Shown piece by piece: positions 1-64,000 of a stretch of 64,000 nucleotides of DNA. This stretch comes from Sporosarcina sp. FSL K6-1522 (GTDB lineage Bacteria > Bacillota > Bacilli > Bacillales_A > Planococcaceae), in NCBI RefSeq assembly GCF_038622445.1, contig NZ_CP152019.1, positions 1,772,501 through 1,836,500 of the forward strand. The letters run 5' to 3'. The notes under the pieces are model-generated. The model saw only the letters and a list, made by a program, of their open reading frames with translations, did not search any database and had not been told where the DNA came from. Position numbers and translations under genes: made by a program. Every line of letters begins with the position of its first letter. Positions within the stretch are counted from its first letter, which is position 1.

Positions 1-879
1 GGACTCGATATTATACAAATGATCAATTTCGCGGTGGATGAAGTTGAGAGAAATTACAAAGGGCTTGTCATTGGCAACCAAGGTAAGAATTTCTGTGTCG
101 GTGCTAACCTCGGCATGATTTTAATGGAAGCACAAGATGATAATATTTTTGAACTGGAGTATGTGATTCGGTCGTTCCAAAATGCGATGATGAAAATCAA
201 GTATTCTACGAAGCCTGTTGTAGCGGCACCATTTGGGATGACGCTCGGTGGTGGGGCAGAAGTTTGCTTGCCAGCAGCGCATATTCAAGCATCGATGGAA
301 ACGTATATTGGGCTTGTGGAAGCAGGCGTTGGGTTAATTCCAGGTGGTGGCGGTAACGTCAATCTCTATGCGAAACATCTTAAAGGGTTGCCGAAAGGTG
401 TTCAAGTAGACTACCAATTCGTGGCGAATAAAGTATTTGAATCGATTGCAATGGCGAAGGTGTCTACTTCTGGCGAAGAAGCGCGTGATAACAACTTCCT
501 CGACTTTGCAGATGGTATTAGTGCTAACGCAGATCACTTAATTTACGATGCAAAGCAAGCGGCACTTGCTTTATACGAGACAGGCTATAAAGCACCGAAG
601 CGTGAAAAACTGCCTGTTACAGGTGACTCAGGCTATGCGACGATGCTGCTTGGGGCAGAGGGCATGTTCCTTTCAGGCTTTATTAGTGAACATGATTTGA
701 AAATCGCGAAGAAGCTAGCGTTTGTGTTAGCAGGCGGCAAAGTACCATACGGCACACTCGTCGATGAACAATATTTGCTTGACCTTGAACGTGAAGCGTT
801 CCTGAGCCTAGTGGCGGAACCGAAATCACAACAACGGATGCAGCATATGCTTGTAAAAGGGAAACCATTGCGCAACTGA
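1..879 (+). CDS. fadN: 3-hydroxyacyl-CoA dehydrogenase/enoyl-CoA hydratase FadN, C-terminal part
   Basis: The frame is open from base 1, so the gene begins before the window; only the last 292 residues are present. What is visible is a crotonase (enoyl-CoA hydratase) domain: an oxyanion-hole stretch NFCVGANLG, then the Gly-rich GGGAEVCLPA segment, and YIGLVEAGVGLIPGGGG carrying the expected Glu. B. subtilis FadN is a fusion with an N-terminal NAD-dependent 3-hydroxyacyl-CoA dehydrogenase domain, which would lie outside the window. It hydrates 2-enoyl-CoA and oxidises 3-hydroxyacyl-CoA in cytoplasmic beta-oxidation. It is followed after about 100 bp by fadA and then fadE, the same operon order as in B. 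subtilis, where the operon is repressed by FadR; any FadR site would lie upstream of the window. Confidence 0.93.
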   Translation, partial: GLDIIQMINFAVDEVERNYKGLVIGNQGKNFCVGANLGMILMEAQDDNIFELEYVIRSFQNAMMKIKYSTKPVVAAPFGMTLGGGAEVCLPAAHIQASMETYIGLVEAGVGLIPGGGGNVNLYAKHLKGLPKGVQVDYQFVANKVFESIAMAKVSTSGEEARDNNFLDFADGISANADHLIYDAKQAALALYETGYKAPKREKLPVTGDSGYATMLLGAEGMFLSGFISEHDLKIAKKLAFVLAGGKVPYGTLVDEQYLLDLEREAFLSLVAEPKSQQRMQHMLVKGKPLRN

Positions 880-980
880 TCAATAAATAGCCAAAATAAG
901 CGTTTGAAAAGCAGACGGAGAAGAGCGGGAGAACGCTTTTTAGGACTTTTTGAACGGTCGATATAGAGGAGGAAAATTCA

Positions 981-2156
981 ATGCGTGAAGCAGTGATTGT
1001 AGCCGGTGCACGGACGCCGGTCGGGAAAGCGGGCAGAGGTTCCCTTGTAACAGTACGACCAGATGATTTAGGGGCGTTGACGATTAAAGAAACATTGAAA
1101 CGTGCAGGCGGCTATGATGGGCCAATTGATGATGTAATTATCGGTTGTGCGATGCCTGAGGCGGAACAGGGGATGAACGTGGCGCGGAATATAGGGGCGC
1201 TTGCAGGTCTTCCAGATACAACGCCTGCCATTACAGTCAATCGCTTTTGTTCTTCGGGCCTTCAGTCCATTGCGTATGCAGCAGAGCGCATTATGATTGG
1301 TCACTCGCAAGCGATTATTGCTGGTGGGGTCGAGTCAATGAGTATGGTGCCGATGATGGGCAATACGATTCGACCGAACGCTTACTTAGCAGAAACAGCG
1401 CCACAGTATTATATGGGCATGGGGCATACTGCGGAGCAAGTTGCCGTAAAGTATGGCGTTAGCCGTGAAGACCAAGATGCGTTTGCGGTACGATCACACG
1501 AGAAAGCAGCGGCGGCAATTGCGGCTGGGAACTTTAAAGAGGAAATTGTTCCTGTGGACGTTGTCAAAGGCTTTGTAGATGCGAATGGTAAATACGCTGA
1601 AAAGAAATTTACGTTTGAAATGGATGAAGGGGTTCGTCACGGAACAAGCGTCGAAGGATTAGCTAAATTGCGTCCGGCGTTTTCAGTGACGGGGTCGGTT
1701 ACAGCAGGAAACGCGTCCCAGACATCAGACGGGGCTGGCTCTGTACTCGTCATGGATCGTGAAGTGGCAGAAGCACAAGGCTTGAAGCCGATTGCCAAAT
1801 TCCGTGCATTCGCAGTAGGCGGTGTACCCCCTGAAGTGATGGGTATTGGCCCGATTGAAGCCATTCCAAAGGCACTTAAAATTGCAGGACTATCGATTGA
1901 GGATATTGATGTGTGGGAGTTAAATGAAGCATTTGCTTCACAATCCTTACAAGTTATTCGTCACTTAGGGCTCGATATGGACAAAGTGAACTTCAATGGT
2001 GGTGCCATCGCACTCGGACACCCACTTGGCGCGACAGGTACGATTTTAACGATTCGTATGATGAGTGAACTCAAACGTCAAGGCAAGCAATTCGGCGTCG
2101 TGACGATGTGTATCGGCGGCGGAATGGGCGCAGCGGGTGTGTTCGAGTTACTTTAA
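981..2156 (+). CDS. fadA: acetyl-CoA C-acyltransferase (3-ketoacyl-CoA thiolase) FadA
   Basis: A 391-residue thiolase that cleaves 3-ketoacyl-CoA with CoA to give acetyl-CoA and a shortened acyl-CoA. All catalytic features are present: nucleophilic Cys90 in NRFCSSG, His347 in [10 protein letters not shown] and Cys377 in [11 protein letters not shown]. The ATG start follows a strong agaggagg ribosome site. It lies between fadN and fadE and should supply the last step of the cycle. A weak hairpin (aagcgttt/gaacgctt followed by T) lies in the 100-bp gap after fadN and might attenuate the message. The intact catalytic triad makes this a useful contrast with the thiolase-like protein at 17097-18260, which lacks the first Cys. 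Confidence 0.96.
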
Positions 2157-2267
2157 TTGAAGTATAGATAAGTTGAATAAATGAATATAGCGAAGGTAGT
2201 GGATTCAACGGCATTCTTTATTCCAACTTATAGAGTTTACTTTAACAATCCAAAGGAGGAAATTACA

Positions 2268-4055
2268 ATGACTGAATTGAAAACAGCGGATCTTATTAAA
2301 GGTGGAGCTTTCCTAGTTGAAGAAATGGCGGCGTCACGGGTATTTACGCCTGAGGACTTTTCTGACGAGCAAAAAATGATTGCGAAAACGACAGAGGATT
2401 ACGTGAAGAACGAAGTAACACCAGTCGTTGACAATCTTGAAAATCATGAGTTTGAGCATTCCGTACGACTGTTGAAATCAGCTGGAAATCTCGGGTTGTT
2501 AGGGGCTGACGTTCCAGAAGAATATGATGGTTTAGGTCTCGATAAAATTTCATCAGCATTGATTGCAGAGAAAATGTCTGTTGCAGGCGGCTTCTCCATT
2601 ACACACGGTGCACACGTTGGAATTGGAACGTTGCCAATCGTTCTTTTCGGGAATCATGAGCAAAAGAAAAAGTATTTGCCGAACTCCGTAACGGGCGACA
2701 AAATTTCTGCATACGCACTGACAGAGCCGGGTTCAGGTTCAGATGCACTCGGTGCAAAAACAACTGCGAAGCTTAATGAGGCGGGGACGCATTACGTCTT
2801 AAACGGTGAAAAACAATGGATTACAAATGCAGGCTTTGCAGATGTCTTCGTTGTCTACGCGAAAATCGATGGCGAAAAATTCACGGCATTTATCGTCGAA
2901 AAAGAATTCCCAGGTGTTTCTGTAGGTGCAGAAGAAAAAAAGATGGGTATTAAATCATCTTCCACACGAACGCTGATTTTGGAAGATGCACAAGTGCCAG
3001 TAGAAAATCTACTAGGTGAAATTGGCCGTGGGCATGTGATTGCCTTTAACATTTTGAACATTGGTCGCTACAAACTAGGGGTAGGTACAATCGGTGGTTC
3101 GAAGCGTGCACTTGAATTAGCGATCTCGTATGCCAATCAACGTCAGCAGTTCAAAACACCAATTTCATCCTTTAATTTAACGAAACAAAAGCTAGCGACA
3201 ATGGCGTCGAAATTATATGCAACGGAGAGCTTAATTTACCGTACAGTGGGCTACTTCGAGGAGCGTCAAAGCCAATTGAGCCCTGAAGAACAAAAAGACG
3301 GCAAAGCGATTGCAGCGGCAATTGCGGAGTACGCAATCGAATGTTCCATCAATAAAGTCGTTGGTTCAGAAGTATTGGATTACATCGTTGACGAAGCGGT
3401 TCAGCTTCACGGTGGTTATGGCTTTATGCAAGAGTACGAAGTGGAGCGTCTATACCGTGACTCCCGCATCAACCGTATTTTTGAAGGAACAAATGAAATT
3501 AACCGCCTAATTGTACCGGGTACATTCCTGAAAAAAGCGATGAAGGGTGAATTACCACTTTTACAGCAAGCCCAAGCATTGCAAGAAGAACTACTTATGA
3601 TGATGCCAGAGGACATCGGTGACGAAGCATTGGCACAAGAGAAAGTACTTGTGAAAAATGCGAAGAAAATTGGACTTCTCGCAGCAGGCCTCGCAGCACA
3701 ACGTTTCGGCACAAAACTGGAAGCCGAACAGGAAGTGCTCGTCAACATTGCTGACATTGCGAATAATATCTTTGCGATGGAATCTGCATTGTTGCGTACG
3801 GAAAAAGCGATTGCGCGCAACGGAGAAGACAAAGAGCAACAGAAGATTCTTTACACAGAAATTTTCTGTCAAGAAGCGTTTGAAGCGATTGAGAAGGATG
3901 CCAAAGAAACACTTCTTGCAGCTGTGGACGGCGACAATCAGCGCATGATGTTGTCAGCACTACGCAAATTGACACGCTCAAATCCTTATAACATCATCTT
4001 GAAAAAACGTGAAGCTTCCGTGAAACTCATCGACGCCGAAAAGTACATCGTCTAA
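2268..4055 (+). CDS. fadE: acyl-CoA dehydrogenase FadE
   Basis: A 595-residue FAD-dependent acyl-CoA dehydrogenase catalysing the first step of fatty-acid beta-oxidation. The start is the ATG at 2268, preceded by aaaggagg; the open frame extends 29 codons further upstream but without a ribosome site. Visible motifs are [11 protein letters not shown] (flavin/substrate loop), [10 protein letters not shown], and FEGTNEINR, which includes the conserved Glu-containing loop. About 200 residues follow the core dehydrogenase fold, as is usual in the Bacillus FadE family and in very-long-chain enzymes, but not in the two ~370-400 residue dehydrogenases at 18731 and 19947. It is the last gene of the fadNAE operon; a long hairpin follows directly. 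Confidence 0.95.
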
Positions 4056-4066
4056 TATAGTTTCCC

Positions 4067-4123
4067 TAGTGTCAGTTGTTGACTTGATTTGCAAACTGCA
4101 AATTGTGACAGCAACTGACACTA
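4067..4123. terminator. long imperfect hairpin after fadE
   Basis: The outer arms TAGTGTCAGTTG (4067-4078) and CAACTGACACTA (4112-4123) are perfect complements. An inner pair ATTTGC (4087-4092)/GCAAAT (4098-4103) extends this into one long stem with a few mismatches. A T-rich stretch follows. It probably ends the fadNAE transcript; the length of the stem is unusual for an intrinsic terminator. Confidence 0.6.
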
Positions 4124-4170
4124 TTTTGTGTTTTATTTGCTATACTGAAGGTATTGGAGGTGTTGGAAAA

Positions 4171-4530
4171 ATGGAACTTACTTATTATGGCTACCCGAAA
4201 TGCGGGACATGTCGAAAAGCGAAAAAATGGCTTGAAACGAACGGCTTGGCGTTTCAAGAAGTCAATATAGCAGAGGCTCCACCTTCAAAGGAAGAGCTTG
4301 AACAAATCATTGCTACATCAGGCTTGGAGTTGAAGAAGTTTTTCAATGTCAGTGGGATGAAATATAGAGAATTGAATTTGAAAGACAAGCTGCCTACGAT
4401 GACGGATGACGAGAAAGTGAGCTTGCTAGCATCGGACGGCATGTTGATTAAAAGACCGATTGTTTACGGAGAAGGTAAAGTGACTGTTGGCTTTAAGGAA
4501 GAGGATTTCGACAACATCTGGACAAACTGA
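4171..4530 (+). CDS. yusI: Spx/ArsC family (YusI-like) thioredoxin-fold protein
   Basis: A 119-residue member of the arsenate reductase/Spx superfamily. The start is the ATG at 4171 after ttggaggtg; an upstream open stretch covers the hairpin and is not translated protein in my view. The redox motif CGTC (Cys11, Cys14) is followed by RKAKKWL, and KRPIVYGEGKVTVGF near the C terminus matches the conserved RPI/V segment of the family. The biochemical function is not established; ArsC activity or RNA polymerase binding as in Spx cannot be told from sequence. The position between fadE and gcvH is the same as yusI in B. subtilis. Confidence 0.88.
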   Translation: MELTYYGYPKCGTCRKAKKWLETNGLAFQEVNIAEAPPSKEELEQIIATSGLELKKFFNVSGMKYRELNLKDKLPTMTDDEKVSLLASDGMLIKRPIVYGEGKVTVGFKEEDFDNIWTN

Positions 4531-4605
4531 CAACAGACCTTGTCTTTCGTCGGGAAATATGCCAAAATTGAATGGAATGAAACTATTGATTTGGAGGGGT
4601 ATGGA

Positions 4606-4989
4606 ATGAGCACACCAAAAGACTTGCGTTATTCTGAAGAACACGAATGGGTGAAAGATGAAAGCGGTAACTACCGTATTGGAATTACACACTTCGCACA
4701 ATCTGAACTTGGCGATATTGTTTTCGTTGAACTACCAGCAGTTGGTGACGAAATCAAAGCAGACGAGCCTTTCGGAAGCGTTGAATCTGTTAAAACTGTA
4801 TCAGAACTTTATGCACCAATCAGCGGTAAAGTTCTTGAAGTGAACGCAGAGTTAGAAGATAACCCTGAATTCGTTAACGAATCTCCATACGAAAATGCAT
4901 GGATGATTGTTGTTGAACCTTCAAATGCATCTGAACTAGATGCACTTATGACTGCTGAAGCGTATGACAAAATGACAATCGGAGAATAA
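4606..4989 (+). CDS. gcvH: glycine cleavage system H protein
   Basis: A 127-residue lipoyl carrier protein. The likely lipoylated residue is Lys63 in [15 protein letters not shown], the canonical H-protein signature. The start at 4606 follows ttggagggg; a second ATG at 4601 is out of frame. The protein shuttles the aminomethyl group between the P, T and L proteins and in Bacillales is also the first acceptor of octanoate for lipoate assembly. That links it to lipA at 38670 in this window. The rest of the glycine-cleavage system is not in the window. A clear terminator follows. Confidence 0.96.
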
Positions 4990-4999
4990 TCTGATATAA

Positions 5000-5024
5000 G
5001 CGCCGGTAGCTTGCCGGCGCTTTT
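5000..5024 (+). terminator. intrinsic terminator of gcvH
   Basis: Seven-base GC-rich arms gcgccgg (5000-5006) and ccggcgc (5014-5020) with a 7-nt loop are followed by tttt. Confidence 0.88.
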
Positions 5025-5060
5025 GTATCTCCACTTATATAAAGCAAGGGAGGAAATCCG

Positions 5061-5402
5061 TTGTCGGATGAAAGAGTGATTATTGTCGAGGGACGTGCAG
5101 ACAAGACGCGGCTTATGCGAATATTGGCAGAGCCTGTCGACATCATTTGTACGAATGGAACAATCAGTCCTTATCGACTTGAAGAACTACTTACACCCTA
5201 TGAGGAACGTGAATTAGTAGTTTTTGTCGATGCCGATGAATCAGGCGAAAAAATCCGTGCTTTAGTCAAAAGAGAGTACCCTACCGCAACCCATTTGTAT
5301 ACAGAAAAGGTATACCATCAAGTGGAAACAACCCCTTACAAAGTGCTCGCCACGATTTTACAACAAGTGAATTTCAACATTCGCCCCGAATTTTTACGAT
5401 AA
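5061..5402 (+). CDS. yusF: small Toprim-domain protein (YusF-like)
   Basis: A 113-residue stand-alone Toprim protein with a TTG start after agggagg. The Toprim glutamate is Glu10 in VIIVEGRADK and the acidic pair is in VVFVDADESGEK. Toprim folds bind Mg2+ and occur in topoisomerases, primases and RNase M5-type nucleases; the role of this short form is not established. It is separated by only a few bases from the thioredoxin-like gene downstream, as in the yusF-yusE pair of B. subtilis. Confidence 0.87.
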   Translation: MSDERVIIVEGRADKTRLMRILAEPVDIICTNGTISPYRLEELLTPYEERELVVFVDADESGEKIRALVKREYPTATHLYTEKVYHQVETTPYKVLATILQQVNFNIRPEFLR

Positions 5403-5416
5403 AGGAAGTAGTCGCA

Positions 5417-5716
5417 ATGGAAACATGGACACGTGAACAATGGGAAAGCACGTTACAGCAATCGGCTGCTGCAGTGTATTATTTATATACACCTATGTGT
5501 GGAACATGCGCTGTCGCCTCAAAAATGATGGATGTGATTTCGGTCATGCGACCTGACATGCCGATCGGCAAAGCGGATCTCAACTATGTGCAGGAGCTTG
5601 CAGTGCGTTATGAAATTGAAAGTGTACCTTGTCTGTTAATTCAAAAGGATGGTCGTATACAGGAGAAAATTTATGCGTTCCAATCTGTGCCTTATCTACT
5701 TGAGAGAATCGATTGA
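5417..5716 (+). CDS. yusE: thioredoxin-like protein (YusE-like)
   Basis: A 99-residue thioredoxin-fold protein with the redox motif CGTC at Cys28/Cys31 (preceded by YTPM) and a cis-Pro-type segment VPCLLI near residue 72. There is no signal peptide, so it should be cytoplasmic. It is probably co-transcribed with the Toprim gene 14 bp upstream. Its stop codon overlaps the -35 box of the methionine transporter promoter. Confidence 0.88.
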   Translation: METWTREQWESTLQQSAAAVYYLYTPMCGTCAVASKMMDVISVMRPDMPIGKADLNYVQELAVRYEIESVPCLLIQKDGRIQEKIYAFQSVPYLLERID

Positions 5717-5742
5717 CAGTTTGAATAGCCTCATGATACAAT
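5713..5742 (+). promoter_or_regulatory. sigma-A type promoter of the metNPQ operon
   Basis: TTGACA at 5713-5718, an 18-bp spacer and TACAAT at 5737-5742. It lies immediately upstream of the S-box leader and overlaps the yusE stop codon. Confidence 0.7.
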
Positions 5743-5771
5743 ACATTTTAACATTATAATTAAATAAGTTA

Positions 5772-5940
5772 CTCTTATTAAGAGAGGTGGAGGGATAGTG
5801 CCCTATGAAGCCCGGCAACCGTCACGTAAGTGAAATGGTGCCAAGTCACACAAAGCGTATGCTTTGAAAGATGAGAGAATGGAACAACGTCCTAAATTTA
5901 AACGTTAAACCTTTCTGCCCGTCTGCAGGAAGGTTTTTTA
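5772..5940 (+). ncRNA. SAM-I (S-box) riboswitch with terminator
   Basis: The leader shows the S-box core: cttattaagagaggtggagg near 5773, then tgaagcccggcaacc near 5806-5820, followed by ggtgccaa and the P1 closing strand near gatgagag (5870-5878). The expression platform is a terminator with arms AACCTTTCTGC (5908-5918) and GCAGGAAGGTT (5925-5935) plus a T run. By established S-box behaviour, high S-adenosylmethionine favours termination, so metNPQ should be expressed when methionine/SAM is low. Confidence 0.95.
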
Positions 5941-6041
5941 TATTGAGAAAGCTCAAGCGTCTGGCCGTTGGAGCTGGACATTGAGAAGAGCAGGATTGGC
6001 CTGCTTGCTAAGAAGTAGCTAATTTTTAAGAGGTGAGCAAA

Positions 6042-7067
6042 ATGATTCAGTTAACGGATATCAACAAAAGGTTTGGAACGGGTCCTTCTAGCATATCCGC
6101 GGTAGAAGGCGTTACTCTTGAAATTGCCGAAGGTGAAATTTTTGGAATTATTGGCTATAGTGGAGCAGGAAAAAGTACATTGATTCGCCTGCTGAATGGT
6201 CTCGAAACGCCAACGTCCGGGAAAGTAACCATTGGTAAGCGAGAAATATCGGCGATCAAAGGGAAAGAATTGCGGGAAGCGCGCCAAAAAGTAAGTATGA
6301 TTTTCCAACATTTTAACTTGCTTTGGTCACGTACGGTGAAAGACAATATTACATTCCCACTTGAAATCGCGGGCGTTAAAAAAGCGGAGCGTGAGCGTAA
6401 AGCGGTAGAACTTATCGAACTTGTCGGTTTAAAAGGTCGTGAAAATGCGTACCCGTCTGAATTATCGGGGGGGCAGAAGCAACGTGTTGGCATTGCGCGT
6501 GCACTGGCGAATGACCCAGAAGTATTGCTTTGTGATGAAGCGACATCTGCACTTGACCCTGAAACGACAGAATCGATTTTGGATTTGCTGACAGGCATTA
6601 ACGAACGGCTTGGATTAACGATTGTGCTCATCACGCATGAGATGCATGTCATTCGGAAAATTTGTCATCGAGTGGCCGTCATGGAGGCGGGGAAGGTTGT
6701 TGAAATGGGAGATGTGTTGCAAGTATTCCAATCACCGCAGGCGCCGATTACGAAGCGCTTTGTGTCGCAAGTGACGGAATCTTCGGAAGTGAAGCAAGCC
6801 GTGACACATATTAAGGAAGAAATCTCTGCTGGCACACTCATCAAACTTGTTTTTGTTGGTGAACGGACAGAACAACCTGTGCTTGCGAGTCTCATTCGAA
6901 AGTATTCGCTCGATGTCAACATTGTACAGGGCAATATCTCGCATACACGCGGTGGCGCATACGGCACGCTGATCCTACAACTTGTAGGGGATGACAGTGA
7001 AATCCAAGAAGCGATTCGCTATTTGCATACACAAGACGTTCAGACGGAGGTGATTGGCAATGATTGA
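6042..7067 (+). CDS. metN: methionine ABC transporter, ATP-binding protein
   Basis: A 341-residue ABC ATPase. Walker A is GYSGAGKST (about 38-46), the signature is LSGGQKQR, Walker B is [12 protein letters not shown], and a C-terminal NIL (ACT-like methionine-sensing) domain covers roughly 260-341. I chose the ATG at 6042 because aggtgag precedes it at normal spacing; a GTG three codons earlier overlaps that ribosome site. It energises import of methionine through MetP with the lipoprotein MetQ. The gene is under the S-box riboswitch, about 100 bp downstream of its terminator. The intervening 5945-5990 stretch resembles a degenerate copy of a dispersed repeat. Confidence 0.96.
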
Positions 7068-7728
7068 GAACCTCTTTCCGAATGTTGATTGGATGATAAT
7101 GTGGGAAGCGACAGTGGAAACACTTTATATGACGGCGATTGCGACTTTATTCACCTTTGTTATTGGGCTAGCCTTAGGTATACTATTGTTCCTTTCAAGT
7201 CCAGATCAATTATGGGCGAATCGGCTAACGTATACCATTACAGGCGCCATTGTAAATGTATTTAGGTCCATTCCATTTATCATATTAATTATTCTACTGA
7301 TTCCGTTTACAAAATTCTTAATTGGCACAATTCGTGGACCAGAAGCAGCGTTGCCAGCCTTGATTATTGGAGCGGCACCGTTTTACGGAAGAATGGTATT
7401 AATAGCCTTACAAGAAATTGATAAAGGTGTTATTGAAGCTGCTAAGTCGATGGGGGCAAAGACAAGAACAATTATATTCAAAGTTCTTCTGCCAGAGTCG
7501 ATGCCAGCGCTTATTTCTGGAATTACAGTGACAGCTATTGCACTTGTTGGTTATACCGCTATGGCGGGGATTATCGGTGCGGGTGGTCTTGGGACACTTG
7601 CTTATATGGAGGGCTTCCAACGTAGCCGAGAAGATGTCACGTTAGTAGCTACGATCCTTATACTAATTATTGTTTTTGCCATTCAAATCATCGGAGATTT
7701 TGTGGTGAAGAGATCGGATAAGCGATAA
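7060..7728 (+). CDS. metP: methionine ABC transporter, permease
   Basis: A 222-residue membrane permease with about five hydrophobic segments and the cytoplasmic EAA-type loop around [20 protein letters not shown] that docks to the ATPase. The ATG at 7060 overlaps the end of metN by 8 bp and follows ggaggtg, so translation is coupled. A TTG two codons earlier is in frame but badly spaced. It forms the channel of the MetNPQ importer in the cytoplasmic membrane. Confidence 0.95.
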
Positions 7729-7796
7729 ATAGATAATGGGCACAACAGGCACTGCCTGATTTTAAATAATTATAGAAGAAAAGGGGAGTCAATAAA

Positions 7797-8660
7797 ATGA
7801 AGAAGTTATTAACGGGTATTTTATTAGCGGTACTTGTACTTGCACTAGCTGCATGCGGTACAAAAGATGAAGGTAAAAAAGACAGTCAGACAAGCGGCGA
7901 TGGCAAGGGAGATACAGGCAGTGAAGTAACGGAATTGAAGATTGGTGCTTCAAATACACCACATGCAATCATTCTTGAAAAAGTAAAACCATTGTTGAAA
8001 GAAAAAGGCGTAGAACTTAAAATTGAAAAATACCAGGATTATATATTGCCGAACCAAGACCTTGAGTCTGGAGAAATCGATGCGAACTATTTCCAACACA
8101 TTCCTTATCTTGAAACACAAATGGCAGATCATGGCTACAAATTTGTCAATGCAGGCGAAATCCATATAGAGCCAATTGGTATCTATTCAAAAGAATATAA
8201 ATCACTTGAAGAGCTTCCAGAGGGTGCACTGGTCTTGATTAGTAATTCAGTAGCTGATCATGGGCGCGTACTTGGGTTGCTTGAAGCGAAAGGGCTTATC
8301 AAGCTAGCTGAGGGCATTGATAAAACGAAAGCTGAAGTAAAAGATATTGTTGAGAATCCAAAAAATCTACAATTTGATGCGAAAAATGATCCGGCAATTT
8401 TGCCACAGTTTTTCAATCAAGGTGAAGGTGATATAGTTCTCATTAACACGAACTTCGCAATCGATGCAGGTTTAAACCCACTTGAAGATGCAATCGAAAT
8501 GGAAGATTCGGCGGAATCACCGTACTTGAATATCATCGCTGTACGTGAAGGCGATGAAAATAACGCTGAAATTAAAGCGTTGGTTGAAGTATTGAAATCA
8601 CAAGAAATCCAAGATTATATCCTTGAAGAATGGAATGGCGAAATCGTGCCAGTTAAATAA
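7797..8660 (+). CDS. metQ: methionine-binding lipoprotein
   Basis: A 287-residue NlpA-family substrate-binding lipoprotein. The signal peptide ends in the lipobox LAAC with lipidated Cys20, followed by a charged Ser/Gly/Lys linker to about residue 43 and then the mature binding fold (SNTPHAIILEKVKPLL and NYFQHIPYLE are family hallmarks). It captures methionine, possibly the D isomer or sulfoxide too, outside the membrane and hands it to MetP. It is the last gene of the S-box-controlled operon. Confidence 0.95.
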   Translation: MKKLLTGILLAVLVLALAACGTKDEGKKDSQTSGDGKGDTGSEVTELKIGASNTPHAIILEKVKPLLKEKGVELKIEKYQDYILPNQDLESGEIDANYFQHIPYLETQMADHGYKFVNAGEIHIEPIGIYSKEYKSLEELPEGALVLISNSVADHGRVLGLLEAKGLIKLAEGIDKTKAEVKDIVENPKNLQFDAKNDPAILPQFFNQGEGDIVLINTNFAIDAGLNPLEDAIEMEDSAESPYLNIIAVREGDENNAEIKALVEVLKSQEIQDYILEEWNGEIVPVK

Positions 8661-9225
8661 ATGGAGTGGAAGCCTCATCGATCATTAATGGTCGATGGGC
8701 TTCTTTTTTTGTGGAGAGGAATTTGTAGGCGCGCAATGACTTTGTTGAACCGCGCAAAGCCGCCGTCGGAGCGCGCAATGTCGTTGGCGAACCGCGCAAA
8801 GTAGCCGTCGAAGCGCGCAATGTCGTTGGCGAACCGCGCAAAGTAGCCGTCGAAGCGCGCAATGTCGTTGGCGAACCGCGCAAAGTAGCCGTCGAAGCGC
8901 GCAATGTCGTTGGCGAACCGCGCAAAGTAGCCGTCGAAGCGCGCAATGTCGTTGGCGAACCGCGCAAAGTAGCCGTCGAAGCGCGCAATGTCGTTGGCGA
9001 ACCGCGCAAAGTAGCCGTCGGAGCGCGCAATGTCGTTGGCGAACCGCGCAAAGTAGCTGTCGAAGCACGCAATGTCGTTGGCGAACCGCGCAAAGTAGCC
9101 GTCGAAGCGCGCAATGTCGTTGGCGAAGCGCGCAAAATAGCCGTCGAAGCGCGCAAAGTAGCTGTCGAAGCACGCAAAGTTTCCATCAAACCGCGCATAT
9201 CATATCGTTTTCCCTCCATGGACAT
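8653..9225 (-). CDS. possible repetitive peptide encoded by the 21-nt array (doubtful gene)
   Basis: On the minus strand a 190-codon frame starts at ATG 9225, after a good ggaggga ribosome site 5 nt away, with the leader MSMEGKRYDMRGLMET. It continues as heptads that alternate LRASTAT and LRGSPTT. The frame then runs through the metQ terminator and ends within the metQ 3' end, giving an unlikely tail. A second minus-strand frame across the array is also open, as expected for any repeat of period 3n. A well-placed ribosome site argues for translation; everything else is compatible with a non-coding repeat. I know of no function for it. Confidence 0.25.
   Translation of the reverse strand: MSMEGKRYDMRGLMETLRASTATLRASTAILRASPTTLRASTATLRGSPTTLRASTATLRGSPTTLRAPTATLRGSPTTLRASTATLRGSPTTLRASTATLRGSPTTLRASTATLRGSPTTLRASTATLRGSPTTLRASTATLRGSPTTLRAPTAALRGSTKSLRAYKFLSTKKEAHRPLMIDEASTPFI
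8669..8710 (+). terminator. intrinsic terminator of metNPQ
   Basis: Arms gaagcc...catcga and tcgatg...ggcttc form a long stem followed by a run of T from 8702. Confidence 0.9.
8737..9177. repeat. tandem array of about 21 units of 21 nt, arranged as 42-nt pairs
   Basis: Two 21-nt units alternate (gaaccgcgcaaagtagccgt+c and gaagcgcgcaatgtcgttgg+c), so the higher-order period is 42 nt. The central copies are nearly identical; the outer units are degenerate. The unit is 26/42 G+C, visibly richer than the surrounding DNA. Because the period is divisible by 3, several frames stay open. It starts just past the metQ terminator and fills most of the gap before the symporter gene. Confidence 0.95.
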
Positions 9226-9396
9226 AGTCCCTCCTAGCGAAGGAACGATTTTATATTTTAATAACATAATATTTAATGAATTACGTCTATTACAAATGTG
9301 CGCGCAGAGTGGAAAAAGGGGTTCACATCGCTAAAATGTTGTGGTATTGTATTATTAACTTATAAAAACAAATGTTCATTTGAGGAGGACATATAC

Positions 9397-10581
9397 ATGA
9401 AGCTCAAAATAGGTCTGATCTGGCGTATTGTCATTGCGATTGGACTAGCAGTCGGACTGGGAGTACTTATTCCGAAAATTAGTGAAGGATTTGCAGAATG
9501 GTTTGTTGGCCTAGCAGCCACGTTCAATATGATTTTCGGTGGCTTCTTAAACTTTATCGTTCCACTGATCATTATTGGTTTTATCGCACCAGGGATTGCG
9601 AAGCTTGGAAAGGGATCGGGTAAATTACTTGGTCTTGCGACAGCTTTTGCTTATATCTCAACAATCGCAGCGGGGATTCTCGCATTCTTCGTCGCATCGA
9701 CAGTATTGCCTGGATTGATCAGCAGTGTTGGGGATGGCAATATTGAAAAAACAGGAAGAGCAGCTGTTGGTGCATTCTTCGAACTTGAAATGACACCAAT
9801 TATGGGTGTCATGTCGGCACTACTTTTAGCTTTCGTCTTAGGAATTGGAATGGCTTCCATCGGTAGTAAATCTATGGTTGCGGTTTTCGATGAGTTCAAT
9901 GTGCTCATTGAAAAAGTGATTTCGTTCGTCATTATTCCATTACTACCATTCCACATTTTCGGGATCTTCCTGAACATGACATATAGCGGCGAGGTTGCGA
10001 AAGTGCTATCTGTCTTCGCAATGGTATTCGTTATGATCATCATCCTGCATCTTGTGATGTTGACGCTGCAATACACAGTTGCAGGTACACTGTCGAAGAA
10101 AAACCCGTTCAGTTTGATGAAAACAATGTCACCTGCGTACTTCACAGCACTTGGGACACAATCATCTGCTGCAACAATTCCAATTACACTAAGACAGGCA
10201 CGTCAAACAGGTGCTTCGGAGAAAGTAACAGATTTTACAGTTCCATTGTTCGCAACGATTCACTTATCGGGCAGTACGATTACACTTGTATCCTGTTCAA
10301 TCGGTGTCATGCTGATGAATGGTATGCCAATTGAATTTGGTGCCTACTTACCGTTCATCTTCATGCTTGGTGTAACGATGATTGCGGCGCCAGGCGTTCC
10401 AGGTGGAGCGGTAATGGCAGCGGTTGGATTACTAGGCACAATGCTTGGTTTCGACGAAGCAATGGTCGCGCTGATGATTGCTTTATACATGGCGCAAGAT
10501 AGCTTCGGAACAGCAACAAACGTTACAGGTGACGGTGCACTTGCTATCATGGTGGATCGATTCACGAAAAAAGAAGTCTAA
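9397..10581 (+). CDS. dicarboxylate/amino acid:cation symporter
   Basis: A 394-residue membrane protein of the DAACS (sodium:dicarboxylate symporter) family with about eight hydrophobic segments and two re-entrant Ser/Thr-rich loops. These loops, TALGTQSSAATIPITL (around 250) and VPGGAVMAAVGLLG, are the substrate- and cation-binding hallmarks. The start is the ATG at 9397 after gaggagg; 33 upstream in-frame codons lack a ribosome site. It probably imports glutamate, aspartate, serine/threonine or C4-dicarboxylates with Na+ or H+; the substrate cannot be read from sequence. It is monocistronic, with a terminator at 10651. Confidence 0.88.
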   Translation: MKLKIGLIWRIVIAIGLAVGLGVLIPKISEGFAEWFVGLAATFNMIFGGFLNFIVPLIIIGFIAPGIAKLGKGSGKLLGLATAFAYISTIAAGILAFFVASTVLPGLISSVGDGNIEKTGRAAVGAFFELEMTPIMGVMSALLLAFVLGIGMASIGSKSMVAVFDEFNVLIEKVISFVIIPLLPFHIFGIFLNMTYSGEVAKVLSVFAMVFVMIIILHLVMLTLQYTVAGTLSKKNPFSLMKTMSPAYFTALGTQSSAATIPITLRQARQTGASEKVTDFTVPLFATIHLSGSTITLVSCSIGVMLMNGMPIEFGAYLPFIFMLGVTMIAAPGVPGGAVMAAVGLLGTMLGFDEAMVALMIALYMAQDSFGTATNVTGDGALAIMVDRFTKKEV

Positions 10582-10616
10582 GAAAAGCGCAAGCGCCTAG
10601 GCGCTGAAGTCTAGAC
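10580..10616. repeat. short copy of the 'aagcgcaagcgcct' dispersed repeat
   Basis: The segment aagaaaagcgcaagcgcct joins directly to aggcgctgaagtctagac. It matches the two ends of the longer copy at 38301-38453 with the middle missing. It begins at the stop codon of the symporter gene, as the long copy does at the NhaC gene. Confidence 0.7.
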
Positions 10617-10650
10617 ACTATAAAGTTAAAGCATAAATATAGTAGAAAAG

Positions 10651-10677
10651 CCGGCACATTACGTGTCGGTTTTTTTA
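10651..10677 (+). terminator. intrinsic terminator after the symporter gene
   Basis: Arms ccggcac (10651-10657) and gtgtcgg (10663-10669, one G-U pair) are followed by seven or more T. Confidence 0.88.
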
Positions 10678-10726
10678 GTTCTTATATGGGAAAGAATCTA
10701 GAATACCATTAGGGTAATAGCACTTC

Positions 10727-10786
10727 ACATCAATTATTTTGATGTTAAAATAGTAATTGCTATTGGGAGAGACCCTCCTGTATAAT
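10727..10786 (+). promoter_or_regulatory. promoter with candidate operators before the XRE-domain gene
   Basis: TTGCTA (10757-10762), an 18-bp spacer and TATAAT (10781-10786) form a good promoter. A perfect 7-bp inverted repeat ACATCAA/TTGATGT (10727-10745) lies just upstream of the -35, and the spacer itself contains ggag...ctcc. The downstream protein has a helix-turn-helix, so autoregulation is plausible (inference). Confidence 0.55.
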
Positions 10787-10872
10787 GATTGGATATGTAC
10801 GGTAGTCATTCTTTATTAGGGGATGCGTTTAAATTTGTGAGACTGAAAATTCTGTTTTGGGAGGTCTTTACA

Positions 10873-12927
10873 TTGGAAAACGATGTTAGCATGATTGTTG
10901 GTGTAGATAAAGCGAATCCTACAAAGGAAAAGGATTGCGTCAAGACACGCTGGTCACAAAAAATCAATCGCTTTTATGTACTTTGTATCTATGACCAAGC
11001 TGGGAAACTCGACGACCACATGTACAAAAATAAAATTTGGGGAAAACATGCACATGAAGTGCCAACGACGATTTCGGTGTTTAGTGAACCGGGTAATTCT
11101 AGCACGTTTATTATTTGGGATACGACTTACCAACAAAGTGAGGCATTATTTTCCAAGCTACGCTTAGAGGCGAGGAATGAACTAATCCTGAGGATTGCAA
11201 CGAATTTGGTTGCGTATTTGATAAAAGAATATGAAACGAATGTGAAAACAGCTACTACCGATCATCCTGACTTAAAAGACCCGCATTTTATCGAGCAATT
11301 AATACAAAAATTTGATGCATTTTTGAAGACAAATACATTTTTAATGAATCATGCAGTTTGGGAAGAGTTTTGTCATTGGTTTGAAACGCATTTAACAGAG
11401 TGGATTTTAGAAGATATGGAAGAAGTGGTTGGTTATGAGCAGATGGAAAAATTGTCCGAGAACGAACTAAATGATTTGTTTTTCACATATCTGACAGAAA
11501 ACTCTTCTCGCAATCCAGAATTTCTTTCGAGATTTACGAAAATTGTGAATGTCTATACGCAAGATTGGATTAATCGTCTTATTTCATCGATGAATACAAC
11601 TTTTTTCTCTCCAGAAAAAATCAGAGAACTGCTAGGTATTCCAGACGAAGCGTCAGCAGTTACGAAGAAAGACATTACATTTACGTTAATCGATCAGGGG
11701 AACGTGCTTGTGATGAGCAACGCGCCTTATCAGTCAGTAAGAGAAGTGTTATCTAAAAAAAGTTTTCAAAGAGAAGAAGCGATTCCATGGCCGACAGCTC
11801 GGATTCACAAAGGCAGTATCGAAGGGATTGTCCAAATGAAACCAAATGGCGTGACGAAGCAGAAGGCAACGAATGATGTGCTCATTCAAGAGGCATGGGC
11901 ACAAGCCAAAGCATTGTCAGAAGTAGTCGTAGATGTCTATGACGGGCTGTGTAGTTTTTTCTTGTCAACAGCCCGGTATCATAAAGATACGGTTGAGATT
12001 TACGTAGATGATTTATTAGCGATTCGCGGGTTAAAGCCGAAACTTGGTGGAAGTGGTCGAAGAGGAGGCTATGAAACGAATCAACGTGAACAAATTTTGA
12101 AAGCGCTATCAATTATACAGGATTTATGGATTGATTTAGATAAGGCGATGATTTATGAGAAGGGGAGGCCTGTGCAACTTCAGCTTCAAGGGCGTGCCTT
12201 TATCTTTAAGGATCACAAAAATCGGGAGATATGCATTGATGAGCAGCTGTTAGAGAGAAAATTGCTGTTTACTGTTGACGAGGTGTTTGCGAAATACTTG
12301 TATGGTTCAGGGAGGCAAGTGGCACTCTTGCCGATTCAAGCTTTGCACTATAATCCTTATCGAGAAGCATGGGAAAAGAAACTCACTCGTTATTTTAGTT
12401 GGAGATGGCGAACACAAGCGAGGAGAGGCGATTATTCGCAACCCCATAAAATTAGCACGCTGCTGGAAGCGACGGGTGAGCAACTAAATGAGCGTACGCC
12501 ATCACGGACTAGGGATCGATTGGAACAAGCATTTGATACATTGCTAAGAGATGGCGTCATCGCTTCTTGGCAGTATGAAAAATGGGATGAATCGATAGCG
12601 AGTAGCAAAGGATGGGCACGCATATGGGAAAATACGATGGTGCTTATTGAACCGCCCGAAGTTATAGCGGAGCAGTATCTGTCAATCGGCAAAAATCGTA
12701 AAGTTCAAAATGAGGCAAATGCTAAAGCCGAGCCATCAGTCGGAAAACTCAATCCAGAGGAGATTACTGAACAACTACGAGATCGACGAAAAAACATGAA
12801 TTTGTCGCTCAGCGAGCTGGCAGAAGAACTCGAAATATCGGCGTCCTATTTAAGTAATATTGAAAGGAAAATTAAAGTCCCTTCACCCAAAATACAAGTA
12901 CGGATGATGAACTGGTTACAGCGATAA
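10873..12927 (+). CDS. large protein with C-terminal XRE-type helix-turn-helix, function unknown
   Basis: A protein of 684 residues if it starts at TTG 10873, which follows gggagg; an in-frame ATG 28 codons upstream lacks a ribosome site. The last ~55 residues (EQLRDRRKNMNLSLSELAEE, then ISASYLSNIERK) are a clear XRE/Cro-like helix-turn-helix. The preceding ~200 residues (for example LLPIQALHYNPYREAW, RTRDRLEQAFDTLLRDGVIA) look like tandem winged helices of the kind seen in replication initiators; that likeness is my impression. A Gly/Arg patch KPKLGGSGRRGGY lies near residue 400. There are no membrane segments or recognisable catalytic motifs. The gene stands alone, with possible operators upstream and a MITE-like repeat directly after it. 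It could be a regulator, a phage/plasmid Rep remnant or a defence protein. Confidence 0.75.
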   Translation: MENDVSMIVGVDKANPTKEKDCVKTRWSQKINRFYVLCIYDQAGKLDDHMYKNKIWGKHAHEVPTTISVFSEPGNSSTFIIWDTTYQQSEALFSKLRLEARNELILRIATNLVAYLIKEYETNVKTATTDHPDLKDPHFIEQLIQKFDAFLKTNTFLMNHAVWEEFCHWFETHLTEWILEDMEEVVGYEQMEKLSENELNDLFFTYLTENSSRNPEFLSRFTKIVNVYTQDWINRLISSMNTTFFSPEKIRELLGIPDEASAVTKKDITFTLIDQGNVLVMSNAPYQSVREVLSKKSFQREEAIPWPTARIHKGSIEGIVQMKPNGVTKQKATNDVLIQEAWAQAKALSEVVVDVYDGLCSFFLSTARYHKDTVEIYVDDLLAIRGLKPKLGGSGRRGGYETNQREQILKALSIIQDLWIDLDKAMIYEKGRPVQLQLQGRAFIFKDHKNREICIDEQLLERKLLFTVDEVFAKYLYGSGRQVALLPIQALHYNPYREAWEKKLTRYFSWRWRTQARRGDYSQPHKISTLLEATGEQLNERTPSRTRDRLEQAFDTLLRDGVIASWQYEKWDESIASSKGWARIWENTMVLIEPPEVIAEQYLSIGKNRKVQNEANAKAEPSVGKLNPEEITEQLRDRRKNMNLSLSELAEELEISASYLSNIERKIKVPSPKIQVRMMNWLQR

Positions 12928-12939
12928 GTGAGTAGCTAG

Positions 12940-13000
12940 ATTATGTTGAACTAAAGAATCCAATCAGCTGAAGAGTGTGAAAATCATAAGTTCAATTTAC
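12940..13000. repeat. short copy of the MITE-like TATAAATTGAAC repeat
   Basis: The segment from ttatgttgaactaaagaa to gaaaatcataagttcaattt is the reverse complement of the two ends of the element at 42867-43035, with most of the middle deleted. It follows the XRE gene stop codon by 13 bp. Confidence 0.65.
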
Positions 13001-13119
13001 AGTTCTGTTAATTAGCCAAGAAATAACTAAATTATACACTAGGTACCCACTCTGTATACAGTTGAATTCAAATCGCTTTGGATTGAATTACTGCTATACC
13101 GTTATCGAAGTATTTCTAT

Positions 13120-13161
13120 GTGTAGGGATGCGACTTTGTCTCATCCCTACACATTTTTTTT
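13120..13161 (+). terminator. strong intrinsic terminator
   Basis: Eleven-base perfect arms gtgtagggatg (13120-13130) and catccctacac (13142-13152) are followed by eight T. It may serve the XRE gene 190 bp upstream or an unseen small RNA. Confidence 0.85.
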
Positions 13162-13725
13162 GATAATCGTATGGCGGTTATTCATCCGTCGCGCTTCAAA
13201 ATCTCAAGTAGATAAAGTGAAAATGCTTTTGGGGAAGAAAGAATGGCTGACTCTTTACGTAGAGTGGCGGCCAAAGATACAATTTTGGCCGCTAAAGTCT
13301 TTGTAATGGTCTTTTCTATTATTATTATTATTATTATTGAGGAAAGTATTCGCTACTCTACTGGACTTTCTATATGAAGAATCCTAAGCCTTGCTACAAG
13401 TAAAGAGGGAACGCATTGTTCAATGGACAAGAGTGCCCGAAATTGTATCTTCGGGCACTACACTCCTTAAAGAAAGTCCTCTATTCTTATCTTCACAAGC
13501 AACCGCATTTTTTACTTAACGATTGGAGGGGCGCGACAGGTACTGATTCGCAACAGCATACTTGCCCTTCGAGCAGGAGGAATTGATTCCCCTCTTAAAG
13601 CTGTCGTGAATCATGTGCCGAAAGCGGATCGGAAATTGTTCAGTGAAGGTGGAAAGCATTTCGCATCGTTTTTATGTAAATCAATTTATATATTAAGAAA
13701 AAGAATCGTACATGTTCCCCGCTTT

Positions 13726-13755
13726 ACCTCACGCTATTCTGCATGAGGTTTTTTT
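13726..13755 (+). terminator. terminator-like hairpin
   Basis: Arms acctcacgc and gcatgaggt with one mismatch are followed by a T run. No gene is recognised directly upstream. Confidence 0.65.
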
Positions 13756-13906
13756 GTTGGAAAATCGGACGCTTATCTAAGGCGTTTGTCGTGGCTATCG
13801 TGTACAAATGTCGGGTTGTCATTGAATGCAAAATATTTAGTTAATTGAAAAGTCCATTGGTAGGCGGGCGTTTGATAGGTGTTTCTTTTAATTTTACACA
13901 CTAACA

Positions 13907-13922
13907 ATTAAATTAATTTAAT
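13907..13922. promoter_or_regulatory. AT-rich palindrome before the acyl-CoA cluster
   Basis: A perfect 16-bp palindrome attaaattaatttaat lies about 90 bp upstream of the first gene of the cluster. It could be an operator, but palindromes in such AT-rich DNA arise easily by chance. Confidence 0.25.
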
Positions 13923-14013
13923 AAAAGAATAATTCTGATTAATAAAAGAGGGTGATATATGATAGCTACTAAGATACAGCATTGAAATTTGCAAGAAAGT
14001 GGAGGGATGAAAG

Positions 14014-16191
14014 GTGACTGTTCAACAAGAAAATTATGTAGCACTTGAACCATTATTTAATCCTAAATCTGTAGCAATCTTAGGAGCTTCCGAAAACAAA
14101 AATAAGCTGGGTTATTTACAAGTAAAAGCTCTATTGGACGGCGGATTTGCAGGGGATATTTATCCGATCAATCCACGGTCTGAAAAAATTGAAGGACTGC
14201 TCTGTTATCCTTCGCTTGCTGAAGTGAAAACAACCATTGACTTAGCGATTTTTTGTTTGAGTGCAGATCGAGTGAAGCAAGGTTTGCTAGAATGTGCGGA
14301 AAACGGCATTAAAGCAGCTGTCGTATTTGCTTCTGGTTTTTCCGAAACCGGGGAGGAAGGGTTGAAAGAACAACAACTGATTAGCGACCTTGCGAAAGAG
14401 CATGGCATTCGAATCATTGGACCGAATTGTGTGGGCTTAGTGAATACGACGAATGGGTTAGTTGCGACGTTTTCGCCAGGTCTGACGAATGTTCCGCTAA
14501 ACGATAAAAGAGAAGTTGGATTTGTCACGCAGAGCGGTGCTTTCGGCGTGTTGACCTATATTGCAGCGGCGCAAAAAGGGCTCAGTTTTAACTACTTCGT
14601 CAGTGTAGGAAACGAAATGGAAACGGAGTTTTCCGATGTTGTGGAATACATGGTGCATGATCCGAAAACCAAAGTTATTAGCGGCTATTTAGAAGGGGCG
14701 AAAAATCCTCAGAAATTGCGACAATTGGCAAAAGAGGCACTTGCTAAAAATAAGCCCATGGTCATTATGAAAACGGGTCGTAGTGCAGCAGGAAGCAGAG
14801 CAGCGGCTTCGCACACGGGTTCATTAGCAGGGTCCGATCAAATCTATGATGCATTTTTTAAACAAACAGGTATTGTCAGGGCCAATGATTTTGAAGATAT
14901 TATTGCTTTCAGCAAACTGTTCCAAACGGGCAAAATACCAAAGGGAAGGAATACGGTTATCGTCACGAGTTCAGGTGGTCGAGGCATCAACGAGGCAGAT
15001 CGCTGTGAATCGTATGGATTGAACATTCATCCGTTAAGTTTCACGGTGAAGAAGGCCATTGAAAAAAACATCCCTTCTTTTGCAAGCGCTTCCAACCCTG
15101 TTGACTTAACAGCAGCGGCGGCCGTTACAAATCCAGAGTTATTTTTGGAGCCGTTACGTGTACTTGTAGACGACCCAGATACAGATATTATTATCTTCTC
15201 GGAATTCCCGATGCACTGGACGTATGATGAGCCGCTCATTAAGGAATTCATTGACATCTGTAAGAACACGGACAAATTCATTCTCATTACAACGTTCCAG
15301 TTAGAGGGGATGTCCATTCCAAAATCGACGCCTGAATTAGTCGCCAATGGTATACCGGTTATCACGGGAGATTTGAATCCAATTCGGGCACTTGCCAAAT
15401 TTGTTGAATATGGAGAACGATACGAACAGCAAAAACAGAAAAACGATGTAGGGATTCAGCCGCAGCAAGCGAAAAAAGATATTACACCGCTTGTCCAGTA
15501 TAAGACGACATTGAGTGAGGCGGAAGCTAGCGAAGTGTTGGCGTTGTACGACATTCCGACTACACAACGAATGGTTGCAACGACAGCGCAGGAAGCCGTT
15601 CAGCATGCCAATAGTATGGGCTATCCAGTCGCTTTAAAAATTGACTCGCCTGATATTCCGCATAAAACAGAGGCCAATGCGATTAAACTCAATGTGAAAA
15701 ATGACCAGGAAGTTATGGATGCCTTTGATGAGATTGACCGCAATGCGCGGGCATATGATGCGAATGCCGTCATTAATGGTGTTTCTATACAAGAAATGTT
15801 ACCGGCAGGCGTTGAAGTGATTGTTGGGGTAACCAATGATCCAGGTTTCGGACCGGTGATTATGTTTGGGTTAGGCGGCATCTTTGTGGAAGTTTTCCGA
15901 GATATCTCGTTTAGAGTTGCACCGTTAACGAGAGATGATGCACTGGAGATGATTGAGGAGATTAAGGGCTACGCCATTTTGAAGGGGGCTCGCGGGAAAG
16001 CGGCGGTCGATATTGAAGCGATTGTCGATGTACTGCTAAAAGTGTCAGCCCTCGTTACGGATCATGGGGATCACATTGACGAATTGGATATCAATCCACT
16101 GATTGTTTATGAAGATGGGATTAAAGCTGCAGATGCCATGCTCGTGGTTCGCGAGACAGAAGTTCAAGCATCTGTGGGAGTAGGGGGATGA
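14014..16191 (+). CDS. ADP-forming acyl-CoA synthetase (acetate-CoA ligase family), single-chain
   Basis: A 725-residue protein with a GTG start, 7 nt after ggaggg. Domain order: CoA-binding Rossmann domain (about 10-140, starting VAILGASENKNKLGY), succinyl-CoA-ligase-like domains (about 145-460, with GPNCVGLVNT, VTQSGAFG and ASHTGSLAGSD; the last carries the His expected to be phosphorylated), and a C-terminal ATP-grasp domain (about 490-715, with GYPVALKIDSPDIPHKTEAN). The family couples ATP to formation of an acyl-CoA and ADP, or runs in reverse. As first gene of the cluster it probably activates the entering acid or the acid released after aldol cleavage and aldehyde oxidation; the substrate is unknown. 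It is 4 bp from the next gene. Confidence 0.88.
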   Translation: MTVQQENYVALEPLFNPKSVAILGASENKNKLGYLQVKALLDGGFAGDIYPINPRSEKIEGLLCYPSLAEVKTTIDLAIFCLSADRVKQGLLECAENGIKAAVVFASGFSETGEEGLKEQQLISDLAKEHGIRIIGPNCVGLVNTTNGLVATFSPGLTNVPLNDKREVGFVTQSGAFGVLTYIAAAQKGLSFNYFVSVGNEMETEFSDVVEYMVHDPKTKVISGYLEGAKNPQKLRQLAKEALAKNKPMVIMKTGRSAAGSRAAASHTGSLAGSDQIYDAFFKQTGIVRANDFEDIIAFSKLFQTGKIPKGRNTVIVTSSGGRGINEADRCESYGLNIHPLSFTVKKAIEKNIPSFASASNPVDLTAAAAVTNPELFLEPLRVLVDDPDTDIIIFSEFPMHWTYDEPLIKEFIDICKNTDKFILITTFQLEGMSIPKSTPELVANGIPVITGDLNPIRALAKFVEYGERYEQQKQKNDVGIQPQQAKKDITPLVQYKTTLSEAEASEVLALYDIPTTQRMVATTAQEAVQHANSMGYPVALKIDSPDIPHKTEANAIKLNVKNDQEVMDAFDEIDRNARAYDANAVINGVSIQEMLPAGVEVIVGVTNDPGFGPVIMFGLGGIFVEVFRDISFRVAPLTRDDALEMIEEIKGYAILKGARGKAAVDIEAIVDVLLKVSALVTDHGDHIDELDINPLIVYEDGIKAADAMLVVRETEVQASVGVGG

Positions 16192-16195
16192 CGAT

Positions 16196-16651
16196 ATGGA
16201 CTTAGACAAAAGTATGATTGGCTTAACCGGAGAGGTTTATGTCTTTGAGACGGAAAAAAGGCATATCCGACAATTTGCGGAGGCGATTGGAGATGCTAAC
16301 CCACTTTATGTTGACGAAGCACACGCCGCGAATACGCCGTATGGCAAACTGATTGCCCCACCAACGTTTCCAATTGCAATCGGAGCGGAGGGGGGCGGTA
16401 TCCCAATTGAACTTGATGCCCGCCGCATGTTGCACGGGGAACAGGAGTTTATTTATCACCGTGCAATTAGTCCGGGAGATCGTTTGTATTGTCAGATGAA
16501 AGTAGCGGATATCTATGAACGTGAAGGCAAAAGCGGGGTTATGCAGTTTTTAGTCTTGGATACGTACATGAAAGATGAACATGGTGAAATGGTGGCAGTT
16601 AGTCGAACGAATATCATTTATCGACCGTTGTCGAAAAAGGAGGGCCAGTGA
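16196..16651 (+). CDS. MaoC-like hot-dog hydratase subunit without the catalytic His (FAS1-type N-terminal dehydratase family)
   Basis: A 151-residue single hot-dog protein of the MaoC dehydratase N-terminal/FAS1-like family. At the place where active R-hydratases have GDxNPxH, it reads IGDANPLYVD with Tyr38 instead of His, so it is probably not catalytic alone. In heteromeric MaoC hydratases, including the steroid-degrading type, one subunit supports substrate binding while the partner carries the Asp-His pair. The partner is the next gene, whose ATG directly abuts this stop codon. Together they should hydrate a 2-enoyl-CoA to a 3-hydroxyacyl-CoA in the cytoplasm. Confidence 0.82.
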   Translation: MDLDKSMIGLTGEVYVFETEKRHIRQFAEAIGDANPLYVDEAHAANTPYGKLIAPPTFPIAIGAEGGGIPIELDARRMLHGEQEFIYHRAISPGDRLYCQMKVADIYEREGKSGVMQFLVLDTYMKDEHGEMVAVSRTNIIYRPLSKKEGQ

Positions 16652-17074
16652 ATGGGGTTAGCGTATGAGGAGTTGACGGAAGGCCAACAGCTAGAATCGT
16701 TGGTCAAAGAACCTGTGACGAAAGTGCAGCTCGTGAAATATGCAGGAGCATCAGGTGATTTGAACCCACTGCATACGGACGATGCCTTTGCCCAAAGTAT
16801 TGGTATGGATGGCGTTATTGCACATGGCATGTTGGTGATGGGGTTCCTTGGTGAGTATGTTATGGAGCTTGCAGGAACGACTGCTGTTCCTGCAAAGTTT
16901 GGCATGCGTTTCGGAGCGATGACGAAACCAGGCGATCAAATTACATGTTCAGCAACAGTGGAGAAAATGTATGAGGAAGCTGAAGGACGCTATGTCAGTT
17001 TAGCGCTAACAGCGGAAAAACAACCTGGTGAGGTCGTTGGTTCTGGTAGTGCTACATTGCGTTTTCACGAATAG
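16652..17074 (+). CDS. MaoC-like (R)-enoyl-CoA hydratase, catalytic subunit
   Basis: A 140-residue single hot-dog protein with the complete hydratase-2 motif AGASGDLNPLHTD: Asp36 and His41 are the expected catalytic pair. IAHGMLVMGFLGEY is also typical. The start codon touches the stop of the preceding subunit and is read from an aaggaggg ribosome site inside that gene, so the two are made in step. It adds water to a 2-enoyl-CoA and so follows the acyl-CoA dehydrogenase pair encoded downstream. A 22-bp gap separates it from the thiolase-like gene. Confidence 0.87.
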   Translation: MGLAYEELTEGQQLESLVKEPVTKVQLVKYAGASGDLNPLHTDDAFAQSIGMDGVIAHGMLVMGFLGEYVMELAGTTAVPAKFGMRFGAMTKPGDQITCSATVEKMYEEAEGRYVSLALTAEKQPGEVVGSGSATLRFHE

Positions 17075-17096
17075 TAAAGAGATGGGGGTATGAAAA

Positions 17097-18260
17097 ATGG
17101 GGAAAATAACAGATCGCTATGCCATTGTCGGTGTAGGTGAAAGCGAACGCTCGAAAAATTCAGGGAAAAGCCCGTTACATATGGCGTTGGATGCAGCGCG
17201 TGCTGCGCTCAATGATGCTGGTTTACAAGCGACGGACATCGATGGTTTTATGAGCTATAACGAAAATGATTCCTGTACGTCACATCAGTTAGCGACGTAT
17301 TTAGGGGTGCGGCCGAAATATGTGAAAGACATTATGGGCGGTGGCAGTAGTACAGAAATGCTGATTAGCGATGCGGTAGCGCTAATTGAAGCGGGAGAGC
17401 TAAATTCAGTACTGATTTTTCGCTCCATGAATGGACGCTCGGGCGTTCGAATGGGCGGTGGCGGTTGGGATGTCAATATGCTGCAAACGGCAATTGATGG
17501 AGGGAGCTTTATCATTCCGTACGGAGCTGGAGGGCCTGCGCAATGGTTTGGCATGTTTGCGACGCGGCATATGCACGAAACGGGTATTACGCAAGAGCAT
17601 CTAGGACATGTTTGTACAAGTTTTTATGAGCATGCGCAGCGCAATCCAAAAGCATTTTTCCACGGTAAGCCGTTGACGATAGAAGAATATAAAGCGACAC
17701 CTTATTTAAGCTATCCGTTCAATAAACATGATTTTTGCTTGGAATCGGACGAGGCGAATGCCATTATTGTGACTTCTGCGGAACGAGCGAAGGATTGCAA
17801 ATCTAGACCGGTGTATATTATGGGACTGTCGTCCAGACAATGCCATCCACATACGCATTATTGGTCCGATTTATCGCAAGTAGCGTCGGATTACGTCGCA
17901 CCTGAAGTATACAAAAGTGCTGGGGTTAAGCCGGAAGATATTCAAGTAGCTTCGATCTACGATTGTTATAGCTGGGTCGTTCTACGCCAATTAGAAGCAT
18001 TTGGTTTTGCACCACGTGGTGAAGTGGGGAACTTTGTAGCGGAAGGCAACTTGCGCATGGGCGGTAAACTACCGACGAATACAGCGGGCGGCATGTTATC
18101 AGAAGGCTATACGCATGGGATGAATAATGTCCTTGAAATTGTACGTCAGTTGCGCCATGAGTATCGGGAGTCAGATCGTCAAGTGAAAGATTGTGAAGTA
18201 GGGATTTGCACAGGCTGGGCGGGGCCAGATATTGCAGGCGCTATGATTTTAAGAAACTAG
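17097..18260 (+). CDS. thiolase-superfamily protein lacking the nucleophilic Cys; probable Ltp2-like acyl-CoA aldolase
   Basis: A 387-residue protein of the SCP2-type thiolase/lipid-transfer group. Aligned by eye with FadA in this window, the nucleophilic Cys of NRFCSSG falls on Gly83 of IMGGGSST, so ordinary Claisen thiolysis is not expected. The GHP His motif is replaced by SEGYTHGMN with Tyr338. In the steroid aldolase Ltp2, a thiolase-fold enzyme that works in complex with a DUF35 protein, the catalytic Cys is absent and active-site tyrosines are used for retro-aldol cleavage; the sequence here fits that pattern. The next gene encodes exactly such a DUF35 protein. Predicted reaction (inference): 3-hydroxyacyl-CoA to aldehyde or ketone plus a shorter acyl-CoA. 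A generic lipid-transfer thiolase of unknown activity is the alternative. Confidence 0.8.
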   Translation: MGKITDRYAIVGVGESERSKNSGKSPLHMALDAARAALNDAGLQATDIDGFMSYNENDSCTSHQLATYLGVRPKYVKDIMGGGSSTEMLISDAVALIEAGELNSVLIFRSMNGRSGVRMGGGGWDVNMLQTAIDGGSFIIPYGAGGPAQWFGMFATRHMHETGITQEHLGHVCTSFYEHAQRNPKAFFHGKPLTIEEYKATPYLSYPFNKHDFCLESDEANAIIVTSAERAKDCKSRPVYIMGLSSRQCHPHTHYWSDLSQVASDYVAPEVYKSAGVKPEDIQVASIYDCYSWVVLRQLEAFGFAPRGEVGNFVAEGNLRMGGKLPTNTAGGMLSEGYTHGMNNVLEIVRQLRHEYRESDRQVKDCEVGICTGWAGPDIAGAMILRN

Positions 18261-18271
18261 GAGGGATGACG

Positions 18272-18709
18272 ATGAAAGAGACGACAATGACCTATTTAAA
18301 ACCCATTCCGGTGAAAACCCCGGATAATAGTCCTTATTGGGACGCAGCAGATCGACATGAGCTAGTGCTTCAAAAATGTGAGAGTTGCAAAGAATACTTG
18401 CATCCACCAGGACCAAGTTGTGCGAAATGCGGTAGCCCAGCCGTTAGTTGGGAAGAAATCGGGAACGATATTCAAGGCACAATCTATTCGTATGTGATCT
18501 CTCATCGACCGTTTTTACCAGGTTTTCAAGACGATTTACCACTCATTATTGCGCAAGTTGAGCTGGATAAAGTGCCAGAAGTGAAGATTATGGCCAATGT
18601 GCTAGATTGTGATTATGAAAAAATTCAGATTGGTATGCCCGTGAAAATGATTTGGCAGGATTTGCCGGAAGGCCGTTCGTTACCACAATGGAAACCGATT
18701 GACGCGTAA
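18272..18709 (+). CDS. Zn-ribbon OB-fold protein (DUF35/ChsH2-like), partner of the thiolase-like protein
   Basis: A 145-residue protein with an N-terminal rubredoxin-like Zn ribbon (Cys36, Cys39, Cys50, Cys53) followed by an OB fold containing GTIYSYVISHRPFLPGF. I chose the ATG at 18272, 7 nt after aggaggg; the upstream in-frame ATG at 18266 is too close to that site. DUF35 proteins associate with thiolase-fold enzymes: they channel acyl-CoA between thiolase and HMG-CoA synthase in archaea and are needed for Ltp2 aldolase activity in actinobacteria. In steroid pathways this domain is often fused to a MaoC subunit (ChsH2); here it is separate. Confidence 0.86.
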   Translation: MKETTMTYLKPIPVKTPDNSPYWDAADRHELVLQKCESCKEYLHPPGPSCAKCGSPAVSWEEIGNDIQGTIYSYVISHRPFLPGFQDDLPLIIAQVELDKVPEVKIMANVLDCDYEKIQIGMPVKMIWQDLPEGRSLPQWKPIDA

Positions 18710-18730
18710 AAATAAAGGGGGATGGGAGCT

Positions 18731-19924
18731 ATGGATTTTTCATTCACGAAAAAAGAAGAGCAGTTTCGCCAAGAACTGCGAACGTGGCTGGAGGAAAACT
18801 TGCCAGAGGGCTGGCTAGCAGGAAATAGAGAGCTACCTGAGGATGAAGAAGAATATTCGGCGTTCCTAAGAAATTGGCAAAAGACGTTGCATGAGGGCGG
18901 CTGGGCGGCGATTGCTTGGCCTAAGAAATACGGGGGACGCGATGCAACGCTGATGGAGGAAATCATTTACCAACAAGAGATGGTGCGCGTAAAGGCACCG
19001 CCACTTGTGAACTATGTTGGGATTCATATGGTTGCGCCGACGCTGATGCAAATTGGTACAGAAGAACAGAAGGAAGAATATATTAACAAAATTCTCATTG
19101 GAGAAGAGGTCTGGTGCCAAGGGTATTCGGAGCCGAATGCAGGTTCAGATTTAGCGGCGATTCAAACGAGCGCAGTAAAAGAGGGCGATAAATGGATCAT
19201 TAATGGCCAAAAGGTTTGGACGAGTTTCGGGCATTTAGCGGATCGCTGTTTCTTATTGACACGTACGAGCCATAAGGAGAAAAAGCATCAGGGGATTACG
19301 GTATTTCTATTAGATATGAAACAACCAGGAGTTGAAACGCTGCCAATCGTTCAAATGGACGGGAAAAAGGAATTTAATGAAGTGTATTTAAATGATGCAG
19401 TAGCCTATGATGCGGACATTGTCGGTGAGGTCGATGAAGGTTGGAAGGTTACGATGGCCTTGCTGATGCACGAACGGACGGGGATTGGCGCCCAAGTATT
19501 TACATTGGAGCAACAGTTTGAAGACCTTGTGAAGTTGACAAAAGAATTGCATGTCAATGATCAGCCGCTCATTAAAGACCCATTTGTTCGTCAGAAAATG
19601 GTTGATTTTTATACACGATTCCGTGGCTCTTTATTAAACTATTATCGTCATTTAACGAAAACACTAAAAGATGGGCATCCAGGTGCGGAAGGTTCCATGG
19701 ATAAACTAATGGTCAGTGAGCTGACGAAAGAGCTATTCGACTATGCAGTATCGGTTCAAGGACACCAAGGGGTTTTGTGGAAAAAAGATGCCTTAGTGGA
19801 CTCTTACTGGCAAGATAACTTTTTGCAATCATTCGGGATGACCATTGGTGGCGGAACAAGTGAGATTTTGAGAAATACCATTGCTGAAAGAATACTAGGA
19901 TTACCAAAAGATCTAGGCCGTTAA
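18731..19924 (+). CDS. acyl-CoA dehydrogenase, FadE29/ChsE2-like subunit
   Basis: A 397-residue acyl-CoA dehydrogenase. The start is the ATG at 18731 after aaaggggg; an ATG three codons upstream overlaps the ribosome site. Visible features are the N-terminal helical domain with EEQFRQELRTWLEENLP, the beta-domain motifs QGYSEPNAGSDLA and WIINGQKVWTS, and the C-terminal GGGTSEILRNTIAERILG. The neighbour at 19947 is a second, clearly different dehydrogenase. In steroid side-chain catabolism such pairs form alpha2-beta2 enzymes, and this one resembles the subunit with the GGGTSEI end. It would introduce the 2,3 double bond of an acyl-CoA, passing electrons to an electron-transfer flavoprotein that is not in this window. 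Confidence 0.87.
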   Translation: MDFSFTKKEEQFRQELRTWLEENLPEGWLAGNRELPEDEEEYSAFLRNWQKTLHEGGWAAIAWPKKYGGRDATLMEEIIYQQEMVRVKAPPLVNYVGIHMVAPTLMQIGTEEQKEEYINKILIGEEVWCQGYSEPNAGSDLAAIQTSAVKEGDKWIINGQKVWTSFGHLADRCFLLTRTSHKEKKHQGITVFLLDMKQPGVETLPIVQMDGKKEFNEVYLNDAVAYDADIVGEVDEGWKVTMALLMHERTGIGAQVFTLEQQFEDLVKLTKELHVNDQPLIKDPFVRQKMVDFYTRFRGSLLNYYRHLTKTLKDGHPGAEGSMDKLMVSELTKELFDYAVSVQGHQGVLWKKDALVDSYWQDNFLQSFGMTIGGGTSEILRNTIAERILGLPKDLGR

Positions 19925-19946
19925 TCATATCGGAGGTGCTGACAAC

Positions 19947-21065
19947 ATGGACTTTGCATTGAGTGAAGAGCAAGAAATGTTTCGTGGGTATGTGCGTAAA
20001 TATTTGGATGGCGCGGGGCAAACAAAGATTGCACGCGAGTTTGCTAAAGGTAATACAGACGGTTTTCAAGCAATTTGGACTGGGTTGGCTGACCTTGGCT
20101 GCACAGGAATTACGATTCCAGAAGCGAATGGTGGACTCGGACTCGGGGCGTTAGATTTGGTACCAGTGCTGGAGGAAATGGGGCAAGTCCTTTTACCGGG
20201 ATCATATTTAGAAACGGTTGCCTTTGCAGTCCCGCTACTCGAAAAGTATGGGACAGAGGCACAAAAAGAAAAATATTTAACGGAAATTGCAGCCGGTTCT
20301 CGAAGTATGACACTTGCTTGGTTAGAGCCGCAAAAGGGATATAATCCGGAAGAAATTAGCTGTTCTGCACGTGTGGAAGGAGATTCACTAGTCGTCGATG
20401 GAGTGAAGGTGCTCGTGCCAGGCGGGGAGCAAGCTGATAGTTATGTCGTATTAGTACGTACAGATGAAGGGCTTTCGTTAGTGATTATGGATCGGACGAA
20501 CGATATTGAAGTGAATGCGCAAAGGTGTATCGACGAAACCTTAGGCTTATCTGAACTGACGTTTCGACAAGTTCACATTCTACAAAGTCAAATTCTTGGA
20601 CCCGTCAATCAGGGCTGGTCTGTGCTACAGGAAGGCTTGCTGTCCTTGAACGCAGCTTTAACTTCTGTCATTGTCGGCGGCATGGAGAAGGTCATCGACA
20701 TGTCCGTAGAATATGTGAAAATTCGTGAGCAGTTTGGCCAGCCGATTGGACGTTTTCAAGCGCTTAAACACCGGATTGCAGATATGAAGATGGAATTAGA
20801 GACGACTCGTTCATTAAGTCATTACGCGAATTGGGCACTTGAAAGTGGTGAGGCAGATTGTGAAGCAGCGATTTATAGCGCTCGAACTTTTGCGACAGAA
20901 GCCTATATTAATGTAGCCTCTCATAATATCCAAAATCATGGGGGCATTGGATTTACAGAAGAAATTGACTGTCACTTATTTTTGAAGCGTGCGCGCTTCT
21001 ATGAAAGTTACCTCGGTTCATCCCAGCATTATAAAGAACAAGCAGCATTAGCATTAGCATGGTGA
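19947..21065 (+). CDS. acyl-CoA dehydrogenase, FadE28/ChsE1-like subunit
   Basis: A 372-residue acyl-CoA dehydrogenase-fold protein, shorter and more divergent than its neighbour. The motif normally YAxTEPxxGSD is reduced to MTLAWLEPQKGYNPEE, so the usual flavin-contacting Ser/Thr loop is missing. The C-terminal NHGGIGFTEEIDCHLFLKRA matches the FadE28-like subunit of heteromeric dehydrogenases. It follows the other dehydrogenase by 22 bp with ggaggtg in the gap. It probably contributes half of a shared active site and may be inactive by itself (inference from the actinobacterial pairs). Confidence 0.84.
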   Translation: MDFALSEEQEMFRGYVRKYLDGAGQTKIAREFAKGNTDGFQAIWTGLADLGCTGITIPEANGGLGLGALDLVPVLEEMGQVLLPGSYLETVAFAVPLLEKYGTEAQKEKYLTEIAAGSRSMTLAWLEPQKGYNPEEISCSARVEGDSLVVDGVKVLVPGGEQADSYVVLVRTDEGLSLVIMDRTNDIEVNAQRCIDETLGLSELTFRQVHILQSQILGPVNQGWSVLQEGLLSLNAALTSVIVGGMEKVIDMSVEYVKIREQFGQPIGRFQALKHRIADMKMELETTRSLSHYANWALESGEADCEAAIYSARTFATEAYINVASHNIQNHGGIGFTEEIDCHLFLKRARFYESYLGSSQHYKEQAALALAW

Positions 21066-21066
21066 A

Positions 21067-22584
21067 GTGAGCAAGCGGAATGTGAAGACAATTGAAAGGG
21101 TGAATGTGACGTTGACAACAGCAAACAAATTAAAAGAGTATCAGAACGTTGTGAATGGCGAATTAGTACCTGCTTCTTCAGGAGAGACTGTTGATAGTTT
21201 GGATCCTGCAACAGGAGAGGCTTGGGCAAAAGTTCCTCGGAGTTCGTTGAAGGATGTCGATACGATTGTAGCGTCGGCCCGACAAGCATTTCCAGCTTGG
21301 GCAGCACTTTCTGCGCTTGAACGGGCGGACTATATGCGGCAGATTGGTGATTTAATAGCTGAGCATGCTGAGGAAATAGCAGAGTTAGAGGCAAGGGATA
21401 TTGGGTGGGTCATTCGAGAGACGACTTATGGGCTTATTCCAGTGTTAAAACAAATCTGGTACGATGCTGCTGGCGCTACAGCTGTAGCGAGCCGTGGTGA
21501 AACAGTTCAGATGGGTCCTACGAGTCTTGGCTACACATTGCGCGAGCCTTTGGGTGTTGTATTGGGTATTCTTCCTTGGAATTCACCTTTATTTACTTTC
21601 ACGATGAAAGCGGCTTACGCACTGGCAGCGGGGAATACGGTTGTGATTAAACCTTCGGAGTCTGCGGCAGTTTCATCCTTACGCTATGGCGAGTTGTTGG
21701 CAAAAGTCTTACCGCCAGGCGTACTCAATGTTATCTGCGGTAAAGGAAGTGAAGTGGGTGACGCATTAGTAAGCCATCGTGATATTAACAAAGTGACGTT
21801 AACGGGATCAGGAACGACTGCACAAGCGATTGCCAAGGCTACAGCACAACATCCAAAACCACTCACTTTGGAATTGGGCGGTAAATCTCCGAATATTGTT
21901 TTCGCGGATGCCAATTTAGAAAAAGCGGTCGATGGCATTACGACTAATGGTATTTTTACAGGGAATGCAGGACAACTCTGTGTGGGTGGATCGAGGATTT
22001 TGATTCAAAGACCGATTTTCGATAAGATGCTAACGTTAATGAAAGAACATATCGAGAAAAGCATCCAATTAGGTGATCCAATGAGTCCGGAAAGTACAAT
22101 GGGACCGATTGTCAACTTGTCACAATACAAACAGATTTGTTCGTATATTGATATTGGATTGGAAGAAGGCGAAGTAGTCTTCGGCGGACGTCATGGAGGG
22201 GCTGAACTTTTACCAGGAAAGCCGCAGTTTGAGGGCGGTTATTGGGTAGAACCGACATTGTTTAGAGTAGAGAGCAACGCACATCGTATTTGCCAAGAAG
22301 AAATTTTTGGCCCAGTTGCGGTCGTGATGCCTTTTGATACGGAGGAAGAAGCGATTGCCTTGGCCAATGATACGGCATTTGGTTTAGGAGCTGGCGTTTG
22401 GACATCGAATTTGGATTGTGCGCAGCGGATGATTCGGAATTTAGATTCAGGGAACGTTTGGGTCAATACGTACCGTCGGGTAGGTGTGGAATTACCTTTT
22501 GGCGGGGTGAAAGATAGCGGTTATGGTACGGATTCCATTTTAGAAAACACGCGCGAAAAAGCTTGTGTCATTGAGATGGGATGA
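21067..22584 (+). CDS. NAD(P)-dependent aldehyde dehydrogenase
   Basis: A 505-residue aldehyde dehydrogenase with Cys305 (GQLCVGG) as nucleophile, Glu269 in LELGGKSPN as base, and PWNSPLF/ITGSG-like NAD contacts (VLTGSG is LTGSGTTAQ here). The longest frame starts with GTG at 21067, 1 nt after the previous stop, but without a good ribosome site. In-frame GTG 21106 or TTG 21112 follow aaaggg and are reasonable alternatives, shortening the protein by 13-15 residues. In this cluster it would oxidise the aldehyde left by aldol cleavage to an acid, which the ligase at 14014 could re-activate (inference). Confidence 0.88.
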   Translation: MSKRNVKTIERVNVTLTTANKLKEYQNVVNGELVPASSGETVDSLDPATGEAWAKVPRSSLKDVDTIVASARQAFPAWAALSALERADYMRQIGDLIAEHAEEIAELEARDIGWVIRETTYGLIPVLKQIWYDAAGATAVASRGETVQMGPTSLGYTLREPLGVVLGILPWNSPLFTFTMKAAYALAAGNTVVIKPSESAAVSSLRYGELLAKVLPPGVLNVICGKGSEVGDALVSHRDINKVTLTGSGTTAQAIAKATAQHPKPLTLELGGKSPNIVFADANLEKAVDGITTNGIFTGNAGQLCVGGSRILIQRPIFDKMLTLMKEHIEKSIQLGDPMSPESTMGPIVNLSQYKQICSYIDIGLEEGEVVFGGRHGGAELLPGKPQFEGGYWVEPTLFRVESNAHRICQEEIFGPVAVVMPFDTEEEAIALANDTAFGLGAGVWTSNLDCAQRMIRNLDSGNVWVNTYRRVGVELPFGGVKDSGYGTDSILENTREKACVIEMG

Positions 22585-22593
22585 TAATTGGGA

Positions 22594-22619
22594 GGGCATC
22601 TTATAGGTGCCCTTTTTTT
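22594..22619 (+). terminator. intrinsic terminator after the aldehyde dehydrogenase gene
   Basis: Arms gggcatc (22594-22600) and ggtgccc (22606-22612, one G-U pair) are followed by seven T. The transporter gene downstream therefore depends on read-through or its own promoter. Confidence 0.85.
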
Positions 22620-22641
22620 CATCACAAAGGAGGCGTTATGA

Positions 22642-24084
22642 TTGGATGATAAAGCAGTGAAAAGAGCCTTTCATTTTTTATGTCTTGGGACCTTGCTGAT
22701 TGTTTTTTGTGAGGCAACGCATATCCCGGCGTACCCAAAGATGCTTGAACATTTTCAGTTGGGAGCGGGATATGCGGTCTATATGCAACTAGGTTTTGCA
22801 TTAGGGTTAACGGGCTTTCAACCGTTGATGGGTTGGATGGGCGATTCCTTTGGCCAAAAAAGAGTCATCGTTTTCGGTGCGATACTAATGGCGATTGGGT
22901 CGTTTTTAGTTGCATTATCACCGGCTTTTTGGATAATGGTTGTCGGTCTCTTTTTTAAAGGGATGGCAGGGGCTGCTGTCGTGCCGGCGGGAGTTGCTTT
23001 TGCAGGCAGATACTTTCAAGGCGATAAAATTGGCAAGGCGTTAGGGTTATTCGGATTTTATTCGGTCTTGGGCGCTTTGGCCGCACCGTTATTAAGTGGG
23101 ATCTTTGTTGACAGTATGGGATGGTCCTCGATTTTTTGGCTATGTGCGCTGTTAGGTTTGCTTGCATCTCTGTTATTTGTCATTGGTGTGCCGTTTGTTC
23201 AAGGGGAGAAAGCAGCTTCATTTGATTTCTTCGGTGCAATTATCGTTTTTGGCATCTTGGGAAGTCTGTTGACGGTTCCAACCTTTATTAATGAATATGG
23301 TTTTGAATCGATGAAGTGGCTTCCGTCAGCTGTTATTTTTGTAATTGCTTTCATTTTGTTGATTGTTGTGGAAAAGAAACAGAAGGCACCTTTAATTGAC
23401 ATTGAGTATGCTATGACGAGGAGTTTTTGGGTTCCTTCATTAATTGCGGTTTTTATGTTCATCACATTTAGTAGTGTGATGTTTGTATTAACGTTCTTTA
23501 TTCAAAACGTGCAAGAGAAATCTTCTACAACCGTTGGGCTATTACTTATGCCGCTTTACTTAGTAATGGGCGTTGCGAACTTATGGAGCGGCCGATTGAT
23601 GGATAAACTTACTGCTCGGACCATCATGTCAGCGAGTGTTGCGTTCATGGTCGGTGGAGCAGGGATGTTGATTTTCACAAATAAAGAAACTTCTGTTGCT
23701 TATCTACTTGTATCGATGATGCTAATTGGCTTGGGGATTGGGATGATTGGACCGGTTATTCGGGCTGTAGTCGTATCTAAAGCGGATCAAGCTCGTATTG
23801 GCGTTGTGACGTTTACTTATTTGACGATTGAAAATCTGGCTTCACGTGTAGGCGCTTCGTTTGCTATCGTCATGTTTGCATTATTTGCGGCGGGAGGAAG
23901 TGCAGTGAGTGCATTGTCCAATGTTGCTGTGGTTTTGACTGTTTTGTCAGCAATTGCTTTCTTGTTTATCTTCCTAGTTCCTAAAAGAGTAAGAGGAATT
24001 AAAGGTGTAGGGCAAGATGATATCGAGGTAGAAGCGAAAACAATGAGAGTCACTACCACAAAGGTGGATACGATAAATTCTTAA
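22642..24084 (+). CDS. MFS transporter
   Basis: A 480-residue major facilitator protein with roughly 12-14 hydrophobic helices. The MFS loop-2/3 signature appears as GWMGDSFGQKRVIVFG near residues 70-85. The start is TTG at 22642, 9 nt after aaaggagg; the ATG just upstream opens a 3-codon frame only. It belongs broadly with drug:H+ antiporter-type MFS proteins, but its place at the end of the acyl-CoA cluster suggests uptake or efflux of the cluster's substrate or an intermediate. The direction of transport cannot be read from sequence. Confidence 0.83.
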   Translation: MDDKAVKRAFHFLCLGTLLIVFCEATHIPAYPKMLEHFQLGAGYAVYMQLGFALGLTGFQPLMGWMGDSFGQKRVIVFGAILMAIGSFLVALSPAFWIMVVGLFFKGMAGAAVVPAGVAFAGRYFQGDKIGKALGLFGFYSVLGALAAPLLSGIFVDSMGWSSIFWLCALLGLLASLLFVIGVPFVQGEKAASFDFFGAIIVFGILGSLLTVPTFINEYGFESMKWLPSAVIFVIAFILLIVVEKKQKAPLIDIEYAMTRSFWVPSLIAVFMFITFSSVMFVLTFFIQNVQEKSSTTVGLLLMPLYLVMGVANLWSGRLMDKLTARTIMSASVAFMVGGAGMLIFTNKETSVAYLLVSMMLIGLGIGMIGPVIRAVVVSKADQARIGVVTFTYLTIENLASRVGASFAIVMFALFAAGGSAVSALSNVAVVLTVLSAIAFLFIFLVPKRVRGIKGVGQDDIEVEAKTMRVTTTKVDTINS

Positions 24085-24093
24085 AAGTTAGCG

Positions 24094-24123
24094 AAAGCCA
24101 GCACATGGGATGCTGGCTTTTCT
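24094..24123 (+). terminator. intrinsic terminator after the MFS gene
   Basis: Ten-base perfect arms aaagccagca (24094-24103) and tgctggcttt (24111-24120), with T continuing. It closes the acyl-CoA cluster. Confidence 0.88.
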
Positions 24124-24327
24124 GATGATTATAATTCTCAATCAAGAAGAGATAATTGAAAATATCGTAAAACAATTGGGAAGGATGCTTATAAGACTAG
24201 CAAGCAGGGCATTCTGTTTAAATGACATGATTCTCGATGATTTGCATGGCAGTGCTTTATGCGTTAAGATTAGAATGATACTAATTAGAGAATGGATATC
24301 CGTTCATCATATATTGGAGGTATTGGA

Positions 24328-25107
24328 ATGGCTATATTAGAAATAAAAGGCCTTCACGTTGAAATTGAAGGTAAAGAAATCTTGAAAGGCGTCGATTTGA
24401 CGATCAATACAAACGAGATCCACGCAATCATGGGTCCGAATGGTACAGGTAAATCAACTCTCGCTTCAGCGATTATGGGACATCCCAAATATGAGGTAAC
24501 TGCAGGTACAGTAACACTTGATGGTGAAGACGTACTTGAAATGGAAGTAGACGAGCGTGCGCAAGCAGGTATCTTCCTTGCAATGCAATACCCAAGTGAA
24601 ATCACAGGCGTGACAAACGCTGACTTCCTTCGTTCTGCAATCAATGCACAACGTGAAGAAGGAGACGAAATTTCACTGATGAAATTCATCCGTGAATTGG
24701 ATAGCAAAATGGAATTCCTTGAAATGGATGAAGATATGGCAACACGCTACTTGAACGAAGGATTCTCAGGTGGAGAGAAAAAACGTAACGAAATTCTTCA
24801 GCTAATGATGTTGAAACCTAAATTTGCTATCCTCGATGAAATTGACTCTGGTCTTGACATCGATGCATTGAAAGTTGTTTCAAAAGGAATCAACGAAATG
24901 CGCGGCGAAGAATTCGGTTGCCTAATCATCACACACTACCAACGTTTGCTTGACTACATTACACCAGATCACGTTCACGTGATGATGCAAGGTCGCGTAG
25001 TGAAATCTGGCGGTGCTGAATTAGCACACAAACTAGAAGAGCAAGGTTACGACTGGATTAAAGAAGAACTCGGTATTGAAGACGAGACTGTTGGGCAGGA
25101 AGCTTAA
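24328..25107 (+). CDS. sufC: Fe-S cluster assembly ATPase SufC
   Basis: A 259-residue cytoplasmic ABC-type ATPase. Walker A is [11 protein letters not shown], the signature is [11 protein letters not shown] and Walker B is [11 protein letters not shown], all in the SufC forms. The start at 24328 follows ttggagg; 12 upstream in-frame codons are not needed. It drives conformational change in the SufBCD scaffold on which Fe-S clusters are built. It heads the sufCDSUB operon, the standard Gram-positive order, and there is no terminator until after sufB. Confidence 0.97.
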
Positions 25108-25126
25108 GAAAGGGGGACGATTCAAA

Positions 25127-28090
<2,964 letters not shown>

Positions 28091-28108
28091 TAGAACGGAG
28101 GAATAATG

Positions 28109-29506
28109 ATGGCAAAAAAGATGCCGGAAATCGGCGATTATAAATATGGTTTCCATGACAAAGACGTATCTGTTTTCCGTTCAGAACGCGGCTTGACGCG
28201 CGAAATCGTTGAAGAGATTTCACGCATGAAAGACGAACCTGAATGGATGTTGAACTACCGCTTGAAGTCATTGGAAATGTTCTATAAAATGCCAATGCCA
28301 CAATGGGGTGGGGATTTAAACTCACTGAACTTTGACGAAATCACATACTATGTTAAACCATCCGAAGCAACAGAACGTTCTTGGGATGAAGTTCCAGAGG
28401 AAATTAAACGTACGTTTGACAAACTTGGAATTCCTGAAGCAGAACAAAAATACCTTGCAGGTGTTTCTGCACAATATGAATCTGAAGTTGTGTACCACAA
28501 CATGAAAGAAGAACTTGAAGATATGGGCATCGTCTTTAAGGATACAGATTCAGCACTTCGTGAAAACGAAGAATTGTTCAAGAAGTACTGGGGTACGGTC
28601 ATCCCGAATAGCGACAACAAGTTCTCGGCATTGAACTCCGCTGTTTGGTCGGGTGGATCATTCATCTACGTACCACCAGGTATTAAAGTGGATACGCCAC
28701 TACAAGCCTATTTCCGTATCAACTCGGAAAACATGGGGCAGTTTGAGCGTACATTGATCATCGTAGATGAAGGCGCAAGCGTGCATTACGTTGAAGGATG
28801 TACAGCACCTGTCTACACAACAAACTCCTTGCATAGTGCGGTTGTTGAAATCATCATCAAAAAAGACGCATACTGCCGCTATACAACAATCCAAAACTGG
28901 GCAAATAACGTCTACAACCTCGTGACAAAGCGTGCGGTTTGTGACGCGAATGCAACGATGGAATGGGTTGACGGCAATATCGGTTCGAAATTGACGATGA
29001 AATACCCTGCAATCATCCTTAAAGGTGAAGGCGCACGCGGTATGACATTATCAATTGCTCTTGCTGGTAAAGGCCAACACCAAGATGCAGGTGCAAAAAT
29101 GCATCACCTAGCACCAAACACATCTTCAACAATCGTTTCAAAATCGATTTCCCAACATGGTGGAAAAGTAACGTATCGCGGAATCGTTCACTTCGGACGT
29201 AAAGCGGACGGCGCTCGTGCAAACATCGAGTGTGACACGCTCATCATGGATAAGCTATCGACATCTGATACGATTCCATATAACGAAATCCTTAACGATA
29301 ACATTTCACTTGAACACGAAGCGAAAGTTTCGAAAGTATCAGAGGAGCAGCTCTTCTACCTCATGAGCCGCGGTATCCCTGAGCTTGAGGCAACGGAAAT
29401 GATCGTTATGGGCTTCATCGAGCCATTCACAAAAGAATTGCCGATGGAGTACGCAGTAGAAATGAACCGTCTCATTAAATTTGAGATGGAAGGTTCAATC
29501 GGTTAA
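28109..29506 (+). CDS. sufB: Fe-S cluster assembly scaffold SufB
   Basis: A 465-residue scaffold protein, the same length as in B. subtilis when started at the second of two adjacent ATGs (28109), which is better spaced from cggagg than the first (28106). The conserved [11 protein letters not shown] and GSIVHFG-like [15 protein letters not shown] segments are present, and [13 protein letters not shown] is the SufBD end. It forms the cluster-building scaffold with SufC and SufD. It is the last gene of the operon. Confidence 0.97.
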
Positions 29507-29514
29507 TTAATAAG

Positions 29515-29553
29515 AACACCCGTCACAGCAGCGTTTGTGGCGGGTGTTTTTTT
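29515..29553 (+). terminator. intrinsic terminator of the suf operon
   Basis: Arms aacacccgtcaca (29515-29527) and tgtggcgggtgtt (29536-29548) with one mismatch-type pair are followed by a T run. Confidence 0.92.
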
Positions 29554-29736
29554 ATCTTTTTTACTACGTCTCATTCAACCTTTCAATTACAAAAATATTT
29601 TTCAAGATAGAAGTAAGAAGGGATTATGTGTAAGACGATAGAAAGAGGGGAGAGGAATAACGATTGGTGGTAAGTGCAAGTGATAGCTTAACAAAAAGAT
29701 CGTTACTGAAAAATTTGGAAATAAGGGATATTCTAC

Positions 29737-30132
29737 ATGAAAAATCGAAAATGGATAGCACTCATTGCGCTTTGTATTTGTCTCATGGTTACATTGCTAT
29801 TTTTTATTCCGAAAAAACTAGTAAGTATGCCACATGATCAAGTCTCTAAAATTATTTTGCTGAATGGTTCTACAGGTAAGAGTATTGAAATTACAGACAT
29901 GGAACACATTAGAAAAATTATGGGGAATTTAAATAACGTTACAATCAAGAAGAGTGAACTTGCAATTGGCTATGTGGGATTTAATAAAAGGATTACAATT
30001 TATGATCGTCATGAAAAGATACAAAAAGAGTTTATCATCAATTTAGGAGAAGTAGTTCGACAAAATGCTTTCTTCTACGAGACTGTAGATACCCGAATTG
30101 ATGATGTCTATTTAGATAGGTTATTTGAGTAG
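29737..30132 (+). CDS. small hypothetical protein with one N-terminal membrane anchor
   Basis: A 131-residue protein. Residues 5-25 (ALIALCICLMVTLLFFIP region) form a membrane anchor or uncleaved signal, leaving an extracytoplasmic domain of about 100 residues with no Cys and no motif I recognise. The ATG at 29737 has only a modest aaggga ribosome site. It is monocistronic between sufB and the Rpn pseudogene. I cannot assign a function. Confidence 0.6.
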   Translation: MKNRKWIALIALCICLMVTLLFFIPKKLVSMPHDQVSKIILLNGSTGKSIEITDMEHIRKIMGNLNNVTIKKSELAIGYVGFNKRITIYDRHEKIQKEFIINLGEVVRQNAFFYETVDTRIDDVYLDRLFE

Positions 30133-30454
30133 TAGTAACTGGCTTCCGATTTTCACTGTCCTATGTTCGAAAATTTAATTTTGCAGGAACTATAATGTTA
30201 TTAAAAAGCCCTCGTTTAACTAGGGTTGTTGATCATATTCTAGAAACACTACCTAGCTTAAATATCATATTTGAGAGCCAAAAAGGGGTTAAATATAATT
30301 TTTGTTTTTAGGGTACAATTTACAGCTCTTTTCTTCTGTTATATGCTTGATAGAGGAAGAGACGTCTCACTCCTTCATTACCAGAAACAAGCTCTACTAT
30401 AGAAAATTACACCTTGGCGAATGCATCATTACTTTGAAAAAAGGATGTGTTGAG
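30133..30454. other. intergenic stretch
   Basis: About 320 bp with only a weak hairpin near 30204-30230 (agccctcg...). I see no gene, and an in-frame extension of the downstream pseudogene into it lacks a ribosome site. Confidence 0.5.
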
Positions 30455-31420
30455 ATGGCTGTAATGACATGTGTGAAAGAACCTTCAATGCCTTATCATA
30501 CGGCAATGATGGTTCGAAAAAAGAAGAAACCGTATGTGAAGCATGACCAGATATTTAAAGAACTGATTTACAATTTCTTTATAGAGTTTCTGGACGTGTT
30601 TTTTCCAGAGGTTCATGCAGGAATCGATTTCAAGTCGATCAAACCGCTATCTGAAGAGTTGTATACGGATTTGATCAAAGGTGAAAATCGACGAGTTGAC
30701 ATTATCATTGAAGCAAAGTTGAAAGGTACAGATACACTCATTATTGTTCATATGGAGCCGTAAAGTACGTATTAAGAGGACTTTCATAAGCGGATGTATT
30801 TGTATTTTAGTTTGCTTTATAACAAATACAGAAAGTCCATTTTGCCGATTGCGATTTTTAGTTATGATGGCAAACATACGGAATATGATCAATTTACGAT
30901 GGAGTTTTCATTCTTTCATGTGCTGACTTTTAACTTTCTGATGCTCGAATTAAAGAAGAAAAACTGGCGGGATTACATCAAGTCAGACAATCCAGTAGCA
31001 GCGGCATTGTTTGGGAAAATGGGCTATCGGAAAGAGGATAAGGTACAGATAAAGCTGGAGTTTTTGAAAATGCTCGTTAGGATGCAGTTAGATCCAGCTC
31101 GCACAAGATTTATCAATGATTTCTTTGAACAATATTTGAAATTAGATGACGAAGAGGAGGAAGAGCTGATGCAAGAAGTTAACCGATTGGAGAGCGAAGG
31201 CGAGTTTAAGTTCACACAGTTACCGAATTCTTGGGAGGAGAGAGGAGTTCGAAAGGGGATAGAACGAGGGATAGAACGAGGGATAGAGCAAGGGATAGAA
31301 CAAGGTGTAACAAAAGTTGTGCTGGAGATGTTGAAAAAAGGATTTACAAATGACGTTATAGCGGAAGTAACCTATTTGGATCAAGAAAAGATTGAAGAAC
31401 TGCGAGAAACACTTCAATAG
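30455..31420 (+). pseudogene. Rpn-family (PD-(D/E)XK nuclease/transposase-like) gene with two in-frame TAA codons
   Basis: The frame from ATG 30455 (after aaagga) encodes a typical Rpn/PDDEXK-family protein: MVRKKKKPYVKHDQIFKELI, RRVDIIIEAKL, then HMEP. It is cut by TAA at 30761 and again by TAA at 30773, and continues in the same frame with EDFHKRMYLYFSLLYNKYRK to a normal family C terminus of repeated RGIEQGIEQG and KGFTNDVIAEVT. There is no frameshift. Both stops fall where relatives have Gln (CAA), and the first removes the Gln of the E-x-Q nuclease motif, so each is a single C-to-T change. The ends are otherwise well kept, suggesting recent loss. Intact members promote RecA-independent recombination as nucleases. 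Confidence 0.88.
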
Positions 31421-32062
31421 AGAGAGTTGTGTCAGCCGCAATTTAAAAAGCACGAATGGTATCCATACCAGATACTGTTTGTGCTTTCTTTATAGAATCT
31501 AAGAAATGTACTTCTTTCATTCAGCGGTCTCGGATGTGAGCTCCCGACTATCAATTACGCCTCGGCGTAATTGCGTCCAGATTTTTTTTCGAGCTCGCTC
31601 GAAAAAAAACCCTAAAAAATCTGTGACATCCGCCGGAGGCTTGGGCCTGCACGATGCAGGTCATGCAGGCGTTGCCAATCGAACAGCGAAGGGTTCGATT
31701 TGCCGTATTTCTGTGCTTTTTGCAGAAATTAAGGCACCGCTCTTCGGGCGTGGCGACCTTAGCCTGTGTTCCTCTATCGTTCAGCCGGTGTATGAACATC
31801 CATTGAACAGGAAAACAAAACCGCATTCATCTCGCCACCTATCGAGGTGGGAGTTTTCTGTAGCTGACGCTTCGCTTTCAGTACAAAAAGATTTGCTGAA
31901 TGAAGATAAACTATCCCTACAATTCTCACAACAGTTTTCCGTGTGTATGGTAATATGAGATATACCATTTTATTATTGCCTGGGAAATTATAAAATCTCG
32001 TATTGTGGTGAGTACATGGAGATTTCATGTCTAGGCTGTTGTTTTGAAAGGAGTCGGGGAAA
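31421..32062. other. gene-free stretch mostly filled by a dispersed repeat
   Basis: It holds a weak hairpin (aaagcac...gtgcttt, about 31447-31489) that may end the Rpn transcript, then the ~365-bp repeat copy at 31551-31914, and about 150 bp of leader before the DUF72 gene. Confidence 0.7.
31551..31914 (-). repeat. ~365-bp dispersed multi-hairpin repeat, copy 1 (inverted)
   Basis: The reverse complement is about 90% identical by eye to 35982-36342. It starts with agtttatcttcattcagc and ends in the palindrome caattacgcc/ggcgtaattg. Internal inverted repeats include ccaatcgaac/gttcgattgg and cacctcgataggtgg. It has no open frame with recognisable coding content and no matched terminal inverted repeats. 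Confidence 0.92.
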
Positions 32063-32926
32063 ATGATTCAAATCGGATTGACGGGTTGGGGAGATCACCC
32101 CGATGTGTATGAAGTGTCTTCAACAGCTAAGGAGAAGTTGGTGGATTATAGCGCGCATTTTCCGATTGTCGAGTTGGATGCGACGTTTTATGCGATTCAG
32201 CCGGAGCGCAATATTCGGAAGTGGATTGCGGAGACGCCGGATAATTTTCAATTTATCGTGAAGGCCTATCAGGGAATGACCGGGCATCATCGGGGCGAGC
32301 TTCCGTATGCATCTCTGGATGAAATGTACAGATTGTTTCGCTTATCAGTCACACCTCTTCAAGAAGCGGGCAAGCTGGCGATGATTCTTGTGCAATTTCC
32401 GCCGTGGTTTGATTGTACGAAAGAGCATGTGGAGGAAATTCGTTATGTTTGTCAGCAATTACAGGGATTCGATGTTGCCATCGAATTTAGGCATCAGTCT
32501 TGGTATTCGGATACATATACTGAAAAGACGCTGGATTTTTTACGAGGTTTGAATGTCATTCACTCTGTTTGCGACGAACCACAGGCGGGAGAAGGGAGCA
32601 TTCCGCTTATAGCGCGTACGACGCGTGCAGACAAAGTGTTATTTCGACTGCATGGGCGCAATGTCCAAGGCTGGCGCAACACGACTGGAGACGATCAGGC
32701 GTGGCGGAAAGTCAGGTATTTATACAATTATAATGAAGCCGAGTTGACTGAAATACAGCGTGCTGTGGATACACTCCAGGCAGAAACAGCTGAAGTATTC
32801 GTCGTTTTCAACAACAATTCTGGCGGGCACGCTGCGCAAAATGCGAAACAGTTACAAAAAATGCTTAATATTCAATTTGAAAGTCTGGCGCCCAAACAGC
32901 TCGACTTTTTTGGGGGCGAATGGTAA
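32063..32926 (+). CDS. yunF: DUF72 family protein (YunF/YecE-like)
   Basis: A 287-residue TIM-barrel DUF72 protein. It starts with IQIGLTGWGDHPDVYE and contains VELDATFYAIQPERN, FIVKAYQGMTGH, VAIEFRHQSW and VFNNNSGGHAAQNA, the conserved pockets of the family. The biochemical function is not established. The ATG follows aaaggag, and the stop overlaps the start of the TauE-like gene, as in the yunF-yunE pair of B. subtilis. Confidence 0.9.
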   Translation: MIQIGLTGWGDHPDVYEVSSTAKEKLVDYSAHFPIVELDATFYAIQPERNIRKWIAETPDNFQFIVKAYQGMTGHHRGELPYASLDEMYRLFRLSVTPLQEAGKLAMILVQFPPWFDCTKEHVEEIRYVCQQLQGFDVAIEFRHQSWYSDTYTEKTLDFLRGLNVIHSVCDEPQAGEGSIPLIARTTRADKVLFRLHGRNVQGWRNTTGDDQAWRKVRYLYNYNEAELTEIQRAVDTLQAETAEVFVVFNNNSGGHAAQNAKQLQKMLNIQFESLAPKQLDFFGGEW

Positions 32927-33750
32927 TGGAGTATCTTATATTAGCGATAATAGGTCTAGCATCGGGAATTGTCGGGGCGCTCGTTGGATTGGGTGGGGGC
33001 GTGATCCTCGTACCAGCAACTTTATTCATCGGCATTAATCTAGGCATGATTGATGGCATTACACCACAAACGGTTGTCGGTCTTTCTGTCGTCATGATGA
33101 TTTTTATAGGACTGGCATCGACGCTGTCGTATATGAAGTCGAAAACCATTGACTATCGTAGTAGTTTGATCTTCTTCGCGGGTAGCATACCCGGGACCTT
33201 GTTAGGTGCGTATGTCAATAAAGGGCTTGATTTGCCTTCATTCAATTTATATTTTGGTATTTTACTGATTATTTTATCGACACTTCTTCTCGTTCGAAAG
33301 TACTTAAAGCCCGTCGAATGGTTTGTAAAACATGGGAAGAAGCGCAGTTTTACAGATGCAACGGGGGAGACGTTCGTATTTGGTTATCCGGTGTGGTTTG
33401 CGTTGGTGCTGACATTTGGCGTCGGGTTTGCATCTGGCCTTTTCGGTATTGGTGGCGGTTCTATCATCGTGCCTGCGATGATTCTGTTGTTCTTATTCCC
33501 GCCGCATGTCGCGGTAGGGACGTCGATGTTCATGGTACTGTTATCGGCCGTTGTCAACTCTATTACGCATATTTCACTCGGAAATGTGCCATGGCTTTAT
33601 ACGATACCTGTCATACCCGCCGCTTATATGGGGGCAAAGATTGGCGCGGCGTTAAATCAAAAAATGAAATCTGAAACACTTGTGTTTGCATTGCGCATTA
33701 TTTTGCTGTTGCTAGGTGTTAGGTCAATTATCGACGGAATATGGGGGTGA
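32926..33750 (+). CDS. yunE: TSUP/TauE-SafE family membrane permease (YunE-like)
   Basis: A 274-residue membrane protein of the sulfite/organosulfonate exporter family with about eight hydrophobic helices and the twin Gly-rich repeats GIVGALVGLGGGVILVP (about 14-30) and FGVGFASGLFGIGGGSIIVP (about 161-180). I chose ATG 32926, which overlaps the yunF stop (TAATG) and has gggggcga at good spacing; an ATG two codons earlier is too close. Its substrate is unknown. A metallophosphatase gene follows in the same frame, 6 bp after its TGA. Confidence 0.87.
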   Translation: MEYLILAIIGLASGIVGALVGLGGGVILVPATLFIGINLGMIDGITPQTVVGLSVVMMIFIGLASTLSYMKSKTIDYRSSLIFFAGSIPGTLLGAYVNKGLDLPSFNLYFGILLIILSTLLLVRKYLKPVEWFVKHGKKRSFTDATGETFVFGYPVWFALVLTFGVGFASGLFGIGGGSIIVPAMILLFLFPPHVAVGTSMFMVLLSAVVNSITHISLGNVPWLYTIPVIPAAYMGAKIGAALNQKMKSETLVFALRIILLLLGVRSIIDGIWG

Positions 33751-33756
33751 GTTGCC

Positions 33757-35127
33757 ATTAAAAACATAGAGACAATCCATTTCTATCACACAAATGATAT
33801 TCATAGTCATTTTGAACATTGGCCGCAAATTAGCCGCTTTCTTCGCGAGCAGAAAAAGCAGCATCAGGATAAGGGCGAAGCCTGTTTTGTTTTTGATATT
33901 GGTGATTATGTTGACCGCTCACATCCTTTTACAGAGGGAACTATGGGGCAGGGCAATGTGGAGCTATTGAATCGTGCGGGCTATGATGCGGTGACAATCG
34001 GCAACAACGAAGGGATTACGATGTCAAAAGAAGCGTTAACCTCCCTTTATACAGATGCGAAGTTCGATGTCATCCTAAGTAATTTGCTGACAGAAGGACA
34101 GCAACCTACATGGGCATTGCCTTCTAAGATTTACGTGACTGATATGGGTATTCGTGTTGGTGTCATTGGTGCAACGGCAGAGTATAGGACGTTCTATTCG
34201 AAGTTAGGATGGGAAGTGACACCGCCTTGTGAAGCGCTTCAGCAAATGGCGACGCAGCTCAAAGAGCAAACAGATGTCATCGTTTGTTTATCGCATATGG
34301 GTGTGACGGAAGATCGTCGATTGGCCAAGTTATGTAGTGATATCGATGTGATTTTCGGTGCACATACGCATCATTTATTTATAAAGGGAGAATTTGTCCA
34401 GCAAGCGCTGTTGGCTGCAACTGGCAAGTATGGTGAGTACGTTGGGCATGTCCAAGTGCAGGTGGATCTAAACCAGAAGGACATTACGCATAAAGAAGCG
34501 ACAGTCTATCGCTCGGATGCGTTGGCATTAAGGGATGAAGAGGCACAAGAAGTACATCGGTTGATTGAGACGGGCAAGCAGGCGATGAGTGAGACTGTGT
34601 TTTACAATCCGCAAGCACTGACGCAAAACCTTTTTGGAGAAAGTCCATTGGCTTCCTTTTTCGGGCGAGGACTCGTTGCTTATACAAATGCAGATTGTGC
34701 AATGTTCAATGCAGGCATTTTTCTAGGTAGTTTGGATGTAGGATGGGTGACAAAAGGAGATTTGCACACGCTGTTGCCACACCCTATTAACCCTTGCATC
34801 ATCACCTTAGATGGTGCGGAACTCATAGAGATTTATGAGCTATCATTGAATGAGGAATGGCCACATATTGAAATTAAAGGGCTCGGCTTTCGTGGAACGT
34901 TAATGGGTGCGATGATGCATGAAAGGCTGTATCGAAATCGACATGGCAGGTTGTATGCGGGTAATCGTGAAGTAGTTGCGGGGCAATCCTACACCCTTGC
35001 AACGCTTGATATGTTCACGTTTGGTTATTTCTTCCCTACGCTCAAACATGCAGAAAAAGACTATTGCATGCCCGAACTAATTCGAGATGTCTTTGGTTGG
35101 TATGGTGTACAATCATCAGGTGAATAA
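33757..35127 (+). CDS. yunD: 5'-nucleotidase/metallophosphoesterase (YunD-like), probable ATT start
   Basis: Homology begins well upstream of the first in-frame ATG (33943): IHFYHTNDIHSHFE contains the metal-binding DxH of the calcineurin-like fold, FDIGDY the second metal site, and TIGNNE the third. Between the yunE stop (33748-33750) and this motif, no ATG, GTG or TTG exists in frame. The best candidate is ATT at 33757, 6 nt after the gggggtga ribosome site, giving 456 residues, close to YunD length. The C-terminal 5'-nucleotidase domain (about 300-450, with NPCIITLDGAELIEI) is present. Starting at the ATG would delete the catalytic core. There is no signal peptide, so it should be cytoplasmic. 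Confidence 0.85.
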   Translation: MKNIETIHFYHTNDIHSHFEHWPQISRFLREQKKQHQDKGEACFVFDIGDYVDRSHPFTEGTMGQGNVELLNRAGYDAVTIGNNEGITMSKEALTSLYTDAKFDVILSNLLTEGQQPTWALPSKIYVTDMGIRVGVIGATAEYRTFYSKLGWEVTPPCEALQQMATQLKEQTDVIVCLSHMGVTEDRRLAKLCSDIDVIFGAHTHHLFIKGEFVQQALLAATGKYGEYVGHVQVQVDLNQKDITHKEATVYRSDALALRDEEAQEVHRLIETGKQAMSETVFYNPQALTQNLFGESPLASFFGRGLVAYTNADCAMFNAGIFLGSLDVGWVTKGDLHTLLPHPINPCIITLDGAELIEIYELSLNEEWPHIEIKGLGFRGTLMGAMMHERLYRNRHGRLYAGNREVVAGQSYTLATLDMFTFGYFFPTLKHAEKDYCMPELIRDVFGWYGVQSSGE

Positions 35128-35131
35128 GCGG

Positions 35132-35170
35132 CTCCTTTCCTGCATAACGTGAAGCAGGAGGAGTCGTTTT
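35132..35170 (+). promoter_or_regulatory. hairpin that includes the yunB ribosome site
   Basis: Arms ctcctttcctgc (35132-35143) and gcaggaggag (35154-35163) pair, hiding the aggagg site of the TTG start at 35169, and are followed by gtcgtttt. It may act as the yunD terminator, as a translational brake on yunB, or both. Confidence 0.55.
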
Positions 35171-35945
35171 GAAATTTCATGGGCAAGTTGCCAGAAGGTC
35201 TAGGAAGAAGAAGCGTAAGCTATTGCCACTCCTAATCCCCGCATTCCTTATCGCAATTGTTCTGTTTTTATATACCGTGAATGCGAGACTCACACCGATT
35301 TATAGCGATTATGCGGAAGTACAAACACAAAAAGTCGCCGCACATGTCATTAGCCAAGCGATTAATTCAAAGGATTTTTACAGACCGAGCACGAGCGAAG
35401 TCTTTGTGAAAAGCCCGAACGCCACTGGTGAAAATGAACCGCTCATCATCGATACACAAATCGTTGGGAAAGTATTGGCGGAAACACATGCACTTGTAGC
35501 GTCTTACCTAGAGGAAGCCGAAAAAGGCAATCTGGATTTACTACCATCACAAGACAATATCGAATACGATCAGCAAGCAATGGCAAAAGAAGAAGGCATC
35601 GTCTTTTTTGTGCCGATAGGGCAAGCGGCTAATATACCTTTGTTAGGTAGCTTAGGACCGAAGATACCGGTTCGCTTCCATGTCATTGGGGATGTGCATG
35701 CCACGGTTGACACGGAAATCACAGAATACGGTATCAATAATGCTCTTGTGAAAGTAGATGTGTTATTGACTGTAAATGTGCAAATTGTGGTGCCACTTGC
35801 CACGAAAAAAAGTGTAGTCGTACAAAGAATTCCTGTAGCCATGGCGATTACGCCAGGAACAGTGCCGCCGGTTTACAGTGGCAGTGGTGACGGTGGAAGT
35901 ACGCCGAATATTGAGATACCTGTTCAACTCCCACCAGAGCAATAA
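35169..35945 (+). CDS. yunB: sporulation protein YunB
   Basis: A 258-residue protein with a basic N terminus (RRSRKKKRK) and one membrane anchor at about 18-38, followed by the conserved extracytoplasmic YunB domain (FYRPSTSEVFVK, then PIGQAANIPLLGSLGPKIPV). The C-terminal tail after about residue 232 is Gly/Ser/Pro-rich. The TTG start is well placed after gcaggagg. YunB is a sporulation-associated protein in B. subtilis (sigma-E regulon), so its presence indicates an endospore former. The exact role is not known. Confidence 0.9.
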   Translation: MKFHGQVARRSRKKKRKLLPLLIPAFLIAIVLFLYTVNARLTPIYSDYAEVQTQKVAAHVISQAINSKDFYRPSTSEVFVKSPNATGENEPLIIDTQIVGKVLAETHALVASYLEEAEKGNLDLLPSQDNIEYDQQAMAKEEGIVFFVPIGQAANIPLLGSLGPKIPVRFHVIGDVHATVDTEITEYGINNALVKVDVLLTVNVQIVVPLATKKSVVVQRIPVAMAITPGTVPPVYSGSGDGGSTPNIEIPVQLPPEQ

Positions 35946-35981
35946 AGAAAAAAGTGAGCGCTTTGGCGTCAGATATTGGAC

Positions 35982-36342
35982 AGTTTATCTTCATTCAGCA
36001 AATCTTTTTGTACTGAAAGCGAAGCGTCAGCTACAGAAAACTCCCACCTCCACAGGTGGCGAGATGGATGCGGTTTTGTTTTTCTGTTCAGTGGGTGTTC
36101 AAACACCGGCTGAATGATAGAGGAACACAGGCTAAGGTCGCCACGTCGGAAAAGCGGTGCCTTAATTTCTGCAAAAAGCACAGAAATTAAGGCCAATCGA
36201 ACCCTTCGCTGTTCGATTGGCAACGCCTGCATGACCTGCATCGTGCGGACCCAAGCCTCCGGCGGATGTCATAGATTTTTTAGAGGATTTTTTAGAGCGA
36301 GCTCGAAAAAATTTGGACGCAATTACGCCGAGGCGTAATTGA
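35982..36342 (+). repeat. ~365-bp dispersed multi-hairpin repeat, copy 2
   Basis: It begins agtttatcttcattcagc, 37 bp after the yunB stop, and ends with the palindrome caattacgcc/ggcgtaattg. It contains at least four internal inverted repeats: ccttaatttctg/cagaaattaagg (36160-36192), ccaatcgaac/gttcgattgg (36192-36220), gcgagctcg, and tgcatgacctgca. It is in opposite orientation to copy 1. Confidence 0.93.
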
Positions 36343-36663
36343 TTGAGTTGGAAGACTCGCACTTTTCTTAACCTTTCATCGAGGCTTGAAAACGCTATGA
36401 ATTACTGATAGGCTTGTAATGGTATTAAAAATATCGATTGGGTAGAGGCTGCATTGCTTATGAGTCGCATACGTGAGAGTGACATCTATGACCGTATGTA
36501 AAAGGAAGCTTTGCCGAAGTTTGATGGGGTTGTCGAGTCCATCAGGCTGGGGTTATTCCGAATAGGGATAACACTGTCATGAGTCTGATAAGACGTATGA
36601 TGAGCTACAAGTCGTAAGTTAGATAAGCAGTATGATTTATCCAACAAACGAAACGTAGATAAG

Positions 36664-36707
36664 CCGGCTTCCCTTGCATTGTAAAATGTTGTGGGAGCCG
36701 GTTTTTT
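36664..36707 (+). terminator. terminator-like hairpin before the NhaC gene
   Basis: Arms ccggcttccc (36664-36673) and gggagccgg (36693-36701) with one bulge are followed by six T. It lies 50 bp upstream of the NhaC-type gene. It ends an upstream transcript or could attenuate the gene from a distant promoter. Confidence 0.78.
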
Positions 36708-36756
36708 AGTCCCTCCTGAAGAGCCTTACTACTGAATGAAAACGGAGGAATTTAGC

Positions 36757-38313
36757 ATGATCGGAACATGGGTTTCAATTTTGCCGCCAATCATTGCGAT
36801 TGTCATGGTGTTGGCGACAAAACGCGTATTACTATCACTGGGATCGGGAATTGTTGCCGCGGCTTTACTCGCAGCGTCCTTTGCACCAGGGGAGTCCATC
36901 AAGTACTTATGGAATGGAATGATTGTCTCCTTCTGGGATGGAGGAGAAGTGAATATATATAATATTTGTATCATGTTATTCATTCTTTTACTCGGTGTCA
37001 TTACAGCGTTCGTGAGTCTATCAGGCGGTAGCCGGGCGTTCGCGGAATGGGCTGTACGCCGTATTAAAACAAAGCGAGGAGCGAAGTTGCTAACAGTCGT
37101 TTTAGGGATTGCGATATTCGTAGATGACTACTTTAATGCGTTAGCGGTTGGTCAAATTGCGCGTCCGATTACGGATCAGCACAAGATTTCCCGTGCGAAA
37201 CTAGCTTATTTTATCGATTCGACGTCTGCACCAATCTGTTCAATTTCTCCAATTTCGAGCTGGGGTGCTTTCTTAATTGGTCAAATGGCATTGATTTTTG
37301 GAGGGGCTGCGGCGATTAGTTATTCGCCATTATCGGCATTCATCATGATGGCGCCTATGAATTTCTATGTCGTCGCAACATTAGCGATGGTCTTCTTCTT
37401 TGCATGGACAGATATTGACCTGTTTGAAATGAAAAAGCATGAGAAACTTGCTCAGGATAAAGGACAATTATTTGATCCGAATAAAGATATCCCAGGCCAA
37501 TTGAAAGACGATTTCCCTGTGCATACACATGGTCGTGTACGTGACCTTGTTGCACCAATCGTGACATTAGTCGTTGTAACATTTGCGATGATGTTTAGAA
37601 CAGGCTATGTGGCAGGTGGTTCGATGAACATCTGGTCGATTTTTGAAAACACGGATGTGCCTCTGTCATTATTGACAGGTGGAATTGTCGGGACAGCGGT
37701 CGCTGCTATTCTTTATATGATGCAGATGAAACATAATGAGACAGCGAATATGGGGCTAATGCTACGTGCGTTTACAAGTGGTATCAAGGCGATGCTTCCA
37801 GCGGTACTGATTCTCGTGTTTGCATGGGGATTGACGGATTTAATTGCTACGTTAGATACGGGCGCATATTTATCGCAAGTTGTGACGGAAGCGAATCTTC
37901 CAGTGGCATTCTTACCCGTTATTATCTTCGTACTTGCGGGACTGATGGCATTTGCGACGGGGACATCATGGGGGTCATTCGGGATCCTTTTACCGATTGC
38001 GGGAACAATTATGATTGAAGCCGCGCCAGATATGTTACTCCCGGCGTTAGCGGCTGTTCTTGCAGGGGCGGTCTTCGGGGATCACTGTTCACCGATTTCA
38101 GATACGACGATTTTGTCGTCTACTGGGGCTGGTAGTAACTTGATGGATCATGTCACAACACAATTACCGTATGCGATTATCAGTGCGACGATTGCGGCAG
38201 TTGGTTACATTGTGCTAGGCCTTACAGGTTCCGTATGGTTTGGTCTTGCGACTGTAGCTGTGATTTTAATCATCCTGTTTTCAGTTTGGACGATGCAAGC
38301 AAGAAAAGCGTAA
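36757..38313 (+). CDS. NhaC family Na+/H+ antiporter-like transporter
   Basis: A 518-residue membrane protein of the NhaC family with about 11-12 hydrophobic helices. Family hallmarks are IFVDDYFNALAVG (about 123-135), DSTSAPICSISPISSWG, FATGTSWGSFGILLPI and VFGDHCSPISDTTILSS. The start is the ATG at 36757 after cggagg; an ATG seven codons upstream precedes that site. NhaC proteins exchange Na+ for H+ or amino acids/organic acids such as malate and lactate; the exchange partner cannot be told here. The 3' end of the gene runs into a dispersed repeat that supplies the stop codon. Confidence 0.88.
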   Translation: MIGTWVSILPPIIAIVMVLATKRVLLSLGSGIVAAALLAASFAPGESIKYLWNGMIVSFWDGGEVNIYNICIMLFILLLGVITAFVSLSGGSRAFAEWAVRRIKTKRGAKLLTVVLGIAIFVDDYFNALAVGQIARPITDQHKISRAKLAYFIDSTSAPICSISPISSWGAFLIGQMALIFGGAAAISYSPLSAFIMMAPMNFYVVATLAMVFFFAWTDIDLFEMKKHEKLAQDKGQLFDPNKDIPGQLKDDFPVHTHGRVRDLVAPIVTLVVVTFAMMFRTGYVAGGSMNIWSIFENTDVPLSLLTGGIVGTAVAAILYMMQMKHNETANMGLMLRAFTSGIKAMLPAVLILVFAWGLTDLIATLDTGAYLSQVVTEANLPVAFLPVIIFVLAGLMAFATGTSWGSFGILLPIAGTIMIEAAPDMLLPALAAVLAGAVFGDHCSPISDTTILSSTGAGSNLMDHVTTQLPYAIISATIAAVGYIVLGLTGSVWFGLATVAVILIILFSVWTMQARKA

Positions 38314-38453
38314 GCGCCTGGTCAGGAGCGATAGGCGTTGGAGGGCTTGAAGATAAAGGCGCTTTTTGCCTTTATCAGCAAAGAGGATGACTGCATGACC
38401 TACCTCCTGTAGGCCCAAACGACCCGGGCTCCTAGGCGCTGAAACCTAGACAG
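38301..38453. repeat. ~150-bp 'aagcgcaagcgcct' dispersed repeat, longest copy in the window
   Basis: It begins aagaaaagcgtaagcgcctg at the NhaC stop codon and ends cctaggcgctgaaacctaga. The terminal parts match 10580-10616, and weaker traces occur at 5945-5990 and 49350-49370. An internal hairpin is aaaggcgctttttgccttta, and the module tgcatgacctacctcctgta followed by ggccca recurs in the repeat at 48001-48234. The following 38454-38669 holds a terminator (38500) and the lipA leader only. Confidence 0.75.
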
Positions 38454-38499
38454 GCAAGAAAAGCGGTAGCCTAACATTTAGAGAAGCGGTAACAAACAG

Positions 38500-38533
38500 G
38501 AAAGCGTCGTGTTATAGGCGCTTTCTTTTTTTC
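38500..38533 (+). terminator. intrinsic terminator
   Basis: Arms gaaagcg (38500-38506) and cgctttc (38519-38525) are followed by a T run. It probably ends the NhaC transcript. Confidence 0.82.
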
Positions 38534-38669
38534 TTAAAGAGCCGCTGTATAGAATGTTCGGTGGTTGTTTGAAGTCTGAATATATGTTACATTGGCAACA
38601 GTAATCCCTAGTTGGGTACAGTAGAAAGTCAATTGAAAATATGCAAGGCGTATGTGAGTACACCGTAGA

Positions 38670-39629
38670 ATGGAGTCGATTGTTGTGTCGTGCAGACCAG
38701 AACAAGGAAGTAGAGCGGAGCATGTTAAAAAACCGGATTGGCTGAAAATTAAGCTTAATACGAATGATAACTATACAGGCCTGAAGAAGCTCATGCGGGA
38801 AAATAATCTTAATACCGTATGTGAAGAGGCGCGTTGTCCGAATATCCATGAATGTTGGGGAGAACGTCGAACGGCTACCTTCATGATCCTTGGAGCTGTG
38901 TGTACACGCGCATGTCGCTTCTGTGCAGTTAAAACAGGCTTACCAACGGAACTTGACTTAGCAGAACCGGAACGTGTTGCCGATTCAGTTGCACTGATGA
39001 ATTTAAAACATACAGTCGTCACGGCTGTTGCGCGTGATGATCAAAAAGATGGTGGATCGGCGATATTTGCTGAAACAATCCGTGCAATTCGCAGAAAAAA
39101 TCCATTTACGACGGTAGAAGTGTTACCATCAGATATGGGGGGCGTCTACGAGAATATCGAGCGTTTGATGGATGCGAAACCAGATATTCTGAATCATAAT
39201 ATCGAAACGGTACGTCGATTGACACCTAGAGTGCGTGCACGTGCTACGTATGATCGCTCTTTGGAATTGCTGTTGCGTGCAAAAGAACTGCAACCAGATA
39301 TTCCGACGAAATCTTCTTTGATGTTAGGTCTTGGTGAAACACATGAAGAAATTCTTGAAACGATGGATGATCTTCGTGCGCATAAAGTAGATATTATGAC
39401 GATTGGTCAGTATTTGCAGCCAACGAAAAAACATTTGAAAGTACAGAAATACTATTCGCCGCAGGAATTCGGTGAGTTACGAAAAATTGCAATGTCGAAA
39501 GGGTTCTCACACTGTGAGGCGGGTCCACTTGTTCGTTCAAGTTACCATGCAGATGAGCAGGTCAATGCGGCAGCAAAAGAAAGACAACGCCTAGGCGATG
39601 AGCAACTCGAAACGGCACTGCAAAACTAA
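38670..39629 (+). CDS. lipA: lipoyl synthase LipA
   Basis: A radical SAM enzyme that inserts two sulfurs into protein-bound octanoyl groups. Both clusters are visible: [12 protein letters not shown] (auxiliary cluster) and CTRACRFC (CxxxCxxC radical-SAM cluster), and the essential RSSYHAD-type end reads [11 protein letters not shown]. The longest frame gives 319 residues from ATG 38670, but GTG 38685, 9 nt after a ggag, is an equally likely start. Its substrate in Bacillales is octanoyl-GcvH/E2, linking it to gcvH at 4606. It depends on Fe-S clusters, which the suf operon provides. yutD follows 18 bp later. Confidence 0.96.
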
Positions 39630-39647
39630 TGTGGCGGTGAACGTTGA

Positions 39648-39959
39648 ATGATAATAATCGATGATTGGCAGTTTGAACTTCTGACGAACTATCGTGAAGG
39701 GTTCAATGAAGAGGCATTTCTTGCAAGATATAGTGATGTCCTTCTCAAATATGATTACATACTTGGCGACTGGGGATACGGACAACTCCGTTTAAAAGGT
39801 TTTTTTGATGACCGTAATCAGAAGGCAACGTATGAAACGAAGATTAGTACGCTACAGGATTATCTTTATGAGTACTGCAATTTCGGCTGTGCTTATTTCG
39901 TCTTGAAAAAATCCGGACGTGTCAAACAGGAGAAACCTGAAGCAGAAGTGAAAGCTTAA
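39648..39959 (+). CDS. yutD: YutD family protein
   Basis: A 103-residue conserved Bacillales protein (YutD/DUF1027-like): IDDWQFELLTNYREGFNEEAF and LKYDYILGDWGYGQLRLKGF are the conserved blocks, and CNFGCAYFVLKK has a CxxxC pair. The Lys/Glu-rich tail is variable. Its function is not established. It follows lipA closely, as yutD does in relatives, and is closed by a terminator. Confidence 0.85.
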   Translation: MIIIDDWQFELLTNYREGFNEEAFLARYSDVLLKYDYILGDWGYGQLRLKGFFDDRNQKATYETKISTLQDYLYEYCNFGCAYFVLKKSGRVKQEKPEAEVKA

Positions 39960-39963
39960 TAAG

Positions 39964-40006
39964 TCCCGCGTGCCTAGCAAAGATGCTAGATACGCGGGTC
40001 TTTTCA
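39964..40006 (+). terminator. intrinsic terminator of lipA-yutD
   Basis: Arms cccgcgtgcctagca and tgctagatacgcggg with small mismatches are followed by tctttt. Confidence 0.85.
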
Positions 40007-40133
40007 TGTCAGTGAATATGGTATGATTAGTTGAGGTCTTTGACGCGGATAGGTTTTGAAATGGTGTGAATGCCATACGAAATCTAGTCGTATAACCGTC
40101 GAAGCATATTTGATAAATTAGGAGGAACAATAC

Positions 40134-40583
40134 ATGTATTTTGTGGACCGAAACCAAATTAATGACGCACTTGTGCATATGGAGAAGCTACTTGGGGTAT
40201 ATGAACAAGAAAAGGACTGGGCAGCTAATGAGGTGAGTGTATTAGCGCTTGAACGGATTGCGCATGTCGTGATTGAATCAATTATTGATGTAGGCAATGC
40301 GATGATTGACGGTTTCATCATGCGTGATCCAGGAAGTTATGAAGATATTATTGATATTATGGAAGATGAGCGTGTCATTACAACGGAAATGGCTGGGCCA
40401 TTGAAACGTGTGATTGAGCTCAGAAAAATGATTGTCCGTGAGTTTACAAAAGTTGATGTTCAAGAAATCAACGACGTGCTGGCGGCAACGCAGAAGGAAC
40501 TGTTGGCATTTTCTGATAAAGTGCGTCACTACCTTGAGAATGAGCTAGGACCGGTATCGGCATTTTTACCGGAAGAAAAATAA
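40134..40583 (+). CDS. yutE: DUF86/HepT-like protein (YutE)
   Basis: A 149-residue, all-alpha HepT-like protein. The family RNase-type motif R-x4-6-H-x-Y is degenerate here: RKMIVREFTK lacks the His and Tyr. No MntA-type nucleotidyltransferase antitoxin gene is next to it, so it is not an obvious toxin-antitoxin unit. The start at 40134 follows ggagg. The stop overlaps the next gene's ATG (TAATG), so it is coupled to the HAD phosphatase gene. It is conserved with this neighbour in Bacillales (yutE-yutF). Confidence 0.83.
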   Translation: MYFVDRNQINDALVHMEKLLGVYEQEKDWAANEVSVLALERIAHVVIESIIDVGNAMIDGFIMRDPGSYEDIIDIMEDERVITTEMAGPLKRVIELRKMIVREFTKVDVQEINDVLAATQKELLAFSDKVRHYLENELGPVSAFLPEEK

Positions 40584-41350
40584 TGTTCAATAAGTATAGA
40601 GCGATTTGTCTGGACTTGGATGGAACGGTTTACAGAGGAACGGAGCCGATTACGGAAGCGGTAACTTTTATCGCGAATGCGCAAGCAAACGGGGTAGATC
40701 CGTATTTTATAACGAATAATTCATCTATGACACGTTTGCAAGTTCAAGAAAAATTAGCATCCTTCGGCGTGAAAGCGGATGAGCAGCGCATTATGACATC
40801 TGCGATAGCTGCGGCAAAATATTGTGCATCACACCATAGCGGCGCCTCGGTCATGATGATTGGAGAAACGGGCTTGCATGAAGCCTTGGTGGCGGAAGGC
40901 ATGAGGCTCACCGATGCCAATCCCGATGTCGTTGTTGTAGGCATTGATCGTGATATTACGTATGCAAAATTAGCAGAGGCAAATCTTGCGCTACGTGCAG
41001 GTGCAATGTTTATTGCGACAAATGGTGACAAGGCACTGCCGATGGAGAGAGGGCTTGTTCCAGGGAATGGTTCCTTCGTGAAATTGCTAGAAATGGCATC
41101 TGGATGTAAGCCGGTATATGTTGGCAAGCCCGAATCGCATATGCTTGGTTTTATCCAACAGGCAAATGGTTATAGTAAAGAAGAGATGTTGATGGTTGGG
41201 GATAATTATGATACCGATATTCAAGCGGGTATTCGTTTCGGCATCGATACGATTCATGTGGCGGGTGGCGTGACGTCCCGGGACGAGCTGTTGTTGAAAG
41301 AGCAGCAACCGACCTACCATCTTCAAACGCTGTTGGACTGGGGTCAATAA
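40583..41350 (+). CDS. yutF: HAD-superfamily (NagD/p-nitrophenyl-phosphatase type) hydrolase YutF
   Basis: A 255-residue cytoplasmic phosphatase of HAD subfamily IIA. Motif I is LDLDGTVYRG (nucleophile Asp, about residue 9-11), motif II FITNNSSM, motif III Lys in VGKPE and motif IV MVGDNYDTDIQAG. The family dephosphorylates small sugar or nucleotide phosphates; the physiological substrate is unknown. Its start is embedded in the yutE stop. Confidence 0.92.
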   Translation: MFNKYRAICLDLDGTVYRGTEPITEAVTFIANAQANGVDPYFITNNSSMTRLQVQEKLASFGVKADEQRIMTSAIAAAKYCASHHSGASVMMIGETGLHEALVAEGMRLTDANPDVVVVGIDRDITYAKLAEANLALRAGAMFIATNGDKALPMERGLVPGNGSFVKLLEMASGCKPVYVGKPESHMLGFIQQANGYSKEEMLMVGDNYDTDIQAGIRFGIDTIHVAGGVTSRDELLLKEQQPTYHLQTLLDWGQ

Positions 41351-41370
41351 GGGCTGTATGAGAGTATAAA

Positions 41371-41403
41371 AAAGCTACCCGCTTTTAGAAGAGGCGGGTA
41401 GCC
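41371..41403 (-). terminator. terminator between convergent yutF and yuzB
   Basis: Arms ctacccgc and gcgggtag form the stem. On the minus strand it is followed by a run of T, so it mainly serves yuzB; on the plus strand the T run is absent. Confidence 0.8.
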
Positions 41404-41410
41404 ATGATGC

Positions 41411-41671
41411 TCAAAAGAGCGGATTATCTTCGATGAATTGATAGATACGTTCCGTCAGTTCGTCGGGTGTGTCGGCTTCGACAACTTCCCCATTGACAAT
41501 CGCGTACAACGTTTCTGTACATTTCGTACAATAGCTTAGACAGCCGTACTCGAGAACATCTAGATTCGGATCTCTTTCCAATTTCTCAAATGTTTCTTGT
41601 GAACCGTTTGCAATATTACTTATGCAAAACTCGACAATCGGATTCACGACGATCACCTCACTACTAGGCAT
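41411..41671 (-). CDS. yuzB: DUF1450 family protein (YuzB-like)
   Basis: An 86-residue small protein with four conserved Cys, including YGCLSYCTKC, suggesting a thioredoxin-fold ferredoxin-like metal or Fe-S site (inference). The ATG at 41671 has aaaggag upstream. However, the B. subtilis homologue begins at MNPIVEFC, corresponding to GTG 41647 here, which follows gaggtgat; both starts are plausible. It is transcribed towards yutF with a shared terminator, and divergently from the NADH dehydrogenase-like gene at 41787. Confidence 0.85.
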   Translation of the reverse strand: MPSSEVIVVNPIVEFCISNIANGSQETFEKLERDPNLDVLEYGCLSYCTKCTETLYAIVNGEVVEADTPDELTERIYQFIEDNPLF

Positions 41672-41786
41672 CCTACTCCTTTTTTTCTAAAACGTCAATT
41701 GCTATGACTTATTGTGAAACATGTCACAAACTGCTATAATCAGAGATGAGAAAATGTCGGATTATGCAGTATGAAGGAGAATAATT

Positions 41787-42854
41787 ATGAGAAAACTTGT
41801 ACTATTAGGAGCCGGCTATGGGAATATGCGCATTTTGTTGCGTTTATTGACCAAAGAACTTCCGGAGAATATCGAAATCACCCTCGTGGATAGAACACCT
41901 TTCCATAGTATGAAAACAGAGTTTTACGGACTAGCGGCGGGGACAATGTCAGATTCAGAAATACGTGTACCGCTCCCAACGCACTCTCAATTGAAATTTG
42001 TTGAAGGCGAAATTATTGAGATCAAGCCTGATGAGAAATGTGTGTATCTTGGGAATGGTCTGCAAGTTGAATACGATGAACTAGTTATTGGCCTTGGCTG
42101 TGAGGATAATTATCACGACGTACCAGGTGCGGCTGAACATACGTATAGCATTCAAACTATTGGAAAATCACGTACAACTTATGAAAAGCTTCTCGGTCTT
42201 GGCGGCGGTGCAACCGTTGGCATCGTAGGTGCTGGGTTGAGTGGAATCGAGCTTGCCAGTGAGTTGCGGGAAAGCCGACCTGATTTGAACATTAAACTGT
42301 TCGACCGTAGTCCACGGATTTTGAGGGACTTCCCTGAGCGACTGAGTAATTATGTTCAAGGTTGGTTTGATAAACATGATATCGATGTTGTGTCAGAGTC
42401 GAATATTACAAAAGTCGAATCCAATGTACTTTATAACCATGAAGAAACGATTGCAGTCGATGCGGTTGTTTGGACAGCTGGTATTCGCCCCGTTCAATCT
42501 GTCAAAAATATGGACGTGGAAAAGGGGACTGGGGGACGTGTTGTACTGAACGCGCATCACCAAATCCCGGGCTTTACGGATGTCTATGTTGTCGGTGACT
42601 GTGCAGCATTGCCTTACGCACCAAGCGCCCAAGTAGCAGAGGAACAAGCCGAACAAATTGTCAAAGTCTTGCGCCTCGTATGGAGCGGTGAGCCATTACC
42701 GGAGAAAATGCCGGAAATTAAGTTAAAAGGCTTCCTTGGATCACTTGGAAAGAAACAAGGCTTCGCTTACCTTGCAGATCGCACGGTTACAGGCCGTATC
42801 GCAAGATTGTTAAAATCAGGCGTGCTTTGGATGTACAAATGGCATAATGGTTAA
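41787..42854 (+). CDS. yutJ: NADH dehydrogenase-like FAD protein (YutJ)
   Basis: A 355-residue pyridine-nucleotide-disulfide-oxidoreductase-fold protein. The FAD Rossmann motif is GAGYGNM at the N terminus, the NAD motif is GIVGAGLSGIELASEL (about 150-165), and VYVVGDCAAL near residue 270 is the second FAD contact. It resembles type II NADH:quinone oxidoreductases but is shorter than the NDH-2 at 46784. Whether it reduces quinone or another acceptor is unknown. The MITE-like repeat starts 12 bp after its stop. Confidence 0.88.
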   Translation: MRKLVLLGAGYGNMRILLRLLTKELPENIEITLVDRTPFHSMKTEFYGLAAGTMSDSEIRVPLPTHSQLKFVEGEIIEIKPDEKCVYLGNGLQVEYDELVIGLGCEDNYHDVPGAAEHTYSIQTIGKSRTTYEKLLGLGGGATVGIVGAGLSGIELASELRESRPDLNIKLFDRSPRILRDFPERLSNYVQGWFDKHDIDVVSESNITKVESNVLYNHEETIAVDAVVWTAGIRPVQSVKNMDVEKGTGGRVVLNAHHQIPGFTDVYVVGDCAALPYAPSAQVAEEQAEQIVKVLRLVWSGEPLPEKMPEIKLKGFLGSLGKKQGFAYLADRTVTGRIARLLKSGVLWMYKWHNG

Positions 42855-42866
42855 GTAGATTATAGC

Positions 42867-43035
42867 TATATAAATTGAACTTATGATTTTCACTAATCTC
42901 CAGCGAAGGCGCCTTACAAGCGGTCGCCGAAGCCGAAGCTGTAAGCCAGGCAGTGTTTTTTTCTGCCCGGCTTATGGCGGGAGGCATCCGCAAGCGCCGA
43001 GCATTGTTAGGAAGGTTCTTTTGTTCAACGTATAT
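42867..43035. repeat. MITE-like repeat with near-matching terminal inverted repeats, fullest copy
   Basis: It begins tatataaattgaacttatg and ends ttgttcaacgtatat; the outer ~13 bp are near inverted repeats. The core ggcgggaggcatccgcaagc (then gccgagc) recurs at 48835-48930. The end pieces recur at 12940-13000 and 63053-63111. The copy has an extra ~75 bp containing gaagccgaagctg and a T-rich stretch with gtaagccaggcag/ctgcccggcttat. Confidence 0.8.
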
Positions 43036-43040
43036 GGCAA

Positions 43041-43077
43041 AAAGCCCTCATTCCAGAAAAATTGGAATGAGGGCTTT
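43041..43077. terminator. bidirectional terminator between yutJ and yuzD
   Basis: Fifteen-base perfect arms aaagccctcattcca (43041-43055) and tggaatgagggcttt (43063-43077) are flanked by T on the minus-strand side and ttt on the plus side. Confidence 0.92.
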
Positions 43078-43130
43078 AGTAATTCTCAGTTATTGTATGT
43101 CATTATCAGTAGTGCGCTTTGCATGTCCAC

Positions 43131-43460
43131 TTAGGATTGTGCAACGTAGCCGCGCTTTTCAAGTGCTGTAAAAACAGGTTTCAACTGGATATAGCCTTCG
43201 CCAATCATTTCATCCTCAATCATAACAAGTGGGTAGAAAAATTCGTCATCAAGTATTTGTTGAACGATGTCTTTTTGTTTGTCATCTTCAATCGGAGAAT
43301 CGATGTCAATGTATTCGATGTCATATGGCTGATTTGGATACTTACGATCGATAGCAGCTTGTAGCCATTCGTACGTATCTTTGGATGAAGGGGCGTTTAC
43401 ACAGCTTGCACAAATCACATTTGCACCGTAAATTTCAATCTTTACTTTGTTTGCATTCAT
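43131..43460 (-). CDS. yuzD: YuzD family thioredoxin-like protein (DUF1462)
   Basis: A 109-residue protein if started at ATG 43460 after gaggag; a further ATG eight codons upstream is less well placed. CASC at Cys17/Cys20 with a beta-alpha-beta context suggests a thioredoxin fold with a redox or metal role. It is divergent from the NifU-like gene at 43546, as in B. subtilis, where yuzD neighbours yutI. Such linkage suggests a part in Fe-S or thiol chemistry (inference). Confidence 0.86.
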   Translation of the reverse strand: MNANKVKIEIYGANVICASCVNAPSSKDTYEWLQAAIDRKYPNQPYDIEYIDIDSPIEDDKQKDIVQQILDDEFFYPLVMIEDEMIGEGYIQLKPVFTALEKRGYVAQS

Positions 43461-43545
43461 TAAATTCGTCTCCTCACAATTCAAAGTTGGATTTTTTCTT
43501 CTTTCCAGTTTATAATAAGTATAAGGAAAGGGGAGTTTAAATACA

Positions 43546-43782
43546 ATGGCAGAAACAGCAATGACAGAATCCGTACAAGAAGTTCTAGATAAATTACGCC
43601 CATTCTTACTACGAGATGGTGGCGACTGCGAGCTAGTGGATATCGAAGATGGTATCGTAAAGCTTCGCCTACTCGGTGCTTGTGGTACATGCCCAAGCTC
43701 GACAATTACGCTAAAAGCAGGTATTGAACGTGCTTTACTTGAAGAAGTTCCGGGCGTTGTTGAAGTAGAACAAGTATTTTAA
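43546..43782 (+). CDS. yutI: NifU C-terminal domain (Nfu-type) Fe-S carrier YutI
   Basis: A 78-residue protein, essentially a bare NifU C-terminal domain. The cluster-binding motif is [10 protein letters not shown] with Cys46 and Cys49. It probably carries 4Fe-4S clusters from the SufBCD scaffold to targets such as lipoyl synthase or aconitase. It is monocistronic and ends in a clear terminator. Confidence 0.93.
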
Positions 43783-43798
43783 TTGCATTGAATGCTGG

Positions 43799-43832
43799 GA
43801 AAAGACGAATCCACTGGGGTTCGTCTTTTCTC
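43799..43832. terminator. bidirectional terminator between yutI and the DUF2225 gene
   Basis: Perfect 11-bp arms gaaaagacgaa (43799-43809) and ttcgtcttttc (43820-43830). It serves two convergent genes. Confidence 0.87.
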
Positions 43833-43833
43833 A

Positions 43834-44511
43834 TTAGGTTAGTTCCCGTATTTCCTGCCAACGTTCTTTGGCCATTTGGACGATATGTGGTTCGTTTGAT
43901 AGGCGTTGTCCTTCGATAACACGTGAAAAGCTACGAACGGCTTCTTCTCGATCGCTAATTCGCCATGATAGTTCTGCTAACAAATATAAGACACGTGTCT
44001 CGGACATTTGTGTACCTTTATAGTCGCCTTCAGAGTAGGCTTCTGTATACAAATCTCTGGCGATAGTGAGAAAGCGCTGTTCATGCTCGACATTAGCAAT
44101 TTCTCGATATAGCCAAGCGATACGCAGGGCTAGCCCAGCTTTTGTAAGTGCGTTTTCTTTTTTCAAACTAGCACTTAGAAAAGCTAGTTTGTAAGTTTCA
44201 ATCGCCTCGTCGGGTGTTCGAATGTTGCCGAAGGATCGTCCCGTCCATTTGGCTGTAATTTGTTCATGTATAATGTCCTTTGTGCTAGGCGCAAAGTAAG
44301 GGGAGAACTCGTCGGTGAAAGAGAAACCGCAATGAGGGCAAACCGTAACCGTATAATAGATGGGATTGACTTCCGGTTGCTTATAGAGTGTCCGAAAGTC
44401 ACTTTCATGTTCCGCAATCCGGATAAAACGGGAGCGGATTTTTGTAGAAGTAAATTTTTCCTTACAGTTGATACAGTCAAATTTTTTATCATAGAACGGG
44501 CTAATCTCCAT
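43834..44511 (-). CDS. DUF2225 family protein
   Basis: A 225-residue cytoplasmic protein. The N terminus has two Zn-ribbon-like pairs, FDCINCKEKF and VCPHCGFSF, so it likely binds zinc. The C-terminal half (about 100-225) is helical with TPR-like repeats (ALRIAWLYREIANVEHEQRF, LYLLAELSWRISDREEAVRS). I chose ATG 44511 after ggaggg; an upstream ATG 14 codons earlier lacks a ribosome site. The function is unknown. Confidence 0.87.
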   Translation of the reverse strand: MEISPFYDKKFDCINCKEKFTSTKIRSRFIRIAEHESDFRTLYKQPEVNPIYYTVTVCPHCGFSFTDEFSPYFAPSTKDIIHEQITAKWTGRSFGNIRTPDEAIETYKLAFLSASLKKENALTKAGLALRIAWLYREIANVEHEQRFLTIARDLYTEAYSEGDYKGTQMSETRVLYLLAELSWRISDREEAVRSFSRVIEGQRLSNEPHIVQMAKERWQEIRELT

Positions 44512-44641
44512 ATGAAACCCTCCAATTGTACATTCCTCTCTAGTATAACGCATATTCGCTCAAACTTTGAGTATTAACGTTGCACTGTCCACGAAATGAT
44601 TGCTATGATGGAGAGAAGAAAACGAAGGAAGGTGACTACGG

Positions 44642-45007
44642 ATGACACAAGTTGTTGAAGTGACAGAAGCAGCAGCATTTCACGTGAAGGAAATGATGCG
44701 CCATAATGATGAAGAAGGTTCATTTTTACGCGTTGCTGTAAATGGTGGAGGATGTAGCGGATTGACTTATGGAATGGGTTTTGAAACCGAAAAGTCAGAT
44801 GCAGATTTCTTGCTCGAACAGCACGGTTTGCAAATACTCGTTTCGCGTGAAGACGCCGGAATTCTTCAAGGTACACAAGTTGACTACAAAGAGTCCCTCA
44901 TGGGGGGCGGATTTACTATAGAAAATCCTAATGCCATTGCATCTTGCGGGTGTGGGACTTCATTCCGAACAGCTAAAAAGGCAGGAACCCCTGCGGAATG
45001 TGATTGA
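44642..45007 (+). CDS. yutM: HesB/IscA-type Fe-S carrier (YutM/ErpA-like)
   Basis: A 121-residue A-type carrier. The three conserved Cys are Cys38 in GGGCSGL and Cys102/Cys104 in SCGCGTSF; an extra Cys120 sits at the end. A-type carriers pass Fe-S clusters from scaffolds to apoproteins. The start follows gaaggaggtg-like aaggaaggtga. A decayed second copy of its 3' end lies 700 bp downstream (45691-45757). A very long terminator hairpin follows the gene. Confidence 0.94.
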   Translation: MTQVVEVTEAAAFHVKEMMRHNDEEGSFLRVAVNGGGCSGLTYGMGFETEKSDADFLLEQHGLQILVSREDAGILQGTQVDYKESLMGGGFTIENPNAIASCGCGTSFRTAKKAGTPAECD

Positions 45008-45081
45008 TATTGGCTTTTTGATACGGTGAATCAGGATTATAGATAACAGTAGAAATTGATGTATTTAGGGTTTTAGATACC

Positions 45082-45134
45082 AAGCCTTTTTGATTTGTAT
45101 GTTGCAAAACAGTACAAATCAAAAAGGCTTTTTT
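45082..45134 (+). terminator. intrinsic terminator of the IscA-type gene
   Basis: An 18-bp perfect stem: aagcctttttgatttgta (45082-45099) pairs with tacaaatcaaaaaggctt (45113-45130), followed by T. Confidence 0.93.
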
Positions 45135-45410
45135 GTATGGTTTTGAAAATGAGGCAACGAACAGTTGCTGGTAAAATGGCAATGGGGAAGGAATATCCGA
45201 AGATTAGCTTTGAGCAAGTGATTGACATTGTTGCGATGACGTTATTACTATCAAGTCATACAGAGCGATACAGGATTTTTAATATCTAATGTAAAGGCAT
45301 GAGAGGGAAATGCCAGGTTAGCAGATACTAATAAGGTTTAATTCAGCAAAATAAGGTATATTATATTTGTTGAAGAGTCTTTTTAAAGACAAGAAAAGTA
45401 GGTGAACGAA

Positions 45411-45560
45411 GTGGGGAAATATCAATTGGATAGCAAAGGTCAAGCAGCTGTGACAAAGTATCATGAAAAACACAAGCCTGCCAAATTTGATAAAAAGCAG
45501 CAACTTGAAAAAATACGTGCGGAATATTTAAAAAAGAAGCAACAGCAAGCGGATAAATAA
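45411..45560 (+). CDS. small basic protein of 49 residues
   Basis: A GTG start at 45411 with aggtga 6 nt upstream opens a 49-codon frame. It starts MGKYQLDSKGQAAVTKYHEK and ends in KKKQQQADK. It is very rich in Lys, Gln and Ala, has no Cys, and is probably one or two charged helices. Short proteins with a similar beginning occur in Bacillales genomes as far as I recall, but I know of no function. It lies alone between the IscA-type gene and a decayed fragment of it. Confidence 0.6.
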   Translation: MGKYQLDSKGQAAVTKYHEKHKPAKFDKKQQLEKIRAEYLKKKQQQADK

Positions 45561-45690
45561 AATGAAGATATGTCTTCAAAAATAGGCCAATAGCAAAAGG
45601 CTATTTTAGAATTAGCGACATACACAATCCAGACTGTGATTTATAATCCATCAAAACAATAATAAACGTTGATATAAAGCTGTTTATAAA

Positions 45691-45757
45691 GATTCCCTTA
45701 TGGGGTGGATTTACCATTGCATTTGTGGATGTGGAACTTCATTCCGAACAGCTAAAA
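45691..45757 (+). pseudogene. remnant of a second HesB/IscA-type gene
   Basis: The sequence gattcccttatggggtggat corresponds to gagtccctcatggggggcgg of the intact gene (44891-44910). A stretch reading tgtggatgtggaacttcatt then ccgaacagctaaaa matches 44949-44979 almost exactly, preserving CGCGTSFRTAK. The part between is deleted or scrambled and there is no 5' end. It is a partial duplication of the yutM 3' end. Confidence 0.75.
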
Positions 45758-45777
45758 CGGAGATAAGGCTAAACAAA

Positions 45778-45820
45778 AGGACTTGCATGTATATGAGAAT
45801 CGATCATACACGCAAGTCCT
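45778..45820 (-). terminator. terminator of the minus-strand membrane protein gene
   Basis: Arms aggacttgc (45778-45786) and gcaagtcct (45812-45820), with further pairing inward, are followed on the minus strand by ttttgttt. Confidence 0.75.
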
Positions 45821-45870
45821 GTTCTTAATTAAACCGAGCACCTGTTAGCACAAAATCTAACTCTAAGTAT

Positions 45871-46218
45871 TTATCCTACAGTTACGGCGAATATCATAGC
45901 TAGGATAAGTATGGGCAGTAAAATACTTTTGACTTTATTTTTCCTCCGCACATCCGCCACTACAGAAATCCCCGCTATTATCATTAGGGGAATCCCAAGT
46001 AACTTCATAATATTTAATGTCAGTAGATTTCCTAAAGAAGCAAGAAAGTAGCCTGTTACCAGGAAGCCAATAGTGAAAATAAAATGTGCGGATTTAAAAT
46101 CCTTTTTCACGTCATTTTTATCATCTTTGTTCATTTTTAAATAGGTTATGAGCATCATAATAGTAGGTGTCCCCCACATAATCAGAAAAGTAATAAGTGA
46201 GTCAATATTTATGTTCAA
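45871..46218 (-). CDS. hypothetical membrane protein, 115 residues
   Basis: Three or four hydrophobic segments (about 8-25, 45-66, 70-86, 98-114) are separated by short charged loops (MNKDDKNDVKKDF, RRKNKVKS). No conserved motif is recognised. The start at 46218 follows ggaggg on the minus strand. The base composition is more AT-rich than in neighbouring genes. It is not part of the B. subtilis gene order here and may be a later addition. The function is unknown. Confidence 0.7.
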   Translation of the reverse strand: MNINIDSLITFLIMWGTPTIMMLITYLKMNKDDKNDVKKDFKSAHFIFTIGFLVTGYFLASLGNLLTLNIMKLLGIPLMIIAGISVVADVRRKNKVKSILLPILILAMIFAVTVG

Positions 46219-46783
46219 ATAATCCCTCCAAAAACTAATGTGGAGACTAATTCCTTAACTAGGCAATACTGCCTGTCAGTCTGAAGAATGAATAATCCGT
46301 TATTTTGTATAGTGTAGCACATTTACAATTATTGGTGTGGTGAAGTTATCTAAGGGTAGCAAGTTTGTTTATCTGTTTAGGCAAAAAATACGATAGCATC
46401 CAATGACTGCAACAGGCGGTAGAGTAATTGCTCTATCGCTTTTCCTATGTATGTCTTGAATGTACCTGAATGTTACTTTCATAAAAACAAACGTGTACCA
46501 GTAGTGAAAAGCAAACACTGTTACTGAACAACGGGCCGGCAACGCCCTCCTTATTCAATAGGGGAGGGCGTTTTGTTTGTTAATGAGTAAGTCATTAAGT
46601 GTATTCGATATCTTCAGACATTTCTTACTTCAATTATTGTATTGAAATGGCGTACCAAAAGGGCTACTATAAGAGATAGAAGTTTGTCGAAAACCGACAA
46701 AGGCCAGGACTGTGTAAATGTCGGTGCAACCGATTTCACGAGGGCCGGGCACATAAAAAAAATCAAAGGTGGTTTCGATCTTC
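46219..46783. other. 565-bp intergenic stretch with two hairpins and the ndh leader
   Basis: A small hairpin gcggtagag/ctctatcgc lies near 46414-46438. A strong terminator-like stem aacgccctcc (46541-46550)/ggagggcgtt (46563-46572) followed by ttttgttt has no recognisable gene upstream, so an unannotated small RNA ending there is possible. The promoter and structured leader of the NADH dehydrogenase gene follow. Confidence 0.55.
46642..46670 (+). promoter_or_regulatory. sigma-A type promoter of the NDH-2 gene
   Basis: TTGAAA (46642-46647), a 17-bp spacer and TACTAT (46665-46670). A 7-bp inverted repeat tttgtcg/cgacaaa (46683-46701) lies just past the expected start point and could be an operator or a leader hairpin. 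Confidence 0.6.
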
Positions 46784-47998
46784 GTGAAAAGACCGACAAT
46801 TTTAGTATTAGGTGCAGGTTATGGCGGCTTGTCAACAGTTGTGAACTTGCAAAAATCACTTGGAACAGACGAAGCAGACGTCGTTCTTATTAACAAAAAT
46901 GAGTATCACTATGAGTCCACATGGCTTCACGAAGCTGCGGCAGGGACATTGTCTCCTGAACAGGTTCGTTATGATATTAAGAGTGTTATAAATGAGCAAA
47001 AAGTAAAATTCATCCAAGCCGAAGTTCAAGCAATTGACGTGAATGAGAAAGTTGTTACAACAAATGTAGGTACGCATACATATGATTACCTCGTTGTTTC
47101 TCTTGGCTTTGAAGGTGAAACATTTGGAATTCCAGGACTTGACAAATATGCGCTTGCAATGGCAAACGTGAAAGCAGCTCGTCAAATCCGTGAACATATT
47201 GAATACCAATTTGCAACATGGTCTCTTGAAGAAGAGAAAGATGATAGCCGTCTAACAATCGTTGTTGGAGGCGCAGGTTTCTCGGGAATTGAGCTACTTG
47301 GTGAGCTTGGTAACCGTGTACCAGAACTTTGCAAAGAGTTTGACGTACCAGCTGAAAAAGTGCGCGTACTTTGTGTAGAGGCAGCTCCAATGGTACTTCC
47401 AGGGTTCGATCCGGATCTTGTGAAATATGCGGTATCTAGACTAGAAGCAAAAGGTATCGAATTCTCAATCGGTACACCAGTTGTCGAGGCAACTGAAGAA
47501 GGTGTTAACATTAAAAAAGGCGACGATGAATTTGAATTCATCAAAGCTGGTACGGTTGTATGGGCTGCGGGTGTTCGCGGTAACCGTTTGATCGAGTCAT
47601 CGGGTATCGAAAACATGCGTGCGCGTGTTAAAGTCGACAAAGATCTTCGTGCGCCAGGCTTCTCTGACGTGTTCGTTGTTGGAGACTGTGCATTAATGAT
47701 CAATGAAGAAGTGAATCGTCCATTCCCACCAACAGCACAAATCGCAATGCAACAAGGTGAGATGTGTGCAAAAAACATCATCGCTCTTTTACAAGGACGC
47801 GCAACTGCAACGTTTGTGCCTGACTTAAAAGGTAGCGTATGTTCACTTGGTGAAGACGATGCAATCGGTTTAGTATTCGGTAAAAAATTGACAGGTTCAA
47901 AAGCTTCATTCATGAAGAAAATGGTTGATAACCGTTCATTGTTCATGATTGGTGGACTTGGTCTAACAATTAAAAAAGGTAAATTCAACTTCCTTTGA
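46784..47998 (+). CDS. yumB: type II NADH:quinone dehydrogenase (YumB-like)
   Basis: A 404-residue membrane-associated flavoprotein that oxidises NADH without pumping ions. FAD site [11 protein letters not shown] site [17 protein letters not shown] (about 160-176), second FAD site VFVVGDCAL (about 297) and quinone-side motif [10 protein letters not shown] are present. I chose GTG 46784 as start by comparison with relatives beginning [14 protein letters not shown]; an in-frame GTG at 46769 overlaps the aaaggtgg ribosome site. A ~110-nt leader with stem-loops precedes it. It and yutJ are two related flavoproteins in one window. A repeat begins 3 bp after the stop. Confidence 0.92.
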
Positions 47999-48000
47999 TT

Positions 48001-48234
48001 TTATCTTCATTCAGCAAATCTTTTTGTACTGTAAGCGAAGCGTCAGCTACAGAAAACTCCCACCTCGACAGGTGATGAGATAAAAACCTCCGACGGATGT
48101 CACAGATTTTTTTGGGGGAGCTTTGGAAGGCAACCTAAGTTCGTCGCGTCCTGCGGCAACGGTTGCATGACCTACTTCCTGTAGGCCCCGAGCTCGAAAA
48201 AAATCTGGACGCAATTACGCCGAGGCGTAATTGA
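48001..48234 (+). repeat. dispersed multi-hairpin repeat, copy 3 (shortened, mosaic)
   Basis: The first ~75 bp (ttatcttcattcagcaaatc and onwards) and the last ~50 bp (ending in the aattacgcc/ggcgtaatt palindrome) match copies 1 and 2, but the middle ~170 bp is replaced. The replacement includes ttgcatgacctacttcctgt followed by aggccc, also found inside the other repeat family at 38381-38413. The rest of the gap to 48317 holds only a terminator and the next ribosome site. Confidence 0.88.
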
Positions 48235-48264
48235 TGCTGAGCGTAATGGAATAACATACTTTCC

Positions 48265-48300
48265 AAGCACCTGCCTGTCTTTGACGGTAGGTGCTTTTTT
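48265..48300 (+). terminator. intrinsic terminator downstream of ndh and the repeat
   Basis: Arms aagcacctgcc (48265-48275) and ggtaggtgctt (48286-48295 region), one mismatch-type pair, are followed by a T run. Confidence 0.85.
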
Positions 48301-48317
48301 AGAAAGGTTGTGGGGCA

Positions 48318-48815
48318 ATGTCACGGAATAAACGCGGAAATGTATGGCTTGGTGCGGCAGGTCTTGTCGTCAATAGCGAGGGGCAATGGCTTGTTGTGCG
48401 AAAAACCTATGGTGGCTTGAAGGGCAAGTGGTCCATTCCGGCAGGCTTTGTTGATGGGAATGAGACCGCAGACGGTGCTGCCATTCGTGAAGTGCAAGAA
48501 GAGGCAGGCATTGCATCACGTTTGGAAGGGATGATTGGCTTTCGGACTGGGGTATTGAAGGGGGAAATCAGTGATAATATGGCGGTTTTTTTGCTAGCAC
48601 CTACGAGTGAGGGACAGTTACTAGTGCCTCAATTGAAAGAAATATCTGAGGTTGCGTGGAAAAGTCCAGTTGAATTGAAAGCAGATCCAGACACTTCTAT
48701 GATGATCCTGGAGATGGTGGAAAAAGTAATTGCATCGGGTTTGGATGAAATTGCGAATGTGAATCCTGGCGATCAATTTGGCTATACAGCTTATAAACTA
48801 TTTTTTAAAAAATAA
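48318..48815 (+). CDS. Nudix hydrolase
   Basis: A 165-residue pyrophosphohydrolase. The Nudix box spans residues 43-65 and fits GX5EX7REUXEEXGU, with Glu49, Arg57, Glu58, Glu61 and Glu62 as the Mg2+-binding core. It hydrolyses a nucleoside diphosphate linked to another moiety; substrate candidates include oxidised nucleotides, NADH or sugar nucleotides. Position after ndh might suggest NAD(H) turnover, but that is only inference. The start at 48318 has a weak gaaagg-type site. Confidence 0.9.
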   Translation: MSRNKRGNVWLGAAGLVVNSEGQWLVVRKTYGGLKGKWSIPAGFVDGNETADGAAIREVQEEAGIASRLEGMIGFRTGVLKGEISDNMAVFLLAPTSEGQLLVPQLKEISEVAWKSPVELKADPDTSMMILEMVEKVIASGLDEIANVNPGDQFGYTAYKLFFKK

Positions 48816-48834
48816 TATTTGCTGGCGACCTTTC

Positions 48835-48930
48835 TATATAAATCGAAATTATGATTCTCACTAATCTCTGGCGGGAGGCATCCGCAAGCGCCGAGCGTTA
48901 TTAGGAAGGTACTTTTGTTCAACATATATA
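48835..48930. repeat. MITE-like repeat, second copy
   Basis: It begins tatataaatcgaaattatga and ends cttttgttcaacatatata. The core ggcgggaggcatccgcaagc then gccgagcg is the same as in the copy at 42867-43035, but the ~75-bp insert of that copy is absent. It starts 19 bp after the Nudix stop. Confidence 0.82.
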
Positions 48931-49027
48931 CTTCGATAAATTCGACAAATTGACGAACCAGTGGCGTTCTATTGAAAGCGTCTAGCTGTTCCTGTAAAAT
49001 AATGAGTGGAAAACGGAGGTAGTTTCA

Positions 49028-49351
49028 TTGACCATTTCATTGACGCATGTCGTCTTATCCGTACTGATTTTCATCGTAATGTTTTTCGGTATTGGATTTC
49101 TCTTAAATATGCTTCTTCGAATGACATGGCTAATGGCAATCATTTACCCGATTGTCGTCATCTTCATTATTGACGAAGTGAAAATGTATGAATATATTAC
49201 GAAACCGAAGTATGCTTTTTCCCTTTTGGGTGAAAAGATCATGGCACTCCATACCGTGGATATCGTCATTTTAGCGAGCGGTCTCCTAGGCGCAATTATT
49301 TCTGGATTTGTTATTAAGCTATTGAGGAAGCAAGGCTATCAGATGTTTTAA
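49028..49351 (+). CDS. yuiB: YuiB-like membrane protein
   Basis: A 107-residue protein with three predicted helices (about 8-30, 33-50, 76-97) and the conserved MYEYITKPKYAF segment in the loop. The TTG start at 49028 follows cggagg. It matches the small YuiB family by length and by the neighbourhood (yuiB, yuiD, pepA). The function is unknown. Confidence 0.82.
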   Translation: MTISLTHVVLSVLIFIVMFFGIGFLLNMLLRMTWLMAIIYPIVVIFIIDEVKMYEYITKPKYAFSLLGEKIMALHTVDIVILASGLLGAIISGFVIKLLRKQGYQMF

Positions 49352-49370
49352 CAGACGCCGGAGCCTAGAC

Positions 49371-49413
49371 AAAAAAGTGTGTACAAGCGAAATAGCTTGT
49401 GCACACTTTTTTT
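49371..49413. terminator. bidirectional terminator between yuiB and yuiD
   Basis: Arms aagtgtgtacaagc and gcttgtgcacactt with one mismatch are flanked by A6 on the left and T8 on the right, so it works in both directions. Confidence 0.9.
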
Positions 49414-49895
49414 TAGATAATAAACGTATAAATGATGACGGAGATGAGGATACCGGTTACAGCTCCGGCAAATACTTCACTTGGCTTATGACCTAGTAAG
49501 GTTTTTAACTCTTTGATTTTTTGTTGCCCGTCTTTTTGTTGCCAACCTTTCGCTTCTTGCACAAAGGTTTGAAAATCATTACGCATTTGATTGATAATAA
49601 GTGCTTGTTGCCCGGCTTGGTAGCGGATGCCTGTCGCGTCAAACATCACGATGACTGCGAAGATGGCTGACACTGCGAAGAGTGGTGAGTCGAGTCCAGC
49701 CTCGTAGGCAATTGCCGTTGTCAAAGAGGTGACTGCGGCGGAGTGGGAACTCGGCATGCCACCAGTCGATGTCATGAGCTTCCAATCGAGTTTACCATTG
49801 AGAAAAAAATGGATGGGAATTTTCACGATTTGTGCAAAGACAATTCCAAATAACGCCGCAAGAAGCGGGATGTTTTGGAGTATAGCCACTGTCAT
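49413..49895 (-). CDS. yuiD: divergent PAP2 family protein (YuiD-like)
   Basis: A 160-residue membrane protein with about four helices. GGMPSSHSAAVTSLTTAIAY carries the PAP2 active-site SxxH-like core, and KLDWKLMTSTGG and HKPSEVFAGAVTG are conserved in the divergent PAP2/VanZ-like family. It may act on a lipid phosphate or pyrophosphate at the membrane; the substrate is unknown. The ATG at 49895 follows aaaggag. It is divergent from pepA. Confidence 0.87.
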   Translation of the reverse strand: MTVAILQNIPLLAALFGIVFAQIVKIPIHFFLNGKLDWKLMTSTGGMPSSHSAAVTSLTTAIAYEAGLDSPLFAVSAIFAVIVMFDATGIRYQAGQQALIINQMRNDFQTFVQEAKGWQQKDGQQKIKELKTLLGHKPSEVFAGAVTGILISVIIYTFII

Positions 49896-50047
49896 CCACT
49901 CCTTTTCAAAAATTCAGAAATGATACCGTTAGTATACCACAAGGAGCCATTTTGAAAACAAGGTAGTTCGGTTTCCGAACGAATTCGTACAAACGGCTGA
50001 AAATTTAGTATATACTATGGAGTGAATGAAAAACGGGAGGTCTTCGA

Positions 50048-51559
50048 ATGAAAACAACAATTATTGAACGAGATTTTGGGAAAGTAGAAGCGGATGTCTT
50101 AGTAATTGGTGTGCCAACACATCCAGAAAATACGGTAGGATGGGATGAGTTCGTCAACGTATTTAGTGCCCGTTTACCTGAGTGGCTAAAATCCGGAGAT
50201 ATTTCAACAGATTTCAAAAAGATTGTTAAAATGCCTGCGATTGAAGCAAGTGGTTATAAGCGTGTGTTATTCGTTGGACTTGGCACACAGAAGAAGCTGA
50301 ACGAGGATCTTTTGCGTCAAGCATTTGCCGCAGTAGGGAAAGAACTTGCAGCTGGAAAAGCGGCTTCGGCGGCTGTATGGACAGCTCCTTTTACTAACGA
50401 CAACCTATCCTGTGAAGATGTCGTGTTCGCGGCAACAGAAGGCATTGGACTCGGCATGTACAAGTTCGAAGGCTATCGTACGGATTCTAATGAACGAGAC
50501 GTAACGCTTGGCACGCTCACATTTCTGTCATCAGCAGATGAAGATGAGTTGAGGGCTGCTTTTGAAGTAGGAAAAGTCTATGCACATGCAGTGAATGAAG
50601 CGCGTAATTTGGTCAATATGCCACCGAATCTATTAACAGCGACGAAAATGGCGGATTATGCACGTGAGCTTGCGGGAAAATACGATTTTGATATTGAAGT
50701 ACTTGGAAAAAAAGAAATGGAAGAGCTCGGTATGGGTGCAATTCTAGCGGTTAATAAAGGATCTGTAGAGGAACCAAAGCTCATCGTCTTAAAATATGCA
50801 GCGACAGAGCAATGGGAAGATGTCATCGGCCTAGTAGGTAAAGGTGTGACGTATGATACAGGCGGCTATTCATTAAAACCGAAAGATGGTATGGTCGGCA
50901 TGAAAGGTGATATGGGTGGTGCAGCTGCTGTGCTTGGAGCTATGAGCATCATTGGAGAGTTGCGTCCAGCGAAAAATGTCATTGCGGTTATTGGGGCAAC
51001 AGATAACATGGTTTCTGGCGAGGCTTTCAAGCCAGATGATGTCATTACGTCCTTGAGCGGTAAGACGATTGAAGTGTTGAATACGGATGCGGAAGGGCGG
51101 CTTGTACTAGCGGATGCTGTCACATATGCCAAACAATCCGGTGCTGACTATCTTATCGATGTTGCCACACTAACAGGTGGAGTCATCATTGCGCTTGGCA
51201 ATGATAAAACTGGTGCGCTGACAAATGACGAAGCATTCTTCGAAGAATTTATGCAAGCGTCTTTGGAAACTGGTGAATTTGTTTGGCGGCTACCATTGAC
51301 GGAAAATGATAAGAAGCGAATTCGTAAAAGTGATGTCGCGGACCTCAATAATTCGCCAGGGCGTGATGGTCATATGATCTTTGGTGGTGGCTTTGTTGGG
51401 GAGTTTGCAGGCGATACACCTTGGATTCATCTTGACATCGCAGGGACGTCAGACGCGGCTGCTGCGCATGATCTAGGTCCAAAAGGAGCAACTGGTGTGA
51501 TGACACGGACATTGGCGACAGTCGTTGAACGATTGGCAGATGCGAATATAGAGGACTGA
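50048..51559 (+). CDS. pepA: leucyl aminopeptidase (M17)
   Basis: A 503-residue cytoplasmic metallopeptidase of family M17. The signature NTDAEGRL is at residues 345-352. Metal ligands are visible in VGKGVTYDTGGYSLKP and MKGDMGGAA. The N-terminal ~160 residues form the non-catalytic macro-like domain. It removes N-terminal residues from peptides during protein turnover. A putative promoter with TATACT lies near 50013. It corresponds to yuiE in B. subtilis. Confidence 0.95.
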   Translation: MKTTIIERDFGKVEADVLVIGVPTHPENTVGWDEFVNVFSARLPEWLKSGDISTDFKKIVKMPAIEASGYKRVLFVGLGTQKKLNEDLLRQAFAAVGKELAAGKAASAAVWTAPFTNDNLSCEDVVFAATEGIGLGMYKFEGYRTDSNERDVTLGTLTFLSSADEDELRAAFEVGKVYAHAVNEARNLVNMPPNLLTATKMADYARELAGKYDFDIEVLGKKEMEELGMGAILAVNKGSVEEPKLIVLKYAATEQWEDVIGLVGKGVTYDTGGYSLKPKDGMVGMKGDMGGAAAVLGAMSIIGELRPAKNVIAVIGATDNMVSGEAFKPDDVITSLSGKTIEVLNTDAEGRLVLADAVTYAKQSGADYLIDVATLTGGVIIALGNDKTGALTNDEAFFEEFMQASLETGEFVWRLPLTENDKKRIRKSDVADLNNSPGRDGHMIFGGGFVGEFAGDTPWIHLDIAGTSDAAAAHDLGPKGATGVMTRTLATVVERLADANIED

Positions 51560-51622
51560 TAGGCAGTTGTCTCTTTCCCGCTATCCTTAGATGAATAGGA
51601 TAGGTAGGAAAGGGGGAGAAAA

Positions 51623-51886
51623 ATGCCTAGAGGTCATGGTGGTGGCCGCGGTGGATTTGGTCGCGGTTTTGACGGTGGTCGTGGTTTTGGCCGCGGATTT
51701 GGGTTTGATGGATTTGGGGGACCATTTCTTGGAGGGCTTGCTGGTGGTCTTTTAGGATCGGCGATATTCCCAGGGTACGGAGGTGGATTTGGAGGCGGAT
51801 ATGGATATGGAGGATATCCACCCTATCCATATTATCCACCATACCCATATTATCCTTATCCCTACGGGTATTACGGACCATACTGA
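51623..51886 (+). CDS. Gly/Tyr/Pro-rich small protein
   Basis: An 87-residue low-complexity protein. Residues 5-32 are RG/FGRGF-type repeats, 35-48 a short hydrophobic Gly-rich stretch (FLGGLAGGLLGSAI), and 51-87 a Gly-Tyr then Tyr-Pro-rich tail (GGYGYGG, then YPPYPYYPYPYG). The ATG is preceded by a very strong aaaggggg site and the gene ends in a clear terminator, which supports expression. The composition resembles spore-coat or cell-surface proteins, but this is inference. The minus-strand frame is a shadow of the repeats. Confidence 0.72.
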   Translation: MPRGHGGGRGGFGRGFDGGRGFGRGFGFDGFGGPFLGGLAGGLLGSAIFPGYGGGFGGGYGYGGYPPYPYYPPYPYYPYPYGYYGPY

Positions 51887-51893
51887 ATTTGAA

Positions 51894-51937
51894 AAACGCC
51901 TGGCAACCAGATGATATGGTTGCTAGGCGTTTTTTTA
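51894..51937 (+). terminator. intrinsic terminator of the Gly/Tyr-rich gene
   Basis: Arms aacgcctggcaacca and tggttgctaggcgtt with one mismatch are followed by seven T. It also lies at the 3' end of the convergent mrp operon. Confidence 0.92.
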
Positions 51938-52315
51938 TTCTTCGCGTCTAGGTGACGACTGGTTTTGTTTTGTTCGTTTTACGACTTTAGCGAGATCATC
52001 ACCGACCGTCAATTCTGTCGGTTTAACACCGGACATATAAGCAGCCCGGCTCATCAAATGACCTCCGATTGGCGAGGTGATGAACAGGAAGGCGATAGCT
52101 AAAATGAGCTGAATACTAAAATGTCCTTCCTTCAACCAAAAGTGAAAAAAGACTCCTAACAAAATACTGAGTACCCCTAATGTTGCACTTTTAGAAGCAG
52201 CATGTGCTCGTGTATAAACATCGGGTAAACGTAAGATACCGATGACGGTAACGATGGTGAAAATGATACCGACAACGATTGTCGAGACAATGAGAATATT
52301 AGCGATTACGGTCAC
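51935..52315 (-). CDS. mrpG: Na+/H+ antiporter subunit MrpG
   Basis: A 126-residue membrane subunit with three helices (GILRLPDVYTRAHAASKSATLG is the conserved core, about 25-46) and a polar C-terminal tail. The longer frame from 52384 overlaps mrpF too far; GTG 52315, 12 nt after aaggag, fits the family length. It is the last gene of the seven-gene operon and is required for Mrp complex assembly. Confidence 0.92.
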   Translation of the reverse strand: MTVIANILIVSTIVVGIIFTIVTVIGILRLPDVYTRAHAASKSATLGVLSILLGVFFHFWLKEGHFSIQLILAIAFLFITSPIGGHLMSRAAYMSGVKPTELTVGDDLAKVVKRTKQNQSSPRREE

Positions 52316-52580
52316 GTTCGATAATCTCTCCTTTCTCAATAAATTTAGAGAAGGCCACTGTTCCGATGAAGGACATAATCGCAATCAGTAAAATGACTTC
52401 GATGAAAAATCCAGTGCCAAATAATATTGATAACAAGGCGATTGCTGAAATCAGCATGACGCCAATCGCATCCAGTGCCACCAGTCTATCCGGTGTAGAA
52501 GGGCCCTTAAATACCCGATAGAGTAGCCCTGCAATCGAGAGTACGATAAGAATGAGACACATCCAAATGAATGTCATCAT
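52299..52580 (-). CDS. mrpF: Na+/H+ antiporter subunit MrpF
   Basis: A 93-residue protein with three helices and the conserved GPSTPDRLVALDAIGV segment. The start overlaps the mrpE stop by 4 bp (ATGA) and the end overlaps mrpG, so the three are translationally coupled. In B. subtilis MrpF also mediates bile-salt (cholate) efflux. It is part of the hetero-oligomeric antiporter. Confidence 0.94.
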   Translation of the reverse strand: MMTFIWMCLILIVLSIAGLLYRVFKGPSTPDRLVALDAIGVMLISAIALLSILFGTGFFIEVILLIAIMSFIGTVAFSKFIEKGEIIERDRNR

Positions 52581-53056
52581 GGTCGGCTCACTTCCTTAAT
52601 CGCTTTTTCAAAAGAGTTTTTAATAGAATCAATGGCATCATCCACATCATCGACATCGATAGCATGGATATAGAGCGTGCGTTGATCGTCAGAGACATTC
52701 AACACAATCGTTCCTGGTGTTAATGTGATGAGACTGGAGAGCAATGTAATTTCCCAGTCGTGTTCGAGATCAGTTGGTAATGCAAAAATCATTGGTTGAA
52801 TATCCATCTTTGGTCGTAAGACAACACGAAGCACATCGATATTTGACAGCGTAAGTTCTTTAAAAAATAACAATGTCAGTTTAAACGTTGCCCATAACCG
52901 TGAAATGTAAAGTCTTTCCTTGAAAAAGCGCCTCATCATAATGATTAAAATCAGCCCGATTAAATAGCCGACGATAAAGGTAGAGGCGGACATCGAAGAG
53001 CTCATAAACATCCACACAAGGGCGATGAAAAAGTTTAATAATAGTTGAAAAGCCAT
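52577..53056 (-). CDS. mrpE: Na+/H+ antiporter subunit MrpE
   Basis: A 159-residue subunit. Two hydrophobic segments lie in the first ~45 residues, followed by a cytoplasmic domain containing ITLTPGTIVLNVSDD, the conserved MrpE signature, and ending in acidic VDDVDDAIDS. It starts 8 bp after the mrpD stop with a ggagtagg-type site. Confidence 0.94.
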   Translation of the reverse strand: MAFQLLLNFFIALVWMFMSSSMSASTFIVGYLIGLILIIMMRRFFKERLYISRLWATFKLTLLFFKELTLSNIDVLRVVLRPKMDIQPMIFALPTDLEHDWEITLLSSLITLTPGTIVLNVSDDQRTLYIHAIDVDDVDDAIDSIKNSFEKAIKEVSRP

Positions 53057-53063
53057 CGTTCAC

Positions 53064-54545
53064 CTACTCCTTTAACACCGCATCAATATAGATGGATGGT
53101 TGTAGTAATACGTTTGAAGCATCTGTCATGTATGGAACGAGCCATTCGCTACCGACACCATATAATACAGAGAGGATGACCAATATCACGGCTGGCAGCA
53201 TCCTATTGCGATAAGGACGACGCTCGGTTTTTGGTAAGTCGACAGGTTCGCCCCAAAATGCATAGATGAAAATGCGAATAACCGATAACAGCACGACAAG
53301 GCTTGAGGCGAGAATGATGATACTACCCCAGATGTTGCCAGATTCAAAGGCCCCCTCTACAATTAGCAGCTTCCCAACAAAACCGCTTAGCGGCGGAATT
53401 CCCGCAAGCCCAAACGCTGCAATCAGGTAAATCCAGCCAAGTGGCGCATGGGTCTTCATTAAGCCGCCCATTTTCCGCAAATTGGACGTGCCTGTGATGT
53501 AGATGATGATACCGATGAGTAGGAACAATGCCCCTTTAATCAACATATCGTGAATCAAATAGAAAATCGCACCTGTTAAACCTGCATCATTCATCTGTGC
53601 TGCACCAAACAAAATAACGCCGACAGCAATCACGATATTGTAAATGATAATTTGTTTTAAATCAAAATAAGCAAGTGCCCCAACGCAGCCTGCAATAATC
53701 GTTAACAGCGCTACAACAGAAAGAATTTCATGTGTAAAGCCGACGTCATGAATAAAGAACAACGTGTACGTCCTCATAATGGCGTAGACACCGACTTTCG
53801 TCAGCAATGCACCGAATAGTGCAAGGACAGGTATCGGCGGTGCTGCGTACGATCCAGGCAACCAGAAGTACAGTGGGAAAATAGAACCTTTCACCCCAAA
53901 GACCAACAGCATCAGGATAGCAATAACCGTAATGATACCCGGTTGTCCAATCTGAGCGATTTTGACGGAAATATCAGCCATATTCAATGTTCCGATGACG
54001 GAGTAGAGATAGGCCACCGTAATGACGAACAACGCGGATGAAATGACGTTGACTAACACATATTTAATCGATTCGCGAAGCTGTTTTTTCTCGCCACCTA
54101 GTACGATTAACACGTACGAAGCGATAAGAAGCACTTCGAAGAAGACGAACATGTTGAAAATGTCACCCGTTGTAAAGGCCCCATTGACGCCCGTCACCAT
54201 AAAGAGGATAGCCGGGTAATAAAAGAACCGTTCACGTTCTTTGCCGATGGCTGTAAAGCTGTAAATGACAACAAGCAACGTTAGGACAATCGTTGTTGTC
54301 ACGAGTAATGCTGAGAACATATCTGACACCATTGAAATCCCGAAAGGTGCAGACCAGCCGCCCAATGTAATCGCTTGAATACCATCTGCTTTTACTTTAG
54401 CGACGAGGAACAGCGCAGCAACTAAGCTGGCCAGCAAGCCGATAAAAGTGAGTGAACGTTGTACGCGAATATTCTCTTTGAAGAATAGCAGAATAATCGC
54501 GAAGAAGAATGGTAAAATGATTGGAAATAAAAGTAGATTAATCAT
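53064..54545 (-). CDS. mrpD: Na+/H+ antiporter subunit MrpD
   Basis: A 493-residue polytopic subunit related to complex I NuoM/NuoN with about 14 helices. Conserved residues include the Glu and Lys of the half-channels in FFEVLLIASYVLIV (about 130-143) and GVKGSIFPLYFWLPGSY. I chose the ATG at 54545, inside the mrpC end, spaced well from gagggg; an in-frame ATG three codons earlier is too close to it. It is one of the two proton-translocating subunits. Confidence 0.94.
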   Translation of the reverse strand: MINLLLFPIILPFFFAIILLFFKENIRVQRSLTFIGLLASLVAALFLVAKVKADGIQAITLGGWSAPFGISMVSDMFSALLVTTTIVLTLLVVIYSFTAIGKERERFFYYPAILFMVTGVNGAFTTGDIFNMFVFFEVLLIASYVLIVLGGEKKQLRESIKYVLVNVISSALFVITVAYLYSVIGTLNMADISVKIAQIGQPGIITVIAILMLLVFGVKGSIFPLYFWLPGSYAAPPIPVLALFGALLTKVGVYAIMRTYTLFFIHDVGFTHEILSVVALLTIIAGCVGALAYFDLKQIIIYNIVIAVGVILFGAAQMNDAGLTGAIFYLIHDMLIKGALFLLIGIIIYITGTSNLRKMGGLMKTHAPLGWIYLIAAFGLAGIPPLSGFVGKLLIVEGAFESGNIWGSIIILASSLVVLLSVIRIFIYAFWGEPVDLPKTERRPYRNRMLPAVILVILSVLYGVGSEWLVPYMTDASNVLLQPSIYIDAVLKE

Positions 54546-54879
54546 GCTCGTCATTTCCCCTCATAAGATTCATATTATCTGTTTGATGGACTGCGTAAGC
54601 CCGATACGCAAGCACAAGGATAAAGGCCGTCACACCAAAGCTAATGACAATCGCTGTTAAAATCAGCGCTTGTGGCAATGGGTCTGCAAAATCTGTGACG
54701 CCATCTGTTAACACGGGTGGCGCACTACCGCCTAGTCCACCCATCGTTAAGATCAATAAGTGTGCCCCGTGACTAAGCAAGCCCGTTCCTACGATGATTT
54801 TGAGCAAGCTTCTCGAAAGGATTAAGTAAGTAGCCGCCGCAAATAGGATTCCGATGACTATAATCATGATGAATTCCAT
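54538..54879 (-). CDS. mrpC: Na+/H+ antiporter subunit MrpC
   Basis: A 113-residue subunit with three helices, related to NuoK of complex I. The conserved GLLSHGAHLLIL and DPLPQALILTAIVISFG segments are present. Its start overlaps the mrpB stop by 1 bp and its end overlaps mrpD. Confidence 0.94.
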   Translation of the reverse strand: MEFIMIIVIGILFAAATYLILSRSLLKIIVGTGLLSHGAHLLILTMGGLGGSAPPVLTDGVTDFADPLPQALILTAIVISFGVTAFILVLAYRAYAVHQTDNMNLMRGNDEHD

Positions 54880-55301
54880 TAGGCATCTCCTCCTATCGTT
54901 TGAATCATTGTAATGGCTGCACCTACAACCACAAGATAGACACCTGCATCGAAAATCATCGCCGTATGAAGAGACGTCGTGCCAAATAACGGCAATGTGA
55001 AATCATCGAAAGCATGTGTGAAGAATGGTACGTTGAAAAAGATGGAGCCGGCTGCTGTTCCGAGAGCTAGCAGTAGACCAATCCCCGTGACAATCGTAAA
55101 GTTAAAGGGCAGGGCTTTTTGAACCGTTTTTAGGTCGAAGGCGAGCAACAGTAAGACAATTGCGCCCGTCGTCAGTAATCCACCGACAAAGCCGCCACCT
55201 GGTGTATAGTGTCCTGCAAAGAAAATATGGATGGAAAAAAGAAAGATGATGAAAAATACGACTTTCGTAGCCGTTTGTAAAATCACATCATTTGTTTTCA
55301 T
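54879..55301 (-). CDS. mrpB: Na+/H+ antiporter subunit MrpB
   Basis: A 140-residue subunit with four helices and the conserved HYTPGGGFVGGLLTTGAIVL segment plus DAGVYLVVVGAAI. It overlaps the mrpA end by 14 bp. It is homologous to the C-terminal MrpB-like domain of MrpA. Confidence 0.95.
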   Translation of the reverse strand: MKTNDVILQTATKVVFFIIFLFSIHIFFAGHYTPGGGFVGGLLTTGAIVLLLLAFDLKTVQKALPFNFTIVTGIGLLLALGTAAGSIFFNVPFFTHAFDDFTLPLFGTTSLHTAMIFDAGVYLVVVGAAITMIQTIGGDA

Positions 55302-57696
55302 CCTTACCCTCCTTTCTTGCCAGTCGCAGACGAATCATACCGAGTACGCCGATTCCTGCGATCGATAGCACGGCAATTTCAAACAACGTATCAAATCCAC
55401 GATAGTCTACGAGAATAACGTTGACGATATTTCCGCCACCCGCTTCTGTTGCGACTGTATCTTTATAGTATTGTGAAATCGATGGAATAAGCTTTTGTGA
55501 ATGCGCAGACAACGCGACAAGTGCTACCGTAACCCCAACACCTACGGCAATGACTGCATTTCCAAGCTTGTTGCGTGTCGTTTCGCCATGATTTTTGAGA
55601 GATGGCAAGTGTTTAAACGCTAGCAAGAACAACGCCACGGAAACTGTTTCAATAACGAGCTGTGTCAGCGCCAAATCCGGTGCTTTGAAAATAACGAAGA
55701 ACAACGCAACCGAATAGCCAACGGCACCAAGTGCAATGATTGCTGCTAGTCTCGTCTTTGCAAGTAGAATCATGACGACGGCAATCACTAAAATAATCGC
55801 AGTCATAATACCATAAAGTGTCACAGGTGAAAAACTATCCATATCGACAACAAATGCTTCTTTTATGAACAATGTCGCCGTTGTAATCGCGACGATAAAG
55901 GCAAACATATACAGCAAATACGTGCGAATCAAGCCCGTCATATAGAAACGAGATAGGCGGTTCATGCCACTTTCACCGAACATCATTGTAGAGTCATACA
56001 AAGCATTCAACGACAAATACTGTGGTTGAATGTCGTACAGCTTCTGCCATTTATTCATCGTCAAGTATAGAACAGCTCCAACCCCAACAACGGCAATCGT
56101 CATCCATAATGCAGGAGAATCAAAGCCATGCCACGCAGCTACATGCACTGCCACCTCAGACGGATGATTGTACAGATCTGGCTGAACAGCCATCACAGCA
56201 GGTTTAACTAACCATTTGCCAATTAGGTTTGGAATGAAGAAAATCCCGACAACAAGTGTTGCCAACAGGACAGGAGAAATCAGCATGCCGACAGGTGCCT
56301 CGTGTGGCGTTTGTGGCAGCGGCTCACTTTTGCGTTGCCCTGCAAATGTTTTAAAGACAAAGTAGAAACTATAAACAAATGTGAATACGCTTGCAATCCA
56401 TGCCACAACCGGGAAGATGATGCCCCATGTCGCAAAGTTATACAGCTCGAAATGACGAATGGCTAACATGGACTGTAGGAACATTTCCTTACTGAGAAAA
56501 CCGTTAAATGGCGGCAGCCCTGCCATCGACATCGAACCGATAAATGCAACGGTAAAACTGACAGGCATAATGCTCATCAAGCCACCGAGTTTCCGGATGT
56601 CACGTGTACCTGTTTCATGATCGACAATTCCAGCAATCATGAACAAACTACCTTTGAAAGTCGCATGGTTAATTAAATGAAAAATCGCTGCGAACGCTGC
56701 AAATTTAAAAATCGCATCATCTGCATGGTAGGCAACTGCCCCAGCACCGAGCAAAGACATAATAAGTCCAAGCTGACTGACTGTGGAGAAAGCAAGGATG
56801 GCTTTCAAATCGGTTTGTTTGACGGCAAAGAATGAGCCCCAGAACAAAGTAAGTAGCCCAATCCCTGTCACAAGCCAAACCCATACTTCGGATACGGCGA
56901 AAATCGGCGTAAAACGTGCGACGAGATAGATACCCGCCTTGACCATTGTGGCAGAGTGAAGATAAGCACTAACTGGTGTAGGCGCTTCCATTGCATCCGG
57001 CAACCAAATGTAAAAAGGGAATTGGGCAGACTTTGTAAATGCACCGAGTAAAACCAAAATGAGTGCCAATGTGAAGAATTCATGTTCTACAAGTGTTGCT
57101 GAGTTGGCAATTAGTTCACGGATTGAATACGTGTCGCCCATAATCCCGAGTAGTACGAAGCCCCCGAGCATCATTAAGCCGCCAAATACCGTAATCATCA
57201 TCGATTTTAGTGCACCAAATCGGGAGCGATCTCGTGTATACCAATACCCGATGAGTAAAAAAGAAGAAATCGATGTTAATTCCCAAAATAGATAGAGAGA
57301 AATGACATTATCAGATTGTACAACGCCCAACATCGCACTCATGAAAATCAGGAGATAGACGTAGAAGTTATTCAGCTGCTCTCGATCTTTATCGAGGTAG
57401 AAAATGGAGTACAGTACAACGAGTGCACCGATTCCTGTAATGAGCAGTGAAAACAGGAGGCTAAGTCCGTCAATATAGGAGACGAACGAAATGCCGAGGG
57501 ATGGAATCCACTGTAGTTCGGATGTGGCGTATCCGCCATCCATTGTCGTTGAGATAAATCCTAAGTAAAACACGAACAGAGCGATTGGGACAACTAACAC
57601 AAACCATCCCGTATGTATGCCTTTCAACCGTTTAAAGAGCAACGGAACGAAAAGGGCAGCCACAATCGGTAGAAAAATCAATAGCACGAATTCCAA
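55288..57696 (-). CDS. mrpA: Na+/H+ antiporter subunit MrpA
   Basis: The first gene of the mrp operon: 802 residues from TTG 57696, which follows aaaggagg; the longer frame from 57729 reads an Arg/Lys-rich leader without a ribosome site. The N-terminal ~500 residues are homologous to NuoL (FWELTSISSFLLIGYW with the key Glu; STVSQLGLIMSLLG), and the C-terminal ~200 residues hold the MrpA-specific and MrpB-like domains (APDLALTQLVIETVSVALFL). The complex exports Na+ for H+ and supports alkali and salt tolerance. The operon order A-G is complete. Confidence 0.95.
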   Translation of the reverse strand: MEFVLLIFLPIVAALFVPLLFKRLKGIHTGWFVLVVPIALFVFYLGFISTTMDGGYATSELQWIPSLGISFVSYIDGLSLLFSLLITGIGALVVLYSIFYLDKDREQLNNFYVYLLIFMSAMLGVVQSDNVISLYLFWELTSISSFLLIGYWYTRDRSRFGALKSMMITVFGGLMMLGGFVLLGIMGDTYSIRELIANSATLVEHEFFTLALILVLLGAFTKSAQFPFYIWLPDAMEAPTPVSAYLHSATMVKAGIYLVARFTPIFAVSEVWVWLVTGIGLLTLFWGSFFAVKQTDLKAILAFSTVSQLGLIMSLLGAGAVAYHADDAIFKFAAFAAIFHLINHATFKGSLFMIAGIVDHETGTRDIRKLGGLMSIMPVSFTVAFIGSMSMAGLPPFNGFLSKEMFLQSMLAIRHFELYNFATWGIIFPVVAWIASVFTFVYSFYFVFKTFAGQRKSEPLPQTPHEAPVGMLISPVLLATLVVGIFFIPNLIGKWLVKPAVMAVQPDLYNHPSEVAVHVAAWHGFDSPALWMTIAVVGVGAVLYLTMNKWQKLYDIQPQYLSLNALYDSTMMFGESGMNRLSRFYMTGLIRTYLLYMFAFIVAITTATLFIKEAFVVDMDSFSPVTLYGIMTAIILVIAVVMILLAKTRLAAIIALGAVGYSVALFFVIFKAPDLALTQLVIETVSVALFLLAFKHLPSLKNHGETTRNKLGNAVIAVGVGVTVALVALSAHSQKLIPSISQYYKDTVATEAGGGNIVNVILVDYRGFDTLFEIAVLSIAGIGVLGMIRLRLARKEGKDENK

Positions 57697-57935
57697 GAAA
57701 ATCCTCCTTTTTAAACGCAAAAAACGCAAAAAAAGTCCATCAAAAAGGGCATAGATATCCCTTGGTGACAGACTCCTCCAAATGCGCTCGAATATTTGAT
57801 TGAAGTCACTATACCATAGCTCGCGGAAATTGTAAAATTGAAAAATGAGAGAAGGGTTTCAGACGTTGTTGCGCAGTTGGACGCTCTTCCTATAGTATAG
57901 AGACGGATGAAAAATTAAATGGTTGAGGTGTTACA

Positions 57936-58511
57936 TTGAAGAATCCATACATATACGGCTACTTACCATTCGTCACAATTGTGCTGTTCAGTTTAACGTT
58001 TGGTGTGTATACAGTAAGTACATCGGTAGAGTTGTTTAAGGAAATTGGTTTATATACGGGGATGCGTGAATTTTTAACAGATATGCAGCTGCGGATGTTT
58101 TTACTTGTCATTTATGCGTTGCTTTTTTTTATGGTTTTTTCTGCATTGAAGCTCATTGCGGAGACGATTCATGAAACGGCGATGCTGTTTTTTTCAAAGG
58201 ATGTACAAGGGGAGTCGTATAGTGAGGCAAAAGGCGGCAACGTTATTTACTTTTTCGGCGCATTGGTATCGGTAGTTGGGATTCAATCGATTCAAATTCT
58301 CGCTGCAATCTTTTTAATCACGACGCTTGTTTACTTCATCTACACCGTGTATAAGCTAAGTAAATTCATGACCCTTTTTAGCACGGTAGGGTTGATGTTT
58401 TTTGAAATTATGATTTGGAGTACGATTGTGTTTAGCGTTATTTATATTCTCTTAAAGCTTTATAATGGTGTGATTGCAAGCCTGCCTTTTATGGAAAATA
58501 AAACAGACTAG
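57936..58511 (+). CDS. yufK: YufK family membrane protein
   Basis: A 191-residue membrane protein with five hydrophobic helices (about 9-30, 50-70, 103-122, 122-142, 150-180). The TTG start follows gaggtg. It fits the YufK/DUF5366 family by length, the N-terminal MKNPYIYGYLPFV and its position divergent from mrpA. The function is unknown. A 12-bp-arm hairpin (gactagccgcg/acgtggctagtc) straddles its end and the end of the convergent PBP gene. Confidence 0.82.
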   Translation: MKNPYIYGYLPFVTIVLFSLTFGVYTVSTSVELFKEIGLYTGMREFLTDMQLRMFLLVIYALLFFMVFSALKLIAETIHETAMLFFSKDVQGESYSEAKGGNVIYFFGALVSVVGIQSIQILAAIFLITTLVYFIYTVYKLSKFMTLFSTVGLMFFEIMIWSTIVFSVIYILLKLYNGVIASLPFMENKTD

Positions 58512-58526
58512 CCGCGTGATACGTGG

Positions 58527-60383
58527 CTAGTCTTGAAGTAGTGTGGAGAATAGACGTAAATGCAGTTTTTGATTGCTTAAGTATTGAATAGACTTTGGTC
58601 GATCATGGCCAAGCCAGACCGCTGTTGTGTAGTTGTCATTCATTCCCCCGACCCATAGATCTTTGTAATGGTCTGTCGTGCCTGTTTTGGCTCCCATATA
58701 GCCCGTTGTATAGGAAATACCGCGCCCTGTGCCATTTAACACGACATCTTGCAGTAAGTCGCGAATGATGGACACGGTCGAAGGGGACCAAACATTGACA
58801 CGCTCTTTCGGCCATTCGTACAAAATATTGCCTGCTCGATCCTTTACGGCTCGAATCGCATGGGCAGGTATATACGTACCGTCTATGAAGCTTGTATAGG
58901 CTCCAGCAAGTTCAAGAGGTGTCATTCCTTTTGTAAAGCCGCCGAGCGCCGCAGGGTAGTTATAATCCTTTTGCGTGACAGACTTAAATCCGAAAGGCTC
59001 GATATAACTGAAAGCTTCCTCAATGCCAATGCTCCGCAACAGGCGAACAGCTGCTGTATTATGGCTGTGACGGAAAGCATCCTTCACGGTGACGGTCCCA
59101 TAGACGAAGCCACCAACGTTTGTAGGACAATAGGAACCGATGCAAATGTTGCCCGCGTTTACAGGTGTTTTACTTGTATAGGCACTACTTTCAAAGAGTG
59201 GTGCATAGACAAGCAGGGGTTTGATGGCAGAACCAGGTTGCCGAATGGCTTGATAGGCTCGATTGAAATCGGCTTTTTGATAATCTTTCCCTGCGAATAA
59301 GCTAACGATTTCTCGGGTTTGATTGTCAATAACAGCGGCTCCCGCTTGTAGCCCTTGTGGTTTTAACAGAGCGGAAACGGCTCGCTCATCGTGTTGCTGC
59401 TTTTGAGGATTAAGTGCTGTTTCAATGACGGGGCCTGTCGCTAATACTTCTGCTGTCCGTGCTTTTAGTTGCAATTGCAATTCCATCTTCTCGGCGTCGC
59501 TTTTTGCTTGTGCCATTTTTTCGGTGAAGCCTTCGGAATAGGCAATCAGTTCCTCCAGCTCGGAAAGGACATATGTACTGTAGGCAGGCGCATTGCGTTC
59601 CTTCTTTTTAATGTTCAAGTGGATAGCCGTATTTTTATGTACGTCTAGTTCTTCAGCTGTGAGAACCCCATTCTTAGCAAGAATCGTTAACAAGCGTTCT
59701 TGACGTGCTTTTGTCTTTTCGAAACGCTGTAATGGATCGTATAAAGAAGGATTGTTCGGAATCGCGGCAATGAAAGCCAATTCCGCCTCATTTAATTCCC
59801 CTAAAGGACGGTTGAAGTAGTAGGTCGCCGCGGCACCGATGCCGTACACTTGGTTTCCGAAATACATTTCGTTTAAATACATTTCAAGAATTTCTTCTTT
59901 TGTAGATTGCTTCTCTAATTCCGCTGCATAAAAGAGTTCTGTTACTTTCCGTTCATACGTTTTGTCTGTCGATAAAAACCGCATGCGCACAACTTGTTGC
60001 GTAATGGTAGAAGCACCTTGCCCTAAACTGTCACTCGCTGTGTTGGCTGCGAAAGCGCGGGCGATGGCTGCCACGTCATATCCCCGATGTTCAAAAAATC
60101 CGGCGTCTTCACTTTCTAGAAAAAGCTGGCGTACAAAAATAGGAATCTCCACAAGCGGTAAGGGCTCGCGCCATTCCACGTATTCTTCAGAGAAAATAAG
60201 GCCATTGCGATCTTTCATCGCAACGGGTACTGTGATGGTTGGAGCTGACAGTTCAATGGAGTTGTTCATTTGCTCATTAAAAGCGCCTGCTGTATGCCAT
60301 TCCGTCACAATTGCATTGGGCATAAAGACGAGGAAAGGTATCGTTAATAAAATAATGATAAAGCCGATGAATGCCTTCAACAT
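58527..60383 (-). CDS. pbpD: class A penicillin-binding protein (PbpD-like)
   Basis: A 618-residue bifunctional peptidoglycan synthase with an N-terminal membrane anchor (1-20). The glycosyltransferase domain (about 60-240) has catalytic Glu90 in ESEDAGFFEHRGYD and QGASTITQQ. The transpeptidase domain (about 345-600) has Ser385-Ile-Lys388 in GSAIKPL, Ser440-His-Asn442 and Lys566-Thr-Gly in AKTGTT. The length and the short tail match B. subtilis PbpD (PBP4). It works outside the membrane in cell-wall synthesis. It is monocistronic with cggagg before the start. Confidence 0.92.
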   Translation of the reverse strand: MLKAFIGFIIILLTIPFLVFMPNAIVTEWHTAGAFNEQMNNSIELSAPTITVPVAMKDRNGLIFSEEYVEWREPLPLVEIPIFVRQLFLESEDAGFFEHRGYDVAAIARAFAANTASDSLGQGASTITQQVVRMRFLSTDKTYERKVTELFYAAELEKQSTKEEILEMYLNEMYFGNQVYGIGAAATYYFNRPLGELNEAELAFIAAIPNNPSLYDPLQRFEKTKARQERLLTILAKNGVLTAEELDVHKNTAIHLNIKKKERNAPAYSTYVLSELEELIAYSEGFTEKMAQAKSDAEKMELQLQLKARTAEVLATGPVIETALNPQKQQHDERAVSALLKPQGLQAGAAVIDNQTREIVSLFAGKDYQKADFNRAYQAIRQPGSAIKPLLVYAPLFESSAYTSKTPVNAGNICIGSYCPTNVGGFVYGTVTVKDAFRHSHNTAAVRLLRSIGIEEAFSYIEPFGFKSVTQKDYNYPAALGGFTKGMTPLELAGAYTSFIDGTYIPAHAIRAVKDRAGNILYEWPKERVNVWSPSTVSIIRDLLQDVVLNGTGRGISYTTGYMGAKTGTTDHYKDLWVGGMNDNYTTAVWLGHDRPKSIQYLSNQKLHLRLFSTLLQD

Positions 60384-60469
60384 CGGACCTCCGTTCGAAA
60401 ATATGTACTATACAAAAGAATAGCATATTCCCATCAGGGGAGCGTGCTATTTTTTTGTAGCAGTTCAAA

Positions 60470-60565
60470 GAGTTGTCCGCGTAAGTTACGGAACTGTCCG
60501 TGAAGCAGTCGCAACTGTGAGTGAAAATTGTAAGACTGTCCGCGCAACCGAAAATGGTCCATGCG
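60470..60565. repeat. degenerate 21-nt periodic tract
   Basis: Four to five imperfect units of about 21 nt recur: gttgtccgcgtaagttacgg+a, actgtccgtgaagcagtcgc+a, actgtgagtgaaaattgtaa+g, actgtccgcgcaaccgaaaa+t. Read on the minus strand these give heptads containing LRGQ, comparable in phase and Leu-Arg-Gly/Ala content to the array at 8737-9177. Confidence 0.65.
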
Positions 60566-60612
60566 AAAAACCACTTCATCCACCGAACTCCGGCTTTTGA
60601 AGTGGTTTTTAG
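60566..60612 (-). terminator. terminator of the minus-strand MFS gene
   Basis: Arms aaaaaccacttca and tgaagtggttttt flank a ~20-nt loop. On the minus strand it is followed by more T. It can act in both directions. Confidence 0.82.
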
Positions 60613-60613
60613 T

Positions 60614-61846
60614 TCAAGTATGTGCTCGCTGTTGTTGCGTAGCAAGGAAATCCTCAAAGTCTTGCGAAGGCTTTCTTTTCGCATAATACAAGAAAGAAAA
60701 TCCGACTAAGAACAGCACACCCGTTACGATAAAGACCGACGAAATACCGATAAACCCACTGACAATACCACCGAACATCGGGCCAATAATATTTCCGAGG
60801 AAACGGAAGCTCGTATTGTAACCCATGACTTCACCTTGAATATCGATCGGTGCTTCCCGTCTAACGAGTGCGGTCGTAATTGGAATCATCCCGCCGAGCG
60901 CAATCCCGAACAGCAATCTAAAAATCATCAGTTGCCATAGCTCGGTCACATAGGCTTGCGGAATAATAAAGATGAACGATAATACCAATAAAATGGCTAA
61001 CACTTTTTCATACCCGATGTCATCCCCAAGCTTGCCCCAGCGACGAGCAAACAATAGATTGCCCAAACCCGCGGCGCTAAATGTAATCCCGGCGAGAAAT
61101 GCGACGTCTTTGGCATCGGTTAACTCCGCAACATAAAGTGATAACAATGGCTGAATGCTAAAATTCCCAATTTGAATCAGTGCCGTGACAATCATGATAT
61201 TCAGCATGAGGCGATGATGCAATAGCCCACTTAAAATCGTTTTTCGTGAATAAAGATTGGCTCTTGCACTTTTGATGCGCTGTTGTTCTTTAATCCCAAA
61301 TAAGACGATAATCGCTGCAAGTGTGACAGAAATAGATGTGATGATGAAGGTGTATTGGAATCCGAAGGCATCTGCTAACAAGCCGCCTAAAGCAGGGCCA
61401 AACAGCGTGCCTGTTACGCTGCCCATTTGTAAAGTGCCGAGCATTTTGCCGGCTTCTTCCTTAGCAGTTTGTGAGGAAACGAAGGCGAGAGAGGTTGGGA
61501 TAAACCCTGTAACGACCCCATTCAGTAGACGTAGTAAGAAAAAGGCTTCTACGGAATTAACAAAGCCCATTAAAAAGACGGATATTGCAATCCCAAAGCC
61601 GTTGATAAGGAGAATGGGCTTAAACCCGTATTTATCGGCAACGCGTCCCCAAATGGGTGACATAATGAGTGCTGTCACAAAGGTAGCACCAAAAATAAGC
61701 CCAGACCATTTCTGGACATAAGCGTCGGAATAGTCCCCGAATGTTTCAATATAAAGAGAAAGGAAAGGCATGATCATCGTCATCGTTCCTGCGACGAGAA
61801 AATTGGAAATTAAAATGATGATAAAGTTTCGTTTACGCACGTCCAT
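60614..61846 (-). CDS. MFS efflux transporter
   Basis: A 410-residue major facilitator protein with 12 helices. Motif A is GRVADKYGFKPILLINGFG (about 65-83), and the repeated Gly-rich antiporter motif is GTLFGPALGGLLADAFG (about 145-161). The length and motif C point to a 12-helix drug:H+ antiporter (DHA1-type), such as tetracycline or multidrug exporters; the substrate is unknown. It is monocistronic. The C-terminal Lys/Arg-rich tail is cytoplasmic. Confidence 0.87.
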   Translation of the reverse strand: MDVRKRNFIIILISNFLVAGTMTMIMPFLSLYIETFGDYSDAYVQKWSGLIFGATFVTALIMSPIWGRVADKYGFKPILLINGFGIAISVFLMGFVNSVEAFFLLRLLNGVVTGFIPTSLAFVSSQTAKEEAGKMLGTLQMGSVTGTLFGPALGGLLADAFGFQYTFIITSISVTLAAIIVLFGIKEQQRIKSARANLYSRKTILSGLLHHRLMLNIMIVTALIQIGNFSIQPLLSLYVAELTDAKDVAFLAGITFSAAGLGNLLFARRWGKLGDDIGYEKVLAILLVLSFIFIIPQAYVTELWQLMIFRLLFGIALGGMIPITTALVRREAPIDIQGEVMGYNTSFRFLGNIIGPMFGGIVSGFIGISSVFIVTGVLFLVGFSFLYYAKRKPSQDFEDFLATQQQRAHT

Positions 61847-61975
61847 ATAATAACCTACTTTCTGTATCGTGCTCCTCCTTACAGTATAAAACAGTTCGGG
61901 ACACGAAGAAAGTATCGTGCCTTAATCATCGAAATTGCGATTGCAATATGGTAAACTAATTCAGGGTGAATAGTA

Positions 61976-62770
61976 ATGAAAAAAATCTATTTCTCTTTGC
62001 TCATGCTCATTATTCTCGTGCTTGTCGCCGCATGCGGTACAGGGACGACCAAGGATAATGAACAAGAGAAGGAAAAACAACCTCCAGCTGAAGAAACGAA
62101 CGCGCCGGAGTCAGAACAATCTGCTGATGAATCATCGGCTGCAGAAGAAAATAATGTAAACGACCAAGAGGAGGCAACAACCATGTATCCACAGTTATCG
62201 AAAGAAGTAGCAGCAAACGAAGCACTTGTAGTAATGAACACAACACTAGGCTCGATTAAAATTAAGCTTTTCCCTGAACAAGCACCAAAAACAGTTGAAA
62301 ACTTTTTAACACATGCGGAAAATGGCTATTACGATGGCATCATCTTCCACCGCGTTATTGAAGACTTCATGATCCAAGGTGGCGACCCAACAGGTACAGG
62401 AATGGGTGGAGAAAGCATTTACGGTGCTACATTTGAAGATGAGTTCACAATGGACCTATTCAACCTAAATGGTGCATTATCAATGGCAAACGCTGGTCCT
62501 GGAACGAACGGTAGCCAGTTCTTCATCGTTCAAGCGTCACAAGCTCCTGGATCTGCGAAACAAATGGAACAAGGCGGATGGCCGGCAGAAATCGCGAAAG
62601 CTTACGAAGAAATGGGCGGCACACCACACCTTGACCAAAAGCATACGGTATTTGGACAAGTCATTGAAGGTATGGACGTTGTCAACAAAATTGCAGCAGT
62701 GAAAAAAGGTCGTCAAGACAAACCAGTTGAAGACGTTAAGATCGAATCAATCGAAATTCTTCAAAAGTAA
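61976..62770 (+). CDS. lipoprotein peptidyl-prolyl cis-trans isomerase (cyclophilin type)
   Basis: A 264-residue protein. The signal peptide ends in LVAAC with lipidated Cys20; residues 21-65 form an acidic Glu/Ser/Asn-rich linker; the cyclophilin domain covers about 78-262. Catalytic segments [20 protein letters not shown] and NGSQFFI are intact. It should therefore be anchored outside the cytoplasmic membrane and assist folding of exported proteins, unlike the cytoplasmic PpiB of B. subtilis. Gram-positive extracytoplasmic foldases more often are parvulins (PrsA), so this form is notable. A small membrane protein gene follows 40 bp later. Confidence 0.9.
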
Positions 62771-62810
62771 TCTTGCCCTGCGAAATTTAAATGTAAGGAA
62801 GTGTACGTAA

Positions 62811-63029
62811 ATGAACGCTTTATTAATGCCGTTCCTTTACTTCCCAGAAGATAAATCCGAGTATATTCCAGCAGCATTTTCGATGCTTTTTTTCGGAATC
62901 TTATTAGTGTTAGCTTATAGATGGATTCTTCGTACTTCGAAGAAGCAGGAGCTAGCAACGAAAGAACTTGAAGAACGTATTCTCCGCGAACGCCGCGAGG
63001 CAAAAGAAAAACAGCATCCTCAACAATGA
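62811..63029 (+). CDS. small membrane protein with charged tail
   Basis: A 72-residue protein with one hydrophobic helix at about 20-41 and a strongly charged coiled-coil-like C terminus (TKELEERILRERREAKEKQ). A taaggaagtg site precedes the ATG. It is probably co-transcribed with the cyclophilin gene and ended by the terminator at 63008. I do not recognise a family. Confidence 0.72.
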   Translation: MNALLMPFLYFPEDKSEYIPAAFSMLFFGILLVLAYRWILRTSKKQELATKELEERILRERREAKEKQHPQQ

Positions 63030-63042
63030 GGTGCTGTTTTTC
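63008..63042 (+). terminator. intrinsic terminator overlapping the end of the small membrane protein gene
   Basis: Arms aacagcatcctc and gaggtgctgtt with one bulge are followed by a T run. The left arm lies inside the coding region. Confidence 0.85.
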
Positions 63043-63052
63043 TTTTGGTGCC

Positions 63053-63111
63053 ACTAACAACGCTCGGCGCTTGTAAGATACCTTCGCACAATCATAAATT
63101 CAATCTATATA
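63053..63111. repeat. MITE-like repeat, partial inverted copy
   Basis: Its reverse complement begins tatatagattgaatttatga and ends gcgccgagcgttgttag, matching the left end and the core of the element at 42867-43035. The right terminal repeat is missing. Confidence 0.68.
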
Positions 63112-63112
63112 A

Positions 63113-64000
63113 TCAGTCGTTCATCGCCATAATGAAGCGCTTTACACCTTCTTCGACGAGTGCGCGTGGTGTTGCGACGTTCATGCGTAAGAAGCCACGT
63201 CCTGCTTCACCGTATTTGGACCCCGGTTCAAGTGCAAGTTTCCCTGTTGTTAACAGCTTGTCCATCATTGCTTCCTCGGTTAACCCTGTACCACGATAGT
63301 CAATCCATAACAGGTATGTAGCATGTGGCTTCGCAATTTTTAAGCCAGGAACAGCTGTTGTCAGTTCGTGAATCACGTAGTCCATGTTACAAGAAACAGT
63401 CTCTAGTAATTCTGCGAGCCAAGGGCCACCTTCACGGTAAGCAGCCGTTAGCGCCGCCGCAGCGAATGGGCTCAAATCCATTTGTCCGTGTGCCATAGCA
63501 TGTAATGATAGTTGTTCGCGTACGCCAGGATCAGTCGCAATCATGACCGAAGCTTGGACACCTGCAATGTTAAAGGTCTTTGTTGGCGCTACACATGTAA
63601 TAATGCGTTTTGCTTCTTCGCCAGCAAGCGTCACAAGTGGAATATGTGTATGACCTGGGAAAACAAGATCTGCATGAATTTCGTCAGACAAAATAAGCAC
63701 ATCATACTTTGCGCAAAGTCTAATTATTTCTTTTAGTTCGTCTTCTTTCCAGACAATTCCTCCAGGGTTATGTGGATTACATAGGATGAATAGTTTTACA
63801 TTTTGTTGTAGACGTTTTTCGAATGCCTCAAAGTCGATGGAGTATGCCCCATTTTCTTCATGCATAGCGCAATCAACAATCGTTCGCTGTTGGCGACCCG
63901 GAATTTGGAAAAATGGTGGATAGACAGGAGATGTAATGAGAATGCCATCTCCTGGTGTTGTAAATGTTTCAACGACGGAGGCAATTGCCGGTACAACGCC
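63113..64000 (-). CDS. patB: PatB/MalY-type PLP-dependent C-S lyase, partial
   Basis: The frame is open through the window's right edge, so the N-terminal part is missing; about 295 residues are present. They show the fold-type I aminotransferase core: GDGILITSPVYPPFF, LCNPHNPGGIVWKEDEL, ILSDEIHADLVFPGHTH and the PLP lysine in VAPTKTFNIAGVQAS. The family includes cystathionine beta-lyases and aminotransferases acting on sulfur amino acids; PatB in B. subtilis is a C-S lyase. It could feed methionine metabolism together with the metNPQ importer, but the two are 55 kb apart. The exact activity is not fixed by sequence. Confidence 0.88.
   Translation of the reverse strand, partial: GVVPAIASVVETFTTPGDGILITSPVYPPFFQIPGRQQRTIVDCAMHEENGAYSIDFEAFEKRLQQNVKLFILCNPHNPGGIVWKEDELKEIIRLCAKYDVLILSDEIHADLVFPGHTHIPLVTLAGEEAKRIITCVAPTKTFNIAGVQASVMIATDPGVREQLSLHAMAHGQMDLSPFAAAALTAAYREGGPWLAELLETVSCNMDYVIHELTTAVPGLKIAKPHATYLLWIDYRGTGLTEEAMMDKLLTTGKLALEPGSKYGEAGRGFLRMNVATPRALVEEGVKRFIMAMND

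Follow-up and report, generated by a model that had tools for sequence, protein, structure and literature searches.

In the literature consulted, aldolytic beta-oxidation has been characterised for steroid side chains in Actinomycetota and Pseudomonadota. The igr operon of Mycobacterium (ChsE1-ChsE2, ChsH1-ChsH2 and Ltp2) and ORF40-44 of Comamonas follow the same enzyme logic, which combines a heteromeric acyl-CoA dehydrogenase, a heteromeric MaoC hydratase and a thiolase-fold aldolase with a DUF35 partner (PMC12502768). In the Sal-Shy-Sad system of bile-acid degrading Proteobacteria, the aldolase carries a YDC motif whose Cys is proposed as the acid, and an aldehyde dehydrogenase follows (PMC12329534, PMC11321319, PMC8399759). 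The operon described here, located in a window of 64,000 nucleotides from Sporosarcina sp. FSL K6-1522, has this logic and both of these features of the Sal system. It differs from igr in that DUF35 is encoded by a gene of its own (147 aa) that is not fused to the hydratase, the aldolase has Tyr-Asp-Cys instead of YDHF, the hydratase pair is closer to HadAB, an ADP-forming ligase and an aldehyde dehydrogenase lie inside the operon, the genome is without KshA and the host belongs to Bacillota; it differs from Sal-Shy in having a separate two-subunit hydratase, whereas Shy is a DUF35-MaoC fusion. We propose, with a probability of roughly 80%, that the operon would carry out one round of aldolytic beta-oxidation on a carboxylic acid that is bulky, branched or long, its expression probably being controlled by the linked protein Xup and its iterons. 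The chemistry would thereby be extended to at least 45 Bacillales genomes.

Organization and distribution of the operon

A set of co-directional genes at 14014-24084 had been predicted from the sequence, and all nine ORFs were recovered there, with gaps measured at 0-22 bp from the ligase to the aldehyde dehydrogenase gene and with the predicted terminator hairpin before the MFS transporter gene (Table 1). Profile searches left the family assignments of the operon proteins standing. A neighbourhood survey found the same gene set again in 34 family genomes and at 45 Bacillales loci, so it is not a chance array; a six-gene core is kept in both sets, the genera of the 45 loci including Sporosarcina, Neobacillus, Peribacillus, Virgibacillus, Oceanobacillus and Kurthia, and etfBA adjoins the operon in nine cases. 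In the window strain the operon has been inserted between glt and sufC. Mobile and not described before, it is carried here by a soil-dwelling member of the Bacillus order, and the inherited unit begins upstream of the ligase gene (~10.8 kb), with the linked regulator.

Table 1. Features of the operon and its upstream region, in window coordinates.
Feature	Position	Strand	Characteristics
Xup, linked putative regulator	10891..12927	+	678 aa; Pfam HTH_3 only; AF2 pLDDT 79.7
Terminator-like hairpin after Xup	13118..13160	+	Inverted repeat with 17-nt arms, T run
22-bp iteron-like repeat, copy 1, TGTCGTGGCTATCGTGTACAAA	13787..13808	+	Leave-one-out matrix score 27.4
22-bp repeat, copy 2, degenerate, TGTCGGGTTGTCATTGAATGCA	13809..13830	+	Found by eye; under matrix threshold
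AT-rich block CTAACAATTAAAT	13901..13913	+	After iterons in most upstream regions (visual comparison)
ADP-forming acyl-CoA ligase, putative entry step	14014..16191	+	CoA-binding, Succ_CoA_lig, ATP-grasp_5
MaoCa, non-catalytic HadA-like hydratase subunit	16196..16651	+	NPLY, Tyr in place of His
MaoCb, catalytic HadB-like hydratase subunit	16652..17074	+	Asp36/His41 dyad
LTP, predicted thiolase-fold retro-aldolase	17097..18260	+	Tyr288-Asp-Cys290, Tyr338; no nucleophilic Cys
DUF35 partner of LTP	18266..18709	+	Zinc ribbon and OB fold; CxxC-CxxC
ACAD1, acyl-CoA dehydrogenase alpha subunit	18722..19924	+	Catalytic Glu251, Pro-loop; FAD-ADP motif lost
ACAD2, acyl-CoA dehydrogenase beta subunit	19947..21065	+	FAD motifs R260-x-Q-F and QxxGGxG retained
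NAD-type aldehyde dehydrogenase	21067..22584	+	Presumed oxidation of aldehyde product
Terminator hairpin, then T run	22590..22616	+	Before MFS gene; -15.6 kcal/mol, z -3.5
MFS transporter (DHA2/EmrB-like)	22642..24084	+	Candidate uptake/efflux of substrate or product

A promoter scan gave no surplus over shuffled sequences; the AT-rich block is the probable promoter region. The direct repeat TTAATAAAAGA at 13918 and 13939 was dropped, as it was not recognised by eye at other loci.

Xup and the 22-bp repeats

The linked putative regulator Xup and its candidate sites were overlooked in the original prediction. Searches with Pfam, NCBIfam and PHROGs recognised only the C-terminal helix-turn-helix of this protein, for which there is also an alternative open frame from TTG at 10789. 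The structural model features a tandem winged-helix core like that of plasmid initiators (residues ~266-594) followed by a C-terminal XRE helix-turn-helix, and VIA-align matched it to RctB (5tbf_A; Z 13.0, rmsd 3.9, 232 residues), Pi (2nra_C; Z 12.6) and RepE (Z ~9). The Foldseek E values for initiators are just 0.09-0.17, so that the initiator-like fold is supportive and not conclusive. Xup shares its predicted core and the 22-bp tandem sites with the iteron-binding initiators RctB, Pi (R6K) and RepE, but it has an extra N-terminal domain and the C-terminal XRE domain, is linked to a catabolic operon, and its candidate sites stay at the operon promoter and not with the gene. The hairpin after Xup suggests that the gene is probably its own transcription unit.

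A Xup homologue is linked to the operon at 32 of the 45 Bacillales loci. Repeats of 22 bp, often in tandem, lie upstream of the operon at 30 of 33 loci with Xup and at none of the 13 without it, and their spacing is exactly 22 in 16 of 17 cases. Copy 1 of the window is the only place in the 4.39-Mb genome where the consensus pattern is matched exactly, and copy 2 starts exactly 22 bp after copy 1. We propose that Xup would bind the iterons upstream of the first gene and so control expression of the operon, and that it is probably a transcription regulator derived from a plasmid initiator. Alternatively, Xup and the iterons might be the relic of a plasmid origin that was integrated with the operon and has no regulatory role. 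The initiator-like fold would fit such an origin, as would the Xup relatives on 26 plasmid records, one of them next to primase and ParM genes, and iterons of 22 bp are typical of initiator-type plasmid origins. However, at nine Sporosarcina loci the Xup gene is found at the distal end of the operon, and in eight of these the iterons still precede the first enzyme gene; that a relocated Xup gene leaves the iterons behind at the operon argues against a role in replication. In addition, a PucR-type or sigma-54 regulator adjoins the operon at loci that lack both Xup and iterons, and no further plasmid genes accompany Xup, which makes an origin relic rather unlikely. If Xup is a regulator, it would exemplify the conversion of a replication initiator to transcriptional control with retention of its binding sites. 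It also directs attention to an as yet unrecognised group of initiator-like genes carried by large plasmids of Bacillaceae.

Complementary dehydrogenase and hydratase subunits

The ChsE-type heterotetrameric acyl-CoA dehydrogenases divide their active site between a subunit with the catalytic Glu and one with the FAD-ADP site, and the same division is present in ACAD1 and ACAD2. The best PDB matches of ACAD1 are Tcur3483 (6wy8_B) and ChsE4 (4x28_A); its Glu251 aligns with Glu247 of ChsE4, this residue, His250 and Pro93 are each found in 45 of 45 relatives, and the E-helix prolines associated with bulky substrates are kept. Across 46 relatives of ACAD2 the FAD motifs are kept and the catalytic Glu is missing at both known base positions, which are N235 and L356 in ACAD2. 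Because ACAD1 has only the Glu and ACAD2 only the FAD motifs, neither should function alone, and the two are predicted to form one shared active site as an obligate heteromer; on this complementarity homomeric dehydrogenases were rejected.

The hydratase subunits divide in a comparable way, Asp36 and His41 of MaoCb being found in 43 of 43 relatives and Tyr38 of MaoCa in 45 of 46. They are predicted to be complementary half-enzymes, one with the dyad and one without the His, and homomeric hydratases were likewise rejected. In sequence and fold both are nearer to HadA/HadB of the mycobacterial fatty acid synthase II, in which one subunit is catalytic and the other lacks the catalytic His, than to ChsH2/ChsH1 (MaoCa model against HadA 4rlj_A, Z 17.4). 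In contrast to HadAB, the pair stands in a catabolic acyl-CoA setting and falls far under the NCBIfam HadA and HadB cut-offs (74.6 of 180 and 78 of 203 bits). The central helix of the MaoCa model has seven residues, compared with a canonical 18 and with nine in ChsH2 (PMC11321319). Unrelated homomers, the outcome named at the outset as speaking against a retro-aldol pathway, are thus not what the residues of either pair indicate.

Predicted active site of the thiolase-fold aldolase

LTP was expected to lack a nucleophilic Cys, and its sequence agrees with this: its Cys residues are 60, 173, 214, 234, 249, 290, 366 and 371, with none between 60 and 173 and none in the nucleophile loop (residues 78-90, GGGSST), while the canonical FadA of the same window, used as a control, has Cys90 in CSSG. 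An active thiolase was rejected on the missing N-terminal nucleophile. The best PDB match is the Ltp2 aldolase TcLtp2 (6ok1_A, 253 bits), with SCP2 thiolases at ~75, which groups LTP with the aldolase and not with active thiolases. Its DUF35 partner is best matched by the DUF35 domain of ChsH2 (6ok1_B), and the four Cys are found in 46 of 46 relatives.

In the YDHF motif of Ltp2, Tyr294 is the base and His296 contributes the oxyanion hole, and both Tyr and Cys of the CtSal motif are essential. LTP has no YDHF; Tyr288-Asp289-Cys290 and Tyr338 are found in 47 of 47 relatives, with Tyr or Phe at position 291 (YDC[YF]). Tyr338 aligns with the second catalytic Tyr (Tyr344) of TcLtp2 and stands where Sal has Gln352, Met333 is at the Gln347 position of Sal, and CtSal is placed on a distant branch of the tree. 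LTP reaches 334.6 bits against NCBIfam PRK07855 (lipid-transfer protein), under the cut-off of 469. By its residues, LTP is neither Ltp2 nor Sal proper and matches no characterised active site exactly; the predicted site bridges Sal (Tyr-Asp-Cys) and Ltp2 (second Tyr), so that the identity of the catalytic acid residue is directly testable.

We give about even odds to the combined proposal that a catabolic operon spreading by horizontal transfer took over an RctB/Pi-type plasmid replication initiator, together with its 22-bp iterons, as its transcription switch, and that the retro-aldolase of this operon represents a third thiolase-fold class (Tyr-Asp-Cys with a second Tyr) acting on non-steroid acids in Bacillota. 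Such aldolases would be non-steroid candidates for tunable C-C lyases.

Proposed pathway and substrate

It is proposed that the ligase, whose phospho-His motif SHTGS is conserved (His in 30 of 30 relatives), converts the acid to an acyl-CoA, which ACAD1-ACAD2 would oxidise to the enoyl-CoA with transfer of electrons to ETF. The HadA/HadB-like pair would add water to yield the 3-hydroxyacyl-CoA, and the LTP-DUF35 complex would split a C-C bond in it by a retro-aldol reaction, releasing acetyl-CoA or propionyl-CoA and an aldehyde, with Tyr288 as the base taking the hydroxyl proton and Cys290 and/or Tyr338 protonating the enolate. We infer the aldehyde from the presence of the aldehyde dehydrogenase, which would oxidise it to the shorter acid. 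The retro-aldol interpretation is well supported at the sequence level. One argument originally made for it, the missing 3-hydroxyacyl-CoA dehydrogenase, is correct for the cluster, but it was rejected as strong evidence since the genome has four strong PF02737 matches, one of them (FadN) just upstream of the window, and local absence proves little. HadB/MaoC hydratases, however, yield (3R)-hydroxyacyl-CoA, which is not a substrate for FadN-type enzymes, and this weakens the objection that a 3-hydroxyacyl-CoA dehydrogenase acts in the same pathway.

A literature search for clues to the substrate found none, and the plasmid-borne LTP relatives, distant (40-43%) and in different gene orders, gave no clue either. 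With a 3-arylpropionic acid or a related phenylpropanoid as substrate, the aldolase would release an aromatic aldehyde and acetyl-CoA and the aldehyde dehydrogenase would form a benzoic acid; the four activities are those this chemistry requires, the hosts come from soil, and in other bacteria hydroxycinnamates are substrates of ADP-forming ligases. However, no aromatic-acid genes were noticed beside the operon in any locus read, the literature search gave no such link, and a pocket opened by the shortened helix of MaoCa and the Pro-loop of ACAD1 would exceed what a phenylpropanoid requires, so that we consider such a substrate doubtful.

A true sterol or bile acid side-chain operon is less probable still. 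The enzyme set and the best PDB matches are those of steroid enzymes, and a second LTP cluster, scoring above the PRK07855 cut-off (498 bits in the window genome), occurs in this genome and in four genomes of the Bacillales loci, adjoining the first cluster in two, as if the two served successive rounds like Sal and Ltp2 in Proteobacteria. On the other hand, this second cluster is missing from most genomes with the first, the hydratase resembles HadAB more than ChsH1-ChsH2, and no steroid-ring genes were noticed in the neighbourhoods read. A profile search of the genome gave no KshA_C (PF19298) match, so growth on steroids is not supported, and whole-molecule steroid catabolism was rejected as the leading reading. 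Non-aldolytic cleavage by a Claisen-type LTP, a decarboxylase or acyltransferase like PhlC or a thiolase like that for benzoylsuccinyl-CoA, is very improbable: PhlC and BbsB are detectable relatives that likewise pair the thiolase fold with DUF35, but LTP lacks the Cys that serves active thiolases as N-terminal nucleophile, the aldolase Tyr-Asp-Cys and second Tyr are invariant in 47 relatives, and the dehydrogenase and hydratase pairs would deliver exactly the aldolase substrate.

For the proposed aldolytic round, the fate of the cleavage product may vary among hosts. An orthologue of the aldehyde dehydrogenase lies inside the operon at 32 of the 45 Bacillales loci and is missing from it at ~13. 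Eleven of the family genomes whose operon likewise lacks the gene were tested for an orthologue outside the operon; none has one, and the searches gave generic relatives at 42-43% or no hit over the threshold. In some hosts the product may therefore be a ketone, or other enzymes may deal with it. In two genomes without the operon gene, an orthologue (67-70%) ends an adjacent aldolytic cluster. The MFS transporter has an orthologue at 21 of the 45 loci, and other MFS proteins substitute for it elsewhere.

Gene organization and the putative retro-aldolase

The nine-gene co-directional cluster of the original prediction was confirmed, with nine ORFs at the positions it gave and gaps of 0-22 bp as far as the aldehyde dehydrogenase gene; a strong hairpin and T run are present where a terminator had been placed ahead of the MFS gene, and the family assignments agree with Pfam and NCBIfam searches. 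LTP, the thiolase-fold putative retro-aldolase, scores best with TcLtp2 (253 bits), followed by CtSal (140) and the SCP2 thiolases (near 75). No Cys is found near its nucleophile loop; FadA of the same window has one. The TcLtp2 base is Tyr294 of YDHF and its acid Tyr344; CtSal relies on two residues of its YDCY motif, Tyr302 and Cys304, and where TcLtp2 has Tyr344 it has Gln352 (PMC12329534). Tyr288, Cys290 and Tyr338 of LTP are each invariant in 47 relatives, and because Cys290 and Tyr338 are both retained, LTP has both proposed catalytic acids. The LTP clade stands apart from TcLtp2 and CtSal in the tree, CtSal being a long branch of unsure exact placement. LTP relatives (47-58%) with the same residue combination occur in metagenome-derived genomes of Pseudomonadota, Myxococcota, Acidimicrobiales and Rokubacteria. 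The operon DUF35 protein is closest to the DUF35 domain of ChsH2 and has four Cys in 46/46 sequences.

The dehydrogenase and hydratase pairs

The best solved relatives of ACAD1 are the steroid alpha subunits Tcur3483 (6wy8_B) and ChsE4 (4x28_A); its Glu251, invariant in 45 sequences, aligns with ChsE4 Glu247, and the E-helix prolines, associated with bulky substrates (PMC11153573), are retained (Pro93 in 45/45, Pro94 in 41/45). ACAD2 keeps the FAD-ADP motifs in 46/46, but of the two known base positions one holds Asn or other residues and the other Leu or another hydrophobic residue. An identical split of the catalytic Glu and FAD-ADP binding between subunits is described for the ChsE enzymes, and from these residues either ACAD1 or ACAD2 alone should be inactive.

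In the hydratase pair, MaoCb has Asp36 and His41 in 43/43, and the His position of MaoCa is occupied by Tyr in 45/46, the same change as in ChsH2; HadB and HadA are closest to MaoCb and MaoCa in sequence and fold. The central helix of the AF2 model of MaoCa (pLDDT 90.5) has 7 residues; canonical enzymes have 18 and ChsH2 has 9 (PMC11321319). So short a helix points to an acyl group that is long or bulky.

Conservation and mobility of the operon

The gene-neighbourhood survey called for with the original prediction found the order MaoCa-MaoCb-LTP-DUF35-ACAD1-ACAD2 around the LTP gene in 34 family genomes and, by genome scan, at 45 Bacillales loci with one exception, that of Lysinibacillus odysseyi, which has the same gene set in a different order. 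ORF calling at the 45 loci recovered MaoCa, DUF35 and ACAD2 in all, ACAD1 in 44 and MaoCb in 42; some of the absent genes fall at the ends of contigs or are masked by antisense ORFs that the script picked. Around this fixed core, regulator and entry enzyme are swapped: the ligase is ADP-forming at most loci and replaced by AMP-forming ones at others, and loci without Xup (L085, L112 and others, c10) have, along with AMP-forming ligases, a PucR-type GAF/HTH_30 regulator 5' of the operon or, at one locus, a sigma-54 activator as neighbour. Orthologues of the aldehyde dehydrogenase lie inside the operon at 32/45 loci and of the MFS transporter with it at 21/45; etfBA adjoins it at 9. In Viridibacillus arvi (L062) the ligase region is read in two ORFs, of 303 and 335 aa, and the ACAD1 ORF is shortened, possibly through decay or sequencing errors.

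The host genome is a single contig of 4.39 Mb. At the start of the window lie the last part of fadN and two more genes of ordinary beta-oxidation, fadA and fadE, followed by gcvH and metNPQ; genes we take to be sufC-sufD-sufS-sufU-sufB lie 3' of the operon. The tandem repeat between metQ and glt yields repeated TLRASTATLRGSPT on the minus strand, and a comparable short array lies 5' of the ligase gene in L062. In 14 of 15 congeners examined glt lies immediately 5' of sufC, metQ taking that place in the remaining one; the glt and sufC genes of the window are separated by an insert made up of Xup, the operon and MFS. The window LTP belongs to a group consisting mostly of Bacillaceae (support 98/88); it shares 88% identity with the Peribacillus butanolivorans protein and 78-79% with those of several other Sporosarcina. 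Both the insertion and these relationships fit acquisition as one block, Xup included.

Coordinates of features in the window and related loci
Feature	Coordinates	Remarks
Tandem repeat	8653-9267	window; between metQ and glt
Inserted block	10789-24200	window
Tandem 22-bp repeats	13787-13830	window; before operon; candidate Xup sites
Second aldolytic cluster	G000:C1 about 1551800-1565200 (L061 5795-19210); L160-L163	~220 kb from operon in window genome
PucR-type regulator	L085 6804-8861	locus without Xup
PucR-type regulator	L112 6904-8952	locus without Xup
Ligase read as two ORFs	L062 6105-8279	Viridibacillus arvi; reverse-complement coordinates

The probable regulator Xup and its predicted sites

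Searches of Pfam, NCBIfam and PHROGs matched no domain beyond a C-terminal HTH in Xup, an XRE protein encoded at 10891-12927. Residues 275-591 of its AF2 model (pLDDT 79.7, pTM 0.53) superpose on RctB with Z 13.0 and rmsd 3.9 over 232 residues and on the Pi initiator with Z 12.6; RepE gives about 9. The modelled evidence for an initiator-like fold is good, if not final, since the Foldseek E-values are weak. Distant relatives occur in 26 plasmid records (L203-L206 and others), most of them from large plasmids of Bacillaceae, and one lies between a primase gene and ParM/StbA; they are annotated only as helix-turn-helix or hypothetical proteins and are possibly unrecognised replication initiators.

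A repeat, TGTCGrGGtTATcntGnACA, was noticed by eye in the Xup-ligase intergenic regions, and its consensus was likewise derived by eye, from the loci later used for training. These were the loci where Xup precedes the operon, and a leave-one-out matrix built from them alone matched 22/24 of this class, 8/9 loci outside the training set with Xup downstream, and 0/13 loci without Xup (Fisher p 3e-5 for the last two classes, which overstates independence because the nine loci with Xup downstream come from Sporosarcina that are close relatives of one another). Spacing is exactly 22 bp in 16/17 neighbouring pairs and orientation identical in 47/48 matches; in the window genome the exact match occurs at the operon only, weaker ones being at about control level. 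The repeats are likely sites of Xup. As they remain at the operon front even when Xup lies at the other end, we read Xup as a predicted regulator of the operon and not as an origin remnant.

Product and substrate

By analogy with Sad, which acts after Sal (PMC8399759), the aldehyde dehydrogenase suggests that the LTP product is an aldehyde. In eleven genomes whose operon lacks the aldehyde dehydrogenase gene, no orthologue was found elsewhere. As to the substrate, whole-steroid degradation is unlikely because KshA was not found in the window genome; if a guess is made, an acid with a branched, cyclic or long chain is the favoured candidate, with an arylpropionate as a possible alternative. The original prediction knew of no such pathway described in Bacillales, and searches confined largely to openly available papers likewise yielded neither such a pathway nor such a regulator.

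A second aldolytic cluster in the window genome encodes an AMP-forming ligase, two dehydrogenases, two MaoC proteins, an LTP with YDAF and a DUF35 protein, together with three CaiB-type and two crotonase genes. Most hosts have the first cluster only. The operons of Neobacillus citreus and Mesobacillus persicus have no aldehyde dehydrogenase gene; there the second cluster lies directly 3' of the first, and since it carries an orthologue of that gene (70% and 67%, respectively) at its far end, both clusters probably feed one route in these two species.
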